This document shows, one piece after another, positions 1 through 64,000 of a stretch of DNA of 64,000 bases. The stretch comes from Cyclobacteriaceae bacterium (lineage in GTDB: Bacteria; Bacteroidota; Bacteroidia; Cytophagales; Cyclobacteriaceae). Position numbers and translations under genes: made by a program. Below the pieces are notes generated by a model, which was given only the letters and a program-made list of their open reading frames with translations, was not told the origin of the DNA and ran no database searches. The stretch is taken from NCBI GenBank assembly GCA_019694875.1, contig JAIBBC010000002.1, positions 434,001 to 498,000 of the forward strand, given 5' to 3'. Every line of letters starts with the position of its first letter. The stretch's first letter is position 1.

Positions 1-422
1 ATGCCGAACGCTCCATACAACTTTATTTCGAATTCACACGAATGCTTCGGGAACGGTCCTCCTATTACTTGCGTAGCTACGGAATCACACCTGAATTCAA
101 AGCAGGTATTCACCAGGGGGTTGTAATCCGAACCTGCGTTAATTCAATTCGAAAAGCTACCGCCTATCATGGTGACGTGATCAACACGGCTGCTCGGATT
201 CAAAGTAAATGCAACGAATTGGGTAGTGCATTGCTCGTTTCGTCATCACTGACGTTCGCTTTGCCTGACCGGTTCAGAAAACAGTGGAGGGGCTCATTTC
301 ACCTCCGCGGAAAGCAGGAACCGATAGAACTTTTTACAATAAAAGATTCTGAATCACAATTTCCTGTTCAAGCCGTTACGGCCGGGCGTCAAACCTTCAG
401 GCTTTGGCTTAACATTTTTTAG
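1..422 (+). CDS. Class III nucleotide cyclase domain, C-terminal fragment (5' end outside window)
   Basis: The reading frame is open from base 3 with no stop before 420-422, so the gene enters from the left edge and only the last ~140 residues are visible. The fragment carries the typical second half of a class III adenylate/guanylate cyclase catalytic domain: FKAGIHQG, then YHGDVINTAARIQ, which holds the Asn and Arg that stabilise the transition state in this family, and finally F-x-LRGKQEPIEL. The metal-binding aspartates lie upstream of the window. The segment between HQG and YHGD (VVIRTCVNSIRKATA) departs from the usual glycine-containing pattern, so activity cannot be judged. The probable role is making cAMP or cGMP at the membrane or in the cytoplasm. 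No partner gene is visible. Confidence 0.72.
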   Translation, partial: AERSIQLYFEFTRMLRERSSYYLRSYGITPEFKAGIHQGVVIRTCVNSIRKATAYHGDVINTAARIQSKCNELGSALLVSSSLTFALPDRFRKQWRGSFHLRGKQEPIELFTIKDSESQFPVQAVTAGRQTFRLWLNIF

Positions 423-708
423 CCATAGCATCATTTGTACTTCTCTATTCGCTGAGGAGTGCCTGCCGTTAAAATCGTTTTTTTTTCAGGCTCAGTCAGG
501 AATAAACTAACTCAGAAAGTCTTCAGATTCTGTCCAGAATCTCTTCAAATTGATAACTTTTTTTTGGTATCTGACGGGGGATGGTACAATGTATAGCGCT
601 ATTTACTGTTTTATGATCGACCTGAAGAATATCAGTTAAGTTGGGGACTAAAGTCACACAGGATAAGCGATGGATTTTTCAAATTTGAATTTGAGAATTG
701 GATAAAGT
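423..708 (+). promoter_or_regulatory. Upstream region of the cytochrome operon
   Basis: This 286-base gap precedes the OB-fold gene at 709. It contains the palindrome ATAGCGCTAT at 593-602 and a TGA-N6-TCA element (TGAAGAATATCA) at 623-634, about 75 bases before the start codon. No hairpin with a T-run and no clear TTTG / TAnnTTTG promoter was found. The region is AT-rich close to the gene. Confidence 0.4.
623..634. promoter_or_regulatory. Candidate Crp/FNR-type operator (TGA-N6-TCA)
   Basis: TGAAGAATATCA has the TGA-N6-TCA core bound by Crp/FNR-family regulators. Against the FNR consensus TTGAT-N4-ATCAA, the 14-mer CTGAAGAATATCAG matches 7 of 10 defined bases. It lies in the upstream gap of the 709-3682 operon, which encodes cytochromes and periplasmic redox-type proteins. 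One of six such sites in this window. Confidence 0.4.
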
Positions 709-1158
709 ATGAAAACTAAAAGACTGGCTTATACAATCGCTGTCGCTGCAGGTCTTACGCTATTAATTGCAGGTTTCGCGTTTTATGCAATTTTTTTTAA
801 ACCACACCGGTCTGTGGAAGATGAAACAGCCATTGCAGTAACTGCGGGCGAATTATTCAATGATTTCGCCACCAACGAGCCTGAAGCCAATAAACGATAC
901 CTCGATAAGGCGGTTGAAGTTACGGGAGAAGTAATGGAAGTAACGTCTGATATGCAACGGCATCCGGTGGTGATTCTTGCAACAAATGATATCCTTTTTG
1001 GCGTGCGTTGTACAATGGCGGAGGAACATTCAACTCTGAAAGCGGGCGATGCTGTAGCAATTAAAGGAATCTGCAAAGGCTTTTTATCGGATGTAATTAT
1101 TACGGATGGAATCTTACTTGTAACAGATGGAAATCTCAATGAAAAACATGAAAAGTAA
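709..1158 (+). CDS. OB-fold (tRNA_anti-like) membrane-anchored protein
   Basis: A 149-residue protein with one N-terminal hydrophobic segment (about residues 6-29), best read as a membrane anchor or uncleaved signal. It is followed by a domain of the OB-fold tRNA_anti-like family. The family pattern is visible as LDKAVEVTGEV, then VVILATND, LFGVRCTM, and LKAGDAVAIKGICKGF-LSDVIITDGILL. Members sit in the periplasm, and their ligand is mostly unknown. It is the first gene of an operon with two cytochrome-c-like proteins, a YceI protein and a DUF5777 barrel, and its 3' end overlaps the next gene. The context suggests a role in periplasmic redox chemistry, but no catalytic residues can be named. 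Confidence 0.7.
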   Translation: MKTKRLAYTIAVAAGLTLLIAGFAFYAIFFKPHRSVEDETAIAVTAGELFNDFATNEPEANKRYLDKAVEVTGEVMEVTSDMQRHPVVILATNDILFGVRCTMAEEHSTLKAGDAVAIKGICKGFLSDVIITDGILLVTDGNLNEKHEK

Positions 1159-1837
1159 ATGGTTGGGAGTAGTTGTTATTGTGTGTGCGGGTATGCTCAC
1201 AGAGTCGTGCATACATGACACCCTTATTTTACCGGTGCCACCGGAAGAAAACCCGGATCCGGGTTGCTCGAGCGATGGGTCAGTTTGTTTTGAGAGCAGC
1301 GTGCTCCCGATTTTTGTGTCGTCATGCGCGATAACCAAATGTCATAATTCTTCATCGCACCGTGAAGGCTACGTACTGGACAGCTATGCAAATATTATCA
1401 AGCGTGGCATTTCACCCGGAAACGCCAACGGCAGCAAGTTGTATAAAGTTCTCTTCGAAAATGGTGAAGACAGAATGCCACCGGATGGTTCACTGACAAC
1501 GGCTCAGAAGGATTCGATTCGGGTTTGGATCAACGAAGGAGCTAAGAATACGACCAACTGTAATTGCTATTGTGATCCGGAAGCATTCACGTTTGCCGCT
1601 GTTATTGAGCCTTTGATAAACAATAAATGCGTGGGCTGTCATAAACCGGGCTCGCTGAGTGGGAAAATTGACCTCTCTACGTACGCCAAGATTAAAACTC
1701 AGGCCGATAATGGAAAACTCCTGGGAAGTGTTTCGCACGACTCCGGCTTTAAGCCGATGCCTGAAGGCAGTAAGCTTTCGGATTGCGAAATCACGCAAAT
1801 TTCCAAATGGATAGATGCCGGTGCACTTGATAATTAG
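1139..1837 (+). CDS. Periplasmic cytochrome-c-like protein with two domains
   Basis: About 232 residues with a Bacteroidota export signal ending near LTESC, probably a lipoprotein although the lipobox is imperfect. Domain 1 (about 50-135) has the contracted heme-type motif CAITKCH (C-x4-CH) with a possible Met ligand in DRMPPDG. Domain 2 (about 140-232) has a standard heme c motif CVGCH and FKPMPEG. Such domains resemble planctomycete-type (PSCyt) cytochromes. The start at 1139 gives a clean signal peptide; ATGs at 1127 and 1148 are alternatives. It overlaps the end of the OB-fold gene. Domain 2 is closely similar to the protein encoded just downstream, which points to a tandem duplication. 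Electron-transfer function is inferred. Confidence 0.75.
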   Translation: MKNMKSKWLGVVVIVCAGMLTESCIHDTLILPVPPEENPDPGCSSDGSVCFESSVLPIFVSSCAITKCHNSSSHREGYVLDSYANIIKRGISPGNANGSKLYKVLFENGEDRMPPDGSLTTAQKDSIRVWINEGAKNTTNCNCYCDPEAFTFAAVIEPLINNKCVGCHKPGSLSGKIDLSTYAKIKTQADNGKLLGSVSHDSGFKPMPEGSKLSDCEITQISKWIDAGALDN

Positions 1838-1841
1838 ACCT

Positions 1842-2225
1842 ATGAAGATTCGATTATTTTTTTTGAAGACAGGATGGATGCTAATCATCGTGGGCGGATT
1901 GCTAGGCGGATGCTACTACGACAACGAAGAATCGCTGTATGGTATTACCACGTGTGACTCCACGTTTGTTTCAACGTTCAGCAACGATGTGCTTCCGCTG
2001 CTCGAAACATACTGTAACCGGTGCCATGCGGGTAGTTCACCCTCAGGTGACATTTCACTCGATACCTACAGCAACGTAACGAATTATGTAAGTAATGGAA
2101 GCCTGATGGGCAGTATCAAACATGACCCCGGTTTTAAAGCGATGCCGGAGGGTGGTGGAAAATTAAGTCCGTGCGACATAAAAAAGATTCAAAGCTGGAT
2201 CGATGCAGGTGCAGCCAACAATTAA
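1842..2225 (+). CDS. Small cytochrome c lipoprotein
   Basis: About 127 residues. The start at 1842 is chosen because it directly precedes a basic N-terminus and a hydrophobic stretch ending in LLGGC, a good lipobox; the in-frame ATG at 1815 lies inside the upstream gene. The mature part has one heme c motif, CNRCH, and a candidate Met axial ligand in FKAMPEG. It ends in IQSWIDAGAANN, which matches the end of the preceding protein (ISKWIDAGALDN). The protein is therefore probably a mono-heme periplasmic electron carrier anchored to a membrane by lipid. It lies 4 bases after the preceding gene and 13 before the YceI gene, so all are one operon. Confidence 0.78.
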   Translation: MKIRLFFLKTGWMLIIVGGLLGGCYYDNEESLYGITTCDSTFVSTFSNDVLPLLETYCNRCHAGSSPSGDISLDTYSNVTNYVSNGSLMGSIKHDPGFKAMPEGGGKLSPCDIKKIQSWIDAGAANN

Positions 2226-2238
2226 ACCTTTTCTTATT

Positions 2239-2790
2239 ATGAAACGAATATTGATGATATGCTTCCTGACAAGCATGAGCAGTGCATTGTTTTCGCAGAC
2301 ACTGTTTATGACAAGAAGCGGCCAGATTTCTTTTTTCTCGAAAACATCCGTGGAAAACATCGATGCAGTCAATAATGAAGTGACGAGTATTCTCAATACC
2401 GGAACCGGAGAAGTTGTTTTTGCCGTGCTGGTAAAAAGTTTCCGCTTCGAGAAAGCGCTGATGGAAGAACACTTCAATGAGAACTACATGGAGTCAGACA
2501 AATTTCCGAAAGCAACCTTTCAGGGCAAGATCACAAATCTGGCGTCAATCGATTTTGCAAAAGATGGCTCTTATCCGGTAACCATTCAGGGCGATCTTAC
2601 CCTGCATAATGTCAAGCAACCGGTAAACGCTTCCGGACAGCTTGAAGTCGGCAACGGCAAATTAATTCTGAAAGGAAATTTTATCGTTACCCTGGCTGAT
2701 TATAAAATCGAAGTGCCATCGCTGGTTACTGAAAAAATTTCCAAAACGATCGACATCCGCGTTAACTGTAATTATGAACCTAAGAAATAA
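2239..2790 (+). CDS. YceI family protein
   Basis: About 183 residues with a signal peptide ending in LFSQ. The body matches the YceI lipocalin-like barrel: GQISFFSKTSVENIDAVNN near the start, FRFEKALMEEHFNENYMES-x-KFPKATF in the middle, and YPVTIQGDLTLHNVKQPV towards the end. YceI proteins bind isoprenoid-like lipids such as polyprenyl pyrophosphate or quinones in the periplasm. The start at 2239 follows the stop of the cytochrome gene by 13 bases. It is the first of three YceI paralogues in the window. Its place between cytochromes and an outer-membrane barrel suggests quinone handling or redox damage control, which is inference. Confidence 0.85.
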   Translation: MKRILMICFLTSMSSALFSQTLFMTRSGQISFFSKTSVENIDAVNNEVTSILNTGTGEVVFAVLVKSFRFEKALMEEHFNENYMESDKFPKATFQGKITNLASIDFAKDGSYPVTIQGDLTLHNVKQPVNASGQLEVGNGKLILKGNFIVTLADYKIEVPSLVTEKISKTIDIRVNCNYEPKK

Positions 2791-3682
2791 GATCATAGTA
2801 TTTGGCATCGGGACGTTAGTAACATTCACCCTTCCTACCTTCGCACAGGACGATCTGATGAAAATGCTGGATGATGAAACAACCGACAAGAACAAAACTG
2901 AATTCACCACGGCAACCTTCAAAACAACGCGGTTAATTAATGGTCACTCGATTGAAAACGTAGCGCTCGGGGTTCTTGATTTCCGGATTTCGCACCGGTT
3001 CGGGTTTATCAGCAGCGGAGCATATGAACTTTGGGGCCTGGACAACGCATCCATGCGGATGGGTTTTGATTATGGCTTAACCAAACGCCTGATGATCGGT
3101 GTGGGCCGCAGTACATATCAAAAGCAATACGATGGATTTGCAAAGTTTAAGGTTTTACGACAGTCTTCCGGAGCGAGAAACATGCCGCTGTCCCTGAGCG
3201 TTGTGGGAACGGTGATGTATAAGTCGCTGAAGTTTGATGACCCAACCCGAACCAATTACCAGAGCTCTAATTTTTATTATTGCGGACAAATCATTTTTGC
3301 GCGCAAGTTTACGGAAGGAATATCGCTTCAGCTGGTGCCTACAGTTGTTCACTACAATTTCGTACCAACAGCTAACGATCCAAACGATCTTTTCTCGCTT
3401 GGCGCGGGAGGACGTTTTAAAATTAGTAAACGCGTGAGTGTAAATGTTGAATATTATTACCAGTTGCCGGCTAATCAGTTTGCGGGAACGTATAACTCGT
3501 TATCGGTTGGCTTTGATGTGGAAACCGGTGGCCACGTATTTCAACTATACATGACCAATTCAACGGGTATGACGGAGCGCACGTTTATTTCTGAAACAAC
3601 AGGCGATTTCTTTAAAGGTGATATCCGGCTTGGCTTTACGATCTCAAGAGTGTTTACGATCCGTAAACCGCGCGTTGATTAA
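2774..3682 (+). CDS. DUF5777 family outer-membrane beta-barrel protein
   Basis: 302 residues with a signal peptide ending TLPTFAQ and a body rich in alternating aromatic strands, as expected for an outer-membrane barrel. The segment ENVALGVLDFRISHRFG, then YELWGLDNASMRMG and YGLTKRLMIGVGRS, is the recognisable core of the DUF5777 family of Bacteroidota. It overlaps the end of the YceI gene by 17 bases and closes the operon. It converges on the VIT-family gene with only 4 bases between stops. The family has no known biochemical function; association with cytochromes and YceI proteins is the only clue here. Confidence 0.75.
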   Translation: MNLRNKIIVFGIGTLVTFTLPTFAQDDLMKMLDDETTDKNKTEFTTATFKTTRLINGHSIENVALGVLDFRISHRFGFISSGAYELWGLDNASMRMGFDYGLTKRLMIGVGRSTYQKQYDGFAKFKVLRQSSGARNMPLSLSVVGTVMYKSLKFDDPTRTNYQSSNFYYCGQIIFARKFTEGISLQLVPTVVHYNFVPTANDPNDLFSLGAGGRFKISKRVSVNVEYYYQLPANQFAGTYNSLSVGFDVETGGHVFQLYMTNSTGMTERTFISETTGDFFKGDIRLGFTISRVFTIRKPRVD

Positions 3683-3686
3683 CGTG

Positions 3687-4391
3687 CTACACTCCGTGTA
3701 CGCCAAACAGATATCCCACCAGGGCTGATATTCCCATAGCAAGTGTTCCCCAGATAGTAATGCGCGCGATGGCTTTCATTACTCCGGAACCACCCGTTCT
3801 GGCTGCAATTGCCCCAAGGATCATCAGCGAAACGATCGTTGATCCGTAGAGCCAGTATTCCATACCGTTAATCGGTGCGAGAAGTGCTACGATCAAGGGC
3901 AGAAGACCCCCAACAGTAAATGAGGCGCCTGATGCGAGCGCAGCCTGAATTGGATTCGCTTGCGTGATCTCGTTAATTCCAAGCTCATCGCGCACATGCG
4001 CTGCAAGTGCATCTTTTTCTGTAAGCTCAACAGCTACCTGCATTGCCGTTTCTTTTTTCAGACCCCTTTTTTCATAAATCGCAGCCAGAATATTCAACTC
4101 AACTTCGGGCATGGTTCTGAGTTCTTCCGCTTCACGCGCGATGTCGGATTTTTCTGTATCCATCTGTGAACTAACAGAAACATACTCACCGGCCGCCATC
4201 GACAACGCACCGGCTACCAGGCCAGCAAGTGTTGCCAACGCGATCGGGTCGCGCAACGTGCTGGCAGCAGCTACACCAATAGCCAAACTTGAAACCGATA
4301 TGATCCCATCGTTCGCACCGAGTACGGCAGCCCGCAACCAGTTGCTTCTGTGGATATAATGACTGTCGAGGTAGTTTTCAATTGTGACCAT
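3687..4391 (-). CDS. VIT1/CCC1 family transporter
   Basis: About 234 residues. The sequence HYIHRSNWLRAAVLGANDG near the start is the family signature of vacuolar-iron-transporter-like proteins, followed by about five membrane segments with small-residue packing (GLVAGALSMAAGEYVSVSSQ, then ALASGASFTVGGLLPLIVALL). Family members move Fe2+ or Mn2+ out of the cytoplasm by proton exchange. The cytosolic segment between helices 2 and 3 is charged and helical (about 75-140), as in metal-binding VIT domains. The start at 4391 is preferred over an upstream in-frame ATG at 4421 because the family motif follows it at the usual distance. No metal-responsive regulator is adjacent. Confidence 0.85.
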   Translation of the reverse strand: MVTIENYLDSHYIHRSNWLRAAVLGANDGIISVSSLAIGVAAASTLRDPIALATLAGLVAGALSMAAGEYVSVSSQMDTEKSDIAREAEELRTMPEVELNILAAIYEKRGLKKETAMQVAVELTEKDALAAHVRDELGINEITQANPIQAALASGASFTVGGLLPLIVALLAPINGMEYWLYGSTIVSLMILGAIAARTGGSGVMKAIARITIWGTLAMGISALVGYLFGVHGV

Positions 4392-4492
4392 ATGCGTAAA
4401 GGCAAATAATTCCCTTATCAAATATACACAGGCATTTTAGGAAATGCCCGCATTTCCGCAAGATCAATGACATGAATTTGGTTATACCCTTC

Positions 4493-6937
4493 TTACTCGC
4501 TTCGCAGCGAGCTAACCGGATTGCTGACAGCACCCTTAAATGCTTGTGTTCCAACCGTAACCCACGCAATGAAGAGCGTGAATATTCCCGATAACGCGAA
4601 CACCCACCAGCCGATCGTTACGCGATACGCGAAACCCTGCAGCCATTGTTCCATAAACCACCAGGAAACGGGTACGGCAATGATAAATGCAAGCACCACA
4701 AGCGCCAGGAAATCCTTTGAGAACAGGCTAACGATCTGCGAAACGCTTGAGCCCAATACTTTACGGATCCCGATTTCTTTTGTGCGCTGTTCCACACTGT
4801 AGGCCGCCAGCCCGAAGAGCCCCAGGCATCCAATAAAAATTGCCATGCACGAAGCGACAGTGAAAATGATGCTGTATTGTTGCTCAGTGCTATACTTGGC
4901 AGCGAATGTTTGATCGAGAAATTGAAATTCAAACGGGTTTCCGGGAAAATTTTTCTTATAAAACTTTTCAAGCGTTGCCAGCTGGGAAGGGATATCAGTG
5001 CCTGCGAGTTTCACGGTGTAATAGTTACCGTTACGTGCCGGGATAAAGATAATCGGGTCGATGGTGTATTGTACCGACAAATGGTGATAGTCCTTAATAA
5101 CACCCCGCACCATTAATTCACGTTCTTCCCATTTTATTTTTTGCCCGATGGCATCTTCGGGTGTACTAAAACCAAGTGACCCTGCGGCCCGCTCGTTGAC
5201 AATAACGTATTCGATATCATTCCATGATTTCCCGCACATTTCCGGTGTAAAATTTTGCCCTGCCGCCAGTTCAATTTCATACGTGCCGAGGTAGCGATCG
5301 TCAATCGTAATAATATTGTATCCGATTTTCTCATCACCCGGAACCGGGTTTAACCGCGTAATACCTGACGTTGAAAAATTGAAGCCATCGCCCGGCACAT
5401 TTCCTGAACGACAGAAACGCTGAATAAAAGATGTTTGGTTGATTTCACCTTCAAATGCTGCGCTCCGGTCGCGGAATGTATTATCCCGATTAACTTCTGC
5501 TCCGCGGATCACTAATAACTGACCAGCATTCATTCCCAAGTCTTTTTCCTGCATAAATTTCCACTGCTGGAAAAGTATCAGTGTGGCAGCAATCAGCATC
5601 AGCGAAATGGAAAATTGAAACACTACCAGCGCCTTGCGAACAAATACACCTTTCGTTGATTTGCTGAAAACACCCTTAAGCACTTTTGAAGGATTGAATG
5701 ACGAAAGTACGAAAGCCGTGTACGCTCCCGAACCGGCAGTACCAACAACAAGAATCGCGAGGGCGAACATCCAAAAGCTCGTATTATTCAATATTTGTAA
5801 ATCGATGGTCTTGCCAATAATATTTGCATACGGTGTCTGTAATGCGGTAACCAATGTTATAGCCAACGCAAACGCAATCATATTCAACATGGCCGACTCA
5901 CCCAAAAATTGCCGGATAAGTTGCGACCTGCTTGCACCAACTACTTTACGGATGCCGACTTCTTTCGCACGTTTCAGCGCACTTGCAGTGGAAAGATTAA
6001 TGTAATTGAACCACGCGATAACGAGAATCAAACCTGCGATGCCGCCCAGCAGGTAAACAAATTTTAAACTGCCGAATGTTGGAAGCGGATCGGTGAGCGA
6101 TCGGCCAAGATGCATGTCCGCCATCGGCTGCAATACAATCGAGCTGGTTTCTTCGGGGTTAGCTGTGCGTTCAAGTTTGGTGTATTGATCGGAAACTGCA
6201 ATTGCATTGGCGTCCGGTTCTAAGGTTACGTACGTGAACAACCACTGACTGCCAGTGCCATCCATGCTGGCCCACATTTCGTTGCCGTTGAGGTTCGCAA
6301 CGTTGTACAAAGTTTGAATCGAAAAAACCATGTCGTACCGGAGGTCAGAATACTCCGGCATATCTTCGTACACAGCCTCGACTGTATACAAAGTTTTTCC
6401 AAACTGATTATTCAGCGTTATGGTTTTGCCGATTGCAGGCTCTGTTCCGAAATAGCGCTCGCTGGTTTTTTTGGAAAGAGCAACAACATTTGGTTTTGCA
6501 AGGGATGTTGAATTTCCTTCCGTTACCGGGAACGTGAAAAATCCAAAGAAACCTGCATCCGCGTATACGAAGTTATTTTCACGAAAGGATTTATCAACTT
6601 CTCCGCGAGCGTTTTCGTAGCTAACCACGCCCGTACCGAGATTGGTACCTTCCGCCAGCCGGCAAAATTGATCAATACCACTGATTGTAGACGCAGCCTG
6701 CGGTGCAAAGCCGGGCGCTGTGTAGCCATCATATTGCCCTTCACCCTTTTCGTGCAACACACGGTAAAGAGATGAAGCATTTGTATGGAATGCGTTGTAA
6801 CTCTTTTCAAAGGCGATGTATTGTGTAATCATCATAAACGCGGTCATGCCAAGGCAAAGCCCAAGCGTGTTGATGATCGTGAAGGTCAGGTTCTTCTGGA
6901 GATTCCGGAAGGCGAGGGTCAGGTAGTTGGTGAACAT
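4493..6937 (-). CDS. ABC transporter permease with two FtsX domains
   Basis: 814 residues in the common Bacteroidota architecture: TM1 (about 20-40), a large periplasmic MacB-like domain, three TM segments (about 285-420) with the FtsX core FNYINLSTASALKRAKEVG, then a second copy with TM at about 430-450, another periplasmic domain, and a final FtsX core (VEQRTKEIGIRKVLGSS) with three TM segments. Each half keeps the EIGIRKVLG / EVGIRKVVG coupling element that docks to an ATPase. No ATP-binding subunit lies nearby, so the partner is encoded elsewhere. Such permeases act in mechanotransmission or export of peptides or lipoproteins; the substrate cannot be inferred. Confidence 0.85.
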   Translation of the reverse strand: MFTNYLTLAFRNLQKNLTFTIINTLGLCLGMTAFMMITQYIAFEKSYNAFHTNASSLYRVLHEKGEGQYDGYTAPGFAPQAASTISGIDQFCRLAEGTNLGTGVVSYENARGEVDKSFRENNFVYADAGFFGFFTFPVTEGNSTSLAKPNVVALSKKTSERYFGTEPAIGKTITLNNQFGKTLYTVEAVYEDMPEYSDLRYDMVFSIQTLYNVANLNGNEMWASMDGTGSQWLFTYVTLEPDANAIAVSDQYTKLERTANPEETSSIVLQPMADMHLGRSLTDPLPTFGSLKFVYLLGGIAGLILVIAWFNYINLSTASALKRAKEVGIRKVVGASRSQLIRQFLGESAMLNMIAFALAITLVTALQTPYANIIGKTIDLQILNNTSFWMFALAILVVGTAGSGAYTAFVLSSFNPSKVLKGVFSKSTKGVFVRKALVVFQFSISLMLIAATLILFQQWKFMQEKDLGMNAGQLLVIRGAEVNRDNTFRDRSAAFEGEINQTSFIQRFCRSGNVPGDGFNFSTSGITRLNPVPGDEKIGYNIITIDDRYLGTYEIELAAGQNFTPEMCGKSWNDIEYVIVNERAAGSLGFSTPEDAIGQKIKWEERELMVRGVIKDYHHLSVQYTIDPIIFIPARNGNYYTVKLAGTDIPSQLATLEKFYKKNFPGNPFEFQFLDQTFAAKYSTEQQYSIIFTVASCMAIFIGCLGLFGLAAYSVEQRTKEIGIRKVLGSSVSQIVSLFSKDFLALVVLAFIIAVPVSWWFMEQWLQGFAYRVTIGWWVFALSGIFTLFIAWVTVGTQAFKGAVSNPVSSLRSE

Positions 6938-7119
6938 ACGGTGGCGTGAATGCTTGCCTTGTTACAACATCTGTGCCTCAGAAATGTTTTTATAATGTGC
7001 TTTGATTTTGACGTTTTTCTCCATTTCGACCGGACGTTTTTGGGAAGGCTTGTCCGTTACCGGACGCGCAACGGTATGACTTCCTGAAACAAATACGCGG
7101 CATTCATGTTATTTAATCC

Positions 7120-8595
7120 ATGATTCAGGCCGAAATTTCCCTTGTATTTCCACACCAATTGTTTGAAGATAATCCCGCTATCTGCAGAGATCGCGTGGTA
7201 GCACTCGTTGAGGATGAATTATTTTTTAGGCAATTCAAGTTTCATAAGAAGAAGCTCGTTCTCCACCGGGCGTCAATGAAGGCTTACGAAGACGAACTGG
7301 TCCGCAAGAAAATCACTACGCGCTATTTTTCAAGCTGCGAATACCATTCCTTGCACGAAGTCATCCAGTCGCTCGCAAATGCGGGAGTGAAGAAGTTTCA
7401 CGTTGTTAACCCGGTCGATTATCTGCTCGAAAGACGGCTTGAACGATATGCATCCCGATACAAGATTGCTATTCAATATTATGATTCACCTGGCTTTATC
7501 TGCACAGAAAAATACCTGAAAGAATTTTTCACTTCGCGAAAGCGGTATTTCCTGACCGACTTCTACATCGAACAACGCAAGCGACTGAATATTTTGATGG
7601 ATGATGGAAATCCGGCAGGAGGAAAGTGGACTTTTGATACAGAGAACCGGAAGAAGATGCCGGCATCCGTTATTCCACCCGCATTGCCGGAGTTTTCAAA
7701 AAGCAAATTTTTGAAGGAGGCTATAACCTATGTTGAAGAAAACTTTCCGGATTATTATGGTGAAGCTGATCAGTTTATCTATCCGGTAACGAGGAATGAG
7801 GCCCGGATAAACCTTGAAAACTTCCTCGCGGATCGATTTCAGTACTATGGAATTTATCAGGATGCTATTGCTGACAAGAACTCTTACCTCTTTCATTCCG
7901 TGCTCACGCCCGCACTCAATACAGGCTTGCTTACGCCTGCTGAAATTCTGGAGGAGACCCTGGCGTTTGTAAGAAGAAATAAAGTGCCGATCAATTCAGT
8001 AGAAGGTTTCATACGGCAGGTGTTGGGCTGGCGCGAGTTTGTGCGAGCTGTGTACATCCGCGAAGGCGTGAAGCAGCGCACTGCCAACTATTGGGATCAT
8101 ACCCGGAAAATTCCGGAATCTTTTTGGAATGCTTCCACCGGTATCGAACCGGTTGATAACGTGATCCGCAAGGTGTTGAAGACTTCTTACACTAACCACA
8201 TCGAGCGATTGATGGTGATGGGCAATTTCATGCTATTGTGCGAATTTGATCCCGATCAGGTTTACCGGTGGTTTATGGAGTTGTTTATCGATGCGTACGA
8301 TTGGGTAATGGTACCGAACGTGTATGGCATGAGCCAGTTTGCCGATGGCGGATTGATGAGCACGAAACCCTATGTTTCAGGTTCAAACTACCTGTTGAAG
8401 ATGAGCAACTACAAAAAAGGAGAGTGGTGTGAAACCTGGGACGCCCTGTATTGGCATTTTATCAACAAGCATCGGGAAATGTTCTTGAAAAACCCGCGCA
8501 TGTCGATGATGGTTCGTCAGTATGATAAGATGGAGAAAAGCCGTAAGAAACAGCTTGCAAACACACGCGATAAATTCATGGCAGGAATGAAGTAG
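7120..8595 (+). CDS. Cryptochrome/photolyase-related protein without the full Fe-S ligand set
   Basis: 491 residues of the prokaryotic photolyase-related (PhrB-like, DPRP) family: N-terminal Rossmann-like antenna domain, then a helical FAD domain with GWREFVRAVY, HIERLMVMGNF, WVMVPNVYGMSQFADGG and TKPY. Characterised PhrB uses four Cys for a 4Fe-4S cluster. Here the position 15 residues before the (H)H pair is not Cys, the CxxC after KMS is absent (KMSNYKKGEWC), and only Cys437 may remain. The first His of the PhrB His-His pair is Asn359, the second is His360. FAD-dependent light-driven DNA repair or signalling is expected for the family; the missing cluster makes the role uncertain. The gene is transcribed alone. 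Confidence 0.8.
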   Translation: MIQAEISLVFPHQLFEDNPAICRDRVVALVEDELFFRQFKFHKKKLVLHRASMKAYEDELVRKKITTRYFSSCEYHSLHEVIQSLANAGVKKFHVVNPVDYLLERRLERYASRYKIAIQYYDSPGFICTEKYLKEFFTSRKRYFLTDFYIEQRKRLNILMDDGNPAGGKWTFDTENRKKMPASVIPPALPEFSKSKFLKEAITYVEENFPDYYGEADQFIYPVTRNEARINLENFLADRFQYYGIYQDAIADKNSYLFHSVLTPALNTGLLTPAEILEETLAFVRRNKVPINSVEGFIRQVLGWREFVRAVYIREGVKQRTANYWDHTRKIPESFWNASTGIEPVDNVIRKVLKTSYTNHIERLMVMGNFMLLCEFDPDQVYRWFMELFIDAYDWVMVPNVYGMSQFADGGLMSTKPYVSGSNYLLKMSNYKKGEWCETWDALYWHFINKHREMFLKNPRMSMMVRQYDKMEKSRKKQLANTRDKFMAGMK

Positions 8596-8597
8596 AT

Positions 8598-9332
8598 CTA
8601 TGCAGTTTTTTTCTGCGTTCGCAACAGCAAAATCCAAACAACAACAGAAATGCCGAGCACCAGCAAACGCTTATTGAACTCCCCGTTAACTTCCGTTAAC
8701 AGGTTAAAGCTTAAATGAACGGCCCCCGCGAAGGCGATTGAATGAGTTCTGTCGGTTATTTTTAAAAGCCCCCAGGAACCGAGTACAAGAAATGCGAAAT
8801 GAATAGCGTGCTGAAGCGCTGTCATGTCCTGGTAAAGAAAATTGAGATGCCATAAAAACCACAGCACCGCTATTAATATTATTCGTATATGTTCAGGAAG
8901 CGGCCGAAGTGCATTTTGGAGATAACCCCGCCACCCGTACTCCTCAAACAAGGCATACACAACAAACATTGTTGAATAAATGAAGCCATAGTAATGCGCA
9001 TTGAGCCCGGACGTGTTTGATACACCGAGCGCAGTCATCGTTATGGGGATGATCGCGAGAGCAGCAACACTTCGCACGGAGTCATCTCCGAAAAATGTGC
9101 TAACCGTAGTATCACGTGTGTTTCGGAAAATGTAACGGACGATGAGATAACCCGCCACCGGCCCAATTGCTTTCAGTGTCGAAAAATAAATGTTCAATCC
9201 TTCGGGTAGCTGCACCATCTCTGAAACTGAAAATAAGTTCAGCCGGAACGGTGCCGATAACAGAACGGCAATTAAATAGAAAATGATAACCTGCGTCCAG
9301 CTAACTCTTTGAGCGAATTGATTTGGGTTCAT
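8598..9332 (-). CDS. CPBP family intramembrane metalloprotease
   Basis: 244 residues, very hydrophobic, with about seven membrane segments. The three CPBP (CAAX/abortive-infection type) active-site motifs are visible in order: EEYGWRG (EExxxR), WFLWH (position 4 before His is usually Phe, here Trp) and HLSFN (HxxxN). These place the catalytic Glu pair and His residues inside the membrane. Family members process prenylated or other membrane proteins, and some confer bacteriocin self-immunity. The gene follows the tolC-like gene on the same strand after a 25-base gap containing a hairpin, and could be the last gene of the secretion operon; a link to export is conceivable but not shown. Confidence 0.82.
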   Translation of the reverse strand: MNPNQFAQRVSWTQVIIFYLIAVLLSAPFRLNLFSVSEMVQLPEGLNIYFSTLKAIGPVAGYLIVRYIFRNTRDTTVSTFFGDDSVRSVAALAIIPITMTALGVSNTSGLNAHYYGFIYSTMFVVYALFEEYGWRGYLQNALRPLPEHIRIILIAVLWFLWHLNFLYQDMTALQHAIHFAFLVLGSWGLLKITDRTHSIAFAGAVHLSFNLLTEVNGEFNKRLLVLGISVVVWILLLRTQKKTA

Positions 9333-9333
9333 G

Positions 9334-9353
9334 ACTGCTTCAAGTTAAGCAGT
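9334..9353. repeat. Inverted repeat between tolC-like gene and CPBP gene
   Basis: Perfect 7-base arms ACTGCTT and AAGCAGT flank the 6-base loop CAAGTT. In the minus-strand transcript the hairpin sits between the stop of the TolC-like gene and the start codon of the CPBP gene. It has no U-run on that strand, so a translational or mRNA-stability role is more likely than termination. Confidence 0.45.
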
Positions 9354-9357
9354 TTTG

Positions 9358-10815
9358 TTAAATATCGAGATTCGTTACCCCGGAAGCCCACAAGAAATAA
9401 ACCTTTTCCTTTTCGAGTTCAGCGAGTTGTTTCAGCAACTTGCTTTGCGATTGCAATAGTTTTTCAAGCTGAACGTTAATCTTGAACAGGTCGCTTTCGC
9501 CTTCGGCCAAATTTAGCAGTTCTGCATTAACGATCCGGTTATAGCTGTCAACCATCAGTTGCTGTGATGTAATGATTTGGCGAAGCGTAACCAGCCTGTT
9601 GTATGCCTGATCGATTTCAACCCGGATTGACCGTTGCGCATCGGAACGCTGATAGGTTGAGTTGGCGATCTTGAGTTTTGTCAGCGCGAGCTTTGAACGT
9701 TCCTTTCGCAGGAATACCGGCATGGAAAAATCAACTCCAAACTTATAGTTATCGCCCCACCGGTCGTTGTTCAAACCCGAATAGTCGAATGGTTTATTGA
9801 GGAAATAGTAACTCAGGTTGATCTCTGGTTTCAGAAACTCGGTAGCCAGCTTCCGGTCAATTTCCAATTGTTTGATTTTGATCGATATCTTCCGGATTTC
9901 CGGATGATTGTTGAGGGCATTATCGCGCAGTTCGCTTACACGATCCGGGTTCAGCCAGGCAGCCTCTTCAGGCTCATAGACAGGTATGTGCGACTCGCGC
10001 AATTCCATCGGATAGCCTGCGCTATCCCACAGGTATGTTGAAACAGCGAGACGTGCATTGTCGAGATTTACCTTAGCTTCCAACAGGTCAACAGTTCGTT
10101 GCTGCACGGTGATCGATGCCTGTACCGTATCTACCAGCGACACTTCGCCATAGGTATACGAAGTTTTGATCCGTGACATGATGTCCTGTGCGATCTGCCG
10201 GTTCTTGCGAATCAATTGATAGTTCGCGGTAGCATAAAACCAGTTCCAATATTCTTTGGCAGCTTCCAGTAAAAGCTTGTTCACAATCTTCACTTGTTCC
10301 GCTTCATTCAATCCTTTCATCAGAGCAGCCTGGTTGAGCATCGCCCTGCGTTCGTCAATGAAAAGTCCGCGCCCGACAGGCATCGACACGCCTGCATAAA
10401 ATTGTGTGTAATCAGTTGGTGCCCCGATGTAGCGTTCGGGATTCAGGTATGCACCCCGGTTCTGTTCAACTCCGATAGAAGGATCAATGGCAATGCGAGT
10501 AGGGATTTTTACCCCACCGTTAACAATGCGGTAGTACTCAACACCTTCGTTTTGCTTTACCAGATACTGCATCTGCACTTTCGGGTCGAAACTTCCGCGT
10601 GCGAGCCGCAACTCCTGCCGCGCACTTTCTGAAAGGAGTGAAGCCTGTCGTGCAACCGGATGATTCGCGGTAACTACAGCGAATAAATCGTTTAATCCAA
10701 ATCGTGTGGCGCTGTCGTAAGGTGTTAACAACGTATCAATGCCGTGCGACCGCTGGCTGAAGCTCTGCGTTGTCAGCGTAAGGCATGCAAGGCAAATGAA
10801 AATTATGCGGTACAT
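9358..10815 (-). CDS. TolC family outer-membrane efflux protein
   Basis: About 485 residues. The ATG at 10815 gives a standard signal peptide (ending TTQSFSQ) and lies 4 bases after the HlyD stop; the longer frame would overlap that gene. The protein shows the two-fold OEP repeat with long helical stretches: AVVTANHPVARQASLLSESARQ at the start of the first, SELRDNALNNHPEIRKISIKIK at the second, and a C-terminal coiled-coil (about 390-485). TolC proteins form the trimeric outer-membrane channel of tripartite exporters. It is the third component of a type I secretion-like operon with the ABC and HlyD genes upstream. Confidence 0.88.
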   Translation of the reverse strand: MYRIIFICLACLTLTTQSFSQRSHGIDTLLTPYDSATRFGLNDLFAVVTANHPVARQASLLSESARQELRLARGSFDPKVQMQYLVKQNEGVEYYRIVNGGVKIPTRIAIDPSIGVEQNRGAYLNPERYIGAPTDYTQFYAGVSMPVGRGLFIDERRAMLNQAALMKGLNEAEQVKIVNKLLLEAAKEYWNWFYATANYQLIRKNRQIAQDIMSRIKTSYTYGEVSLVDTVQASITVQQRTVDLLEAKVNLDNARLAVSTYLWDSAGYPMELRESHIPVYEPEEAAWLNPDRVSELRDNALNNHPEIRKISIKIKQLEIDRKLATEFLKPEINLSYYFLNKPFDYSGLNNDRWGDNYKFGVDFSMPVFLRKERSKLALTKLKIANSTYQRSDAQRSIRVEIDQAYNRLVTLRQIITSQQLMVDSYNRIVNAELLNLAEGESDLFKINVQLEKLLQSQSKLLKQLAELEKEKVYFLWASGVTNLDI

Positions 10816-10819
10816 AAGC

Positions 10820-12109
10820 TTATTTGCTTTTTGATTTCTTAGGTTCACTGTCGTACGGTGTGTCACCCTGCGGCTTTTCATATAAGCTTGGCGGGAAGCC
10901 ATTCAGCTGGCGCCACAACTCGTACCATACAGGCACATTGTCGAGCATAACCCAGCCTTTAGTACCTGAACCAACGCGAAGCTCTTTCGGCCATTCACCT
11001 TCTTCTGTATCCGGAACCAACAAAATTCTGAACTCACCCGGCTTTGAGCTTACGTAGTCGATAACTTTTACACGGCCACCAAACGTACCTACAGAAACAC
11101 TGGGCCATCCGGAAAACTGAACCGCGGGCCAGCCATCAAACTGAATGCGGACTTTGCGGCCTGCACTGATCAGCGGCACGTCCATCGCGCGCACATACAT
11201 TTCCACCGCAAGCTGATCGGTAGTCGGCATAATCGTACAGATCGCATCGCCTTCATGAATGGTTTCGCCCAACCCGGCTTTCATGGCCTTAACTACATAA
11301 CCCGACTGGGCTGTGATAACCTGGTATTGCGACTGACGGATTGAAGTATTGGCATATTCATTCCGGTATTTGGCGAGGTCACCCTGCGATTCAAAAATCT
11401 CAGAATACGTATTGTTCAATTCCGATTCTGCCTTGTTGATCTTATCGAGGTATTCAACTTCTACGCGGTTTAACTCAAGCGTTGAATTCTGATAATCAGC
11501 TTCCGCGCCCCGGTATTTGTATTCAAAGTCCTGAAGCTTGGTTAACGGAATGTTACCCGCTTCAAAAAGCTTTTTGTTACGGGTATATTGGTTCTCCGCA
11601 TTTTCGAACCGGATTTTATCGGCATCGCGCTTGGCTTTCGATTGCGATACCTTCAAATCCTTCGCTTCCTGCAACGCCTTGATTTGACGCTGAAGCGCAT
11701 CGGCTTTCAGGTTTTTGGATTTGATTGCATTCTCTTTGGCTGCAATCTGTTGTTCCATGCGGTTGAGCAGTTCGGGATCGAAGTATTTCTCCTTAACCTC
11801 CGAAAGCGTTACAATGGTATCACCCGCGTTTACAAAATCTCCTTCCCGCACATGCCAGCGCTGCACACGACCCGCAATCACAGCTTCAACCCGTTGAGGC
11901 CGGTTGGCAGGATCAAGTGCTGTTACGGTTCCGCTTCCGCGGATGTTTTGCTGCCAGGGGAGAAACATCACAATAATAAAGAGCGCCAGCATCACCAGCA
12001 TTAGTCGTGCAAGCAATCGCGCACCGGAAGGTCCGCGTAAACTGCGAAGTGCATAAAGCCGCTCCGGCTCAATGTTCCGGTAGATATTGTATTTTGAAAT
12101 CTTCAGCAT
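10820..12109 (-). CDS. HlyD family membrane fusion protein
   Basis: 429 residues with one TM segment at about 32-52, followed by a split lipoyl domain (RGSGTVTALDPANRPQRVEAVIAG-type start and QSGYVVKAMKAGLGETIHEGD return), a long coiled-coil between them (about 130-245) and a beta-barrel domain. This is the order expected for the periplasmic adaptor that joins an inner-membrane ABC exporter to a TolC channel. It begins 2 bases after the ABC gene stop and ends 4 bases before the TolC gene, so the three are co-transcribed. The C-terminal tail is charged and low in complexity. Confidence 0.9.
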   Translation of the reverse strand: MLKISKYNIYRNIEPERLYALRSLRGPSGARLLARLMLVMLALFIIVMFLPWQQNIRGSGTVTALDPANRPQRVEAVIAGRVQRWHVREGDFVNAGDTIVTLSEVKEKYFDPELLNRMEQQIAAKENAIKSKNLKADALQRQIKALQEAKDLKVSQSKAKRDADKIRFENAENQYTRNKKLFEAGNIPLTKLQDFEYKYRGAEADYQNSTLELNRVEVEYLDKINKAESELNNTYSEIFESQGDLAKYRNEYANTSIRQSQYQVITAQSGYVVKAMKAGLGETIHEGDAICTIMPTTDQLAVEMYVRAMDVPLISAGRKVRIQFDGWPAVQFSGWPSVSVGTFGGRVKVIDYVSSKPGEFRILLVPDTEEGEWPKELRVGSGTKGWVMLDNVPVWYELWRQLNGFPPSLYEKPQGDTPYDSEPKKSKSK

Positions 12110-12111
12110 AC

Positions 12112-14268
12112 CTATTCGATATATTTTTGGATAACTCCTTTTTTGTAGAGCGCTTCGTAAGAACCGGAATCAATCACTTCACCCTTGTCCAGGATGATCA
12201 CACGATCGCTGGCCGCCATTACAAGCGGATCGTTTGACACTGCCACCAATGTCCATGTTTCATTCGGGTCAATGGCACACTGCACCAGTTCAATTTTATC
12301 AGCTTTGCTTAATCCTGAAAAGAAGTCATTCAGGATCAGAAGCTCAGGTTTTTTAGCCAGACAGCGTGCCAGTACAAGTTTGTGGATCGTTGAGTTTGAG
12401 AGGCCTTTTCCGCCACTGATCAGTTTGGTTTGCAGGCCTTCAGGCAATGCTGAGACGTATTCATGCAGGCCGACCTTCTTTAAAGCTTCAATGGCTTCCT
12501 CCGGGCGGATCGATTTCCCGAGAAGAATATTGTCGTATAACGTGCCATCAAAAATGTCCTCGTTTGAAATATTCTTTGAAACCTTGTCGCGCAAGTGTGT
12601 TAGGTCAATATCACGTAATGAGTAGCCATTAACAGATATGCCACCCGAGTAATCGGTATACAAACCCGAAATAATGTGTGCGAGCAGGGACTTCCCGCTG
12701 CCGGGCGTACCAGAGATACACACGCGTTCTTTTTTATCAATCCGGAGATTGATGTTTTTTAAGATTGGTGTTTCGGAATCCTTGAATTTATACGTGAGGT
12801 TATTAAGTTCAATCGAATAGCCCGAAGCGCCAGCATGTTGCGGAAAATCAAGGCCGCCCGAACGCTCAAGCGGCAGATCGGTAAGATGAGCAACCTTGTC
12901 GACAGCGGTAAGCATGTCGTACACGACCTCCGTGTGCATGATCATTTTCTCCACCGCTGTTAACACAAGAATGATCACTACCTCGGCAGCAACGAACTGG
13001 CCGAGTGTAATCTCGCGATTAACTACGAGAATGGTTCCGATAATCAGCAATGCACCCGTAACCGCAACTTTCAGAAATACAAACGATGAGAACTGAACCA
13101 TCAGCACGCTGAAATGTGATTTGCGGTGTTTGAGGTAGTTAGCCAGCGCTCCATCGGTACGCTTGTACGGCAAATCGGTGTTGCCCATCAGCTTGAACGA
13201 ATGGATAGCGCGTGCCATCTCCTCAAGCCATTGAACCACTTTATATTTGTATTTCGATTCCTCGATAGAAGAACCAAGACCCCGCTTACCGGTGAACGCA
13301 AGCATAATGGCCAGGATGGCGATCAGAAATATTCCGAAGAACACGAAGAACGGGTGGTAGAGCGACATCAGGATCAGTCCGAAAAAAATCTGAATGGCTG
13401 CTGACGACAATTCAATCAAAAGTTTCGGGAGCCCTTTTTGAATGGTGATGATGTCAAAGAAACGGTTTACCAGTTCCGGGGCATAATAGCGGTCAAGCGC
13501 CTCCATTTTTATTTTAGGAATCCGGAAGGCAAATTCAAATGCGCCCTTTGCAAAAATCTTTTGCTGCAGGTGCTCCACCAGGCTCAATTGTACTACCTGT
13601 AAAATCCCGGTAGCGAGTACACCCACAATCACAAGGCCGATCAACACATAAACAGAACTGAAAAACACTCCGCCCGATACCAATTCAACCGTGCTTTGCA
13701 AACCGATCGGCAACATCAAACTTACCATACCGATGATGAGTGCATATACCATGATGTAGGCAATGTCTTTGCGTTCTGTACCGAGTAAGCGCAGCAGTCG
13801 CTTTACGGGCGACAGTTTTACGCTGTTACCATCCGCAGCCGACCCGGTAAAGGTTGAATACTTCATCAACGTCAGGCAAATCACCCCGCTTTGTGTTGTC
13901 AGCCACGGTTGTGAGGTAACGAATTCGCGAAGACGAAAACTCTTTCCATCGAGCAGCGACTTCACCTGACTGCCCTCCATGCGCACGAGCACCGGTGTGA
14001 GGTTACCGTTGTTGGTATGGAATAGCAGTACAACTTCGGGCGATTCTTTTAAGAAGTCCGCCAGTTCGGTTGATGAAATGTTGTTGTCGAACACTGCCAG
14101 ATTTACCTTCCGGGCCGATTCAATCAGATCGCGTTTCAATTCCTGCAATTCGGATTCATGGTACGATCGCACATTTCGGGTAATATCCTCTATGATGCCC
14201 GGATCAATCGCCTGGCCGAGCGCCAGCGAGCTTTCCTGAATAATTTTTTCGAGTTGACTGTTTGTCAT
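12112..14268 (-). CDS. Type I secretion-like ABC exporter with degenerate ATPase motifs
   Basis: 718 residues: an N-terminal domain (1-165) whose middle part (about 66-150) could be a degenerate C39-peptidase-like region, six TM segments (about 168-440), and a nucleotide-binding domain (485-718). Walker A is intact (GTPGSGKS, 520-527). The other catalytic motifs are not: the signature aligned to LSGGQ reads LSNST (623-627), Walker B reads LLILND with Asn at the Mg-ligand Asp and Asp at the catalytic Glu (647-648), and the H-loop His is Asn679. It overlaps the TetR gene by 4 bases and leads the HlyD and TolC genes. Export of an unknown substrate is inferred; normal ATP hydrolysis is doubtful. 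Confidence 0.85.
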   Translation of the reverse strand: MTNSQLEKIIQESSLALGQAIDPGIIEDITRNVRSYHESELQELKRDLIESARKVNLAVFDNNISSTELADFLKESPEVVLLFHTNNGNLTPVLVRMEGSQVKSLLDGKSFRLREFVTSQPWLTTQSGVICLTLMKYSTFTGSAADGNSVKLSPVKRLLRLLGTERKDIAYIMVYALIIGMVSLMLPIGLQSTVELVSGGVFFSSVYVLIGLVIVGVLATGILQVVQLSLVEHLQQKIFAKGAFEFAFRIPKIKMEALDRYYAPELVNRFFDIITIQKGLPKLLIELSSAAIQIFFGLILMSLYHPFFVFFGIFLIAILAIMLAFTGKRGLGSSIEESKYKYKVVQWLEEMARAIHSFKLMGNTDLPYKRTDGALANYLKHRKSHFSVLMVQFSSFVFLKVAVTGALLIIGTILVVNREITLGQFVAAEVVIILVLTAVEKMIMHTEVVYDMLTAVDKVAHLTDLPLERSGGLDFPQHAGASGYSIELNNLTYKFKDSETPILKNINLRIDKKERVCISGTPGSGKSLLAHIISGLYTDYSGGISVNGYSLRDIDLTHLRDKVSKNISNEDIFDGTLYDNILLGKSIRPEEAIEALKKVGLHEYVSALPEGLQTKLISGGKGLSNSTIHKLVLARCLAKKPELLILNDFFSGLSKADKIELVQCAIDPNETWTLVAVSNDPLVMAASDRVIILDKGEVIDSGSYEALYKKGVIQKYIE

Positions 14269-14948
14269 AGCGATACGTGAATGGTTTTGAATACTAGACT
14301 TTCAACAAAAGCGTACAGCGTGTCGAAATGTTTTTTGGGATTGTATTTGATGTCCGATAAAGAGGGCAGATGTTCCGCATAATAAAGCTGATGCTTCACC
14401 ACCAGCATAACGGTACTGGTTAGGGAGTGCGGAAATTCATATGCGGGGTTAGCCCCCTTAATTAACAGGGCTATTTTTTTGCACAACGATTTATAGGGCA
14501 TGAAAAGACCTTCCTTATTGTCAGCATCAACGTGCTTGGTCAGGAATGTTTTTTCAAACTCAGCAATTACGATGCGTTCAAGTGCGCGTTCATCGAGTGC
14601 ATCGGTTGAGGTGTCGAATGTTTTCGGTTCACACAATTTCTTTAAGCAAATTTTTAAACGCTCTTTCGGATCCTGAATGTTGTGCGTGAAAAAATCGATG
14701 CGGTGTTCAAGCCAGGTCCAGTACCAGTCGATCAGGTAGGTGAGCAATTTGTGCTTATTTTCAAAGTACCGGTAAACCGATGCTTCGGTGGATGAGATTT
14801 CCGCAGCAAGTTTACGAAACGTAAATTCTTCGAATCCCAGCGTATCGATGAGGGTAATACTTGCCGTCACGATTTTGCGGCCCAGTTCCGTTTCCTGCGG
14901 ATCGCGTAAATACAGGTTGCCGGACAAGCGATAAGTTAAAATAGCCAT
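14265..14948 (-). CDS. TetR/AcrR family transcriptional regulator
   Basis: 227 residues with an N-terminal TetR helix-turn-helix at about 24-72: IVTASITLIDTLGFEEFTFRKLAAEI-SSTEASVYRYFENKHKLLTYLI in two parts. The C-terminal domain is helical and not assigned to a ligand class. It is the first gene of the operon and overlaps the ABC gene by 4 bases (ATGA), so it probably controls its own operon. A perfect inverted repeat spans its start codon and upstream bases and is a plausible operator. The likely role is derepression of the exporter when a substrate or stress ligand is present. Confidence 0.88.
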   Translation of the reverse strand: MAILTYRLSGNLYLRDPQETELGRKIVTASITLIDTLGFEEFTFRKLAAEISSTEASVYRYFENKHKLLTYLIDWYWTWLEHRIDFFTHNIQDPKERLKICLKKLCEPKTFDTSTDALDERALERIVIAEFEKTFLTKHVDADNKEGLFMPYKSLCKKIALLIKGANPAYEFPHSLTSTVMLVVKHQLYYAEHLPSLSDIKYNPKKHFDTLYAFVESLVFKTIHVSL

Positions 14949-14968
14949 ACTATTTAATTTGATAGTAT
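14947..14968. promoter_or_regulatory. Candidate TetR operator
   Basis: Arms ATACTAT (14947-14953) and ATAGTAT (14962-14968) form a perfect 7-base inverted repeat with the 8-base spacer TTAATTTG. The left arm overlaps the start codon of the TetR-family gene. Size and place fit an autoregulatory TetR-family operator, which typically has 6-9 base half sites. Confidence 0.5.
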
Positions 14969-15101
14969 TACTATTAACGTTGATAGAAACTGAATTGTTT
15001 ACAGTTTTTCTAAAATTTTTTTCCGCGATTTTGAGCTAAAAACGGCAACTTTTTGATTGTTCCAAACAGCCTTGCTGCGTCAGAACATGAATTACCTGAC
15101 C

Positions 15102-15341
15102 CTATTTGTCGTCAGGTGTGGCATCGAAAGTTCTCCGTTTATCAGCCATCCAGGCTTGCATGGCTTCGGGTGAAGTCATTTGCTGGCGCATTTCGTTCAT
15201 CGCTGCGATGTGAGCCTGATCTCCGTTTGCGACCATTTCACGCGCGTGCTTGCTGACCAGCATAGCGATTTCATCGAACGAGTTTGCGCTAAGCGGATGG
15301 TTGCATGCCCCACCCAGTTGTTTGCACGTCATGGTTTTCAT
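15102..15341 (-). CDS. DUF1059 family small protein
   Basis: 79 residues beginning MKTMTCKQLGGACNHPLSA, the signature start of DUF1059 proteins, with Cys6 and Cys13 and a His14 that could bind metal. The C-terminal half (SKHAREMVANGDQAHIAAMNEMRQQM) is helical and resembles the second part of family members. The function of DUF1059 is unknown. It is transcribed alone or after the Usp gene on the same strand, from which it is separated by 143 bases with no clear terminator. Confidence 0.8.
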   Translation of the reverse strand: MKTMTCKQLGGACNHPLSANSFDEIAMLVSKHAREMVANGDQAHIAAMNEMRQQMTSPEAMQAWMADKRRTFDATPDDK

Positions 15342-15484
15342 AGAGCGTTTATTATCGGCTTTCTGAGTTTAAAAATAAACAAAAAGCAACTCCAGGCGGT
15401 AACGGTCTGGAAATCAGGCAGGGTGGTCTTACCAGTCCTGTTCTGCCGGGCCTATACAAAAAGTGGGTGAGGTCTCAGAGTTCT

Positions 15485-15907
15485 TCAGGGAACCACCAGC
15501 ATCGGAACATGTATATGTTCCAGCAGCTCATCAAGTGATTCGTTGCTGTTGCTCCGCATGGTTTTGTCCATTACTACGAAATCGAGCGGGTTCTTTTTTG
15601 CATGATCTTCAATCCGGTCGGAAATAAAGCCCACCTCAATCTTGAAATCATACGAAATGCCCTCCTTGGCAAGGAGTTCCCGTTCAAGTACCTGAAATTT
15701 TTCGCGCGCTTCCTGCTCAAGAAATTTTTTCTTCAAGATAACCTCATCCGATCGGGGCTGGATAAGACGGTATGTATAGAGTATCGAAAGGTGCGCGCGC
15801 ATGTGCCGGGCCATCGAAACAGCCCATTCAATGGAATGCCGCGTTGATTTCGAGAAATCAATAGTGCATAGTATTGTCTTCACAGTGGATTCGATAGTCG
15901 GCTTCAC
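15485..15907 (-). CDS. Universal stress protein family (UspA-like), no ATP-binding motif
   Basis: 140 residues with the Usp fold: KTILCTIDFSKSTRHSIEWAVSMA at the start, a charged helix, and DFVVMDKTMRSNSNESLDELLEHIHVPMLVV-type end. ATP-binding Usp proteins carry G-x2-G-x9-G-S/T after the fourth strand; here that position reads KTMRSNSNES, so it belongs to the non-nucleotide-binding class or has lost binding. It lies upstream of, and divergent from, the PAS kinase at 16008. A second, truncated Usp-like gene occurs at 39993 beside another signalling cluster. Role: stress survival, unspecified. Confidence 0.8.
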   Translation of the reverse strand: MKPTIESTVKTILCTIDFSKSTRHSIEWAVSMARHMRAHLSILYTYRLIQPRSDEVILKKKFLEQEAREKFQVLERELLAKEGISYDFKIEVGFISDRIEDHAKKNPLDFVVMDKTMRSNSNESLDELLEHIHVPMLVVP

Positions 15908-15964
15908 GAAACAAAACTAAGTCGCAAGACGCCCGTAAAATCCGACTTCGCTCATCCGGAAACA

Positions 15965-15976
15965 TGATTTTTGTCA
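15965..15976. promoter_or_regulatory. Candidate Crp/FNR-type operator upstream of the PAS kinase
   Basis: TGATTTTTGTCA has the TGA-N6-TCA core and ends 31 bases before the ATG at 16008. The 15-mer ACATGATTTTTGTCA (15962-15976) recurs exactly at 27245-27259 upstream of ccoNO. It also contains TTTG 20 bases before TACCTTGT, so part of the match could be a -33 promoter box. Confidence 0.45.
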
Positions 15977-16007
15977 GGTCTTCTAAAGATCAGTACCTTG
16001 TACCTTT

Positions 16008-17258
16008 ATGGAAATGAATCTGCATCCGCTGGTCACCGATGACGCCTTCCGGGAGATTTTCCATAGCATGTCGGAGGGGATCGTTATGGTCGATGAAGCG
16101 GGCATAATTGTTTCCGCTAACCCGATTGCCGAGACAATTTTCGGGTATGACCCGGGCGAACTCACCGGCCTGACCATGGAGGTTCTTGTGCCCCGGGAGC
16201 ATAAAGGACATCACGCAAACCTGCGGAAAGGCTTCAACACACATCCTGAACCCCGCAGAATGGGATTTGGCCGAGATTTGACGGCACTCAAAAAAGATGG
16301 CCGCGAGTTTCCGGTCGAAATCAGCCTTAGCTACACCCGCGTAAAGGGTAAGCTGCTTGTAATGGCCTTTATCAGCGATATCTCAGAGCGTAAAAAGTCA
16401 GAGGAAGCGCTGAAACGGAGCGAAGAACAGCTCATTGTATATGCGGCCGAACTCGAACGCAAGGTGCAGTCTCGCACCGAGGCACTTCATAAAACTATTC
16501 GTGAACTTGAAAAGGAGGTTGTCGAACGTAAACGCGCAGAAGAAGAAACCCGCAAGGCGCTTGAAAAAGAACGCGAGTTCAACGATTTGAAAACCAAGTT
16601 TGTTTCTATTGCCTCACACGAATTCAGAACGCCACTGAGCACCATTCTTAGTTCGATTGCGCTGGTAGAGCAATACAAACAGCGCAATGATCTCGACAAG
16701 ATTGACAAACATACTGCCAGGATACGTTCTTCGGTAGAGCACCTTACTGCCATTCTGAACGATTTCCTGTCGCTCGGCCGGCTTGAAGAGGGTAAAGTGG
16801 AGGTAATAAACGAAATCATTCCGATGGAATCGTTTTTCCAGGATTTGATTGAGGAGGTTAAACCATCACTCAAGAAAGATCAGCACGTAGTGCTTGATAT
16901 GAAGAACGAGACTACGGCTTTTACGGATGTGCGCATTTTGAGGAATATATTATTTAACCTGATTTCGAACGCCAGCAAGTATTCGGAAGAGGGAAAGGAT
17001 ATTGAAATTCACGTAAGTGCCGACACGAAAACATTGGCTATCGCGATTCAGGACCATGGTATCGGCATACCGGAAGAAGATCACAAGCACCTCTTTGAAC
17101 GTTTTTTCCGTGCCGGCAATGTTTCAAACATTCAGGGTACCGGACTTGGTTTGAATATCGTAAAACGTTATATCGATTTATTGAAAGGTGACATCACATT
17201 CGAAAGTGAATACAAGAAAGGAAGTATCTTTACCGTATTAATACCGCTCAATGCATAG
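16008..17258 (+). CDS. PAS-domain histidine kinase, FixL-like PAS
   Basis: 416 residues, no TM segment, so a soluble sensor. One PAS domain (about 10-128), a coiled-coil linker (129-195), HisKA with the phosphorylation site at His204 in IASHEFRTPLSTI, and HATPase with NILFNLISNASKY, DHGIGIPEE and GTGLGLNIV. The PAS contains HKGHHANLRKGF and MGFGRD; His69 and Arg89 align by spacing with the FixL heme ligand His200 and Arg220. This PAS pattern also occurs in kinases not shown to bind heme, so heme is a hypothesis. The gene is followed after 3 bases by a REC-Crp regulator, its probable partner. Confidence 0.88.
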   Translation: MEMNLHPLVTDDAFREIFHSMSEGIVMVDEAGIIVSANPIAETIFGYDPGELTGLTMEVLVPREHKGHHANLRKGFNTHPEPRRMGFGRDLTALKKDGREFPVEISLSYTRVKGKLLVMAFISDISERKKSEEALKRSEEQLIVYAAELERKVQSRTEALHKTIRELEKEVVERKRAEEETRKALEKEREFNDLKTKFVSIASHEFRTPLSTILSSIALVEQYKQRNDLDKIDKHTARIRSSVEHLTAILNDFLSLGRLEEGKVEVINEIIPMESFFQDLIEEVKPSLKKDQHVVLDMKNETTAFTDVRILRNILFNLISNASKYSEEGKDIEIHVSADTKTLAIAIQDHGIGIPEEDHKHLFERFFRAGNVSNIQGTGLGLNIVKRYIDLLKGDITFESEYKKGSIFTVLIPLNA

Positions 17259-17261
17259 GCT

Positions 17262-18323
17262 ATGAAGAAAATTCTCTTAATAGAAGACAATCCTGAGATC
17301 CGGGAAAATACAGGCGAGATTTTATCCCTTGCGGGCTATGAAGTTTCGACGGCCGAGAACGGGAAAACGGGGGTGGATCTTGCGCAGAAAATTAAGCCCG
17401 ACCTGATCATCTGCGATATTATGATGCCCGAGCTTGATGGATATGGCGTACTTCACATCCTAAGCAAGAATGATGAAACTTCGGCTATACCGTTTATTTT
17501 CCTGACTGCGAAAACGGAAAAAACCGATGTCCGAAAAGGCATGACACTGGGAGCGGATGATTACCTCACCAAGCCCTTTGATGATACCGATTTGCTCAAC
17601 ACGATTGAAACGCGGTTGCGCAAGCATGAGCTGCGAAGCAAGCTGTACGACAACACACAGGCCGGTCTTGATCACTTCATCCAGGATGCGCAAAAGGCAC
17701 TTAACCTGGCCGACCTTTGTAAAGACAAGAAGGTTAAAACCTATAAAAAGAAAGCTGAGTTGTTTACAGAGGGCGACTCACCCTCCAATATCTTCTTTCT
17801 CAAATCCGGAAATGTTAAAACATTCAAATCTCACCCGGATGGAAAAGAACTGATCACCAACCTGTACAAAGCGGGTGACTTTTTTGGCTTTGAGCCGTTG
17901 CTGGAGAACAAAGCTTACCAGGACACCGCTGTTGCACTGGAAGACACCGAAGCAATACTAATTCCGAAAAGCGATTTTCTTATCCTGCTTAACAGTCAGG
18001 CTGATGTGTCGGCAAGTTTTATTTCGCTGCTGTGCCGCAAAGTTTCCGAAAAGGAAAGCCAACTTGTTAACCTGGCATACAATTCTGTTCGTCAGCGTAC
18101 GGCAGAGGCTTTACTGAAAGTGAGCGAGCTCACCGAAGGAAAAGAGAAGATCAGTATTTCGCGCGAAGATTTAGCCAAGATCGTGGGTACGGCTTCCGAA
18201 TCTGTTATCCGCGTTCTTTCCGACTTTAAAGATGAAGGCCTGATAGAAATTGAAAGCGGCAAGATTAAAGTTCTCAATCGCGGAAAGCTTGAGAAAGTTG
18301 TGCGCTGGAGTGTTGCACGCTAG
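17262..18323 (+). CDS. Response regulator with REC, cNMP-binding-like and Crp HTH domains
   Basis: 353 residues. REC domain (1-122) with the acceptor Asp52 in LIICDIMMPELDG and conserved Lys in DDYLTKPFDD. A Crp-type beta-roll (about 150-265) contains LFTEGDSPSNIFFLKSGNVK and GDFFGFEPLL. A Crp/FNR helix-turn-helix (about 275-345) contains ISREDLAKIVGTASESVIRVLSDF. In the recognition helix, Glu and Arg (SESVIR) match the E. coli CRP/FNR pair that reads TGA. No Cys set for an FNR Fe-S cluster is seen. It therefore looks like a phosphorylation-controlled Crp protein paired with the PAS kinase 3 bases upstream. Confidence 0.9.
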   Translation: MKKILLIEDNPEIRENTGEILSLAGYEVSTAENGKTGVDLAQKIKPDLIICDIMMPELDGYGVLHILSKNDETSAIPFIFLTAKTEKTDVRKGMTLGADDYLTKPFDDTDLLNTIETRLRKHELRSKLYDNTQAGLDHFIQDAQKALNLADLCKDKKVKTYKKKAELFTEGDSPSNIFFLKSGNVKTFKSHPDGKELITNLYKAGDFFGFEPLLENKAYQDTAVALEDTEAILIPKSDFLILLNSQADVSASFISLLCRKVSEKESQLVNLAYNSVRQRTAEALLKVSELTEGKEKISISREDLAKIVGTASESVIRVLSDFKDEGLIEIESGKIKVLNRGKLEKVVRWSVAR

Positions 18324-18325
18324 CG

Positions 18326-18895
18326 CTACAAAGGCCGGATCAGTAAATTAAATTCAACGTTCAGATCGTCCTGCACTTTTACCAGGCCCATCATCCGTTC
18401 GGGCGCATGCAATTGAAAATCATTGAAGCAAACGCTGTGCTTCCCCGCCAGTTGAATAAAGCTACCTTTCGGCACCAGCTCAAATTGCACATTTACTTTT
18501 TTGGTTACGCCTGCGAGCGTAATATCTAATGCAGCTGTAGCCTTTGTGCCTGAGGTGTGTTTATCGAGCGTGACAAACGAAACCACGAGATAGGGATTCT
18601 TTTCGGCCTTCAGGGTATTGCGAAAATCTTTTGTGATGAGGCTGTTTCCGCAGTTGAAGTTGTATACCGGAATGATCATTTTATTAGCCTCGAAGGAAAG
18701 CTGTCCGTTTTCCCTGTTGTGTTCATAGATCAGCGTGTCAACACTGTTGTAGCAACTGATGAAGCAGGTAAAGGAGTTAACATTGGTTTGGCCGTGAATG
18801 GAAAGCTGGCTGTTGTAGTCGATAACCCATTTACCCCGTTCAACCCCGGTTGCTGCGGTTAGTGTAAGGAGACTTAAAAGAACCAGATATTTCAT
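18326..18895 (-). CDS. YceI-like family protein
   Basis: 189 residues with a short signal peptide and a YceI-type barrel: GKWVIDYNSQLSIHGQTNVNSFTC, then a central segment, and AALDITLAGVTKKVNVQFEL. It is more divergent than the other two YceI proteins in the window, with four or more Cys in the mature part (for example SFTCFISCYN), which could form disulfides. It lies downstream of the porin gene on the same strand, but a strong intrinsic terminator occupies the gap. Ligand unknown; isoprenoid or lipid binding is known for the family. Confidence 0.72.
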   Translation of the reverse strand: MKYLVLLSLLTLTAATGVERGKWVIDYNSQLSIHGQTNVNSFTCFISCYNSVDTLIYEHNRENGQLSFEANKMIIPVYNFNCGNSLITKDFRNTLKAEKNPYLVVSFVTLDKHTSGTKATAALDITLAGVTKKVNVQFELVPKGSFIQLAGKHSVCFNDFQLHAPERMMGLVKVQDDLNVEFNLLIRPL

Positions 18896-18905
18896 ACGGT
18901 TATCA

Positions 18906-18937
18906 GAAAAAGAAAGAGCTGCCTGAGCAGCCCTTTC
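18906..18937 (-). terminator. Intrinsic terminator after the porin gene
   Basis: On the minus strand an 11-base stem (GAAAGGGCTGC with GCAGCTCTTTC, one G-U pair) closes the tetraloop TCAG and is followed by TTTTT. It lies between the porin stop (18950) and the start of the divergent YceI gene (18895), so the latter probably has lower or independent expression. Confidence 0.72.
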
Positions 18938-18949
18938 GTGAGATTTATT

Positions 18950-20356
18950 TTAGAAGGCGATTATTCCCTGTAACACGAAGCCGCTAAACTTGGCGTCTTC
19001 CAGTATGTTACCCGTTGGGAAGTCGTTGTACTTCTGCGTTACATATTCACCTTTTACCAGAATGTTTGGTGTTACAAACCAGCCTGCAGCGAACGCTGTG
19101 CGATTAACGGAGATATCTTCGCGTGTTCCCTGGCTTATACCGGCTGGCTGTGTTGTGTTCGTTGCTTGTCCAAATACCTGTTCACCCTTAACCTGGTTAT
19201 AGCGTGCGCCCAGGTAGTACTGTTCGCGTGCGCCAAAGCGATAGAGCAGGTCAACTGCAAGTTGGGTGAACTTGCGATCGTCTTGCTTATCGAATTTAGT
19301 AGGGTCGATCGCGGTGGTATTGTATTGGATTTCGCCACTTTCCACTGCATTTTTTCCTTTTGCAACCTCATAAGTTCCGAAGAATTCGAGCCCGCCTATT
19401 TTAACAAACGGGTTGATTACGAAAGTGGTCACGTTATCCTTAAAGTTAGGGTTAAGACGGCCGGAGAATGCATTGGCAGTTACGGATGCACCGGTAGGTT
19501 CGGTCACAAACTGGTAGTTAGAGCCGGTGCGGTCACCACCAAACAAGGTACCGTTGACAGATGATTTCTTGGTCAGGAATGATCCGGTAATCCGAATGCG
19601 ATTGTTTTCGCCAAAAGGTTTGTCGTAACCAATTTTTCCATAGATAGACGGAGCACGTTTTGAACCGTTTTTATCTGTTCCGGCTATGCTGCGTTCTGCC
19701 ACGCTGCCCTGAATTTCACCGTTGGTTGCTGCAGCCATTAACAACATTCCGTCTTTCTGCCAGTATAATTCAGCACCAATTTCAGTGGTGAAGGCGTCCA
19801 TGATGTTGTTTTCAATGAACGGGTTCCAAAAGGTGTTACCGCCATCGCTTCTGCGGAAGTGTGCATCACCATAATTGATTTCCATATGACCGATTTTCAG
19901 GGTCAGGTTTGTCCACAGTTTGTCCATGAATTCGCTGTTCAGGAAACTAACTTTATCGATTTGAAAGTACCCGCCCTTAACCCAGAATTCGTTGTGGTGG
20001 TGTGAAGCCATGTATGAAACCAGACTTACCCGAACACCGTCAGCAATTTGTACATCGATGTTCAGGTTTGCCTGAGCCAGCGGGAAACCGCCTTTCATGT
20101 AGTACAGCTTCTGAGCAGCAATTTCATCCTTATTGCTATGCTTCAGATTCTGATAACCTTGTGTGAAGTTTGCCCCGAGGCGAACCTTAAAGCCATCAAA
20201 CTGAACGGTATCAACTTTCGAAGTTTCGAAAACATTCAGACCACGCTGGTCGTAAGGACGGAAGTATTGGATTTCGCCCCGTTGCGCCCGGGCGAGTTGT
20301 GCAGTTACCAGGAGTGCCATAGTGACTGCCAGGCTAAGAATAGGTAAGCGTTTCAT
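18950..20356 (-). CDS. Outer-membrane porin-like beta-barrel protein
   Basis: 468 residues with a signal peptide ending QLARAQ. The mature part consists of alternating amphipathic strands with frequent aromatic residues (NLTLKIGHMEINYGDAHFRR, LFGGDRTGSNYQF, ILVKGEYVTQKYND) and ends in a strand closing with Phe, as outer-membrane barrels do. I do not recognise a specific family; similarity to phosphate-selective or general porins is plausible. It follows the YceI gene at 20399 by 42 bases on the same strand and is followed by a terminator. The pairing with YceI proteins suggests uptake or surface handling of a lipid-like or redox-active compound, which is speculation. Confidence 0.62.
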   Translation of the reverse strand: MKRLPILSLAVTMALLVTAQLARAQRGEIQYFRPYDQRGLNVFETSKVDTVQFDGFKVRLGANFTQGYQNLKHSNKDEIAAQKLYYMKGGFPLAQANLNIDVQIADGVRVSLVSYMASHHHNEFWVKGGYFQIDKVSFLNSEFMDKLWTNLTLKIGHMEINYGDAHFRRSDGGNTFWNPFIENNIMDAFTTEIGAELYWQKDGMLLMAAATNGEIQGSVAERSIAGTDKNGSKRAPSIYGKIGYDKPFGENNRIRITGSFLTKKSSVNGTLFGGDRTGSNYQFVTEPTGASVTANAFSGRLNPNFKDNVTTFVINPFVKIGGLEFFGTYEVAKGKNAVESGEIQYNTTAIDPTKFDKQDDRKFTQLAVDLLYRFGAREQYYLGARYNQVKGEQVFGQATNTTQPAGISQGTREDISVNRTAFAAGWFVTPNILVKGEYVTQKYNDFPTGNILEDAKFSGFVLQGIIAF

Positions 20357-20398
20357 AAGAATGGTATTAAGAGTTATAAAAAAAATGAGTCAGGTTGA

Positions 20399-21007
20399 TT
20401 ATTGTTTTGCTTGTTGGTTGTCGGGTGAAGGTGTCATGGTAAAATCGAAGTTCACCGTAACTTCAGCACCTACAGTTATGGTGCCCATAACCGCTGTCGG
20501 CTGCGTCATCTTAAATTCAGTCATATTGATTTTTTTACTCATGGTAAACTGAATGTCTCCGTTGGGTAGCATGTTTGCCATGCCGCTCAATTTTACAGAC
20601 TTGGATGTTCCGGCCATTTCCAGGTATCCGCTTGCTTCAAAACTGGCTTTACCGGGTTCGAGTTGAGTAACGTGTGCGGCAATCAGCAGGAAGGTTATGT
20701 TTGGATTCTTCTCGTACAGAAAGGCATCGTACGTTTTGTTGTCCATTGTCTTTCCGTGAGCGCTTTTGATGCCGGCAACGGGAATCGTTACTTCGGCTGA
20801 TTGAATTTTCTTAAGCACATTATTCTCAACCACAAGGCGGGTCTTGCAGGTAAGCTGAGAGATTTCTGATTCCCAGTCGTGAAGGGTTGATGTTCCCTGT
20901 ATCGTAGACTTGGATGTCTTAACGATGTATTCCTGTGCGTATAGCGATGCTGACACTGCAAACATTGCAATCGTTAGCAATAGTCCGGTTTTAGTTGAGC
21001 GGTTCAT
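20399..21007 (-). CDS. YceI family protein
   Basis: 202 residues with a signal peptide ending SASLYAQ, then the YceI pattern IVKTSKSTIQGTSTLHDWESEI, an HGKTMDNKTYDAFLYEKNPNITF middle part and a final strand pair ending VTVNFDFTM. The motif TSTLHDWE is the common start of one YceI subgroup in Bacteroidota. It leads a unit with the porin gene 42 bases downstream. Its upstream gap carries a TGA-N6-TCA element at 21082-21093. Function: periplasmic binding of an amphiphilic ligand, as inferred from the family. Confidence 0.87.
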   Translation of the reverse strand: MNRSTKTGLLLTIAMFAVSASLYAQEYIVKTSKSTIQGTSTLHDWESEISQLTCKTRLVVENNVLKKIQSAEVTIPVAGIKSAHGKTMDNKTYDAFLYEKNPNITFLLIAAHVTQLEPGKASFEASGYLEMAGTSKSVKLSGMANMLPNGDIQFTMSKKINMTEFKMTQPTAVMGTITVGAEVTVNFDFTMTPSPDNQQAKQ

Positions 21008-21058
21008 GACGCGTTGATTTAATTTTCAGAAAGGTAGATTGATGCGCATACGCGTTGC

Positions 21059-21128
21059 ATGATAAGCGTAAGGCCTATGAATGATCTTTATCAGTGACTA
21101 AACTGACGTTTACACCGAATGATAAGCG
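21059..21128. repeat. Two direct copies of ATGATAAGCG
   Basis: The 10-mer ATGATAAGCG occurs at 21059-21068 and 21119-21128, exactly 60 bases apart, on either side of the TGA-N6-TCA site upstream of the YceI gene. This could be a pair of sites for an activator, or chance. Confidence 0.3.
21082..21093. promoter_or_regulatory. Candidate Crp/FNR-type operator upstream of YceI-porin unit
   Basis: TGATCTTTATCA has the TGA-N6-TCA core and, as ATGAT-CTTT-ATCAG, matches 8 of 10 positions of the FNR consensus TTGAT-N4-ATCAA. It lies 75 bases upstream of the start at 21007 and 96 bases downstream of the SafE gene stop. Confidence 0.5.
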
Positions 21129-21188
21129 AATGAAATCGCGGTTAACTTCGTGTGATCAATCCAACAAAATGCAAACGTTTGTAATTGC

Positions 21189-21872
21189 TTAGCGGCAAAC
21201 GGTGATGCCGTTTTTATCAACCGGATGGTTGGAATCATGGTGACTATAAAGTGTCCGTGACACGAGCAGGAGGCCCACAAACACCATAGAAAAGGTTGTG
21301 ATCTTACTATAGCTGATATTAAAGTAACTCATCAGTTTCTGAACCAGTGACGTTACGCCCAGCATAACGGGTAGCGTCCCCAAGCCGAAAATGAACATAA
21401 ACAGAAAACCGGTTACTGGCTCTGTGATCGTCACGCAATAGGAGAGAGCCATGTAGGTTAATCCGCAGGGAAGCAGGCCATTTAAAATTCCGGTGGTGAT
21501 TAACGCGGCTTTTGTTTTGCGTTTCATAAAATTACCCAGCCTGATTTTAATAAACGTGGTCAACTTATTGATTCCGGAGGAGATGAACGGCACATTAAAA
21601 CTGGTCATTCCGGCAAAACCCGCAACAATTAACAAGATACCCAGTGTAACGCTAAAAATTCCCTGAAGGCCGGTGCGTTCAAAAACAAATCCAACGGAAG
21701 CTGCAACGATTCCCTGCAGGCCATAGCTTATGATCCTGCCCCCATTATATAAGATCCGGTTGATGAGCGCAGGTTTGCTGAGGTTTGTAACGGCAATCGC
21801 CAACGGACTGCACATGCCCGCGCAGTGGAGGCTGCCTAAAAATCCAATCGCAAGGGCTGTAAGCAATATCAC
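21189..21872 (-). CDS. Sulfite exporter TauE/SafE family protein of the cbb3 cluster
   Basis: 227 residues with about six TM segments. It begins with LTALAIGFLGSLHCAGMCSPLAIAV, the His-Cys-x2-Met-Cys signature seen in SafE-type proteins found beside cbb3 oxidase genes, where they are thought to help copper delivery. A second motif, GILNGLLPCGLTYMALSY, is also typical. It overlaps fixH by 4 bases and ends the oxidase operon. Copper handling for CcoN is the likely role; the family name does not prove sulfite export. Confidence 0.82.
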   Translation of the reverse strand: MILLTALAIGFLGSLHCAGMCSPLAIAVTNLSKPALINRILYNGGRIISYGLQGIVAASVGFVFERTGLQGIFSVTLGILLIVAGFAGMTSFNVPFISSGINKLTTFIKIRLGNFMKRKTKAALITTGILNGLLPCGLTYMALSYCVTITEPVTGFLFMFIFGLGTLPVMLGVTSLVQKLMSYFNISYSKITTFSMVFVGLLLVSRTLYSHHDSNHPVDKNGITVCR

Positions 21873-22294
21873 AGGTTAACAATTTCTTCCTGGTAATAGT
21901 CTTTTCCGTTCATGGTCCAGAAAAGTTTAACACGATACATTCCGCCCGCCAATCCGGACAGGGCGGTATCGAATTCGCGCTGATCGGGTGTTAACGCAAA
22001 TTTGCGATCCATACGTGCATTGGAAGGACAAAACAGCTGCAACTCACCCTGCTGAACGTGCTGTGTGCTGTCGAATGTAACTTTCATGGCATTCAGCGTA
22101 GCAACAATTACAGGCTTTTGACCGAGCGATTCTGTGTTTTTCATACGTTCGATCTGATTCTGGTAAACCAGTTCCTGTTTATAGTAATCGGCCGACACCA
22201 GGCTCATTTCCTGCCGCATGCACACAACAACCAATGCTCCGATAAATCCTGCGAAGAGCACGAACGAGACAAAAATCCATTTTCCGGGGTTCAT
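21869..22294 (-). CDS. FixH-like cbb3 assembly protein
   Basis: 141 residues with one N-terminal TM segment (about 6-28) and a small periplasmic domain. The stretch VSADYYKQELVYQNQIERM after the TM is the typical FixH element, and the C-terminal part holds strands of an Ig-like fold ending YRVKLFWTMNGKDYYQEE. FixH/CcoH helps assemble cbb3-type oxidase. It lies 1 base after ccoG and overlaps the SafE gene by 4 bases. Confidence 0.82.
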   Translation of the reverse strand: MNPGKWIFVSFVLFAGFIGALVVVCMRQEMSLVSADYYKQELVYQNQIERMKNTESLGQKPVIVATLNAMKVTFDSTQHVQQGELQLFCPSNARMDRKFALTPDQREFDTALSGLAGGMYRVKLFWTMNGKDYYQEEIVNL

Positions 22295-22295
22295 A

Positions 22296-23771
22296 TTATT
22301 TACGTTTTGCGTCTGAGGCTTTATGTACAGGGCCGATAAATTTTGCTTTTACCGTTTCAATTCTTTTTCCGTTGCTGTAGATGCCGAGCTTAACCACGGT
22401 GCGCGCATTTGTTATGGAATGTTCAGGTATTCGGATGAAATACACGCCCTTTGTGAAGCCTTCGGCCGGTACCAGAATGGCTTTGGCATCTGCTTTTCTT
22501 ATCTCCGCTTCTGCGGGGGATTCTACGCGTATCTCGAGATTACGCGCTTCAAATGTTTTGTTAACAAATTCTACATTGTAGAGATTGGTGATGTAATCGC
22601 CATCGCGCTGATATAATGTTCCGGGCACTTTGAGAATGGTGGCTTCAACGTCCGAACGCGTAATTAGGGCGAAACTGAGCACGCCCAGCAAAATCAGCAA
22701 TACGAAGGAATAACCGATCACGCGGCTGTTGATAATTTTTACGATGCCATTCTTGATGGAGTTATAAGACGCATAGCGAATCAAACCTTTTGGTTTTCCG
22801 ATTTTCACCATTACCTCATCGCATGCATCGATACAGGCGGTACAATTCACACACTCAAGCTGTGTACCGTTGCGGATGTCGATCCCGGTAGGGCATACAT
22901 GTACACAAAGTTTGCAGTCGATGCAGTCCCCCGTATTAGATTGCTCCTGATTTTTTCTGCGGAATCCGCGTGGTTCACCACGCAGCCAGTCGTACGCGAT
23001 AACGATTGAGTCACGAACCAGCAATACGCCTTGGAGCCTTCCGTACGGACAAACTGCCACGCACGCCTGCTCACGGAATTTTGCATACACACCGTAAAAA
23101 ATTCCGGTGAATCCAATCAAACCTATAAAACCCGCCAGGTGTTCGGAAGGCGGCTCATTCAAAATGGCCCATGTTTTTTCGGTGCCGATCAGATAAGCCA
23201 TCACGGTATGCGAAATGAGAACGGATACCGCCAGGAACAAAATATGTTTGGATGTTTTCTTGAGAATTTTTTCCCGATTCCACGGTTGTTGCGTCAGCTT
23301 GCGCTGATCATTTGCATCGCCTTCAATCCAGTATTCAATTTTACGAAACACCATTTCCATGAACAGCGTTTGCGGGCACATCCAGCCGCACCAAACCCGG
23401 CCGAACACGACAGTAAACAGAATGATAAAAACAAAGAAGGTGATCAGGGTTACAGCAAGCAAAAAGAAATCCTGCGGCCAGAAGGCCTGGCCGAGGATTA
23501 CAAATTTGCGTTCGAATACATTTAATAACAGCGCGGGCTGCCCGTTGATCCGTATGAAAGGGCCTGAAAACAGCAGTGATAACAATGCAACCGTCACAAC
23601 AATTCTCCAGCGATGAAAGTTACCGGAAGGTTTTTTTGGATAAATCCAGATACGCTTGCCGGCTTCATCAACCGTTGCAATGCTGTCTCTGAATTCCTCA
23701 CCCGCCAGCTCAACACTTTTTGCCAGCCGCTCTTGCCTGATGTCAAGCTTCACTTCCGATTGCATAGTCAT
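22296..23771 (-). CDS. ccoG: CcoG, cytochrome c oxidase accessory protein
   Basis: 491 residues. Five TM segments are visible: four in the first half and one at about 345-370. Two 4Fe-4S ferredoxin motifs are present: CIDCKLCVHVCP and CVNCTACIDACD. The segment FGRVWCGWMCPQTLFMEMVFRKIEYWIEGD is a strong CcoG/FixG marker, and ACVAVCPYGRLQGVL also fits. The C-terminal part is an IG-like domain. CcoG reduces Cu2+ for insertion of CuB in CcoN. It lies 3 bases after ccoP and precedes fixH. The first ATG is used; ATG at 23765 is also possible. Confidence 0.92.
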   Translation of the reverse strand: MTMQSEVKLDIRQERLAKSVELAGEEFRDSIATVDEAGKRIWIYPKKPSGNFHRWRIVVTVALLSLLFSGPFIRINGQPALLLNVFERKFVILGQAFWPQDFFLLAVTLITFFVFIILFTVVFGRVWCGWMCPQTLFMEMVFRKIEYWIEGDANDQRKLTQQPWNREKILKKTSKHILFLAVSVLISHTVMAYLIGTEKTWAILNEPPSEHLAGFIGLIGFTGIFYGVYAKFREQACVAVCPYGRLQGVLLVRDSIVIAYDWLRGEPRGFRRKNQEQSNTGDCIDCKLCVHVCPTGIDIRNGTQLECVNCTACIDACDEVMVKIGKPKGLIRYASYNSIKNGIVKIINSRVIGYSFVLLILLGVLSFALITRSDVEATILKVPGTLYQRDGDYITNLYNVEFVNKTFEARNLEIRVESPAEAEIRKADAKAILVPAEGFTKGVYFIRIPEHSITNARTVVKLGIYSNGKRIETVKAKFIGPVHKASDAKRK

Positions 23772-23774
23772 ACG

Positions 23775-24815
23775 CTACAGGCTTGCCTGTACTTTAGTGG
23801 TGTCGGCTGCTGCCGGTTCCGGTTTATATAAATCTCCTTGCGCTGCTTTTGGGTTTTCAGGTTTTGTTCCCTGCAAACTCATTACATAGAATGCCACATC
23901 GCGCACATCTTTCGGGCTCATGTTCTTACCCCAGGCAGGCATACCTTTTTCAACAACCCCGTTTTTCACCGTTGTGAAGATGTTTTTGATGCTTCCACCG
24001 TGCAGCCAGTATTCATCCGCCAGGTTCGGACCGATGGCATTTCCACCACCATCTTTTGCATGGCAAGCCACGCAGTTAATGGTGAAAATATTCTGACCGC
24101 TGGTCAGTATTGCTGCATCTTTTTCATATGCGAGCGTGTTTTCATCAATAGCAGCCTGTGGTTGTGAAGCCTGGAATTTCAACGCGGCCTCTTCGGCAAG
24201 CGCAACTTCATTCTGGTACTCCTGCTGCTGTAAGGGAAGATTATCTGAGATGTGGTAAACAAACAGGTAGATTGCGCCCCAAACAACGGTTCCAACAAAC
24301 AACCAGGTCCACCATGGCGGCAGGTGGTTGTCGAGTTCCTTGATGCCATCATAATTATGATCGAGTTCAACGCTGGCTTCTTCTTCAATGGGAACAGAAT
24401 CATTCACTTGTTTCATAAACTTGCTCCACCAGGTTGGACGGGGCTTGTATACTACTCCCCGTTGACGGGCTCTTTCCTTCTCAGCTTCCACGGTAAGCAG
24501 GTTAACTACTTTTACGAGGTAAAAACCTACAAACGCGATCAGCAAAATCATAATGAATATGAGCGTGGTGATCGTATACAGCGGCAGCATTGGACTGTTA
24601 AACGGATCGTCCCAGAACGTGAGCTCTTTCGCTGCATCTTGTGCTGAAGCTGACAACGTGGTTACCAGCAAAAGCGTGAGCAATGCAAGTGACTTAATCA
24701 ATGTGGAATGTTCGCGTTTTTTCTTTTCGCGGCATTCTTTGCATTTGCCGGTGCATTTTTTGGTTGAATCGTTGTCCGGCTTCACGGATTGAATATCGTT
24801 TTTAGGATTACACAT
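23775..24815 (-). CDS. ccoP: CcoP subunit of cbb3 oxidase, single heme c, Cys-rich N-terminus
   Basis: About 346 residues from the ATG at 24815, which overlaps the CcoQ gene by 8 bases. A hydrophobic stretch ending ASAQ (about 38-58) is followed by NDPFNSP-like FWDDPFNSPMLPLY and a TM at 80-100, a second TM near 170-195, and one cytochrome c domain with CVACH and a Met in KGMPAWG. Proteobacterial CcoP usually has two heme motifs; here one is seen. The first 36 residues are unusual: Cys2, Cys21, Cys25 and Cys28 within a basic stretch. An alternative TTG start at 24701 would remove them. The subunit passes electrons to CcoN-CcoO. Confidence 0.87.
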   Translation of the reverse strand: MCNPKNDIQSVKPDNDSTKKCTGKCKECREKKKREHSTLIKSLALLTLLLVTTLSASAQDAAKELTFWDDPFNSPMLPLYTITTLIFIMILLIAFVGFYLVKVVNLLTVEAEKERARQRGVVYKPRPTWWSKFMKQVNDSVPIEEEASVELDHNYDGIKELDNHLPPWWTWLFVGTVVWGAIYLFVYHISDNLPLQQQEYQNEVALAEEAALKFQASQPQAAIDENTLAYEKDAAILTSGQNIFTINCVACHAKDGGGNAIGPNLADEYWLHGGSIKNIFTTVKNGVVEKGMPAWGKNMSPKDVRDVAFYVMSLQGTKPENPKAAQGDLYKPEPAAADTTKVQASL

Positions 24816-25008
24816 GGCGATTAACAGTTTCGGTTGATGATTTGGGAGTTTCGTCATCCATCGGCAATGACTTCATGTACTGAATGAATTTTTTATCCAC
24901 CAGGAAAACATACGCCAGCAGCGTGATGAAGAAGGCAAAAAATATCACGAATGAGATGATGGGCCAAACGGCCACATCAGTCATGCTTTGAAGAACATTT
25001 TTGTACAT
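24808..25008 (-). CDS. ccoQ: CcoQ-like small cbb3 subunit
   Basis: 66 residues with one TM segment (about 14-38, WPIISFVIFFAFFITLLAYVF) and a short cytosolic tail, YMKSLPMDDE. Size, membrane topology and place between ccoNO and ccoP match CcoQ, which stabilises the oxidase complex. The sequence is short, so the call rests mainly on context. It begins 11 bases after the stop of ccoNO and overlaps the ccoP start by 8 bases. Confidence 0.78.
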   Translation of the reverse strand: MYKNVLQSMTDVAVWPIISFVIFFAFFITLLAYVFLVDKKFIQYMKSLPMDDETPKSSTETVNRHV

Positions 25009-25019
25009 AACGGTTCAGG

Positions 25020-27161
25020 TTATTGGTTTACAGCAACTTTTTCAGCCTTTATGTCGGTTCCTAATCGTTGCAGGTACGCAATGACGGCCACAATTTCAGC
25101 ATCACTTGATACTTCAATTCCATCCTTTTTCAGCGAAGCCGTAATTGTTTCAGCCTGCTGTTCGAGTTCAGCATTGGCAGTTTCTTCATAGCCTTCCGGA
25201 TATGGAACACCTACGGTACGCAGTGCAGATATTTTACCTGCTGTTGAGGCCTTGTCGATCGACTGCTCGAACAACCATGGGTAAGCTGGCATGATTGAAC
25301 CCGTTGATACTGCATCGGGAGCCAGCATGTGATTATAATGCCAGGTGTTGGAGTACTTGCCACCCACGCGGTGAAGATCCGGGCCGGTGCGTTTCGAACC
25401 CCAGAGGAACGGATGATCGTAAACAAATTCACCGGATTTTGAGTATTCGCCATAACGCTCAGTTTCTGAACGGAATGGGCGGATCAATTGTGAGTGACAG
25501 CTTACGCAGCCTTCACGAATATAAATGTCGCGGCCCTGAAGCTCCAGCGGAGTGTAAGGCTTGACGCTGGCAATGGTCGGTACGTTGGATTTGATTAAGA
25601 AAGTCGGAACCAATTCGATAACTCCTCCAATCAGGATTGCTACAAGTGCTAACACGGTGAATAACATAGGTTTGTGCTCCAGAAGGCGATAGTGCCAACC
25701 CCCGGTTTTTATCACATAATTCTTAGCAAGCGGTGCAGCTTCTGCCGGTTCGTTTGCGATAAAACTTCCGGCATACGCAGTTTTCACGAGGTTGTAGGTC
25801 ATGATAATTGCACCTGTCAGGTATAACAATCCACCCGTTGCGCGCAGGCCGTGGAGCGGAAGAATCTGAACGGTTGTTTCGAGGAAGTTCTTGTAAACCA
25901 GGAATCCTTCGGGGTTAAATTCTTTCCACATCAGGCTTTGCGTAACACCTGAAACGTACATGGGCAATGCATAGAAAATGATACCCAGCGTTCCCAGCCA
26001 GAAGTGGATGTTGGCCAGTTTTGACGAATACAATTTCGTGTTCCACATGCGCGGAACTGTCCAGTACAGGATGGCAAAGATCAGGAAGCCGTTCCAGCCC
26101 AAGCCACCTACGTGCACGTGTGCTACGATCCAGTCGGTAAAGTGAGCAATCGCGTTAACGTTTTTCAGCGACAGCAGTGGTCCTTCCAGTGTAGCCATAC
26201 CGTACGCGGTGATCGCCACCACCATGAATTTCAGCACGGCATCTTCCCGAACACGATCCCATGCTCCGCGAAGGGTCATCAAACCGTTAAGCATACCACC
26301 CCATGACGGAGCGATGAGCATAATCGAGAACACAACACCCAACGATTGCGCCCAGTCGGGCAAAGTGCTGTATAACAAGTGGTGCGGGCCGGCCCAGATA
26401 TAAATGAAAATCAGCGCCCAGAAGTGAATAATAGAAAGACGATATGAATAAACAGGACGATTGGCTGCCTTTGGCAGGAAGTAGTACATAATTCCCAGAA
26501 ATGGTGTTGTGAGGAAGAATGCTACCGCGTTGTGGCCGTACCACCATTGAACAAGTGCATCCTGAACACCGGCATACCAGGAATAGCTTTTGAAGAATGA
26601 TACCGGCATCTCGAATGAGTTCACAATGTGGAGCACGGCAACCGTTACAAACGTTGCGATGTAAAACCAGATGGCCACATACATGTGGCGCTCACGTCTT
26701 TTAATAATCGTACCGATCATGTTAATACCAAACACAACCCACACGAGGGCGATGGCGATGTCAATCGGCCATTCGAGTTCGGCATACTCTTTTGATGTGG
26801 TGATCCCCAGGGGTAGCGTGATGGCTGCAGCAAGGATGATCAGTTGCCAACCCCAGAAGTGAATCCAGCTCAGCGTGTCGCTGAGCATGCGGGCCTTTAA
26901 CAGGCGCTGCATCGAGTAGTACACGCCCGCAAACATCGCATTGCCCACAAAGGCAAATATGATGGCATTGGTATGCAGTGGCCTGATGCGCCCGAATGAA
27001 ACAAACTGTCCCACGGGTGAGTCTGAGAAATTAAAAATGGGATAAAACAACTGAATGGCGGCTGTAAGCCCCACCAGCATGCCGACCAGTCCGAAAATGA
27101 CGGAGGCAATCATGAAGGCTTTTACGATTTTATTATCGTAACTGAACTTTTCGATTTCCAT
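25020..27161 (-). CDS. ccoNO: Fused CcoN-CcoO subunits of cbb3 cytochrome oxidase
   Basis: About 713 residues from the ATG at 27161; the upstream in-frame start at 27224 adds a region with no family match. The first ~480 residues are the 12-TM CcoN core: FGRIRPLHTNAIIFAFVGNA (heme ligand His), WWYGHNAVAFFLTTPFLG and AGPHHLLY (CuB and heme b3 ligands), and VAHVHVGGLGWNGFLI. The last ~190 residues are CcoO with one TM near 500-520 and a heme c motif EGCVSCHSQLIRP. The fusion is common in Bacteroidota. The enzyme reduces O2 to water at low oxygen. CcoS and the CcoI copper ATPase are not in the window. Confidence 0.93.
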   Translation of the reverse strand: MEIEKFSYDNKIVKAFMIASVIFGLVGMLVGLTAAIQLFYPIFNFSDSPVGQFVSFGRIRPLHTNAIIFAFVGNAMFAGVYYSMQRLLKARMLSDTLSWIHFWGWQLIILAAAITLPLGITTSKEYAELEWPIDIAIALVWVVFGINMIGTIIKRRERHMYVAIWFYIATFVTVAVLHIVNSFEMPVSFFKSYSWYAGVQDALVQWWYGHNAVAFFLTTPFLGIMYYFLPKAANRPVYSYRLSIIHFWALIFIYIWAGPHHLLYSTLPDWAQSLGVVFSIMLIAPSWGGMLNGLMTLRGAWDRVREDAVLKFMVVAITAYGMATLEGPLLSLKNVNAIAHFTDWIVAHVHVGGLGWNGFLIFAILYWTVPRMWNTKLYSSKLANIHFWLGTLGIIFYALPMYVSGVTQSLMWKEFNPEGFLVYKNFLETTVQILPLHGLRATGGLLYLTGAIIMTYNLVKTAYAGSFIANEPAEAAPLAKNYVIKTGGWHYRLLEHKPMLFTVLALVAILIGGVIELVPTFLIKSNVPTIASVKPYTPLELQGRDIYIREGCVSCHSQLIRPFRSETERYGEYSKSGEFVYDHPFLWGSKRTGPDLHRVGGKYSNTWHYNHMLAPDAVSTGSIMPAYPWLFEQSIDKASTAGKISALRTVGVPYPEGYEETANAELEQQAETITASLKKDGIEVSSDAEIVAVIAYLQRLGTDIKAEKVAVNQ

Positions 27162-27247
27162 AGCGTGAGTGCAGCGGTTAAGGTTATTTTGCGATAAAAG
27201 TAAAAGCGCGAAAAAAGGCTGCATATGATGGGTGTTAGATGGTTACA

Positions 27248-27259
27248 TGATTTTTGTCA
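27248..27259. promoter_or_regulatory. Candidate Crp/FNR-type operator upstream of ccoNO
   Basis: TGATTTTTGTCA has the TGA-N6-TCA core and centres about 92 bases before the ccoNO start (27161). Flanking bases make an exact 15-mer match (ACATGATTTTTGTCA, 27245-27259) with the site in front of the PAS kinase/REC-Crp pair. No good TTTG / TAnnTTTG promoter was found between site and gene. Confidence 0.5.
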
Positions 27260-27429
27260 CCCCGTGTAAAGGCGTCAAAATCAGCTATAAATATCAGATT
27301 GTCAGTGAGTTGCGCTTGATATTTTGTACCCTTAAAACTGATTCGCCCTTGCCCCGGCCGGGCGATATCTTTGATGTGAGTTGAGCTTGTTTGAATTGTA
27401 ACCGTAATTTGTGCCGCAACTCCTTATGT

Positions 27430-28128
27430 ATGGAAACCTTCATCAGTGATCTTTCTTCAAAAGAGTTTCCCGCACGGGAAAAGATTTCAGCCAAAACCAT
27501 CCGGCCCTCGATACTCCATATAATAAAGAGCGACCATCCGGATTTCAAAGAAGAAAGCTATTGTTCGCTAACCGAACTCAACGTTTACCGGCAGAAGTAT
27601 ATTCAGGATTTTTTGCTGCGCGAAGTGGGCGAGCTCACCGAACTGGAGGACACTGTGCTGAATGCGTTGAAGAACCGCGAATCGCTGGTAAATAAAATTG
27701 AAGAGCCGGAAGAAAAGCTTGGTTTCGGGCAACGACTTGCCGATCGGGTTGCCAGTTTTGGCGGAAGCTGGACATTTATCGTTTTGTTTGGATTCTTCCT
27801 GCTGCTATGGATGATTGTCAACTCCGTATTCCTGGTAACGAAACCATTCGATCCGTACCCATACATCTTGCTAAACCTGATCCTGTCAACGCTAGCAGCA
27901 CTGCAGGCACCGGTTATTATGATGAGCCAGAATCGCCAGGAAGAAAAAGACCGTGACCGTGCCCGGAAAGATTACATGATTAACCTGAAGTCGGAACTCG
28001 AAATCCGGATGCTCCATGAAAAAATCGATCATCTGATTATTCACCAGCAGCATGAACTGCTCGAGATCCAAAAAGTTCAAATCGAAATGATGAATGATAT
28101 TCTGAACAAATTGCCGGAGAAAAACTAG
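27430..28128 (+). CDS. DUF1003 domain membrane protein
   Basis: About 232 residues from the ATG at 27430. The DUF1003 core is visible as RLADRVASFGGSWTFIVLFG, a TM pair (about 112-165) with the conserved FDPYPYILLNLILSTLAALQAPVIMMSQNRQ, then a cytosolic helix rich in charge with an HEKIDHL segment (about 190-215). The N-terminal 95 residues are cytosolic and hold no recognised domain. Its function is unknown. A TATCTTTG sequence at 27366-27373 fits a -7 box; the -33 box is not evident. It converges with the DUF1275 gene. Confidence 0.8.
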   Translation: METFISDLSSKEFPAREKISAKTIRPSILHIIKSDHPDFKEESYCSLTELNVYRQKYIQDFLLREVGELTELEDTVLNALKNRESLVNKIEEPEEKLGFGQRLADRVASFGGSWTFIVLFGFFLLLWMIVNSVFLVTKPFDPYPYILLNLILSTLAALQAPVIMMSQNRQEEKDRDRARKDYMINLKSELEIRMLHEKIDHLIIHQQHELLEIQKVQIEMMNDILNKLPEKN

Positions 28129-28147
28129 GCTTTGCCTGACACCTTAG

Positions 28148-28849
28148 CTACCTCTTGTGCCCGCCTTCCCAGAAGTCGAACATAATGCCGAGGATTAACA
28201 CGGCTGCTGCAATCAACAGAACATTCAGTTGAATAGAGGAATAGAAAACACCTCCAACAATTCCTCCGATGAAGAAAAAACAAATGATGGTGAGCCGCAG
28301 GCGGATGGAAGAAAAGAGTTTGGTGCGCTGGTCCGGCTCTTTATAAAAGAACAACTGCGAAAGTTCGATCCCCAGATCAGTAAACAACCCGGTTAAATGT
28401 GTTGTACGCACAGCTGCATTAGATATGGTGGTAACAAGCGAATTCTGCAACCCCATCGCGAACAGCAGGAGAAATGCGAGGGTATCGGGATGGTTCTGCA
28501 CCAGCAAATCTCCAAACAGAGGCACCGAAAGAAGAATTGCACCTTCGATGAGAGCGGGCAGGACATAAACGTAAGGGAAGTTTCTTTTGTAGATCAGTTC
28601 AACCATGAAGCTGGAAACGAACGATCCCAGGAAGAAGAAAAATATGTAGAGAAAGAAGATGAATCCCTGAAGAAAATTCAGCTTGAAAAGTTCATCCACA
28701 AAAAAGGCAAAGTGACCCGTTACGTTTGTTGTCAATCGCTGGACGGCTAGAAAGCCCGCAACGTTTACGAGTCCGGCAACAAACGAGAGCAGCGAAGCAA
28801 TGCGCAGGTTATGCTGTAATGTCCGGGTTTCACCCCTGTGCTTGAACAT
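28148..28849 (-). CDS. DUF1275 (YoaK) family membrane protein
   Basis: 233 residues with about six TM segments. The motif AGLVNVAGFLAVQRLTTNVTGHFA near residues 20-45 is the DUF1275 signature, and LTGLFTDLGIELSQLFF later is also typical. The role is unknown, possibly transport. It is transcribed alone and converges with DUF1003, separated by 19 bases. Confidence 0.8.
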   Translation of the reverse strand: MFKHRGETRTLQHNLRIASLLSFVAGLVNVAGFLAVQRLTTNVTGHFAFFVDELFKLNFLQGFIFFLYIFFFFLGSFVSSFMVELIYKRNFPYVYVLPALIEGAILLSVPLFGDLLVQNHPDTLAFLLLFAMGLQNSLVTTISNAAVRTTHLTGLFTDLGIELSQLFFYKEPDQRTKLFSSIRLRLTIICFFFIGGIVGGVFYSSIQLNVLLIAAAVLILGIMFDFWEGGHKR

Positions 28850-29247
28850 GATCGACTGAAAGGATGGAAGTTATCCGGCATGAAGATACACTGCTTCATG
28901 AATGCATCAAAATCAGGCGGGAAAGTTGAGTGGTGTTCTGGACATCGTGCCCAGGCGCTCCGACTGATATTGATCGCGGAATTCCTCGTTTGAGCAATTT
29001 TGTCAACACTTCCCGTAACTGACGTAACAAATACTGGCTTTTGGTGGGATGAAATTCGCATGGTTCTGCATAACCTGTAAGCAATGATTTATACAAATAG
29101 GTTAATACAGATTTAATCGGGCTTTAATAGAATTATATACGGTTTAAATAATCGCTTCGTGCATATTAGGAACCTTAATTCTTGTATTTCACGCAGAATT
29201 CATTGGCATTAATATTGAATGGTATACGTAATTGATAATCCAGAGAT
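28850..29247. other. Gene-free region of 398 bases
   Basis: The two neighbouring genes diverge from here, so it holds their promoters. I see no convincing ORF, tRNA, intrinsic terminator or TGA-N6-TCA site. Bases 29100-29247 are AT-rich, as expected upstream of the TPR gene. Small antisense ORFs here have no family features. Confidence 0.45.
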
Positions 29248-30867
29248 ATGAAAAAGAAAGCCCTTGTATTGATAATGTGCTCGTTTGGACTCGTTGTGGC
29301 TGTTTTCGGGCAACGTTCGGAAATCAAAAAATCGAAGCGACTGATTTCGGTCGACCATGCAACAGAAGCTATGGCGCCCATCGAAGCTGCTATCCGCGAG
29401 AATCCAAAAGAAGCTGATTTATATTATTATCTCGGCTATGCACAACTAAAAAATAATCAACTTGACGCTGCTGCGAAATCGTTTGATGCAGGTATCGCAA
29501 AGAACCCGAAAGAGGCCATCAACTATGCCGGTAAAGGTCATTTAGCATTGTTGCAAAACCGTGCTGCCGATGCGAAAACAAATCTCGACAAAGCCTTACA
29601 GTTATCGAAGTCAAAAAAAGCACCCGTACTAAAAGCAGTGGCTGAAGCGTATTTAACACAACCTCAGCGTGTTGCTGAAGCAGTTGCTCTTTTGTTGAAA
29701 GCAAAATCTATTAAGGATGATGCGGAAGTCGAGATGTTATTAGGTGACGCGTATATTCTGCAAAATCAGGCAGGTTCTGCGGTGTCGGCTTATGAAAATG
29801 CTGCTGCGATGGATCCTAAGAATGGGGAGCCATACTACAAAATTGGTATAATTTATACCCGCGTGAATCCGCAAATGTCTCAACAGTCGTTTGAAAAGGC
29901 TGTGGCCGTTGACCCGGACTATACGTATGCGTATGATGAGCTGGCCGACATTTACTATCAGCAAAAAGAAGCTGATAAGGCGGTAGCGGCCGCTGAAAAA
30001 TTCCGTCAGTTGAGCAGTGATCCGGAGAAAATTAAAATGAGACTAGCCTTTATTTATGTAATGCAAGGCGAGTATGCGAAAGGAAACCAGTTGTTCAGTG
30101 AATTGACGACCCAGGAGAATGTAAAGCCGGTTGTATTCCGTTATTACATTAAGTCGCTGCAGGCGACAAAAGATTCTACCGATTCTTCAAAATCGGCTGA
30201 AGTTGCAGAACGGTTTTTAACTACGGCCAAGCCTGAAGATATTACTCCGAAAGATTATATCGAATTGGGCAAGCTTTATCTCGCTATGAATAACGATTCA
30301 CTTGGCGAAATTCAGCTCACGAAAGCTGTGCAACTTGATCCTAAAAGTGTGGATGCTGCGCAGGCACAAGCTGAAATCTATTACAAGAACCGAAAGTATG
30401 CAGAGGCCGCAGAGGCTTACAAGCGCCTGATCGCTGTTAAAGAAAAGCCAAGCCCAAATGAGTACTTAAATATGGCGCGTTCATACTCGATGACGGAGCA
30501 ATACCAACAGGCAGATACCGTGTATGTTCAACTTGTTGAGCAATACCCAACCAATATACAGGTACTCGTGGAATCTGCACGTGTTAAAGCAAACATCGAT
30601 TCAACGCAGGAGGCAGGGCTCGCGAAACCGCTTTATGAGAAGATTCTTGAACTGAGTTCAGCGGCCCCGGATAAGAATAAAACTTTCATCATCGAAGCTT
30701 ACAAATATCTTGGTTCATATTATGCGATCAGTGAAGGCAATCTCACAAAAGGAAAAGAGTATTTCGAGAAAGTGCTTGCACTAAACCCGAATGATGCTCA
30801 GGCCAAGGAAGTGTTGAATGCGATCCGGCAGGGTGCCATCCAGCGACAGAAAGGAACAGGGGAGTAA
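29248..30867 (+). CDS. Secreted TPR repeat protein
   Basis: 539 residues with a signal peptide ending VAVFGQ. The mature protein is a run of tetratricopeptide repeats, for example EAAIRENPKEADLYYYLGYAQL, AFDAGIAKNPKEAINYAGKG-type units and LTKAVQLDPKSVDAAQAQAE, with about 12 units and a break near 310-350. Such proteins act as periplasmic scaffolds in Bacteroidota, often for gliding or envelope assembly. No partner gene is adjacent. A strong terminator follows at 30890-30916. Confidence 0.85.
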   Translation: MKKKALVLIMCSFGLVVAVFGQRSEIKKSKRLISVDHATEAMAPIEAAIRENPKEADLYYYLGYAQLKNNQLDAAAKSFDAGIAKNPKEAINYAGKGHLALLQNRAADAKTNLDKALQLSKSKKAPVLKAVAEAYLTQPQRVAEAVALLLKAKSIKDDAEVEMLLGDAYILQNQAGSAVSAYENAAAMDPKNGEPYYKIGIIYTRVNPQMSQQSFEKAVAVDPDYTYAYDELADIYYQQKEADKAVAAAEKFRQLSSDPEKIKMRLAFIYVMQGEYAKGNQLFSELTTQENVKPVVFRYYIKSLQATKDSTDSSKSAEVAERFLTTAKPEDITPKDYIELGKLYLAMNNDSLGEIQLTKAVQLDPKSVDAAQAQAEIYYKNRKYAEAAEAYKRLIAVKEKPSPNEYLNMARSYSMTEQYQQADTVYVQLVEQYPTNIQVLVESARVKANIDSTQEAGLAKPLYEKILELSSAAPDKNKTFIIEAYKYLGSYYAISEGNLTKGKEYFEKVLALNPNDAQAKEVLNAIRQGAIQRQKGTGE

Positions 30868-30882
30868 CATTAAAAAGAGGAG

Positions 30883-30916
30883 AAAAAAAGCCTGCGGAAT
30901 TTCTGCAGGCTTTTTT
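30883..30916. terminator. Bidirectional intrinsic terminator
   Basis: GCCTGC (30890-30895) and GCAGGC (30905-30910) form a stem with loop GGAATTTCT, flanked by AAAAAAA on one side and TTTTTT on the other. It serves the TPR gene on the + strand and, because of the A-run, also the converging DoxX-like gene on the - strand. Confidence 0.85.
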
Positions 30917-30917
30917 A

Positions 30918-31289
30918 TTATCCAGTTACACGCTTGTCACGGGAGGCGTACTTTGCATACACAAGCAATGCCCCGATAACCATCACGTTCCGGAAGATGT
31001 TGAGCATGTCATTTTCATAACTGCCCGCACGCGGAATGTGTACCATGAAAATCATCAGGAGTACATATAATGCCATCAGCACAGTAGCCAGCTTGTCGAA
31101 CTTGCCCAGTAAGCAACTTATGATAAACCCCAGTATCAGAGTTCCGGTAAAGTAGTTCCAAAACAATGGTGCCGGTAACCAGTCCGGAACAAAACTCGCC
31201 CCAACCTCTGGCTTACCGAAGTGCAAACCTACGTACAACAAAAACGACAACGGAAAAAGGTAGCGGCCTAACGATAAAATTTTCTCCAT
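30918..31289 (-). CDS. DoxX-like small membrane protein
   Basis: 123 residues with four TM segments. The pattern GRYLFPLSFLLYVGLHFG at the start and PDWLPAPLFWNYFTGTLIL in the first loop match DoxX-like proteins. Their function is unclear; some link to thiol or oxidative stress. It lies 11 bases downstream of the YciI-like gene on the same strand and shares its converging terminator with the TPR gene. Confidence 0.72.
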   Translation of the reverse strand: MEKILSLGRYLFPLSFLLYVGLHFGKPEVGASFVPDWLPAPLFWNYFTGTLILGFIISCLLGKFDKLATVLMALYVLLMIFMVHIPRAGSYENDMLNIFRNVMVIGALLVYAKYASRDKRVTG

Positions 31290-31300
31290 ACGGTTTTACG

Positions 31301-31657
31301 TTAATTAGTGGGGAAAGGTATCAACGGTCTGATTTCCACCGAACTGTTCGGGTATTTGAGAATCGGACAGGTTTTACCCCAATGCTCTGCCTCTTGGATC
31401 GTTTCTGCTTTGCAGATAAGAAAGCCTGATACGAGTACGGTGTTGTTGTCTTTGTGCGGATGGCCGGCTGTAACCCCTTTGTTGTTCACGATGGATGCTT
31501 CATACCGGATCGGAGCGGTTGTAATCAGTTTGCCTTGCATGGCGATATTTCCGATCCACGATTGCCAGTGCGGCATTTCGGCTGCCATGTCCTGCGCGGT
31601 CGCCAAATACCCGTTTTCCGCGCTTGCGTTACGAAACAATAATAGGAACTCTTTCAT
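31301..31657 (-). CDS. YciI/DGPF-type small protein
   Basis: About 118 residues from the ATG at 31657, where the family start MKEFLLLFR begins. The rest fits the YCII-related fold: WQSWIGNIAMQGKLI, VSGFLICKAETIQEAEHWGKTCPIL and VEIRPLIPF. The Cys-Pro near the end is typical of the group. YciI-like proteins often act as small enzymes or accessory proteins; no substrate can be given. It precedes the DoxX-like gene in a probable operon. Confidence 0.78.
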   Translation of the reverse strand: MKEFLLLFRNASAENGYLATAQDMAAEMPHWQSWIGNIAMQGKLITTAPIRYEASIVNNKGVTAGHPHKDNNTVLVSGFLICKAETIQEAEHWGKTCPILKYPNSSVEIRPLIPFPTN

Positions 31658-31736
31658 TTTTGTTGGATTTAGTGATACAATACGAGTGTAAAAATCCAAT
31701 TCACCTGTTTAATGGGTGATGATAAAAGTCTATGTT

Positions 31737-32303
31737 TTACAATTTCGCTTTGAGTCTGCTGAATACGTCTTTATTGATGCCAAGGTAGGACGCGATCAGT
31801 TTACTGGAAAGGCGCGACATCAGCGTGGGGCGGTATTGCATGAGCCATTTAATCCGTTCAAGCGCGGAGAGTGAAACAAACGTGTTGATGCGATATACCG
31901 AGTTCGCATAGGATGCTTCCAGAATTTGCTTGTACACCTGATCAAACTGCGGGACGGTTTCCATAAGTTGCTGGAACCCCTGGCGATCGATTGCCAGCAG
32001 TACGGAGGGCTCCACCGTACGAATGTTTTCAGACGCGGGTAACCCGGCACCAAAACTGATCAGTTCGCTGCACCAGTTGTCTTCAACTATAATGTCGCGC
32101 GTGGTTTCGTTCATGTTCTGGTCGTACACGTATACCTGCAAACACCCTTTCGCTACAAAGTATACATGTTTACAAATATCTCCCTGTGTTAAAAGCTGTT
32201 GGTTTCGCTTCGCTTCAATCAGGGTAAACTTCGATAACACGAACTCCAGGTTGGCCGGTTCGGTTCCGAGCCGCCTGACAATGTGATTTTTTAAGACTTC
32301 CAT
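31737..32303 (-). CDS. Crp/Fnr family regulator (compact Bacteroidota type)
   Basis: 188 residues: cNMP-binding-like beta-roll (about 20-125; QLLTQGDICKHVYFVAKGCLQVYV) and a short HTH at the end (LSSKLIASYLGINKDVFSRLKAKL). The HTH ends in the truncated form common to this Bacteroidota group, with DVFSR in place of the Glu-x3-Arg recognition helix. It is therefore not the best candidate for binding the TGA-N6-TCA sites. It lies 79 bases from the YciI-like start, same strand, and 20 bases from YdeI, which suggests local control of one of these small units. Confidence 0.85.
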   Translation of the reverse strand: MEVLKNHIVRRLGTEPANLEFVLSKFTLIEAKRNQQLLTQGDICKHVYFVAKGCLQVYVYDQNMNETTRDIIVEDNWCSELISFGAGLPASENIRTVEPSVLLAIDRQGFQQLMETVPQFDQVYKQILEASYANSVYRINTFVSLSALERIKWLMQYRPTLMSRLSSKLIASYLGINKDVFSRLKAKL

Positions 32304-32323
32304 CTGGGAGTAATTTTGTGAGC

Positions 32324-32911
32324 CTATTGCCGGTAATGATTGGCACGAATGTTTTTCTTTGCCAGCTCCACCGTTTGAATGATTCGCTGCTTACGGGTTT
32401 CCGGTTTTTTGGCGTTCATAATCCATTCGAGAATAATGCGTTTAGACGATGGCGGAAACGCGCTGAAATTCCGGAATGCGATTTTGCTTTTATCGAACTG
32501 CTTTTGCAGATCGTCTGGAACAATACCCTCCTGCACGGATATCAGCGCTTCCCATGTTCCGGTCTTTCGTGCGAGGTCAATCATGGCCTTACCTGCCGGC
32601 TTCATCTGTTTTTTCCGGATCATTTTTTCGGCACGTTCGCGATTGGATTTGCTCCAATTGCTTTTTGGTTTTCTGACTGCAAAAAACTGATACTTGCTTT
32701 CGGAATCTCTTTTGTGCGCAATACTGTCAATCCATCCGAAGCAGATTGCTTCTTCCACGGCTTCATCATAATACACACTTCGCGTCTCGCTGGTTTTGTG
32801 ATAGATGATAAGCCAAACAGATTTTTGAGTTTGATGATTTTTCGTCAACCATGAACGCCAGCCTTTTCTACTGCTGAACGATACGGCCGGAATTCCGTTG
32901 TGCACTTCCAT
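32324..32911 (-). CDS. YdeI/OmpD-associated family protein
   Basis: About 195 residues from the ATG at 32911, which overlaps the SDR stop as TGATG. The N-terminal region has GWRSWLTKNHQTQKSVWLIIYHK and the signature DEAVEEAICFGWIDSI, and the C-terminal part has RIILEWIMNAKKPETRKQRI. The family is soluble and has no proven enzymatic function. It follows the SDR gene without a gap, so the two are translated together; a link to small-molecule metabolism is possible. Confidence 0.85.
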   Translation of the reverse strand: MEVHNGIPAVSFSSRKGWRSWLTKNHQTQKSVWLIIYHKTSETRSVYYDEAVEEAICFGWIDSIAHKRDSESKYQFFAVRKPKSNWSKSNRERAEKMIRKKQMKPAGKAMIDLARKTGTWEALISVQEGIVPDDLQKQFDKSKIAFRNFSAFPPSSKRIILEWIMNAKKPETRKQRIIQTVELAKKNIRANHYRQ

Positions 32912-33624
32912 CACCAGTTCAGCGATTTTCCATCTCTGAAGAATCCACCACTGGGACCATCATCTGGCAGTGTGGCTGCCCATACAATTCCCTTAACACC
33001 TTCCGTAACAGGTCTCGCACCCCATGCTTCTGTACCGGGGTAGGTTGCCACGAATCCCGGGCACACTGAATTGATTTTAATTTTTGTTTCTTTTAATTCT
33101 TTAGCAAACTTCACTGTGAGTCCATTTAGCGCAAGTTTGGTGATTGCATACGCAGGTACATTTCCTGCATGATTAGCCATTCCAAAAACCGGATCGGTGA
33201 ACGAGCCTGCTCCGCTTGACACGTTGACAATTCTGCCTGATTCACTTTTTTCCAGTAGTGATTTAAATGCTTTAATTGTTCTCCAGGCCCCCAGTACATT
33301 CAAGTCGAATGCATCTTTCACAAAAGTCATATCAGTTGAAGCGGCTGCTCCACCCTGATCAAAGAATCCACCGGCATTATTAATCAATACATCAAGCTTT
33401 CCGAATTGTTCGGAAAATTGAGAAACCAATTTATCAATACTTGATTCACTGGTAACATCCAGTGTTTTTGCGATGAGCCCTGCATCAGCGGCCAGCAGAG
33501 TGACTTTATCGATATCGCGAGCGGTTATAACTACCGTATAGCCCAAAGCTGAAAGCTGACGGGCGGTTTCAAAGCCAAGGCCCATGTTACGGCTTACCCC
33601 GGTTACAAGCACAATTTTTTTCAT
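32911..33624 (-). CDS. SDR family oxidoreductase
   Basis: 237 residues with the classical SDR pattern: cofactor motif TGVSRNMGLG at the start, LDVLINNAGG, the active-site Ser in VNVSSGAG, and YAITK with the catalytic Tyr and Lys. The pattern after strand 2 (TARDIDKV) suits NADP(H). The substrate cannot be given. It is cotranscribed with YdeI. Confidence 0.88.
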   Translation of the reverse strand: MKKIVLVTGVSRNMGLGFETARQLSALGYTVVITARDIDKVTLLAADAGLIAKTLDVTSESSIDKLVSQFSEQFGKLDVLINNAGGFFDQGGAAASTDMTFVKDAFDLNVLGAWRTIKAFKSLLEKSESGRIVNVSSGAGSFTDPVFGMANHAGNVPAYAITKLALNGLTVKFAKELKETKIKINSVCPGFVATYPGTEAWGARPVTEGVKGIVWAATLPDDGPSGGFFRDGKSLNW

Positions 33625-33679
33625 ACCGTTTCAGGATGTTTCTTTTCAAACAACTACGGAATAAAAATGTTTGAAAAAA

Positions 33680-34801
33680 TCAGTTAAACCTGATCACATA
33701 ATTGGGAGCGGGACGCTCCTGAACCCGCCTGGCGTTTTCGGCTTCCACTTGTTTCCAGCGGGCTTTTCCGAATTGTTCGAAATCGGGAAAATATCCCAGC
33801 ACGTCAAAGCTTTCAAAAACGAATGGCATTCCTTCCGCGCCAAGCGGAGAATCAGTGTCGGCCATATGGAAATGAAGATGCGGCCCGGTCGTTTGCCCGG
33901 TGAACCCAACCCGCGCAATGACCTGGCCCTTTTTTACTTTCTGTCCGACTTTAACTTTTATACTGTTCGGCATCAGGTGTTCATAGAAGGCAAATTGCTG
34001 ATTGTTCAGTCTGATGGAAATATAATTTCCGGTTGCGCGATCAGCAGGTTCAACCGAATGATCAGAAAGCGTTTTACTTTCGGTAAAGTCGTTTCGTAAA
34101 GAAGCTACAACGCCATCCGCAACAGCCAATACATCGGCACCATAATCATACCACTGCTGAACAAGATTCGGGTCACCCGAAGCAAATTGACCTTGTTCAT
34201 CCAACTTGATAAAATCAATTGCATAGCGCCCCGGAATTCTGTCTTTTCCCGCTACCGTATAAATCACGCGCCTGTGTCCGCGATTCCATGATGGTTCATA
34301 CACCGCAGCCCACATTCCATCGCGCAGCGGTTTCCCGATAGTCATCGGCATTTGCATATTACAAATCGTAGCGGATGTTTGAATTGTAAACTCTTTCCGG
34401 GGAAAAGCATGAGCAGCCGAATAGGTTACCGCGTGAAAAACACGATGTACATTTTTCCTGACAGCCGGCTCCAGGTAAATGAGCATCGTTGCATTTGGAG
34501 CGACAACTGTCGCATTGGCTGTTGATACACCTGTCAGATGTATTTGCTGTTTGAGTTCTGACCCTTGCAGTTGATAAACGGCTACAGAATCTCTTGTGTT
34601 TAAAATTCCAACGCTGTTCAGTTCAATGCTGTCGCCCGAAAGGTTGGTAATAGTGACTTCATAGTACGCGGTCGACTGGCCGTTCACGTCAAAGAAATTC
34701 ACCACATCCGGGAATCCGATTTTTACAGGGCCGTGATCACTTTGAGCATGAGCATGCAGAACACTTGTCGCAAGCAGGGCTGGCAGTAGCAGTTTTTTCA
34801 T
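33680..34801 (-). CDS. M23 (LytM-like) peptidase family protein, first metal ligand not evident
   Basis: 373 residues, signal peptide ending HAHAQ, an N-terminal strand-rich domain (about 25-160), then the M23 domain at about 190-340. The second zinc motif HLHFH and the flanking GFTGQTTGP are clear, as is [12 protein letters not shown]. The first motif is normally His-x3-Asp; the matching place reads RYAIDF, so the Asp stays but His is Arg. Such proteins act on peptidoglycan or serve as non-catalytic scaffolds. It is transcribed alone. Confidence 0.8.
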
Positions 34802-34990
34802 TTCGCTTAGTACACGGATTGGTCGTGACGACCGGAAAATTAGTGATTAATAGAATTTTTTTTGCCCCTTTGACATGTCGCTGTAGGAGTAACTCCTATT
34901 GATTGCGCTCTAATTTTGAAGATACCTGACAAAAACGTGCAGATTTTGCGCTATTACCACTCCCAGAACCTGGTGGCAAGGATTTGAATT

Positions 34991-35014
34991 TTTGTCAATG
35001 AAATCGTTGACAAA
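34991..35014. repeat. Inverted repeat upstream of the multi-PAS kinase
   Basis: TTTGTCAA (34991-34998) and TTGACAAA (35007-35014) form perfect 8-base arms with an 8-base spacer, 15 bases before the FNR-like site at 35029. It is a candidate operator for a dimeric regulator. Confidence 0.45.
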
Positions 35015-35028
35015 TCTTTTTTTGTAAA

Positions 35029-35042
35029 TTGATCTCGATCAG
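35029..35042. promoter_or_regulatory. FNR-like box upstream of the multi-PAS kinase
   Basis: TTGATCTCGATCAG matches TTGAT-N4-ATCAA at 9 of 10 defined positions and has the TGA-N6-TCA core. It ends 44 bases before the ATG at 35087. Best single FNR-like match in the window. Confidence 0.55.
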
Positions 35043-35086
35043 GAACCGCACGACCGGTTGTGCAGAGTGCCCCCTTCACTTATCAC

Positions 35087-37162
35087 ATGCCTGGCCATAG
35101 AATAAAATATAACCTTTCAGTCGCGGCCGTGCTGGCTGCGCTTTCGATAGCACTCTCCATTGCCATGCTGACGGGCTACAGGTATGGATTGTATTCCGTA
35201 GAAGCTGGCGTTTTCATTCTCACCGGTGTATCGGTGATTGTATTTGTATTATTCTGTATCAGGTCAGAACAAAAACGGAGTGATATAAAATCCGGGAATG
35301 AACGCAATTCTTTAACAGATTTTCAGAACGCGATTTATAAATCGTCTATCGTATCGCGCGCAAACAAGGCTGGAGACATTACGTTTGTTAACGATAATTT
35401 TGTGGCCATCAGCGGCTACTCGGCTGAAGAATTGATTGGAAAAAATCACCGGCTGATCAATTCAGGGTTTCATCCGCGTTCATTCTGGATAGACATGTGG
35501 AAAACCATATCCGCAGGTCGCATCTGGCGGGCAGACGTGAAGAATCAGGCAAAGGATGGTTCTTTTTACTGGGTTGATACGTTTGTAATGCCCTTCCTGA
35601 ACGAAGACGGGTCGATTCGGGAATTTCTTTCCATCCGCAACGACATCTCCGAACGAAAACGAAATGAAGAAGAAATTAAGAAACTTTCGCTCGTTGCCAG
35701 TAAGACAAGCAATGCGGTAACCATTACCGATCCGGCCGGTGCTGTGGAGTGGGTAAATGATAGTTTTGTTCAGGTAACGGGCTATTCGTTTGATGACGTG
35801 AAGGGTAAAAACATGCGGATTCTTCAGGGGCCTGAATCAGATCCGTCTGTTGTGAAACGCATTGGCGACCGTCTTCGTCAGGGAAATGCTGTATCTGAAG
35901 AACTTATCAACTACACCAAGCATGGGAGAAAGATTTGGTTAAAGCTGGACATCACTCCAATTTTTGATACCGATCACTCTCTGCGCAATTTCATCTCTGT
36001 TCATGCCGATATAACCCGCATTAAAGAATATGAGACGTCTGTTTCTGCCATTGCACGTGAGTTAGCCAGCCTGATTGAAAATGCGAATGTTCCGATTTTT
36101 GGAGTCAATGCGCTGGGCCGGATCACAGAATGGAACAAGGTAGCCGCGGATGTATTTGGGTATGAAAAGCATCACGCGATTGGTTCGATGCTTAAGACGC
36201 GCATATTTGAACAGCCTTCCGGAGAAAGATTCGAACAGATTGTGCACACGGTGATGACGGGTACTTCGCTTGCAAACCTGGAATGCGCAGTTGTTACCCA
36301 AAACGCAACGCGCCTGATACTGCTGATGAGCGCTTCGCCCCGGAGAGATTCCAACGATGCAATAACGGGTGTAATTTTCGTGGCCCAGAACATCACGGAG
36401 CTTACCGAATACCGGCAATCGTTGGAAGCTAAAGTCATTGATCGCACACGCGAGCTGAACGAAGCACTCCAAAAAGAGCGCGAGCTGGTTGAGATTAAAA
36501 GCAGGTTCATTTCAATCGCCTCACATGAATTTCGAACACCACTCTCCACCATTTCTGTTGCGACCGGAATGATCCGGAAACATCATGCAAAACTGTCGGA
36601 GGAGGAACTTGATCAAAAGCTGATGAGTATTCAAAAGCAGGTTGAGCATATGGCCGTTATGCTTGACGATGTACTGATGGTTGAAAAAGCCAATGCCGGA
36701 AAGCTTGAAGTGCAGCACAAAGAAATTTTACTGGATGATTTTTTTACCAATCTATGTGAAGAAGTGGAGCGGAGCAGGGGTGGTACGCACCATATCCGCA
36801 TCGCCAAATCGCTTCTGATCGACAAGGTAAACAGCGATCACAAACTCTGGCGAAGCATCTTTATTAATTTATTAACCAATGCCATCAAATTTTCTCCGGG
36901 TGTGGCCCTGATCGATATTGCGATCCACGCATCGGCTGACAAGGTAGCTGTAACAGTGAAAGATTACGGGATTGGCATTCCGGAAAACGATGTTCGTAAT
37001 CTGTTTGAGCCATTTGTACGAGGAGGAAATGTGAGTACCATTCAGGGAACCGGGTTGGGTTTGTCGATCATTCGTAAATCACTTGATCTCCTGAACGGAA
37101 CGATCACCGTGAACAGCACACCCGGAAGAGGAACCGAATTTCTTGTAACCATACCCCTATGA
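35087..37162 (+). CDS. Multi-PAS membrane histidine kinase with a LOV-like PAS lacking Cys
   Basis: About 691 residues from the ATG at 35087 (a GTG at 35060 is also in frame). Two TM segments (about 10-30 and 38-60), three PAS domains (80-190, 205-310, 325-440), HisKA with His480 in IASHEFRTPLSTI, and a HATPase domain with DYGIGIPEN and GTGLGLSII. The second PAS has the LOV flavin-domain core GKNMRILQGPESD, where the photoactive Cys of GRNCRFLQ is Met243; N-Y of the flavin pocket is kept (INYTKHG) but the later Asn and Gln are not. So light sensing by adduct is unlikely; redox or other sensing is possible. Two response regulators follow with 1- to 4-base overlaps. Confidence 0.87.
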   Translation: MPGHRIKYNLSVAAVLAALSIALSIAMLTGYRYGLYSVEAGVFILTGVSVIVFVLFCIRSEQKRSDIKSGNERNSLTDFQNAIYKSSIVSRANKAGDITFVNDNFVAISGYSAEELIGKNHRLINSGFHPRSFWIDMWKTISAGRIWRADVKNQAKDGSFYWVDTFVMPFLNEDGSIREFLSIRNDISERKRNEEEIKKLSLVASKTSNAVTITDPAGAVEWVNDSFVQVTGYSFDDVKGKNMRILQGPESDPSVVKRIGDRLRQGNAVSEELINYTKHGRKIWLKLDITPIFDTDHSLRNFISVHADITRIKEYETSVSAIARELASLIENANVPIFGVNALGRITEWNKVAADVFGYEKHHAIGSMLKTRIFEQPSGERFEQIVHTVMTGTSLANLECAVVTQNATRLILLMSASPRRDSNDAITGVIFVAQNITELTEYRQSLEAKVIDRTRELNEALQKERELVEIKSRFISIASHEFRTPLSTISVATGMIRKHHAKLSEEELDQKLMSIQKQVEHMAVMLDDVLMVEKANAGKLEVQHKEILLDDFFTNLCEEVERSRGGTHHIRIAKSLLIDKVNSDHKLWRSIFINLLTNAIKFSPGVALIDIAIHASADKVAVTVKDYGIGIPENDVRNLFEPFVRGGNVSTIQGTGLGLSIIRKSLDLLNGTITVNSTPGRGTEFLVTIPL

Positions 37163-37536
37163 GTTTGAAAACGATTTGCATTGTTGAAGACACGGAGGAT
37201 CTGCTTGAAAACCTGACGGCATTTCTTTCGCTGGAAGGTTTCCGTGTTATGGCCTGCTCTTCGGCTACGGAGGCTCTCGAAAAACTTTCTGTGGAGATGC
37301 CCGATATGATCATTACCGACTTGTGGATGCCGGGCATGGACGGCTATGCCTTTATCGATCGGGTTAAGGCCACCCCCGGGTGGGGTACCATACCGATTAT
37401 GGTATTTACTGCTGCACCACTCAAACCGGATGAGCGTGTTATGCTGGAAAGCAAAACGCACGGAATTGTGGTAAAACCGGTTGCGATGGAAAGTTTTCTT
37501 GAGACTATCAAAGCATTTTTTAACAAACTGAATTGA
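37159..37536 (+). CDS. Single-domain response regulator
   Basis: 125 residues consisting of a REC domain only, with acidic pocket IVEDTED, acceptor Asp54 in IITDLWMPGMDG, Thr in VFTAAP and Lys in VVKPV. No output domain. It overlaps the kinase stop by 4 bases (ATGA) and the NarL-type gene by one (TGATG), so it is most likely a phosphorylation intermediate or sink for the multi-PAS kinase. Confidence 0.88.
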   Translation: MSLKTICIVEDTEDLLENLTAFLSLEGFRVMACSSATEALEKLSVEMPDMIITDLWMPGMDGYAFIDRVKATPGWGTIPIMVFTAAPLKPDERVMLESKTHGIVVKPVAMESFLETIKAFFNKLN

Positions 37537-38192
37537 TGGAAGAAAAAATTCGCGTTGCCATTGCGGACGATCACGGGCTTATGAGGCATGGTATCGTGTT
37601 GCTCCTCGAAGAAAATTCGGACATCGAGGTGATTGCCTCTGTGCCGAGCGGGGAAGACGCCATCAACGTTGCAAACACGCGTACACCGGATGTATTTCTG
37701 CTGGACATCGTAATGAAGGGCATGAGTGGCATTGAGACCACCCGCTGGATAAAGGATCAGAATCCGGTTATTAAAATCATTCTGCTATCAAGCGAAGTAA
37801 GTAAAGAGTTCATTTCGGATGGAATGAAAATGGGTATTGATGGATACCTGTTAAAAGATTGTTCAAAGGAAATGTTGTTCGAAGCGATCCGGACCGTTAT
37901 GCGCGGAGAAAAATACTTTAGTCCTGAAGTGAAAAACCTCATTTTCCGCGATTTCTATTTAAAAGAAACGGAAGGCAAAGGACTTCCGGCCGGCAGGACA
38001 AAAGAGCTCAGCAAGCGTGAAACCGAGGTGCTGGTGCTGATAGCTTCGGGCAAGACAATCAAGGAAATTGGAGACGAACTTTTCATCAGCCCCAAGACTG
38101 TTGAGACTCACAAAACCCACGTCATGGACAAACTCGGCCTTACCAACACCGCGCAACTTGTCAAGTATGCAATTGATAATAAGTTGGTTTAG
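37536..38192 (+). CDS. NarL/LuxR family response regulator
   Basis: About 218 residues. REC domain with DDH (11-13), acceptor Asp57 in VFLLDIVMKGMSG, then a LuxR-type HTH at about 148-212: LSKRETEVLVLIASGKTIKEIG, LFISPKTVETHKTHVMDKL. It is translationally coupled to the single-domain regulator and kinase, and is the likely DNA-binding output of that system. Targets are unknown; it may control the PD40 gene downstream. Confidence 0.9.
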   Translation: MEEKIRVAIADDHGLMRHGIVLLLEENSDIEVIASVPSGEDAINVANTRTPDVFLLDIVMKGMSGIETTRWIKDQNPVIKIILLSSEVSKEFISDGMKMGIDGYLLKDCSKEMLFEAIRTVMRGEKYFSPEVKNLIFRDFYLKETEGKGLPAGRTKELSKRETEVLVLIASGKTIKEIGDELFISPKTVETHKTHVMDKLGLTNTAQLVKYAIDNKLV

Positions 38193-38351
38193 TAGTTTCC
38201 GCTTTCTTTAAATGCGTGTTTCGCTTAGGCTGGCATCAGGAATCTGCTGATGTGTTCAGGGCCTTTTCTCCAAAAAGCGAACAATTTCAGAGTTGAAATC
38301 CTGCTGCCGTTATTTTTTGTAAACAACCCGGTATCAGCTCTCGGCAAACCC

Positions 38352-38369
38352 CTGATTTTTTCAAATCAG
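38352..38369. repeat. Inverted repeat, no T-run
   Basis: CTGATTT and AAATCAG form perfect 7-base arms around the TTTC loop. It sits in the 242-base gap between the NarL-type regulator and the PD40 gene, with no T-run after it, so it is better read as an operator or mRNA hairpin than a terminator. Confidence 0.35.
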
Positions 38370-38434
38370 CATCCTGCTGTCGGAACGCCATTCGTGTTGC
38401 CGCACCTTTGACTTGTCAATTAAACAACAACACG

Positions 38435-39496
38435 ATGAAAACGCCCTACATGAACATTAAAGAAAACCAGGGATTTTTGATAATTCTGGTTATTGTGATC
38501 GCATTCATGATGCTTAACGGCATCGAAAGTAATGCACAGGTTTCTGCCAACGGGTTAGCATCTCTTTTTGCCAATAACCCGGCTCCCGCTTCCGCTCCAA
38601 CATTTAACATTGCCGATCTGGCCGTGCCGCTGAATGGCAGCGTTAATTCACGCTTCATTGAACTTAAGCCGGTTATGGCTCCTTGTGGTAACCGACTTTA
38701 CTTCAGCAGGCTTGAGTATGTCGATGGGATCACAGACTGTGGTTTGGATGAAGATATCTGGTACACAGATTACAACACAACCACCGGTATTTGGTCGACA
38801 CCCAAACGCCTTGCCGGTGAGATTAATAACTCCGGACCAAATTTCGTGAATAACATTAGCCCTAAAGGCGATACGCTTGTACTTGGTAACCGGTATGGAA
38901 AGAAGGGCCGGATGACAGCAGGATTGTCGTATAGTGTTAAGCAGAACGGTCAATGGTCATCACCCCGGCCGCTGAACATCAAAAATGACTATAACATGTC
39001 GGAACACGCTAACCACTATGTTTCGTTTCAGCACCATGTGATTATTAGCGCTATCGAGCGACTTGAAACCGTAGGCGGGCGTGATTTATACGTGAGTTTT
39101 CTGGATGGCGAAAAAGCTTCAGAACCTATCAATCTTGGATTGGTTGTGAATACGGAACTCGAAGAATCGTCTCCTTACTTAAGCAGTGATGGCAGGACAT
39201 TATTCTTCGCCTCCAAAGGACATGACGGTATGGGCGGTTTTGATATCTACATGACCACACGGTTGGATGATACCTGGACAACCTGGAGCCAGCCTGTTAA
39301 CCTCGGACCCGCAGTAAACACATCTGCAGACGAAGAACATTTTACTCTTACCAAATGTGGCAAATACGGTTTGTTCTCACGCCAGGTAGATGCAAGCAAT
39401 GTGGATCTGTTTCGCGTAAACATCGGTAACTCACTCGATCAACTCAAATGGCAACCGGCCAGCAAACCGGTTATGCCTTCATTCGCTTCGTTATGA
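38435..39496 (+). CDS. Secreted PD40 (WD40-like) beta-propeller protein
   Basis: About 353 residues from the ATG at 38435. A hydrophobic segment ending GIESNAQ acts as signal peptide. The rest contains PD40-type blades, most clearly YLSSDGRTLFFASKGHDGMG-GFDIYMTT, and NISPKGDTLVLGNRYGK. In Bacteroidota such domains usually precede an OmpA domain in envelope proteins; here no OmpA part is present, so the protein is short. It lies among signalling genes, flanked by response regulators, and is followed by a terminator. Confidence 0.78.
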   Translation: MKTPYMNIKENQGFLIILVIVIAFMMLNGIESNAQVSANGLASLFANNPAPASAPTFNIADLAVPLNGSVNSRFIELKPVMAPCGNRLYFSRLEYVDGITDCGLDEDIWYTDYNTTTGIWSTPKRLAGEINNSGPNFVNNISPKGDTLVLGNRYGKKGRMTAGLSYSVKQNGQWSSPRPLNIKNDYNMSEHANHYVSFQHHVIISAIERLETVGGRDLYVSFLDGEKASEPINLGLVVNTELEESSPYLSSDGRTLFFASKGHDGMGGFDIYMTTRLDDTWTTWSQPVNLGPAVNTSADEEHFTLTKCGKYGLFSRQVDASNVDLFRVNIGNSLDQLKWQPASKPVMPSFASL

Positions 39497-39503
39497 AGAT
39501 CGG

Positions 39504-39540
39504 GTCGGCCGGTTTGTCCCTTGCAACCGGCTGACTTTTA
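39504..39540 (+). terminator. Intrinsic terminator after the PD40 gene
   Basis: Stem GTCGGCCGGTT with AACCGGCTGAC (one G-T pair), 10-base loop, then TTTTA. It lies 8 bases past the stop at 39496 and separates this gene from the next response regulator. Confidence 0.7.
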
Positions 39541-39561
39541 CTTGATTTAATCTGAAACACT

Positions 39562-39972
39562 ATGAAAACGATGAACGACACAAAGAAGATCATGCTGGTG
39601 GATGACGATTGCATGTTCATTCTCATTCACAGACGCATGCTTGAGCTTTCCGGGATTACGGCTGAAATACAAACCGCATCAAGTGGTAAGGAGGCGCTTG
39701 AATTGTTGCTGGAATCTGAAAAGGCAAAAGACGCGTTACCCGATGTAATACTCCTTGATCTGACCATGCCCGGCATGGACGGCTTTGAGTTCCTGGCGAA
39801 TTTGGAAAAACTCCGTATCCCGGAAGCCGACAAGATGAAGATAATCATTGTAACCTCATCAGCCGATCCGCGCGACAAGGCGCGACTGACCCGGTTTAAG
39901 ATTGAAAACTATTTGCAAAAGCCCGTGCAACGGGAAGTTCTGCTCGACAGTATTGGATTGCGTGCAGCCTGA
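39562..39972 (+). CDS. Single-domain response regulator
   Basis: 136 residues with a REC domain: MLVDDDCMF acidic pocket, acceptor Asp66 in VILLDLTMPGMDG, Ser-Ser in IVTSSAD and Lys in YLQKPV. The DxxxxxxxH/RRM pattern after the acidic pocket (LIHRRMLELSG) is like Bacteroidota phosphorelay CheY-like proteins. No output domain. It precedes the small Usp-like gene by 20 bases. Its kinase partner is not clear. Confidence 0.85.
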   Translation: MKTMNDTKKIMLVDDDCMFILIHRRMLELSGITAEIQTASSGKEALELLLESEKAKDALPDVILLDLTMPGMDGFEFLANLEKLRIPEADKMKIIIVTSSADPRDKARLTRFKIENYLQKPVQREVLLDSIGLRAA

Positions 39973-39992
39973 ATACACTTAAACAAATTGCT

Positions 39993-40307
39993 ATGACCAG
40001 CTTCATGCTCAACTGCGATTTTTCAGCACAATTCAGTGATCGGTTCCGCGCTGCGCTCGATGCAGCTGCAACTTCGAAAAGCCTGGTGAATGTATTTCAT
40101 ATCATTAATTTGTCGGTCGCAGTAAACGAGACGGAACTTTCACTCTTTTCCACAGAAGCCCGTGTTCTAAGGTTCCTTCGTGAACAAGCTCAAAAGGAAT
40201 TTTCACTGTTGAACAAGCGGTTGAATACGGCTGCGGTTCCGGTAACATTTGAGGTTGGATTCAGCGTTGCTGAGGAGCGCAAAACACTGGTCCCTTCGGT
40301 GTTGTGA
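39993..40307 (+). CDS. Small Usp-like protein (N-terminal half only)
   Basis: 104 residues. The order (LNCDFSAQFSDRFRAALDAAA, then KSLVNVFHI, then a charged helix and VPVTFEVGFSVAEE) follows the first two thirds of a universal stress protein; the matching part of the Usp at 15485 reads TIDFSKSTRHSIEWAVSMA and FKIEVGF. The C-terminal strand and nucleotide loop are missing, with the stop coming where they should start. It is either a truncated or minimal Usp domain. It lies next to, and converges with, the Crp/Fnr gene (1 base between stops). Confidence 0.6.
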   Translation: MTSFMLNCDFSAQFSDRFRAALDAAATSKSLVNVFHIINLSVAVNETELSLFSTEARVLRFLREQAQKEFSLLNKRLNTAAVPVTFEVGFSVAEERKTLVPSVL

Positions 40308-40308
40308 A

Positions 40309-41040
40309 TTATTTTTTTCCGGGCGTTTGCTTGCCCATGAAGTTAGCTTCTGCAATAACTCCTTCACGATCGATGATCCGGACCGAATTGCTCGTGGTTT
40401 GAATCAGGTTTTTTTGTTTGAACTCTTTCAGCAGGCGAACCAGCGTTTCTTTTGCCGTGCCTGTCATGTTGGCTAAGTCGGTGCGCGATAACATGATGTC
40501 AACAGCATCTGTTTTCTTTCCGTCCCTAAACTTTTCCTCCAGCATGAGTAAGTTAAACGCCAACCGTTCACGAACATTTTTTGTGGCGAGGTTAGTGAAA
40601 CTGTCTATGAACCCGCTGAATTCAAGTCCAAGAAGCTTTAATAACCGGTTCGACAGGGCAGAAGAGCGGCTCAGTACGCCAAGAAATGTTTCTTTCGAGA
40701 TGAAGGTTATCTCAGATGTTACCAATGCAGCCGTTGAATCGGAATACCGTTCCTCGCTCAGCAAGGCATGATAGCCGAGCAGCTCACCTTCTGCACAGAT
40801 GTAGATAATTTGTTCCGCGCCAGTAGCGGTTGTCTTGTATTTCTTGACCTTCCCGCTTTTAATGTGAAAAACACCCGTGGGAATTCCTCCTTCGCGGAAA
40901 ATAATTTCACCTTTTCGAAAGACGTGCGTAGCGCCTTCGCTTAATAACTTATTGATCTCTTCCGGGGGTAATCCTTCAAAAAGCTGCTTGGCCTTGAGCC
41001 TGGAGTTTCCTGGGGGAAAGTTGGTTAACATGTCGGCCAA
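40309..41040 (-). CDS. Crp/Fnr family transcriptional regulator
   Basis: 243 residues: beta-roll (about 20-135; HVFRKGEIIFREGGIPTGVFHIKSGKV, then GELLGYHALL), a long dimer helix, and a full HTH (about 170-230; LSRTDLANMTGTAKETLVRLLKEF). In the recognition helix KETLVR keeps the Glu and Arg that bind TGA in CRP and FNR. No cluster of four N-terminal Cys is seen, so oxygen sensing by an FNR-type Fe-S cluster is unlikely. A TGA-N6-TCA site lies in its own promoter, suggesting autoregulation. Confidence 0.88.
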   Translation of the reverse strand: MADMLTNFPPGNSRLKAKQLFEGLPPEEINKLLSEGATHVFRKGEIIFREGGIPTGVFHIKSGKVKKYKTTATGAEQIIYICAEGELLGYHALLSEERYSDSTAALVTSEITFISKETFLGVLSRSSALSNRLLKLLGLEFSGFIDSFTNLATKNVRERLAFNLLMLEEKFRDGKKTDAVDIMLSRTDLANMTGTAKETLVRLLKEFKQKNLIQTTSNSVRIIDREGVIAEANFMGKQTPGKK

Positions 41041-41074
41041 TAAAATTCGGCAACAAGGTATACAACGGGGTCAA

Positions 41075-41101
41075 CAAAGATATTGACTTTTATCAATCAA
41101 A
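41075..41101 (-). promoter_or_regulatory. Candidate promoter with Crp/FNR-type operator in the spacer
   Basis: On the minus strand a -7 box TATCTTTG (41075-41082) fits TAnnTTTG exactly, and TTTG (41098-41101) lies 15 bases upstream, slightly shorter than usual. Between them sits TTGACTTTTATCAA (41083-41096 as read on +), which matches TTGAT-N4-ATCAA at 9 of 10 positions. A bound protein would block the promoter, consistent with autorepression of the Crp gene at 41040. An adjacent perfect repeat, CAATCAA-AAAA-TTGATTG, covers 41094-41111. Confidence 0.5.
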
Positions 41102-41187
41102 AAATTGATTGTTTTTAAAGTAAAATCACAGAGGAACTCCGGTGGGTTTATCAATAACCGGTCATTCCGTTTAGTACAGAGTTGCTG

Positions 41188-42462
41188 TTACCCGTTAAAC
41201 GTGATCTTAAAAATGTGCGTACCTTTTTCAAAAGTGTAGGTGATCCGGTATCCAAAGCTTTCGCAGATTTTTTTAACGATTGCAAGGCCGAGACCTGAGC
41301 CGCGTGTACTGTTGCTCTCTTTCCGGAACCGATCGAAAATACGCTCGGGTGATTGAAGCGGTGTGCCCGTATTGCTGACTTCCAGAACGGCCGGATAAAC
41401 GTTAACGGAGATGTTTCCACCGGGGGCAGTGTGGAGGATGGCATTGTGCAGCAGGTTGGTTACGAGTACTTCAATCAGTGTGCGGTTGGCGGTAATGCTC
41501 ACGGGCGTGAGCGAATCGTGAAGGTTCAGGTTGTTTTCTTCTGCGCGGGGCCTGAGTTTTTCAACATGCTCGCGAACCAGCGCATTGAGTTGTAAGGATT
41601 CGGTTTGCGTAAATTGTCGGTTATCAATTTTACTCAACAGCAACAGATTTTTATTTAACCGGCTCATTCGCTGGGCTGTGTTTTCGAGGCGTGAGATCAG
41701 GTCGGCAGCACTTTCGGAAAGGCCGGGTTGTTGCATCAGCAAGTCGAGCTTGGCCTGAAACACGGCAATGGGTGTTTGCAATTCGTGTGATGCGTCTTCA
41801 ATAAATTCTTTCTGTTGACGGAAAATTTTCCGGTTACGTTCCGTAAGCCCGCCAATGGTTTTATTGAGATCGTCAAATTCTGAAATGCGTGTGGGTACGG
41901 TATCGATGGTTTCATTTTTGTCGACCTCGTATGCTTTCAGCTGGTCGAGTGTTTTATAAAATGGTTTCCACAAACGTCTCGACAGGGAACGGTTAATAAA
42001 CAGCAATCCTCCCGCGAGTGCAACAATCAGCACCGATTGCACTAACCCGATAGCTGTTAGCAACTGGTTATTATCAACCAATGATAAACTAATGGTTAAC
42101 CGGTATGGCTTTCCTTTAATCTGAACGACTGACGACAATGTCCGGTACGGACGTTCTTCATGATCAAGGCTGTCGTAAACACGGACTGTTTCGAATTTTC
42201 GTTCGGGCAATTCACCGGGGGCTGACTTGATGTGCGTGTTATAGGTGAGTTGATCGAGTACTTCCAGGTCACGTTCAAGGTCTTCCAGGTATTCGAAACC
42301 TTGCACATGTTTTAGAAACTGCTCTGACTGAACTACAAGTGTTTCGTCAACTTCGTGATTGAGGATGGCACTGATGGACACGAATGAAATCGGGACGCTG
42401 ATCAGCACGAGCAACAATGAGTATAACAGAAGGCTGCGGAGGCTGACCTGGAGAAGTCTCAT
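41188..42462 (-). CDS. Two-component sensor histidine kinase
   Basis: 424 residues: TM1 (about 11-33), a periplasmic domain (35-130), TM2 (133-156), a short linker, HisKA with His226 in EDASHELQTPIAV, and HATPase with NLLHNAILHTAPGG and GSGLGLAIVKKICESFG. The kinase is coupled to the OmpR-type regulator gene by a 4-base overlap. The sensed signal is unknown. As in many OmpR-type pairs, the regulator comes first. Confidence 0.9.
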   Translation of the reverse strand: MRLLQVSLRSLLLYSLLLVLISVPISFVSISAILNHEVDETLVVQSEQFLKHVQGFEYLEDLERDLEVLDQLTYNTHIKSAPGELPERKFETVRVYDSLDHEERPYRTLSSVVQIKGKPYRLTISLSLVDNNQLLTAIGLVQSVLIVALAGGLLFINRSLSRRLWKPFYKTLDQLKAYEVDKNETIDTVPTRISEFDDLNKTIGGLTERNRKIFRQQKEFIEDASHELQTPIAVFQAKLDLLMQQPGLSESAADLISRLENTAQRMSRLNKNLLLLSKIDNRQFTQTESLQLNALVREHVEKLRPRAEENNLNLHDSLTPVSITANRTLIEVLVTNLLHNAILHTAPGGNISVNVYPAVLEVSNTGTPLQSPERIFDRFRKESNSTRGSGLGLAIVKKICESFGYRITYTFEKGTHIFKITFNG

Positions 42463-43133
42463 TCGGTAAATTTATATCCCAATCCGTAAACGGTTTTAAT
42501 ATAGTCGCCCGAACCCGCTTCGGCCAGTTTCCGCTTCAGATTTTTCATGTGGGTGTAAATAAAATCAAATTTGTCGAGCAGCTCGGCATCATCGCCCGAA
42601 AGGTGTTCGGCAATTGCGTTCTTCGATACCACACGGTTTCGGTTCGCCAGTAAAAATACCAGCAGATCATATTCTTTGCGCGTAAGCTCAACCGGTTGCT
42701 GGTTCACGTGCAGTGTTTTTCCAAGCAGGTCGACTATTATTTCATGAAAGGCTATGCGATTGCTACCATTAAAGTGTCTTCTCCGGATCACGGCAGACAC
42801 ACGGGCTGCCAGCTCGGGCAGGAAAAATGGTTTTGCGAGATAGTCATCGGCACCAAGGTTCAATCCTGCAACCTTATCCTCCACAGAGTTGCGTGCTGTG
42901 ATGATGATCACGCCATCGCTTTTCTGATTGGCTTTAAGCGTTTCCAGAATTTTCAGCCCGTTGCCGTCAGGCAGGTTGATATCGAGCAGAATACAATCGT
43001 ACTCGAACAACAGAATTTTTTCATTGGCTTCCTGTGCTGTATATGCTACTTCACACACATAGCTTTCCTGGCGCAGGTACTGGGCCATGCTTTTCACAAG
43101 CTCGCGTTCATCTTCAATGATCAGAATTTTCAT
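42459..43133 (-). CDS. OmpR family response regulator
   Basis: 224 residues. REC domain with IEDERE, acceptor Asp51 in CILLDINLPDGNG and Lys in DDYLAKPFFLPE; then a winged-helix DNA-binding domain (about 130-224), with LTRKEYDLLVFLLANRNRVVSK and VIKTVYGLGYKF-like end. It leads the pair with the kinase at 41188 and follows the LTA synthase-like gene by 23 bases on the same strand, so envelope stress control is conceivable. Confidence 0.9.
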   Translation of the reverse strand: MKILIIEDERELVKSMAQYLRQESYVCEVAYTAQEANEKILLFEYDCILLDINLPDGNGLKILETLKANQKSDGVIIITARNSVEDKVAGLNLGADDYLAKPFFLPELAARVSAVIRRRHFNGSNRIAFHEIIVDLLGKTLHVNQQPVELTRKEYDLLVFLLANRNRVVSKNAIAEHLSGDDAELLDKFDFIYTHMKNLKRKLAEAGSGDYIKTVYGLGYKFTE

Positions 43134-43156
43134 TGCTGTGGTAGAAGGTAGTTAAA

Positions 43157-45061
43157 CTATTTCAGTAATCCATGCCGGAATGCATAGCTGGCCGACTGGT
43201 ACCATGCGATTGCTTCCGATACAGCGGTTGTGTCGCGGGTTACGTGCAGGTCCGAGGAAGCGGTAAAGCTGAACGACTCGGTTTTAAACTGTGGCGACAA
43301 AACAATCAGCTCGTTATTTTTAATGTAACCCAAACTTTGATAGGTGCTGATGAATGCGCGCTCCCGGCCGGGCTCAAGCTTGTTGATATCGTAACCGAAA
43401 AACTTGCTGGTGTACGAGAAGTTCAGCAAACCCAGCAACGTAGGGCCGATGTCGATCTGGCTCATGAGCCTGCTCATTACACCCGGTTGAACATGCGAAG
43501 GTGAATAGATCAGCATGGGGATATGATATTTTTCGATCGGTAGTTCTGTTTTGCCGGCACTGGATGCACAATGATCGGCCACAATTACAAACACCGTGTT
43601 TTCAAACCAGGGCTTTTTGGATGCTTCCCGAATGAATTTTCCGATGGCATAGTCGGTGTACTTCACAGCTCCCTTTCTCCCGGTATGCGATGGAATATCT
43701 ATGCGGCCGTCAGGATAGGTAAACGGCCGGTGATTGGATGTAGTCATGATGTGCGCGAACACGGGCTTTTCCTGTGAATGGACATCGATATTCCTTGTTG
43801 CGATGGTAAAAAGATTTTCATCCGCAACCCCCCAGATATTCTCATAGTCAATTTCCGAGTCTTTCAGTGCGGTACGATCGGTAACTTCATAGCTGTTGTT
43901 GCTGAAGAAGTAGTTCATGTTATCGAAATAACCGTAGCCTCCATAAATATACTCGCTTCGGTAGCCTTTATCCTGAAACACTTTGCCAAGCGAAAACAAA
44001 CCTTCATTATCTGGTCTCCGCACAATCGATTGACCGGGTGTTGGTGGAATGCAAAGCGACAATGCTTCGAGGCCGCGTACGGTACGCGTGCCGGTAGCAT
44101 ACAAATTGGTAAACAGCAAACTGTGTTCGGCCAATGAATCCAGGAAAGGTGTAATGTGCTTCTTGTTACCAAAATGTTCCATGAAATCGGCACTGAAACT
44201 TTCCACACTGATGAGCACCACATTCAGTTTTTTCTCAGGCCCGGTGTTTTTAATGTTCCGCTCCAGGCTCAGCGGATCGGTTGACGTGAATGTTGCTTCC
44301 GGGGTTTTCAACAAGTCGCGGAGCGTAGAAAATGCCTTGCGAGTTTCCACGCTTGAATAGAACTGATCGTAGTTCAACTCGTTATGCCGGTAAGCTGAAA
44401 ACAATTCGTACAACCCATTACCGGCAAGTTCATTTGCATACTGATTGGTGCTGAACCGATGGTACTGATTGCTGAACGACAAAAAGAAAAGATACAGAAC
44501 AACGGCAAATGCCGTGATGAGTATGCTTCTTCGTTTGAAGGGGATATAATTTTCAGATGCCTTTGAGATGACGGGCTGCAAAAAGTATGTGCCGGCTATT
44601 GCCAGAACGGTAATTACAAATACCAACCAGCCGATCGGGTAGGATTGCGTGATATTACCGATCACTTCGGTGGTGTAGACCAGGTAATCGACTGCGATGA
44701 AATTGAACCGGCCACTGAACTCATCCCAGAAAAACCATTCGGCTGCTGCACCAAACAGCAGTAAAAACGTAATGACAAAAAATAAGCTGTTGAGTACGTA
44801 CTTATTCCAACGGCTTTTGAAAAATCTTTCCGGTATCAGCCATAAATAAAGTGCAAGCGGTATGGCTGCATAGGAAGTACTGAGGAGGTCGGATAGTAAA
44901 CCAAAAAAGAAAATCCCCGGAAGGGAAAGAGCTGAATCAAGTTCAGGCCATGCTTTGATGAGTAACGCGATTCGCAGCAATGTTGAGATGCCGATCGCGA
45001 GCACGAAAAAAAGGATAAATAAACCAGCGCGGTTTCGGGGGAATCGTGAAGCCAGTTTCAT
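43157..45061 (-). CDS. LTA synthase family (phosphoglycerol transferase-like) membrane protein
   Basis: About 634 residues from the ATG at 45061. Five TM segments occupy the first ~190 residues; then comes an alkaline-phosphatase-fold domain: NVVLISVESFSADF (first metal ligand Glu), TGTRTVRGLEAL with the nucleophile Thr, NNSYEVTDR-type loop, and VIVADHCA (metal Asp and His). Family members move phosphoglycerol or phosphoethanolamine to glycans or lipids outside the cell. Gram-negative homologues modify envelope glycans. It lies 52 bases after the DUF4266 gene, same strand, and 23 before the OmpR-type regulator. Confidence 0.87.
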   Translation of the reverse strand: MKLASRFPRNRAGLFILFFVLAIGISTLLRIALLIKAWPELDSALSLPGIFFFGLLSDLLSTSYAAIPLALYLWLIPERFFKSRWNKYVLNSLFFVITFLLLFGAAAEWFFWDEFSGRFNFIAVDYLVYTTEVIGNITQSYPIGWLVFVITVLAIAGTYFLQPVISKASENYIPFKRRSILITAFAVVLYLFFLSFSNQYHRFSTNQYANELAGNGLYELFSAYRHNELNYDQFYSSVETRKAFSTLRDLLKTPEATFTSTDPLSLERNIKNTGPEKKLNVVLISVESFSADFMEHFGNKKHITPFLDSLAEHSLLFTNLYATGTRTVRGLEALSLCIPPTPGQSIVRRPDNEGLFSLGKVFQDKGYRSEYIYGGYGYFDNMNYFFSNNSYEVTDRTALKDSEIDYENIWGVADENLFTIATRNIDVHSQEKPVFAHIMTTSNHRPFTYPDGRIDIPSHTGRKGAVKYTDYAIGKFIREASKKPWFENTVFVIVADHCASSAGKTELPIEKYHIPMLIYSPSHVQPGVMSRLMSQIDIGPTLLGLLNFSYTSKFFGYDINKLEPGRERAFISTYQSLGYIKNNELIVLSPQFKTESFSFTASSDLHVTRDTTAVSEAIAWYQSASYAFRHGLLK

Positions 45062-45113
45062 GGTTGAAATTAACAACCTGAATCTGAAGAGATTCTGAAT
45101 TCCTCGTCAGGAA

Positions 45114-45341
45114 TCAGTTACAGCCGCAGCCACCCCCGTTTTTTCCGCCATTTGCCCCGGAAGCGCCCTCCCGATAAAGCTGAAAACTGTTCTCGAATTT
45201 TTGAGTTTTGCGGATAGCAAGCTCCATTTCAGAATCGTTGAGGTGCATTTTCTGGTATTCCTTTACAGGCGAGCAACTGATTGCTGCACAGGCCACAGCT
45301 GCCAGTAACGCAGCACGCGTAAAGATCTTTTTTGTTCTCAT
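45114..45341 (-). CDS. DUF4266 lipoprotein
   Basis: 75 residues. The signal peptide ends in AAISC, a good lipobox. The mature part carries the DUF4266 pattern VKEYQKMHLNDSEMEL, then FQLYREGASGANGGKNGGG, ending CGCN, which could bind metal. Members regularly sit beside DUF3570 and ApbE genes, as they do here. A flavinylation target would need Thr or Ser after SGA; here it reads SGAN, so it is not an obvious ApbE substrate. It follows ApbE by 2 bases. Confidence 0.82.
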   Translation of the reverse strand: MRTKKIFTRAALLAAVACAAISCSPVKEYQKMHLNDSEMELAIRKTQKFENSFQLYREGASGANGGKNGGGCGCN

Positions 45342-45343
45342 CG

Positions 45344-46267
45344 TCAGGTCAGATTAATGTTTTTGGATGTATACACATGGTTATTGTCATCTACTATTAT
45401 GCAGGCTATGCCTTGCATCTGGTTGATCAGGTTTAGTCCGGCTTTGATGCCCATGACCATCACGGGAGTTGCCATCGCATCGGCCAGTTCCGCAATCCGC
45501 GCGATAATGGTTACACTTTTTATTCCACTCACCGGCAAGCCTGTTTTAGGATCGATGGTATGTGAATATTTTTTTCCTCCGATCATCACATACTTTTCGT
45601 AGTTGCCCGATGTAGCAACGGATGTATCGGTGAGCATCACCGACCCGAAGGGAAGATGTTTTGAATCGGGATCGGCAATGCCAATCGTCCAGGGATTCCC
45701 GTTGGGTTGATTTCCCCACACGGTAAGATCACCCGCAGCATTTACAATTCCGTGTTCAACCCCATCGGCTATCATCACTCTTTTTGCACAGTCGGCTGCA
45801 TATCCCTTACCGATTCCTCCAAACCCGATGCGCATGCCCGTGTGTTTCAAAAACACGGTTGAGTGTTCACGATCAAGAACCACGTTTCTGAAATTAATCA
45901 GCCGCACGCTGGCCTTTGCTGTTTCTGCATCGGGTAATGCGGTCATGGTTGTATCAAAATTCCACAGGCGTTTGTCAATCGATCCGTAGGTGATGTCGAA
46001 GGCACCCTGCGTAAGTTCGGATATACGTTGTGCCCGTTCAATCAGGTTAAAAATCTCTTCATCTACTTTCACCGGTTCAATACCGGCTTTTGCATTGATT
46101 TGATTTGTTTGACTGGAGTCGCGAAACGTGGTAAGCAATTGTTCAATGCGCTGCACTTCGGCAATGGCATGATCGATGCAGGTGTTAGCCCACGCCTCAT
46201 TTTCACCCACCACCGAAAATTCAAAATGGTTTCCCATAAGTTTTATACCGCGACTGAACACCTGCAT
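45344..46267 (-). CDS. ApbE family FAD:protein FMN transferase
   Basis: 307 residues. ApbE marks are MGNHFEFSVVG at the start, RISELTQGAFDITYG, MRIGFGGIGKGYAADCAKRVM and VNAAGDLTVWG, and the metal and substrate site ELADAMATPVMVMG. ApbE attaches FMN to Thr/Ser of redox proteins outside the cytoplasm. Most ApbE proteins are exported lipoproteins; here the N-terminus has no signal peptide, which is odd. It is inside a DUF3570-thioredoxin-ApbE-DUF4266 operon, 2 bases after the thioredoxin gene. Confidence 0.9.
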   Translation of the reverse strand: MQVFSRGIKLMGNHFEFSVVGENEAWANTCIDHAIAEVQRIEQLLTTFRDSSQTNQINAKAGIEPVKVDEEIFNLIERAQRISELTQGAFDITYGSIDKRLWNFDTTMTALPDAETAKASVRLINFRNVVLDREHSTVFLKHTGMRIGFGGIGKGYAADCAKRVMIADGVEHGIVNAAGDLTVWGNQPNGNPWTIGIADPDSKHLPFGSVMLTDTSVATSGNYEKYVMIGGKKYSHTIDPKTGLPVSGIKSVTIIARIAELADAMATPVMVMGIKAGLNLINQMQGIACIIVDDNNHVYTSKNINLT

Positions 46268-46269
46268 GT

Positions 46270-46701
46270 TTAGCGGTTAACAGCTTCGGTTAGTTCTTTC
46301 ATAAACGTATCCTGCGAACCGAATGCATAGCCGTCCCAGCTTTTTACAACTTTTCCGGCTTCATCGGTCAATACTGTGAAGGGAAACTTGCCTGACGGAT
46401 TATACTTTTCAGCCAATGCCTCATTCAGCTTCACCTGTTCTTTCGGCAGTTGATTCTTTTTCGAGCGCGGAAAATCGGCCCGCACCAATACCAGTTTTTT
46501 TTCAGCCAGCGATTCAAAGCCGGTGCTTCCGTAAACTTCCTGTTTCATTTTAATGCAGGGGCCGCACCAGTCGGAGCCGGAGAAGCTGATTAAAATGAAT
46601 TTGTGATCTTTTTGTGCTTCCTGCTGTGCTGCATTGAAATCGGTAAGCCACTGGGTTGTGGCCAGAAACGAAATCAGCGCAACGCTTATAAGACTTTTCA
46701 T
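46270..46701 (-). CDS. Secreted thioredoxin family protein
   Basis: About 143 residues from the ATG at 46701, giving a short signal peptide (SLISVALISFLATTQ). The thioredoxin fold is clear, with the active site SDWCGPCIKMKQEVY and a later GKFPFTVLTDEAGKVVKS (cis-Pro after F). WCGPC suits a reductant or disulfide exchange role in the periplasm. It follows the DUF3570 gene by 7 bases and precedes ApbE by 2. The partner could be the Cys pair of DUF4266. Confidence 0.87.
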   Translation of the reverse strand: MKSLISVALISFLATTQWLTDFNAAQQEAQKDHKFILISFSGSDWCGPCIKMKQEVYGSTGFESLAEKKLVLVRADFPRSKKNQLPKEQVKLNEALAEKYNPSGKFPFTVLTDEAGKVVKSWDGYAFGSQDTFMKELTEAVNR

Positions 46702-46708
46702 ATCGATA

Positions 46709-47890
46709 TTATTTAAACTTTGCAAAAAGAGTAATGATGTTCGCGGTTAATCCGGTCGACCGGTTGTAATGTCCGTAGCGGAGTTCAAGCGCGTTGAACT
46801 TTGTAATGCCCATCACACCTCCGGGAGGAGCAAACCGGATGCCCATTCCTGTCATTGTGCTGGTAAGCGTTGATAAGTCGTAATCGCTCGTGTAATAGGT
46901 TTCATCCAGCGAATGCTGCTTATATGCTCTGAAATACTTCACACCATTTTGTGAATAGTACCGAACAAACGGGCTTAACGAAAGGAATGGAGTAATCTTA
47001 ACCGGAATTTCAAGTTCTGCCGTATGTGCAGTCAGGTTCCAGTCGTCACGATAGTACCGGTAATACGATCGTATGATAAACCGGTCGCCCAGGAAGTAGT
47101 TCATTCGTATTCCTAACGGGATTTTAAGCCGGCTGTCGGGCAGATGTTCGACTTCGTGCGAGCCATCGGTAAAATATGTTCGATGATAGAGCGTAGCGAG
47201 TTGACCGCTCTGGTAAGCAACATCGGCAAGCAAAAGCACCTGCATCCGCTTGTTGATCACCTGACTCAGCGTGAGCGATAAGCTATACGAGTTTCTCGGT
47301 TTCGAGCCGCTGATGTTGGATGAGTAGCGGAGTTCGATCGGCAGAATAACTTTCCACGTGTCCAGGAACACCTGGCCTTTAACCCCGAACTCACGGTTTT
47401 TGTTTTTGGATGTCTTTGTCCAGCCTGCAGCAAGTCCTTTTGAAAAATAATCGAACTCACTGGAGATGGAACCCGTAAAGCTCATGGTTGAACCTTTTTG
47501 CTCATCCGCAATAGCGTATGACAAAGACGGATAAATGCGGACGTCACCTGAAGAAGCCGATGAAATGGTACTCGGATCAATCTTATCGGATGAAGCTGAA
47601 GTATATACGTCAACACCCAATTCCCCGGTGAGAGTGTGCTTGCGTTTCCAGCGATCGTAGCGTGAAAGCTTTACATCAATCGTTGTGGCAAAGTCGGTGA
47701 GTTTCTCGGTGCCGATCCCGCCCGTAACGGCTGAGTTGTTCCCGGTTTGATGGTAATAACTCGTAACAAAATTGACTTCGTCTGCTTTGAGCTTTCGGTT
47801 TGCGTAGGCTGTCGAGTCTTCTTTCGATTGAGAAAAGCCTGCGACTGTTGAAGCAAAAATAGCCAGCGCAGCAAGTGAGATTTTGAGCAT
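46709..47890 (-). CDS. DUF3570 outer-membrane beta-barrel protein
   Basis: 393 residues, signal peptide ending VAGFSQ, then a barrel of aromatic-rich strands. DUF3570 marks are VNFVTSYYHQTGNNSAVTGGIGTEKL near the start (no Cys) and STMSFTGSISSEFDYFSKG in the middle. The barrel ends in a strand that closes with Phe-Lys. This family, with DUF4266, ApbE and a thioredoxin, recurs as a block in many Gram-negative genomes. It is the first gene of the operon, so its promoter lies in the 221-base gap shared with the metal efflux operon. Confidence 0.85.
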   Translation of the reverse strand: MLKISLAALAIFASTVAGFSQSKEDSTAYANRKLKADEVNFVTSYYHQTGNNSAVTGGIGTEKLTDFATTIDVKLSRYDRWKRKHTLTGELGVDVYTSASSDKIDPSTISSASSGDVRIYPSLSYAIADEQKGSTMSFTGSISSEFDYFSKGLAAGWTKTSKNKNREFGVKGQVFLDTWKVILPIELRYSSNISGSKPRNSYSLSLTLSQVINKRMQVLLLADVAYQSGQLATLYHRTYFTDGSHEVEHLPDSRLKIPLGIRMNYFLGDRFIIRSYYRYYRDDWNLTAHTAELEIPVKITPFLSLSPFVRYYSQNGVKYFRAYKQHSLDETYYTSDYDLSTLTSTMTGMGIRFAPPGGVMGITKFNALELRYGHYNRSTGLTANIITLFAKFK

Positions 47891-48074
47891 AGAGGTGGTT
47901 AAAAGGGCATTTTACAGTAACATTCTGAAGAAATTCTGAGGCCTTCGAAAAGTAGTGCAAACCGGGATGAACAGTCAGAAAAAGGCATATTAACAGTTCG
48001 CAGCATCAGAGGTTTAGTGATCAGGTCGCTTTTGAACACGATTTATTTCAGAACCGTTCATTTAAAAAATCAGG

Positions 48075-48103
48075 TTTGTATTTATCCGGATTTTATACAT
48101 TTG
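48075..48103 (+). promoter_or_regulatory. Bacteroidota-type promoter of the metal efflux operon
   Basis: TTTG at 48075-48078 and TACATTTG at 48096-48103, spaced by 17 bases, fit the Bacteroidota primary promoter consensus (-33 TTTG, -7 TAnnTTTG). The ATG at 48112 is only 8 bases further, so the transcript would have almost no leader. Confidence 0.65.
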
Positions 48104-48111
48104 CAACGTTC

Positions 48112-48489
48112 ATGAAGAAGGCACTATTGTACATACTGATCGCCATTATCTGCATCAACAGCTTTTCGAAGCAGTTGTACAAGGTTCCGATGCTGATTGT
48201 ACATTATACGGAGCATCACGCGCTCGACAGCCGAGTTGGCTTTGTTGATTTTCTGGCCATGCATTACTGGGATTCCGATTCCAGCAACTCACGCGATGAG
48301 CGCGACAGCCAGTTGCCGTTCAAAAAATTCGAACACGAAGCATTCAGCCAACCCATGACCGTTCCCGTTTCGATTGCGTTTGCTCTGCCAATGGAGCCGA
48401 ACTTCAAATCTGTTTTTCCTGATTATCACGCCCCGCATTTTGAAAATGCGCCTGTCGGCTCAATCTTTAAGCCACCCCGCGTAGCATAA
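48112..48489 (+). CDS. Small exported protein of the metal efflux operon
   Basis: About 125 residues from the ATG at 48112, with a hydrophobic N-terminal segment (MKKALLYILIAIICINSFS). The mature part is rich in His, Asp and aromatic residues, for example VHYTEHHALDS, FLAMHYWDSDSS and FPDYHAPHFENAP, which could bind metal ions. It is not a member of a family I recognise. The CusA-type gene follows after 69 bases, so it is probably the first gene of the efflux operon and a metal chaperone or sensor; that is inference. Confidence 0.6.
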   Translation: MKKALLYILIAIICINSFSKQLYKVPMLIVHYTEHHALDSRVGFVDFLAMHYWDSDSSNSRDERDSQLPFKKFEHEAFSQPMTVPVSIAFALPMEPNFKSVFPDYHAPHFENAPVGSIFKPPRVA

Positions 48490-48558
48490 TTTCTGTTGTT
48501 TTAATTCGGCCACATGCCTGTGACCGGATCACTTTTCATTTATCAACAACATATTCTC

Positions 48559-51500
48559 ATGCTTAATAAAATCATCAGCTTCTCGGTTGAGAACAAGCTG
48601 GTTGTCGGATTATTTGTAGTGGCATTGATCGGCTGGGGAACGTTTCAGCTTACGCGACTTCCCATCGATGCAGTTCCGGATATCACCGACAATCAGGTAC
48701 AAATTATAACGGTATCGCCCGCGCTGGGAGCTACCGATGTTGAACGCCTGGTAACCTTCCCGGTTGAACAGGCGTGTGCCAACATTCCGGGACTCAAGAA
48801 CGTGCGCAGCTTTTCACGTTTCGGTTTATCGCTCGTAACAATTGTTTTCCAGGATCATGTTGATCTGTACTGGGCACGGCAGCAAATCAGTGAACGCCTG
48901 TTGCAGGTACGGCAAACTATTCCGGATGGAGTGGGGCAACCCGAGATGGCTCCGGTGACAACCGGTCTGGGAGAAATCTATCAATACGTTCTTCGTCCTG
49001 AAAAGGGATTCGAGCAGAAGTATGGCCCAATGGAACTTCGCACGCTTCAGGATTGGGTAGTGCGGAGACAACTTCTCGGAACACCCGGTGTGGCAGACGT
49101 AAGCAGCTTTGGTGGTCAGCTCAAGCAATACGAAATCAAGGTTAAACCCGAGCAGCTTAAAGCATACGATCTTACCATTGCTGATGTGTTTGATGCATTG
49201 GAAGCCAATAACGAGAATACCGGGGGCGCATACATCGAAAAAGGCCCAACCGTTTTATACATCCGCACGGAAGGACTTGCGCAAAGCCTGGACGATCTTG
49301 AAAAGATTGTGGTGAAAGTTTGGGAAGATGGTCAACCTGTACTCATGCGCGATGTAGCGTCCGTTGGATTCGGTTACGCAACCCGCTATGGCGCGATGTG
49401 CTATAACGATCAGGGTGAGGTTGCCGGTGCGGTAGTGATGATGCTGAAAGGTGAAAATTCTTCGGCTGTGATCAAGCGCGTAAAAAGTAAAATTGCGGAG
49501 ATACAAAAAGCGCTGCCCGAAGGCGTTGTGATCGAACCGTTCCTCGATCGTACCAAGATGGTGAACAATGCCATCAGCACGGTGAAAACCAACCTGATGG
49601 AAGGCGCATTGATTGTCGTGTTTGTGCTGGTTTTCTTTCTTGGAAATCTGCGCGCGGGACTGATTGTTTCATCGGTTATTCCGCTGTCGATGCTTTTTGC
49701 CATCATTTTGATGAACCTGTATGGGGTGGGGGGCAACCTGATGAGCCTGGGTGCGATCGACTTTGGTTTGATCGTTGACGGCTCTGTGATCGTAGTGGAG
49801 GCAATTCTGCATCGTTTTGCACACAGCAAACATTTTGCATCAATCACGAGGTTATCGCAATCGCAGATGGATGAAGAAGTGACGCACTCAACCGGTTCAA
49901 TGATCAAGTCGGCCGTGTTCAGCCAGATCATTATCCTGATTGTATACATTCCGATTCTCTCGCTCGAAGGCATTGAAGGAAAAATGTTCAAACCCATGGC
50001 CTACACGGTGGGCTTCGCCATTCTGGGCGCATTCCTGTTATCAGTCACCTATGTTCCGATGATGAGTTCATTATTTCTGAGCAAGAAGATCAGTCATAAA
50101 AATACCGTAGCTGATCGTATGATGGCCTGGCTCGAGAGACGTTATCAGCCATTGCTACAAAAAGTACTCAATGTTAAAGCGGCAATTCTCACTGTAACGC
50201 TGTTGTTATTCGCTGGCGCCATTGCGCTGTTGCTGAACATGGGTGGCGAATTCATTCCGCAACTGGAGGAGGGCGACTTTGCCGTAGAGACACGCGTGTT
50301 AACAGGAAGTAACCTGAACACGTCCATCGAAGCGACACAAAAAGCATCGAAGATTTTGCTCGCGAAGTTCCCGGAGGTTGAAAAAGTGGTAACAAAAATC
50401 GGCAGCTCGGAAATTCCTACCGACCCGATGCCGCTGGAAGCAGCCGATATGATGGTGATCCTGAAACCCAAACGCGACTGGACGTCAGCTTCAACATTTA
50501 ATGAGCTTGCAGACAAAATGAGTCACGAGCTTGCTGTTGTTCCCGGTGTGAGTGTCGGATTTCAATTCCCGGTGCAGATGCGGTTCAACGAACTGATGAC
50601 GGGTGCGCGTCAGGATGTGGTGTGTAAAATTTTCGGAGAGAATCTCGACACGCTTGCGCAACAAGCCCGTAAACTGGGCGACATCATTAATACCATTGAA
50701 GGCTCAACCGCGCTTTATGTTGAATCGGTAACGGGAATGCCGCAGGTAGTGATCAGGTATAACCGCGAAGCGCTTGTCGCCTACGGATTGAACATCAGAG
50801 ATATCAACAATACCGTGAACGCAGCATTTGCCGGTCAGGCTGCCGGGCAAGTCTATGAAGGTGAGCGGAGATTTGATCTGGTTGTGCGTCTTGAAAAAGA
50901 ATCCCGCAAAACGGTACGCGATATTGAAAATCTTTTGATTCCTGCAGCACATGGTCAGCAGGTTCCGCTGTACCAGGTTGCATCGATTGAAGAGATTGAA
51001 GGCCCGAACCAGATTCAGCGCGAGAATACAAGAAGGCGAATCATCGTTGGCTTCAACGTATCGGGCCGCGATGTTCAGTCGATTGTTACCGAGCTGCAAC
51101 AAAAGGTGCAGGCAAAAATGAAATTGCCATTAGGCTACTCGATTACGTACGGTGGGGCTTTTGAAAATCTCACCGGTGCGAAGCAACGCCTCTCGATTGT
51201 TGTACCGGTTGCGCTGGTGCTGATATTCCTGTTGCTGTATTTCGCATTCGGGTCGGTGAAACAGGGATTATTGATTTACTCGGCTATTCCGTTGTCGGCT
51301 GTAGGCGGAATTTTTTCGTTGTGGCTTCGTGGAATGCCATTTAGTATTTCTGCTGGTGTGGGCTTCATCGCATTGTTTGGTGTAGCGGTACTCAATGGAA
51401 TTTTACTTGTGTCGGAATTCAACAGGCTGAAAAAAGAAGGCTGGACCGATACTGCACGAATTGTGGAACATGCAACCAAATCGAAACTTCGCGCAGTGCT

Positions 51501-52917
51501 GATGACGGCTTTTGTTCCGGCACTTGGTTTTATTCCCATGGCGGTTAGTCAGGGGGCAGGTGCGGAAGTTCAAAAGCCATTGGCGACCGTGGTGATTGGC
51601 GGGTTGATTTTTTCAACGCTGCTTACCCTGTTCGTTCTGCCGATACTCTATGTACTGATGGATGGTAAAAATGTTTCGGTTAAACCACATCACGCGATCA
51701 TTCTTTTTGCGCTGATTGGTTTTTGGCCATCATCCGCGAAAGCGCAACAGCCAATCCCCATCACGCTCAGCAAGGCCGTTGAAACAGCTGTAAACAACAA
51801 CTCCAATCTTTCATTGGCCCGGCTGAATGAAAAATACTTCGAGCAGTTGAAGCGAAATACCTTCACCGCAGAAAAGACCGGTGTGGCGATGGAATATGGT
51901 CAAATCAACAGCAAGGCAACCGACAATAAGTTTTCTATTTCGCAGGGAATTGATTTTCCGACCGTGTATCAGCAGCAGAAAAATCTCGCCCGGGCCGATT
52001 ACCGGATCAGCCAGCTTGAAACACGATTGCAATCAATAACTGTAAAGGCGGAAGTGAAGCGCACATTTTACGAACTGCTTGCGCTGAAAGAGAAGGGCAG
52101 ATTGCTTGATCAAGCCGACAGTTTGTATGTTCAGTTTCTGGCCAAAGTTGAAAAGCGATTTAATCTCGGGGATGCCGATGTGTTGGAACGTTCAACGGCC
52201 CGAAGTCAGAAGCTGCAGATCGAAAACCAGCGCATGATTTTGCAGGCCGAATATCAAATGAAGCTGAATGAGTTTGCACTCCTGCTGAATTCCGCAAGCC
52301 TCGTTGAACCTGAAGGTGATCTTCAGTATTCATTCATTGTGAGTGATACAAGTGTGGCTGAAGCTCCCGTCCTCAGTCTTGCCGCAGAAGAGATCAGCCG
52401 CAATATTAATGCGCAGAAACTTGAAAAGACACGGCTTTATCCTTCACTTACAGCGAGTTATAACAATATCAGCTTTACCGGCTTTCAGCGGGTGGGTGAT
52501 GCTGAACGATACTTCGACATCAACGATCGCTTCTCATACGTAGGTGTTGGACTTGGTATTCCCTTATTCCATGGTGCACAGCGTGCAAAAATCCGGGCGG
52601 CATCGGTGCAAGTTGAGGCGAGCCGGTTACGCATGCAAACCGCCAGGCGACAACTATCGGTACGGATGAAGAATACACTGGCATTTTACCTGGAAGTCAG
52701 CCGGCAGGTCGCAACCACTGAAACAACGTTGTTACCGGAATCAAAAATCATTCTGGATGCTGCGGGCAAGCGAATGGCCACGGGCGAGATCAGTTACCTC
52801 GAATGGGTTATGCTAGTGAACCAGTCGATCGCGATACGCAATCAGTACATCGACCTCGTACAGCGAAAAAATCAAACAGCTTTTGAACTCGAACAATTAA
52901 ATGGAACGAATCAATGA
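48559..52917 (+). CDS. CusA/CzcA-type RND efflux pump fused to a TolC-like domain
   Basis: About 1452 residues from the ATG at 48559. The first ~1040 are an HME-RND pump with 12 TM segments and the family marker DFGLIVDGSVIVVEA. Periplasmic pore domains lie at about 35-330 and 570-870. A hydrophobic segment with an Ala-x-Ala-like end (AIILFALIGFWPSSAKAQQ) then precedes a TolC-type outer-membrane domain of about 400 residues (ITLSKAVETAVNNNSNLSLARL to the end). This places the C-terminal part in the periplasm or outer membrane. Family members expel Cu+, Ag+, Zn2+, Co2+ or Cd2+. The adaptor gene overlaps its stop by 4 bases. Confidence 0.9.
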   Translation: MLNKIISFSVENKLVVGLFVVALIGWGTFQLTRLPIDAVPDITDNQVQIITVSPALGATDVERLVTFPVEQACANIPGLKNVRSFSRFGLSLVTIVFQDHVDLYWARQQISERLLQVRQTIPDGVGQPEMAPVTTGLGEIYQYVLRPEKGFEQKYGPMELRTLQDWVVRRQLLGTPGVADVSSFGGQLKQYEIKVKPEQLKAYDLTIADVFDALEANNENTGGAYIEKGPTVLYIRTEGLAQSLDDLEKIVVKVWEDGQPVLMRDVASVGFGYATRYGAMCYNDQGEVAGAVVMMLKGENSSAVIKRVKSKIAEIQKALPEGVVIEPFLDRTKMVNNAISTVKTNLMEGALIVVFVLVFFLGNLRAGLIVSSVIPLSMLFAIILMNLYGVGGNLMSLGAIDFGLIVDGSVIVVEAILHRFAHSKHFASITRLSQSQMDEEVTHSTGSMIKSAVFSQIIILIVYIPILSLEGIEGKMFKPMAYTVGFAILGAFLLSVTYVPMMSSLFLSKKISHKNTVADRMMAWLERRYQPLLQKVLNVKAAILTVTLLLFAGAIALLLNMGGEFIPQLEEGDFAVETRVLTGSNLNTSIEATQKASKILLAKFPEVEKVVTKIGSSEIPTDPMPLEAADMMVILKPKRDWTSASTFNELADKMSHELAVVPGVSVGFQFPVQMRFNELMTGARQDVVCKIFGENLDTLAQQARKLGDIINTIEGSTALYVESVTGMPQVVIRYNREALVAYGLNIRDINNTVNAAFAGQAAGQVYEGERRFDLVVRLEKESRKTVRDIENLLIPAAHGQQVPLYQVASIEEIEGPNQIQRENTRRRIIVGFNVSGRDVQSIVTELQQKVQAKMKLPLGYSITYGGAFENLTGAKQRLSIVVPVALVLIFLLLYFAFGSVKQGLLIYSAIPLSAVGGIFSLWLRGMPFSISAGVGFIALFGVAVLNGILLVSEFNRLKKEGWTDTARIVEHATKSKLRAVLMTAFVPALGFIPMAVSQGAGAEVQKPLATVVIGGLIFSTLLTLFVLPILYVLMDGKNVSVKPHHAIILFALIGFWPSSAKAQQPIPITLSKAVETAVNNNSNLSLARLNEKYFEQLKRNTFTAEKTGVAMEYGQINSKATDNKFSISQGIDFPTVYQQQKNLARADYRISQLETRLQSITVKAEVKRTFYELLALKEKGRLLDQADSLYVQFLAKVEKRFNLGDADVLERSTARSQKLQIENQRMILQAEYQMKLNEFALLLNSASLVEPEGDLQYSFIVSDTSVAEAPVLSLAAEEISRNINAQKLEKTRLYPSLTASYNNISFTGFQRVGDAERYFDINDRFSYVGVGLGIPLFHGAQRAKIRAASVQVEASRLRMQTARRQLSVRMKNTLAFYLEVSRQVATTETTLLPESKIILDAAGKRMATGEISYLEWVMLVNQSIAIRNQYIDLVQRKNQTAFELEQLNGTNQ

Positions 52918-54032
52918 AGACATTAATCTATAGCATCATTCTGCTCGCACTTGTTTCTGCGTGTACGGATAAACCTGAAACTGTTCAGGACACTGTGCCG
53001 GCAGCAAATGAAAATACAGTTGTGCTGACAGATGAGCAACTGGCAACAGGCGGAATTATAACGGGTAAAACCGAATCAAAAAATCTTTCACGAGCCATTC
53101 GTGTAACCGGATCCATTGAAGCGCCTCCGGGAAATGTGATCTCGGTAAGTTTTCCGTACGGAGGATACGTGCGTAAGATGAATTTACTGCCCGGCACGAA
53201 AGTTTCACGCGGTGAATTATTGGTAACGCTGGAAGATCCGCAATACATTCAGCTTCAGCAGGATTACCTGACAGCCAAAAGCCGGTTTACTTTTTTGGAA
53301 ACCGAGTATAACCGTCAGAAAGAACTCAATGCGGATAAGACCACCAGCGATAAGCTATTTCAACAAGTGCGCGATTCGTACGAAAGCCAGCGCATTTCTG
53401 TAAAAGCGCTTGCCGAGAAACTTAAGCTGATCAGCATCAACCCGGATAAACTCACGGCTGAAACGATTTCGGGAAATGTTGGAATTTATTCACCGATTAA
53501 CGGGTTTGTGACCGACATTTTTGTGAATACAGGCAAGTATGTGACGCCAACCGATGTATTGTTCGAACTGGTGAATCCTGCTGACGTGCACCTGATTCTG
53601 AACGTTCATGAAAAAGACATCAATTCAATTGCGGTGGGGCAAACGGTTACGTGTTATAAAAACAACGACCCGAAAAAATATCCTGCGGTAGTTCACCTGA
53701 TCAGCAAGAGCGTAAAAAATGACCGCACAAGCGAAGTTCATTGCGATTTCAAGAGCGATGCTACTGCCTTTTTGCCGGGCATGTTTGTAACAGCCGATAT
53801 CGAGCTGGTGAATAAAGCTGTTATGGCCGTTCCGGATGAGGCGGTCGTTAAACATGGCGGGAAATCGTACGTGTTCACCGTTACCGGTAAAAATGAATTT
53901 CACATGATGCAGGTGGAAACGGGCATGAGTACGGATGGGTTTACCGAGATCGTAACCGATTTGCAAGCGCACGACATTGTTGTGAAGAATGCTTATACAC
54001 TCCTTATGAAGCTGAAGAACACAGAAGAATAA
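52914..54032 (+). CDS. CusB/CzcB-type RND periplasmic adaptor lipoprotein
   Basis: 372 residues, signal ending LVSAC (lipobox). Barrel-sandwich and hairpin domains follow: AIRVTGSIEAPPGNVISVSFPYGGYV, a hairpin about 115-165, then IYSPINGFVTDIFVNTGKYV and VHLILNVHEKDINSIAVG. This is the periplasmic adaptor of HME-RND pumps. It overlaps the pump gene by 4 bases. No N-terminal metal-binding Met cluster is evident. Confidence 0.9.
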   Translation: MKTLIYSIILLALVSACTDKPETVQDTVPAANENTVVLTDEQLATGGIITGKTESKNLSRAIRVTGSIEAPPGNVISVSFPYGGYVRKMNLLPGTKVSRGELLVTLEDPQYIQLQQDYLTAKSRFTFLETEYNRQKELNADKTTSDKLFQQVRDSYESQRISVKALAEKLKLISINPDKLTAETISGNVGIYSPINGFVTDIFVNTGKYVTPTDVLFELVNPADVHLILNVHEKDINSIAVGQTVTCYKNNDPKKYPAVVHLISKSVKNDRTSEVHCDFKSDATAFLPGMFVTADIELVNKAVMAVPDEAVVKHGGKSYVFTVTGKNEFHMMQVETGMSTDGFTEIVTDLQAHDIVVKNAYTLLMKLKNTEE

Positions 54033-54037
54033 CGGCC

Positions 54038-54589
54038 ATGCGAACGCTTATACAAATTATGTTTACGGCAGCTTTTATCACAACGCTGCCTGTGAGTAAC
54101 AGCGCGCAAAGCTTTGTGAACGGGTTGTATAAAACAGAAAATGACTTTGTTGAGAATCGATTAACCGATCGGGAGTCAACCAATGAACAAAACCGGATTC
54201 AGGCATACCGGGGCGTGCTGAAAGTGTATCGAAAGGGGAAAAGCACGGTGTACAAATCAGGAAGCGTTTATGGCTACCAACAGGATGGCGTAACCTACCG
54301 CGCCATACCCGGAAGAAGCTGGTTTTCAGAAAACGGGTATTGCAAAGTTGTTAGCAATGGTGCGTTTGTGATTTATTCAAAACAATCTACACATCATCGA
54401 TCGAACGGGCGGGTTTGGTATTACTACAGCATCGGTATAAACGGAAAAATCAGACGGCTCACGAAGCAAAGTCTCACGAAAGACTTCACTCACCAACCTG
54501 AGTTTTTGTCGGCCGCGCAGGCAAAACTGGATAAACATGATTTGAAGGAGGCGCTTGCCATTAGCGAATTATACGCTAAATTTAACTAA
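54038..54589 (+). CDS. Exported protein of unknown function
   Basis: 183 residues with a signal peptide ending SNSAQ. The mature part has strand-rich text, for example VYGYQQDGVTYRAIPGRSWFSENG, HHRSNGRVWYYYSIG and RRLTKQSLTKDF, and a short helical end. I do not recognise a family. It follows the adaptor gene by 5 bases on the same strand, so it is probably part of the metal efflux operon and may bind metal through its His, Tyr and Ser residues; this is inference. Confidence 0.55.
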   Translation: MRTLIQIMFTAAFITTLPVSNSAQSFVNGLYKTENDFVENRLTDRESTNEQNRIQAYRGVLKVYRKGKSTVYKSGSVYGYQQDGVTYRAIPGRSWFSENGYCKVVSNGAFVIYSKQSTHHRSNGRVWYYYSIGINGKIRRLTKQSLTKDFTHQPEFLSAAQAKLDKHDLKEALAISELYAKFN

Positions 54590-54613
54590 ACCGTACTAAC
54601 CCCTTGAACGGTT

Positions 54614-55348
54614 ATGAAAAATCGACTCAACGTGTTTTGGGCATGCCTCTGCATTGCTGGTTCAGCATTGCCTGTGTGTGCACAAACCGATTCAGTTTCA
54701 GTTTCGCCGAAAAAATTCAAATGGATTGCTCCGGCAGTTTTGATCACCACCGGAACACTAACGATGCTGGATTCGGATGCCGATGAATTCTTTCTGAGCA
54801 ATTATGAGGTCCGCGAAGAGCGGAATGAAAACTTCCTGAACTTCTCCAATCATGCCGATGATTACCTCCAATACGCCCCGGCAGCGGCAGCGCTGCTCCT
54901 CAGTATTAGCGGAGTAGAGGGAAAACACACGTTGCCCAACCAAATCGCACTGTTGGTAAAATCAGAACTTGTGATGACGGCCGTGGTGTATTCATTGAAG
55001 TATACGATCGGGGAATCGCGTCCGGATACCGGCAAGAAAAATTCCTTTCCATCGGGCCACACGGCACAGGCGTTTGCGGCAGCAACTTTTCTTTCGAAAG
55101 AATACGGATATAAAAGTGTCTGGATCAGTATCGGGGCATACACGGCTGCCAGCACGGTAGGAGTTTTTCGTATGCTTAATAACCGCCACTGGATTTCAGA
55201 TGTGATGGTGGGCGCGGGGATCGGAATTCTTTCAACCGAGTTCGTTTATTTCACGCACAAAAACCGGTGGGGTAAGAACAGGGTTTCGGTAACACCTTTC
55301 TCTGCTTCAGGCAGCCACGGTTTAATGTTGAGGTATGTGTTCCGGTAA
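54614..55348 (+). CDS. PAP2 family phosphatase
   Basis: 244 residues, signal peptide ending LPVCAQ, and the three acid phosphatase motifs KYTIGESRP (K-x6-RP), FPSGHTAQ (PSGH) and RMLNNRHWISD (R-x5-H-x3-D). It has several membrane segments. Such proteins remove phosphate from lipid phosphates such as undecaprenyl diphosphate or from phospholipids. It lies 24 bases after the exported protein, and could be the last gene of the operon; the function in metal stress is not apparent. Confidence 0.87.
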   Translation: MKNRLNVFWACLCIAGSALPVCAQTDSVSVSPKKFKWIAPAVLITTGTLTMLDSDADEFFLSNYEVREERNENFLNFSNHADDYLQYAPAAAALLLSISGVEGKHTLPNQIALLVKSELVMTAVVYSLKYTIGESRPDTGKKNSFPSGHTAQAFAAATFLSKEYGYKSVWISIGAYTAASTVGVFRMLNNRHWISDVMVGAGIGILSTEFVYFTHKNRWGKNRVSVTPFSASGSHGLMLRYVFR

Positions 55349-55413
55349 TGCTGTTTTTTTTTGATAGCTTCGTAGAATCGGTTCGAACTCACCTCCGTTC
55401 TCCGGTTATCTGT

Positions 55414-56943
55414 ATGACAAAAATCCGAATTGTACTCATTGTTCTACTGTCGCTTCAACTTACCACGCTCTTTGCTCAGGAGCTGGTCACGTTGAATGCG
55501 GCTGATCTTCAAAACAAAATAAAAGGCGGCTGGGCCGGGCAAACGATTGGTGTTACGTATGGCGCTCCCGTTGAATTCCGGTACCAGGGAACGATGATCA
55601 ACGAATATCAAAAACTGAAATGGTATGACGGCTTGCTGAAGAAGTCGATGCTTGAAGGCCCGGGTATCTACGATGATTTGTACCTCGACATCACGTTTGT
55701 AGAGGTGTTCGAGAAAGAGGGATTGAACGCTCCTTCATCCAGTCATGCGAAAGCAGTTGCCCAGGCAGGCTACATGCTTTGGCATGCCAATCAGGCTGCG
55801 CGGTATAACATACTCAACGGAATAAACTCGCCCCGGTCAGGCCATTGGCTGAACAATCCGCATGCAGATTGTATTGATTTTCAGATCGAGGCCGACTTTG
55901 CAGGACTTATGTCGCCCCTGATGACCAACGCGGCATCGGTTATCTGCGACACGGTAGGTCATATTATGAACTATGGAGACGGCTGGTATGGAGGGGTTTA
56001 TGTAGCTGCGATGTATTCGCTCGCATTCGGCTCAAGCAATATCAATTATCTGGTCACGGAAGCACTCAACGCTATTCCGAAGAATACCCGGTATCACGCC
56101 TGCATTTCCGATGTGATCCGGTGGCATAAGCAGTATCCAAACGATTGGCGAAACACCTGGTTTGAAATTCAGAAAAAATGGACGGATGATATCGGTTGCC
56201 CGGAAGGTGTATTCAGTCAGTTTAATATTGACGCTACGGTGAATTCAGCTTACGTGGTTTTGGGATTGCTTTACGGGCAGGGCGATTTTACAAAAACGGT
56301 TGAGATCGCGGCTCGTGCGGGTCAGGACGCAGATTGTAATCCGTCAACCGCGGCTGGCATTCTGGGAGTCATGCTGGGCTACACCGGAATTCCGGAGTAC
56401 TGGAAAATGGGACTTACTGAAATTGAAGACATGGACTTCAAATACACGCATACGTCTCTCAATAAAGTTTATCGGTTGAGCTATGAACAGGCTCTTGAAA
56501 ATATCAAACGCCAGGGTGGTAAAGTGGAAGGCAATACCATTACCATTCGGAAGCAAAAGATTCAGCCGGTGAAATGGGAACAATCCTTTTCAGGCGTTTA
56601 TCCGGTCGACCGGGAGTGGATTGGTAAGAATCTGACCGATGAGCATGTGTTGCAGTTTACGGGAAACGGCTTGGTGATCCGGGGTGAGTATAAACCCAAA
56701 ACCGGCAGTGTATTTGATCCCGGAGTTTCGAAGGTGGCACTGCTGGAGATTTCAATTGACGGTGGAGAGGCGAAACGAGTGAACCTGCCCATGAGTTTCA
56801 CCACGCGCAAGCATGAAATCTACTGGAATTATACGCTGGAGAATAAACCCCATACGGTCCGTTTGAAAATTCTGAATCCCGATCCGGAGTCAGCGTGTTT
56901 TTTGTCAGATGTGATATATTACGTGCCTTCGGCAGCGAAGTAA
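55414..56943 (+). CDS. Secreted ADP-ribosylglycohydrolase family protein
   Basis: About 509 residues from the ATG at 55414, giving a signal peptide ending LFAQ. The ADP-ribosylglycohydrolase fold appears as KGGWAGQTIGVTYGAP, DDLYLDITFVEVFEKEG (metal-binding Asp pair), HADCIDFQIEADFAGL and AGQDADCNPSTAAGILGVMLG. About 150 residues at the C-terminus form a strand-rich domain (LEISIDGGEAKRVNLPM, LENKPHTVRLKIL) that could bind sugars. Most family members are cytoplasmic; secretion and the extra domain suggest a glycan or glycoside substrate. It overlaps the PAP2 frame end region without being coupled. Confidence 0.85.
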   Translation: MTKIRIVLIVLLSLQLTTLFAQELVTLNAADLQNKIKGGWAGQTIGVTYGAPVEFRYQGTMINEYQKLKWYDGLLKKSMLEGPGIYDDLYLDITFVEVFEKEGLNAPSSSHAKAVAQAGYMLWHANQAARYNILNGINSPRSGHWLNNPHADCIDFQIEADFAGLMSPLMTNAASVICDTVGHIMNYGDGWYGGVYVAAMYSLAFGSSNINYLVTEALNAIPKNTRYHACISDVIRWHKQYPNDWRNTWFEIQKKWTDDIGCPEGVFSQFNIDATVNSAYVVLGLLYGQGDFTKTVEIAARAGQDADCNPSTAAGILGVMLGYTGIPEYWKMGLTEIEDMDFKYTHTSLNKVYRLSYEQALENIKRQGGKVEGNTITIRKQKIQPVKWEQSFSGVYPVDREWIGKNLTDEHVLQFTGNGLVIRGEYKPKTGSVFDPGVSKVALLEISIDGGEAKRVNLPMSFTTRKHEIYWNYTLENKPHTVRLKILNPDPESACFLSDVIYYVPSAAK

Positions 56944-56953
56944 CCTGATCGTA

Positions 56954-58075
56954 TTATTGTTCGCGAACCTGCCTGGAGTTCGACTCAATGAACTCAATCA
57001 TCTGGGCCAAGGTTGTAATCTTTTCATGCCAGTCGGGATCGGGAAACTGTTTCAGTGCATGCGCGATGTTATCCTCATTTACAAAGTCATTTATAACTGT
57101 GCAGCCTTCCAGTTCTTTCAATGGCTTCAAAAAAATGTACCCGTCAAACAACTGGCCAATGGTAAAGTTTTGATAGCAGGTTGAGTTGATGCTGGTATCT
57201 TTCAGTTTGCCAAGTTCGGAGTTAACCAGGTCGAAACCCACAGGCTTGTTTTGATTGCTGGCCATTAATTTTTCGATTGTGCCGTCAAGGGGGGAAACGG
57301 ATTGATAATTCTCACCGGTCTTTTTGATGAATGCCTGATGAAGAATAATGTTAAAAACTCTGCCCGGATGCTTTTCATAGAGCCGGTTGCCGAGCCAGTT
57401 GCGATCATAGCCGCAAAAATTATCACCATTGAAAAGAAAGTAGGGTGAACCATATTTCGTGTAAGCATGTGGCGTGCCAACCAATGCCAAAATTTTTTCC
57501 TTGTTGCGGAGTACCTCTTTTTCGATCACATCCGCCCGGAATTTATCAACCGTGCCTTTAGGGAAAACGGCCTTCATGGTTTCGGCATCGCGTTTCCCGG
57601 TAAATTTTTGCCAGTCGTAGATGTAACTCAGGTTTATAATTCGAAAAGGCTTCGCGGATTTGGGTAATGTTTGGTTGAACGTCCACGCAGCACGGGCCAT
57701 ATCCACATATTCGCGATAGGCCCAGGTGACGTTGTAATCAAACATCATGCGACACGCACGTTTTTCATCGAACTGTGTGGCTGTGGTGATGCTGTCCATC
57801 AATGGCTGGTTTTCATACGCCCCAAACTCCATTCCGATGTTGCGAACGCCCTGTTTGTAAAGTATGGGAATCAGGCTTTGAACGAACAACAGGTTTTGTT
57901 TCACGATGTGCCGTTCGCCCAGCAACACGACATCATTGGTTTTGAATTTTTGAATAATGTATTGATCCGGACTGAGCGATTGTGCCGGTAAAACCTTGAC
58001 GAGCTTTTCAAAGTTTTCCTGTGCGTATAAGGAGCCGGTTGCCAGAACAAGCAGGGTAATTATTTTTGCGTTCAT
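56954..58075 (-). CDS. Exported EreA/ChaN-like domain protein
   Basis: About 373 residues from the ATG at 58075, giving a signal peptide ending SLYAQ. The segment NDVVLLGERHIVKQNLLFVQSLI-x-ILYKQGVRNIGMEFGAYEN is like the GE-x-H start of erythromycin-esterase/ChaN/TIKI-type proteins, which have a His-Glu based site. Later text (ILALVGTPHAYTKYG, His in the second motif) also fits. The family relation is suggestive, not firm. It lies 2 bases after the GH13 gene on the same strand. Confidence 0.55.
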   Translation of the reverse strand: MNAKIITLLVLATGSLYAQENFEKLVKVLPAQSLSPDQYIIQKFKTNDVVLLGERHIVKQNLLFVQSLIPILYKQGVRNIGMEFGAYENQPLMDSITTATQFDEKRACRMMFDYNVTWAYREYVDMARAAWTFNQTLPKSAKPFRIINLSYIYDWQKFTGKRDAETMKAVFPKGTVDKFRADVIEKEVLRNKEKILALVGTPHAYTKYGSPYFLFNGDNFCGYDRNWLGNRLYEKHPGRVFNIILHQAFIKKTGENYQSVSPLDGTIEKLMASNQNKPVGFDLVNSELGKLKDTSINSTCYQNFTIGQLFDGYIFLKPLKELEGCTVINDFVNEDNIAHALKQFPDPDWHEKITTLAQMIEFIESNSRQVREQ

Positions 58076-58077
58076 TA

Positions 58078-59922
58078 TTATTTTATTTCTAAAATCATCG
58101 CTGTTTTTGCCGGAACCGTCAGTGTATTTTCGATGGATAACATCTGATTGTGAATAACATCGTTGGCCTTGCACGTTGCCGGAATTATTTGCGAGTACCG
58201 ATTCATGTCGAGTGTAACCGGGTTTGAACTCTTATTCAAGGCTACCATTACCTTTTGATTGTCGGTGTAGCGGAAATACACGTAGACATCATTTTTCTGC
58301 GGAGCATAGTGCAGGAACTTACCGTTCGCGATCGCATCGCTTGTTTTCCGCCAGTTCAGCAGCGTGGCGAAAAATGTTTTAGCTTCCTGTTCCTGTGCGC
58401 TCAGCCCGGCACCGGTCACGGCATTTTTAGCGTCTCCTTTCCAGCCGCCATAAAAATCACCTCTGCGCAAGCCATCATTGCCAAGTTTTTCATTGGTCAT
58501 CAGAACTTCGGTCCCGTAAAAGAACTGCGGAATGCCGCGCATGGTCATGTACATTGCGATGCCAAGTTTCCAGTTGTCGAAGTTTTTATTCAGGCGCGTG
58601 TAAAAACGGTCGAGATCGTGGTTGTCGGGGAAGATCAACTGGTTTTCGGGGTGGGGGAATTGGTAGTCCTGAGCAACACCCTGATATACATCGCGCCAGG
58701 TCGAGAACCAGTCGTTCGTGGTAGTTAAGCTCGAAACAATGTTATCGTTCAGGCCAAAGTCCATCAACGTTGGCAAACCGGGCTCGTAACCATCGTAGTT
58801 CACTTTGTCTTTCTGCCAGTAGGAGACTTGTGAAACAATCCGCGTCATTTCTTCACCCACGATATTGAAGTTCGGATATTCTTCGAGGATGGTTTTATTC
58901 CAATAGGCCAGGAAATCTTTGTCGGCATACGAATACGTGTCTTCCCGAAATCCGGATAAACCTGCATACTCAATCCACCAGATGGTATTTTGCGTCAGGT
59001 ATTTCGCCATGAGCGGGTGGCGCTGATTGAGGTCGGCCATGTGGTGATCGAACCAGCCATCGGTATATTCTTTTTTGTCGACCTCGGTGGCGTAAGGGTC
59101 GGTTAAAGTTGTCTTCAGGAAATTGCAACGGGTATGCGTGTCTGAGAAGTTGACCCAGTCTTTAAACGGCAGATCTTTCAAAAAGTAGTACTCTGTTCCG
59201 CAGTGATTCAGCACCACGTCCCAGATCACACCTATGCCGCGCGTATTGGCTTCCCTTACGAGCTGTTTGAACTGTTCGTTTGTTCCGTAGCGCGGATCAA
59301 TTTTATAAAAGTCAGTTGCCGCATAGCCGTGATAGGAATATTCCGGTTCGTTGTTCTCCACCAGCGGAGTGCACCACAGTTGTGTAAAGCCAAGCGATTG
59401 AATGTAATCCAGGTGATTGATGATACCCTGCATATCACCCCCGTGACGCTTGCCATCACCGCTTCGGTCAATTGTTTTCTCCAGTAAATACGGCACGATG
59501 TCGTTCGTTGGATCGCCATTGGCAAAACGGTCAGGTACGATCAGATAAATTGCATCTTTTGGGGAATAGCTGAGGCGCTGCGCGCTGCCCGGGGCGCGTT
59601 CGAGAAGCGGAAAATCTTTTGTAATCATGCGTTTGCCTCTTTGACTGAAGCTGATTTTTACCGTCCCTGCTTTTGCAGATGAACCAATGGCAAGGGTTAC
59701 GAACAGGTAATTTTTATTTTCTACCGGTTCTGTTTTAAGCAGTTGAACGCCGGGGTAATTGAGGGCCGGCTGAAGACCGCCAATATTTTTGCCGTACACC
59801 AGCAGCGTAACGGTATCGTATTTCATCCCCGTCCACCAGTTTGGCGGTTCCACGCGTTCGATGGTTTGGGCGGATGTATTCAAAGACAGAGAGAAGAGGG
59901 TGATAATGAGCAAATTCTTCAT
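58078..59922 (-). CDS. GH13 family alpha-amylase/cyclomaltodextrinase-like enzyme
   Basis: 614 residues with a signal peptide ending LNTSAQ. An N-terminal strand domain (about 20-120), then a TIM barrel with the four GH13 regions: DVVLNHCG, GFREDTYSYADKD with the nucleophile Asp, NIVGEEM with the acid Glu, and FPDNHDLDR with the third Asp. A C-terminal beta domain follows (about 530-614). It breaks down starch, maltodextrins or cyclodextrins in the periplasm, like SusA. No SusCD genes are nearby. Confidence 0.92.
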   Translation of the reverse strand: MKNLLIITLFSLSLNTSAQTIERVEPPNWWTGMKYDTVTLLVYGKNIGGLQPALNYPGVQLLKTEPVENKNYLFVTLAIGSSAKAGTVKISFSQRGKRMITKDFPLLERAPGSAQRLSYSPKDAIYLIVPDRFANGDPTNDIVPYLLEKTIDRSGDGKRHGGDMQGIINHLDYIQSLGFTQLWCTPLVENNEPEYSYHGYAATDFYKIDPRYGTNEQFKQLVREANTRGIGVIWDVVLNHCGTEYYFLKDLPFKDWVNFSDTHTRCNFLKTTLTDPYATEVDKKEYTDGWFDHHMADLNQRHPLMAKYLTQNTIWWIEYAGLSGFREDTYSYADKDFLAYWNKTILEEYPNFNIVGEEMTRIVSQVSYWQKDKVNYDGYEPGLPTLMDFGLNDNIVSSLTTTNDWFSTWRDVYQGVAQDYQFPHPENQLIFPDNHDLDRFYTRLNKNFDNWKLGIAMYMTMRGIPQFFYGTEVLMTNEKLGNDGLRRGDFYGGWKGDAKNAVTGAGLSAQEQEAKTFFATLLNWRKTSDAIANGKFLHYAPQKNDVYVYFRYTDNQKVMVALNKSSNPVTLDMNRYSQIIPATCKANDVIHNQMLSIENTLTVPAKTAMILEIK

Positions 59923-60069
59923 GAAGTGATTATTGTAGTGTTTTCTCTATTGTTTAGTGATCCGGTCTTTTGTTATTAAATTGTTTGGAAAGTGTTCAAA
60001 GAAGGTTTTATCAACTTATTGGTTTATAGGTCTTAAAATCACGCCTAAAGTAAAAAATGTACTGTTGAC

Positions 60070-60966
60070 TTACCGTTTCCTGGCACGCGTTTCCAGTTCA
60101 GCGACCCATTTTTGTACTGAACCCCTGCAACCGACATCGAGTATAGTAATGATGTCTTCGGTTGTGAATGTTGATGTTGCACTCTTTGGAAAATTACGTT
60201 CGAACATGGGAACAAAATTTTGGCGGTGGCATGTATACAGCGCTTTAACAAGAAAGTAAAAATTGCTGTGATACCACAGGTAGTTTTCCACGCCTGTACC
60301 TGTGTACTTCTGATTAAAGTCGGCAATAGACGAGAATAACGGATTGTAATAGTCCTTGTCGGCCTGACAAAAAAGTTCAAAGGGTTTTAGCTCGGCCGGC
60401 CGGTTATTCAGTAAAAACTCATACGCGAAATACGATGCGCTAAACTCTCCCGTCCAGGCATCGGGCGATTTGGCGTTTGTTAGTTTTCCGAGAAAGTAGT
60501 GACCGAGTTCATGGATGCTGTAAAATTTCAGAAAGGCGGTGATCATCGTTTCCGGCATCACATGTTCCCGGGCTAACGCTGCATCCAGTTCATTTACATA
60601 CTGTTCTGTTTTATAAACTTTTTTAAATGTGGCATAATCCATTCCGGCATTCATAACGATCCAGCCGCGACCAAAAAATACGAACCCATAGGGAAGGATT
60701 TCCGTCAGCCACTGACTGGAGTCCAGTACGATTAGCTTTACCTGGAACTGTACTGAGTAACGATTTTCGTAGTAGGTAATAGCATCGGTAATAACCTGCT
60801 GAAAATCAGCTGCAGCTTGTTCGTGCCCCGGGGTATACCATGTCGGTAATTTACCCCCGAGAAAGTCTGTTTTTCTCAAGTTGATTAATGAATCCAAACG
60901 GCTTTGACTGAAACAACTTAATGCTGTTGCGAAAACGAAGATTACCAGCGTAACAAAAGTTTTCAT
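60070..60966 (-). CDS. Exported protein with a HELGH zinc-type motif
   Basis: About 298 residues from the ATG at 60966, with a signal peptide ending SCFSQ. The motif HELGHYF (HExxH, about residues 150-156) is preceded by an FYSI-type helix and followed by FSASYFAYEFLLNN, where a Glu could be the third ligand. No known peptidase family is recognised. It is rich in aromatic residues. The gene is transcribed alone, 147 bases from the amylase gene. Confidence 0.6.
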   Translation of the reverse strand: MKTFVTLVIFVFATALSCFSQSRLDSLINLRKTDFLGGKLPTWYTPGHEQAAADFQQVITDAITYYENRYSVQFQVKLIVLDSSQWLTEILPYGFVFFGRGWIVMNAGMDYATFKKVYKTEQYVNELDAALAREHVMPETMITAFLKFYSIHELGHYFLGKLTNAKSPDAWTGEFSASYFAYEFLLNNRPAELKPFELFCQADKDYYNPLFSSIADFNQKYTGTGVENYLWYHSNFYFLVKALYTCHRQNFVPMFERNFPKSATSTFTTEDIITILDVGCRGSVQKWVAELETRARKR

Positions 60967-61324
60967 AGGCGAAGGGGTAGTGGGGAAATTCTGACTTGCC
61001 TGAGTTCTCGAAGATAGCAATTTCTTATATCTGAGCCAATCGGTGCGGTGTCGGATGCGATAACCTGCTGCCGAAAGACAGACGCTTTATTTTATTTGTC
61101 TGCGTTCCGCAAATTTTTTCCGTGTATTCAACTTTGTTGTACTTGTGCAACAACACTGTTTTTCGCAGCGATGTAATAGGCAAGTAAGGGGTACAAAATA
61201 TATCGATGCCGAACAGAAGTACGCAGGTTGTTGCGTAAGGAGTCAGCTTATGAAAGTGCAAAATATTTTTTGGTCCATAGTAGAAGATGTGGTGAATCGA
61301 AATTCGTAAAACGATCCGGCACAG
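60967..61324. other. Gene-free region of 358 bases
   Basis: This lies between the stop of the hydrolase gene and the start of the HELGH gene. It holds a 6-base inverted repeat (TTGTTG and CAACAA at 61134-61153, spacer TACTTGTG). No convincing ORF, promoter box or T-run hairpin was seen. It must contain the promoter of the HELGH gene. Confidence 0.4.
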
Positions 61325-62683
61325 CTATTTCACTTGCAGCTTTAACCAGCTCACAATTTCAGTTAATGCAGCGGGTGATATTGTCTGTTCGATCGTTCCG
61401 TACTCGGTTGGTGAACCGGTTTTGCTTTCCTGGAATAAGTGATTTAATCCTGCAAGTTCCTTTGTGGTTACATTTTTATTGCCTCCTTTCGTTAAGGCAT
61501 TTTTGATCGCCATCAGATTTTCTTTTGGAACCTGTAAGTCGTTGCTGCCATTCAGTGCCAGCACCGGGCATTTAACCTTTGTGAGTGCGGGCGCGGGATC
61601 GTGCCGGATAAAATATAACGTCCACGGATTCAGCGTTCTGCCAAGCGACCGGCTAATCTCATCGTCTGACACATTATTCCGTTTCAATAACGCGGTTAAT
61701 TCAGCTTTGAGAGCCTCATCGTTGGTTGTTTTTTTGACTATTTCATAGGCTTGTCTGCTGAGCCGTTCGTTTATTGAAAGCGCTACCGAATCAAGCCCGG
61801 AGGCCCGTCCGACAAGTTTTTCCTGTGCCAGGAACAATTGATCACCGGGAACTCCGGTGCCAGCCATCAATACAATGAAGGCGATATCTTTGGAGTTTGC
61901 CGCAACCATCGGGGCAATCACTCCGCCTTCGCTGTGACCAATCAGTCCGATCTTCTTCTTGTTGATCTCCGTGCGTGTTTTTAGATATTCAACTGCAGCT
62001 GTAACATCGGTGGCAAAATCGGCACTGGTGGCGGTTTGAAAGTTGCCGGTCGACTTACCAACACCGCGATCATCGAACCGCAACACAGCGATTCCGTTGC
62101 GCGTGAGATAGTCCGATAAAACTAAAAAAGGCTTATGGCCCATCAGTTCTTCGTTCCGGTTTTGCGCCCCGCTTCCGCTGATCAATATAACTACAGGAAA
62201 TACTCCATCTTTTTTGGGAAGTGTAAGTGTCCCTGCAAGTGTGATGGATGCTGTTTTGTTTTCGAAGGTGACATCTTCTTCGTAATACGGATACGGTTTG
62301 ACCGGTTCCTGTGGCCGTAATGTTTTTACTTCTGCCTTTTGCTTCGTAAGGTTTAACGGAAACGACTGACCTGCCTGTTTAAAGGTTCCGGTGATGGTGC
62401 TGTCGGGTGCCAGCGTTCCCTCGTACTGAATGCCTGCTGCGGCAACCGCAATTTTCAAGGTAGAATTTTCAAAAGAAGTTGAGCTCACGGGGATACCTTT
62501 CGCACCCTGATCAGGGCTGTCAAGAGTGGAGGTATATGTGCTTCCGCTTTTTGTAATGTTAAACACAAGCCGCAGCTGCATCCCCTGAACTTTGAGCACA
62601 CCGCCCCATGCACCGGTAACGTTTTGAGAGAAAGACGTTGACGAAATGATAACGCTGAAGAGTGTAAGAAAAATGCGTGCCAT
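61325..62683 (-). CDS. Exported alpha/beta hydrolase
   Basis: 452 residues with a signal peptide ending STSFSQ. An N-terminal lipocalin-like or DUF3887-like strand domain (about 20-120) is followed by a hydrolase domain with oxyanion motif ISGSGAQNRNEELMGH, GIAVLRFDDRGVGKST, nucleophile Ser in GHSEGG, Asp in NGSNDLQVP and His in GLNHLFQ. Related proteins are acylhydrolases or dienelactone-hydrolase-like enzymes with unknown natural substrate. A symmetrical repeat lies 11 bases upstream of the start. Confidence 0.87.
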   Translation of the reverse strand: MARIFLTLFSVIISSTSFSQNVTGAWGGVLKVQGMQLRLVFNITKSGSTYTSTLDSPDQGAKGIPVSSTSFENSTLKIAVAAAGIQYEGTLAPDSTITGTFKQAGQSFPLNLTKQKAEVKTLRPQEPVKPYPYYEEDVTFENKTASITLAGTLTLPKKDGVFPVVILISGSGAQNRNEELMGHKPFLVLSDYLTRNGIAVLRFDDRGVGKSTGNFQTATSADFATDVTAAVEYLKTRTEINKKKIGLIGHSEGGVIAPMVAANSKDIAFIVLMAGTGVPGDQLFLAQEKLVGRASGLDSVALSINERLSRQAYEIVKKTTNDEALKAELTALLKRNNVSDDEISRSLGRTLNPWTLYFIRHDPAPALTKVKCPVLALNGSNDLQVPKENLMAIKNALTKGGNKNVTTKELAGLNHLFQESKTGSPTEYGTIEQTISPAALTEIVSWLKLQVK

Positions 62684-62693
62684 GGGTGGGTAG

Positions 62694-62713
62694 GTTAACT
62701 GTACTAAGTTAAC
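62694..62713. promoter_or_regulatory. Candidate operator upstream of the hydrolase gene
   Basis: Arms GTTAACT (62694-62700) and AGTTAAC (62707-62713) form a perfect 7-base inverted repeat with the spacer GTACTA, 11 bases before the hydrolase start at 62683. It is a plausible operator for a dimeric repressor. Confidence 0.45.
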
Positions 62714-62833
62714 AAACCCTTTTTTATATCCGACAATTTCAACTCATTAAAACACCTTCATCACGCAGGTCAGGAAGGTTTAATACTACATACGCTTTTT
62801 TTGCGTGTAAGTGCTGTATAAGAAGCGTTATTT

Positions 62834-63532
62834 TTAATGCGTCACAATCAGTCCGGCTTCCGGGTTCCATTTGTCGTATTCAATATCGCGGGCAACACGC
62901 AACGCTTCATCCTTCCCCTTTATTTTCGATACGAGGTATAGAGCTCCGTCAAGGCCGGCAGAAACGCCTGCTGTCGTGAGCAATTTACCATCGGAAACGA
63001 AACGTTTGTTTTCAATCACTTTGGCATTTGGCGTGATCGACTGCAATTCTTCAATGGCGCCCCAGTGTGTGGTAACCGAATAGTTGTCAAGAATCCCTGC
63101 GCGTGATAAAAAAGCTGCCCCTGTACAAACTGACATAGTGTAAACAGTTTTTGTATGAATGCTCTTGATCCAGTCAATAACCTTTAAGTTTTCATAAACG
63201 GGCATAAGCCCTTCCATGTTTGCACCCGGAAAAACAATGATATCGGGCTGTGGACAATTTTCAATCGAATAGTTCGGAATGAATTGGATATTCTTATTCA
63301 TGGCAACAATCGTTTCAACGCTTGGTGCTACGGTAAAAACTTCAAAATCCGTGGTATTGCTGAATACCTCAAGCGGTCCTGCAAAATCCAGTAACTCAAC
63401 ACCCGGGTAAATAAATACGGCAACTTTATAGGTTGCTTTTCCCTGGGACTGTCCTCTTACCGGAAAAATGGTGGCAGCGAAAAGCAAACCTGCAGCGAGC
63501 ACCATCTGTAATCTGTATTTTCTTTTGTTCAT
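62834..63532 (-). CDS. Exported DJ-1/PfpI family protein
   Basis: About 232 residues from the ATG at 63532, with a signal peptide ending FPVRGQ. The DJ-1 fold appears as VAVFIYPGVELLDFAGPLEVF, DIIVFPGANMEG and the nucleophile elbow MSVCTGAAFLSRAG with Cys, then THWGAIEELQ. This subgroup relates to isonitrile hydratase-like and AraC-type N-terminal domains, not classic DJ-1 chaperones. Export is unusual for the family. It follows the PepSY gene by 16 bases, same strand. Confidence 0.85.
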   Translation of the reverse strand: MNKRKYRLQMVLAAGLLFAATIFPVRGQSQGKATYKVAVFIYPGVELLDFAGPLEVFSNTTDFEVFTVAPSVETIVAMNKNIQFIPNYSIENCPQPDIIVFPGANMEGLMPVYENLKVIDWIKSIHTKTVYTMSVCTGAAFLSRAGILDNYSVTTHWGAIEELQSITPNAKVIENKRFVSDGKLLTTAGVSAGLDGALYLVSKIKGKDEALRVARDIEYDKWNPEAGLIVTH

Positions 63533-63548
63533 AGTGATTGATTCCGTT

Positions 63549-64000
63549 TTATAGTATCGACTTGGAGGCAGGGGCAACTTTTGTCTCTTGAGTACCTCGT
63601 TGCATGCTGGGTGACTTTGATTTTCGCTGGAAGAACTTCTTTTTTCGCCACCAGAGGGCAAAACCGGTGATGCTCAGAATTGCCGGTGCGAAACCAAAAA
63701 AAGTCCACAGGATTTTTCCGGTTAAACCAAGAGCCCAGCCGGTATGCAGCAACGTAAAATTGATATTGTCAAACTTCTCAACCCCTGTGAAGTCGGCCCA
63801 TTGCTTATGATAACTTTCTTTTACGGTTCCGTCAGATTTAAATTCTACAAACCCATAATTATCCGCATCCAGGTAGAGTTTTTGGTTTGTCATACCGTAA
63901 ACACTTATCAGTTCGGACGTGTCGTGCATAATGCTGATTGAACTTGGAATCATTTCAGGAATAAGGGCTTTTGATTTCTCCACCAGCGAGTCGAGCGAGA
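63549..64000 (-). CDS. PepSY domain membrane protein, C-terminal part (5' end outside window)
   Basis: The frame is open to base 64000 with no stop, so the gene starts beyond the right edge. The visible part (about 150 residues) shows a final TM segment at LHTGWALGLTGKILWTFFGFAPAILSITGFALWWRKKKF, where LHTG and the final WWRKKK are typical of PepSY-associated TM proteins. Before it is a strand-rich stretch, LYLDADNYGFVEFKSDG, from the periplasmic PepSY domain. Such proteins are often linked to iron-siderophore uptake or reduction. Partner genes are out of the window. Confidence 0.82.
   Translation of the reverse strand, partial: SLDSLVEKSKALIPEMIPSSISIMHDTSELISVYGMTNQKLYLDADNYGFVEFKSDGTVKESYHKQWADFTGVEKFDNINFTLLHTGWALGLTGKILWTFFGFAPAILSITGFALWWRKKKFFQRKSKSPSMQRGTQETKVAPASKSIL

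Follow-up and report, generated by a model that had tools for sequence, protein, structure and literature searches.

A tandem Crp/Fnr-type operator at cbb3 oxidase promoters of Bacteroidota, probably read by a kinase-driven REC-Crp or, in families lacking it, by an FNR-type Crp

The window analysed here, a contiguous 64-kb stretch of a Cyclobacteriaceae genome, encodes a soluble PAS histidine kinase (16008..17258, plus strand) with a FixL-like PAS and His69 and Arg89 at haem-pocket positions, followed by a REC-Crp response regulator (17262..18323, plus strand) that is a candidate operator-binding protein. On the minus strand lie genes for a universal stress protein (Usp; 15485..15907), a YceI-domain protein (20399..21007), a ccoNO fusion (25020..27161), whose start codon we moved from 27224 to 27161, and a Crp/Fnr protein of FNR-type grouping without the FNR cysteines (40309..41040).

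A first-pass annotation had picked out the palindrome TGA-N6-TCA in six gaps of the window. All six sites are present, one with its coordinates corrected from 35031-35042 to 35030-35041; no further gap of at least 30 bases in the window holds the motif, and the exact 15-mer reported for two sites, ACATGATTTTTGTCA, occurs at 15965 and 27248. The motif is found 35 times in the window, against a mean of 21.5 (s.d. 4.7) in dinucleotide shuffles, 2 of 100 of which reached at least 35. Six of these copies fall in gaps of at least 30 bases (3,753 bases in total) and 29 in called ORFs; the bare motif is therefore frequent in coding DNA and was dropped as proof because it is too weak. Motif density is higher in the gaps than in the remainder of the window (one-sided Fisher p = 0.015), and first-order Markov gaps held a mean of 1.34 sites, reaching six in 1 of 2,000 sets. 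The original reasoning from about one chance site per 4096 bases was right about a gap excess but had left the 29 ORF copies uncounted. The pattern TGAYNNNNRTCA occurs five times in gaps and five times elsewhere in the window (gap enrichment p = 1.4e-4); its reversed-pattern control (495 versus 123) was unmatched in composition and hence excluded as proof.

In the gaps of 80 related loci, TGA-N6-TCA ranked first among 1,088 gapped palindromes, with 242 occurrences versus 34.1 (shuffled) and 43.6 (coding-scaled). When 112 A-rich sites were aligned, TGA recurred at position 23 in 41 and TCA at position 32 in 46, compared with a positional mean of about 3, and a TAnnTTTG box stood at positions 58-65. 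As read from these alignments, the full element is a pair of Crp/Fnr-type sites with centres 22 bp apart, followed by the TAnnTTTG box. Operator scores came from a matrix trained on REC-Crp loci, so our argument rests on a matrix-free test; no score of at least 20 arose in 565 Markov-shuffled upstreams. Without the matrix, 98 sites in 68 ccoNO upstreams of REC-only genomes gave TGA in 40, TCA in 50 and TAnnTTT at position 58 in 26, and 35 sites in 24 upstreams of FNR-only genomes gave 14, 18 and 12, respectively. Site, spacing and box are direct readings of this comparison. Palindrome enrichment, partner-site geometry and matrix-free recurrence at ccoNO strongly support the Crp/FNR-type operator core that the first-pass annotation had proposed, although as a stand-alone site, its tandem pairing having been missed. 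In single-direction gaps, core orientation contradicts gene direction at 33 of 114 sites. Chance or structural palindromes, for which the 29 of 35 window copies in called ORFs might speak, are a highly improbable explanation against the 80-locus enrichment, the 22-bp geometry, the matrix-free recurrence and the Markov gap test. In Flavobacterium psychrophilum, PMC9723704 places the sigmaA box at -12 to -5; together with the TAnnTTTG spacing, this placement predicts site centres near -63.5 and -41.5, the latter a class II position relative to a predicted transcription start.

Five of the six window sites have a partner at 22 bp, the exception being 35030. The ccoNO promoter (minus strand) has a distal site TGACAAAAATCA (27248..27259), a proximal site TAACACCCATCA 22 bp from it (27226..27237) and a -7 box TACTTTTA (27195..27202; predicted transcription start 27190); among ccoNO orthologues, 26 of 36 gaps contain TGA-N6-TCA. 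The YceI promoter, also on the minus strand, combines a distal site TGATAAAGATCA (21082..21093), a proximal site TTACGCTTATCA (21060..21071) and a -7 box TACCTTTC (21029..21036; predicted start 21024). The assignment of both genes as targets holds. The site at 15965 had been attributed to the kinase/REC-Crp operon, a candidate target that we replaced by Usp on account of the partner site and box orientation: on the minus strand, the distal site TGACAAAAATCA (15965..15976), oriented toward the Usp gene, is accompanied by a degenerate proximal site TGAGCGAAGTCG (15943..15954) and a -7 box TAGTTTTG (15912..15919). Because the predicted transcription start falls at 15907, the true Usp start codon should lie further inside the called ORF. 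Two other proposed targets stand, with weaker boxes. The cytochrome/YceI operon (709-3682) is preceded on the plus strand by a weak distal site TGAAGAATATCA (623..634), a proximal site GGACTAAAGTCA (645..656) and a partial -7 box CAAATTTG (680..687), while the crp promoter on the minus strand has its strong site TGATAAAAGTCA (41084..41095) in the proximal position, with a weak distal site TAAAAACAATCA (41106..41117) and a partial -7 box TACCTTGT (41053..41060). The palindrome TGATCTCGATCA (35030..35041, assigned to neither strand), formerly counted in the system as lying upstream of a multi-PAS kinase, has no convincing partner or box and probably stands outside it.

Strong sites preceded 78 genes, including ccoNO (22), Usp (17) and CcoI-like ATPases (4); for 78 control genes, 25 families were listed, and ccoNO and Usp are both absent from them. 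The predicted targets are the promoters of ccoNO, Usp, YceI, cytochrome, CcoI-like and crp genes, and the majority of the best operator matches lie within a single island of about 84 kb. A norB-like gene of the window genome has similar single sites close by.

The PAS domain of the kinase resembles that of FixL (match 2cmn, E 2.9e-15). The proximal His, the kinase residue that we take to be the haem ligand, is conserved in 68 of 71 kinases; the distal Arg of the FixL haem pocket is present in the window kinase and in only 39 of the 71 overall, so the ligand may differ. The kinase lies immediately upstream of REC-Crp in 67 of 80 loci. All 81 REC-Crps retain Asp52 and Lys104, consistent with response regulators, as well as the Glu and Arg of the recognition helix, and none has a CxxC in its Crp part. 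Receiver and Crp domain make up one protein, not a separate FixJ that activates fixK.

Across 197 genomes, REC-Crp is present in 99, ccoNO in 114 and both in 74, counting as present the partial REC-Crps of G033 and G142 (both without ccoNO) and of G054 (two frames, with ccoNO). The idea that REC-Crp alone explains the operator was rejected, as 20 of 40 upstreams from REC-Crp-less genomes scored at least 20, and we therefore searched for FNR-type Crps. Those of REC-Crp-less genomes share C9, C12, C58 and C111, invariant in the 19 sequences of alignment A1 (L249, the 20th fetched, is without the cysteines and was omitted), and a recognition helix nearly identical to that of REC-Crp; matches were called by profile, and cysteines were inspected in the 20 fetched genes. 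The 114 ccoNO genomes comprise 69 with REC-Crp only, 24 with the FNR type only, 5 with both and 16 with neither, and the two regulators tend to substitute for one another. With G178 left out because a contig end cuts its ccoNO, an operator score of at least 20 was found at ccoNO in 44 of 68 REC-only upstreams (the other 24 scoring lower), 19 of 24 FNR-only, 3 of 5 with both and 1 of 16 with neither (G086); a lone TGAYNNNNRTCA is retained in 9 of these 16. Two members of the window genome's family, G089 and G118, have an FNR-type-like Crp (E ~1e-86) and no operator at ccoNO. Gene content and co-occurrence, like the conserved residues above, are plain observations. The headline FNR cut (1e-93) was picked post hoc, on data already seen; at looser cuts, 6 and 10 upstreams remained with neither regulator, one bearing the operator each time.

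It is quite unlikely that this alternation reflects shared ancestry only and that a third, common factor reads the operator. Exclusion within the ccoNO genomes holds at every cut (p 3e-9 at E <= 1e-75, 3e-10 at 1e-85 and 1e-9 at 1e-93), whereas over all 197 genomes it is weak at the loosest (p 0.15, then 0.003 and 2e-4); moreover, kinship was controlled by stratification at the level of taxonomic family, and the group with neither regulator is small. Against this reading, the family-stratified REC/FNR odds ratio is 0.046 (p 8e-4), with both states within 8 of 38 ccoNO families, and the operator is associated with the presence of any regulator (stratified odds ratio 11.8, p 0.043).

The window genome encodes seven Crp/Fnr proteins, all of which, as read, lack an N-terminal CxxC. 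One of them, Crp 40309, has a single Cys, and the FNR cluster cysteines are missing from the window's own regulators. Crp 40309 could own the sites or have a part in reading them. This protein, or another of the seven, might be the main reader, with REC-Crp acting elsewhere and merely near cco: it has a similar recognition helix (GTAKETLVRLL), it groups on the FNR-type side of the tree, a site precedes its own gene, and the operator is also found in genomes without REC-Crp. The branch is long and its placement unsure, as is that of three other Crps of this genome on a very long branch within the REC-Crp side. We regard this alternative as unlikely, since the genus mates G014 and G191 retain REC-Crp and the operator at ccoNO (scores 38.0 and 34.2), neither of them matching the FNR-type alignment at a cut of E <= 1e-55, and the operator stands in 44 of 68 REC-only but 1 of 16 upstreams with neither regulator. 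Of the two binding proteins that the first-pass annotation had put forward, REC-Crp and Crp 40309, the comparison points to REC-Crp as the likely reader in the window genome.

We consider it probable that the tandem serves as an activator operator, read here by the kinase-driven REC-Crp and in REC-less families by an FNR-type Crp. Two Crp/Fnr-type dimers would sit side by side on the same DNA face, near -63.5 and -41.5 before TAnnTTTG, the inner one in the class II position adjoining RNA polymerase. As oxygen falls, the soluble kinase (16008-17258) would phosphorylate Asp52 of REC-Crp, which would then bind the operator and activate the target promoters; in families without REC-Crp, that operator would instead be recognised by a free-standing FNR-type Crp, whose four Cys are invariant. 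What we infer from sequence is binding and activation, phosphotransfer, the haem and the iron-sulfur cluster, and oxygen as the signal. NO and CO are further ligands of haem PAS domains, and it is somewhat unlikely, though conceivable given the variable distal Arg (39 of 71) and the norB-like gene near similar single sites, that operator and regulator are correct while the signal is NO, CO or redox, for example, or the protein represses. Activation is favoured because of the class II placement, and oxygen by targets that include a high-affinity oxidase and Usp, as well as by the induction of F. psychrophilum cbb3 under oxygen limitation (PMC9723704). More tentatively, at slightly less than even confidence, we postulate that the promoter is a fixed socket across the Bacteroidota sampled, one tandem into which either a haem-PAS kinase with REC-Crp or an FNR of the 4Fe-4S kind has been plugged repeatedly. 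The sensor would swap while operator and core target stay constant; both states coexist within 8 of the 38 sampled ccoNO families.

Among the open-access papers searched, we found neither a regulator nor an operator for oxygen control of the Bacteroidota cbb3 oxidase, nor a description of a fused REC-Crp route with a 22-bp tandem in this phylum. In the F. psychrophilum transcriptome, cbb3 was strongly induced when oxygen was limiting; the main text of that report mentions neither 'Fnr' nor 'Crp' (PMC9723704). Our analysis supplies a defined operator, predicts where transcription starts and puts forward two regulators as candidates. A regulon that retains its operator while the sensor is swapped is a natural experiment, one that also bears on the advantage of a phosphorelay over direct iron-sulfur sensing.

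Among the closest parallels, the rhizobial FixL-FixJ-FixK/fixNOQP system shares a haem-PAS-type kinase, a phospho-receiver, a Crp/Fnr protein without FNR cysteines and a cbb3 target. Here, in contrast, receiver and Crp domain form a single fusion, so that one protein would take the roles of FixJ and FixK without a transcriptional tier, and the promoter is of the Bacteroidota type, with a 22-bp tandem as its operator. The TGAY-N4-RTCA core resembles the FNR/FnrN anaerobox TTGAT-N4-ATCAA, and FNR-type relatives with four invariant Cys occur in many REC-Crp-less genomes; the flank, however, is A or C rather than T, the geometry is tandem and the seven Crps of the window genome, as read, lack the N-terminal CxxC. 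As in class II Crp/FNR promoters, the inner centre is predicted near -41.5, but a second dimer site is conserved 22 bp upstream and the sigma element is TAnnTTTG. Sensor replacement on one operator is already known in Alphaproteobacteria: in Caulobacterales, FixLJ-FixK is proposed to have replaced FnrN on existing sites (PMC4999443), and in Rhizobium leguminosarum, anaeroboxes are common to FixK and FnrN (PMC7888657). Those cases likewise join two oxygen-sensing routes to one operator class, whereas the present one concerns another phylum and a fused REC-Crp, with both states in 8 of 38 ccoNO families.

All six TGA-N6-TCA palindromes that the first-pass annotation placed in intergenic gaps are present in the window (G000:C3:434001-498000 of a 4.68 Mb source genome), with one coordinate corrected by a single base, from 35031 to 35030. 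Of 35 copies in the window, 6 fall within gaps of at least 30 bases, and the suspected excess over chance was borne out: 6 sites in 3,753 gap bases compare with 1.34 expected, a count reached in 1 of 2,000 Markov sets. TGAYNNNNRTCA occurs five times in gaps versus five times elsewhere (p 1.4e-4). We also took the best 80 of at least 573 loci encoding relatives of the response regulator REC-Crp (17262-18323, +); the names on most are Bacteroidota, many of them Cytophagales, and the closest among them (L001) comes from a Cyclobacteriaceae MAG, its REC-Crp being 97% identical. A palindrome screen with no preset motif (64 trimers by 17 spacers) across the promoter-facing gaps of these 80 loci (108,522 bases) ranked TGA-N6-TCA first by a wide margin. 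A comparison with coding and shuffled DNA, of the kind proposed earlier, favoured the motif, with 242 copies versus a mean of 34.1 in ten dinucleotide-shuffled sets and 43.6 scaled from coding DNA. GAC-N4-GTC, CTG-N8-CAG, ATG-N8-CAT and GAT-N4-ATC, among the next-ranked palindromes, capture this motif in other frames, and its consensus is [AC]TGA[TC]-WWWW-RTCA[GT], frequently with an AAAA core.

When 112 sites were aligned with the A-rich core forward, the logo revealed TGAY-N4-RTCA again, exactly 22 bp further downstream (41/112 with TGA, 46/112 with TCA), and a TAnnTTTG element at logo positions 58-65. Because the Flavobacterium psychrophilum sigmaA box TAnnTTTG is placed at -12 to -5 (PMC9723704), the site centres would fall at -63.5 and -41.5. 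Judged from these alignments, the conserved element is a tandem pair of sites, not a single palindrome. In single-direction gaps, core orientation agrees with that of the gene at 81 of 114 sites and disagrees at 33. Across the window genome, TGAYNNNNRTCA-N10-TRAYNNNNRTCA has 43 forward matches when at most two mismatches are allowed, all six window sites among them, versus 22 for a reversed-pattern control; with at most one mismatch it occurs in seven places, six inside C3:455-518 kb, an island that starts inside the window and extends beyond its right edge. A stricter partner test at 22 bp, requiring at least 6 of 8 key bases of TGAYNNNNRTCA, retained 5 of 6 gap sites versus 2 of 29 other copies; the partner of site 35030 has 5 of 8.

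Upstream of the fusion gene ccoNO (25020-27161, -), site 27248 comprises TGACAAAAATCA and TAACACCCATCA with box TACTTTTA and a predicted transcription start at 27190. The ccoNO start should be 27161, where the sequence matches the beginning of its orthologs (Met); the longest-ORF start at 27224 would include the -7 box and the predicted transcription start (27161-27224). Site 15965 (TGACAAAAATCA and TGAGCGAAGTCG) had been assigned to the PAS kinase/REC-Crp pair, an assignment we reverse: its second site and box TAGTTTTG point at the Usp gene (15485-15907, -). Since the predicted start, 15907, is the called GTG, the true Usp start codon should lie further in. The tandem at 21082 (TGATAAAGATCA and TTACGCTTATCA, box TACCTTTC) is oriented toward YceI, as first proposed. 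At 41084 the strong site is proximal, with distal TAAAAACAATCA and partial box TACCTTGT, toward crp (40309-41040, -); site 623 combines TGAAGAATATCA and GGACTAAAGTCA with partial box CAAATTTG. Site 35030, placed earlier upstream of a multi-PAS kinase, does not fit the tandem/box pattern. An inverted repeat, TTTGTCAA-N8-TTGACAAA, lies just 5' of that kinase at 34991-35014 and is possibly another regulator's site.

Within the 80 loci, TGA-N6-TCA occupies ccoNO's own gap in 26/36 ortholog loci, the kinase gap in 24/48 and the Usp gap in 19/26, the latter two often being one divergent gap; REC-Crp's own gap carries it in 1/10, and it was not found in those of ccoP (0/32), ccoG (0/15), FixH (0/5) or DsbD_2 (0/3). 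The 78 genes behind strong composite sites (tandem plus box) include 22 ccoNO, 17 Usp, 6 radical SAM, 4 CcoI-like ATPases and 3 HSP20. A random draw of 78 control genes from the 264 that lack a good site contained 8 ccoP, and ccoNO and Usp were both absent from the 25 families listed. To the right of the window, three Usp genes are each preceded by a composite site, and after one of them come genes for a copper-type ATPase and an acetyl-CoA hydrolase/transferase, in the same orientation; this island continuation (C3:498001-520125; L102, L103) also holds a beta-CASP gene. Elsewhere in the genome (C1:320001-360000; L106, L107), TGAYNNNNRTCA-type sites whose partners match poorly lie close to norB-like (L106:12352-14679) and nadA genes and to a pair of Crp genes with LRVE in the helix; they may form a distinct regulon related to NO.

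Asp52, Lys104 and both the Glu and the Arg of the recognition helix are conserved in 81/81 REC-Crp sequences, and CxxC was found in the Crp part of 0/81. A homolog of the adjoining kinase (16008-17258, +) is present in 70/80 loci, directly upstream of REC-Crp in 67. Among solved structures its PAS domain best matches FixL (2cmn, E 2.9e-15); the FixL haem His has a counterpart in 68/71 kinases and the distal Arg in 39/71. In L042, a record named Alphaproteobacteria and possibly a misbinned contig, the kinase by REC-Crp equals that of Runella locus L044 over the 38 residues compared. ccoNO lies inside the fetched DNA in 39/80 loci. Across 197 genomes from the window's class (REC-Crp at E <= 1e-40), REC-Crp occurs in 99, ccoNO in 114 and both in 74 (Fisher odds ratio 4.3, p 1.6e-6, uncorrected for kinship); in one genome REC-Crp is split across two overlapping frames (G054:C1:1599614-1600661). 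We fetched ccoNO upstreams from all 73 other genomes with both genes and 40 REC-negative ones from 39 of 40 ccoNO-only genomes (G020 twice; G178 excluded). Operator matrix scores reach at least 20 in 47/73 REC-positive upstreams and in 20/40 REC-negative ones, which rules out REC-Crp as the sole reader.

A query with the window's other Crp showed that many REC-negative genomes encode a free-standing Crp some 3-8 kb away from ccoNO. Of 20 Crp genes fetched (16 ccoNO-near from REC-negative genomes, one 28 kb away in G152, and 3 ccoNO-near from REC-positive genomes), 19 have CxxC, with cysteines 9, 12, 58 and 111 invariant across them; the helix of these FNR-type Crps, GT[AS]TE[TSA]-IRL, is near REC-Crp's. 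A profile search of the 197 genomes based on their alignment (E <= 1e-93) divided the 114 ccoNO genomes into 69 REC only, 24 FNR only, 5 both and 16 neither (odds ratio 0.048, p 1e-9); looser cut-offs gave, in the same order, 63/30/11/10 (1e-85, p 3e-10) and 54/34/20/6 (1e-75, p 3e-9). With kinship controlled at family level, the exclusion persists (odds ratio 0.046, p 8e-4), and in 8 of 38 families REC-only and FNR-only members coexist. Scores of at least 20 occur in 44/68 REC-only, 19/24 FNR-only, 3/5 both and 1/16 neither upstreams; either regulator versus neither is 66/97 versus 1/16 (p 3e-6; family-stratified odds ratio 11.8, p 0.043). No shuffled upstream scored as high (0/565), and reverse strands of the real upstreams did in 11/113, as a near-palindromic pair would give. 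Without the matrix, the expected spacing held TGA, TCA and box in 40, 50 and 26 of 98 REC-only sites and in 14, 18 and 12 of 35 FNR-only sites; 9/16 'neither' upstreams have a single site, and of their 11 sites 3 have TGA at 23 and 2 TCA at 32.

In a tree, the Crp domains of REC-Crp separate from those of the FNR type (supports 92/98 and 82/84, below the starred level); three other Crps of the window genome, with a very long branch, also group with REC-Crp. The FNR side takes in Crp 40309, which has a long branch, lacks the FNR-type cysteines and is possibly a sensor-less descendant. From sequence comparison we infer what roles the regulators play, their chemistry (haem or iron-sulfur), oxygen as their signal and which way regulation runs.

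A fused REC-Crp route to cco, a conserved 22-bp tandem and within-family regulator alternation were not found for Bacteroidota in a search of open-access papers, which does not prove their absence. Nearest in logic to the kinase/REC-Crp pair is FixL-FixJ-FixK, which has one extra tier. The anaerobox of R. leguminosarum is common to FixK and FnrN (PMC7888657) and FixLJ-FixK is proposed to have replaced FnrN on existing sites in Caulobacterales (PMC4999443), so sensor replacement on one operator is of a known kind.
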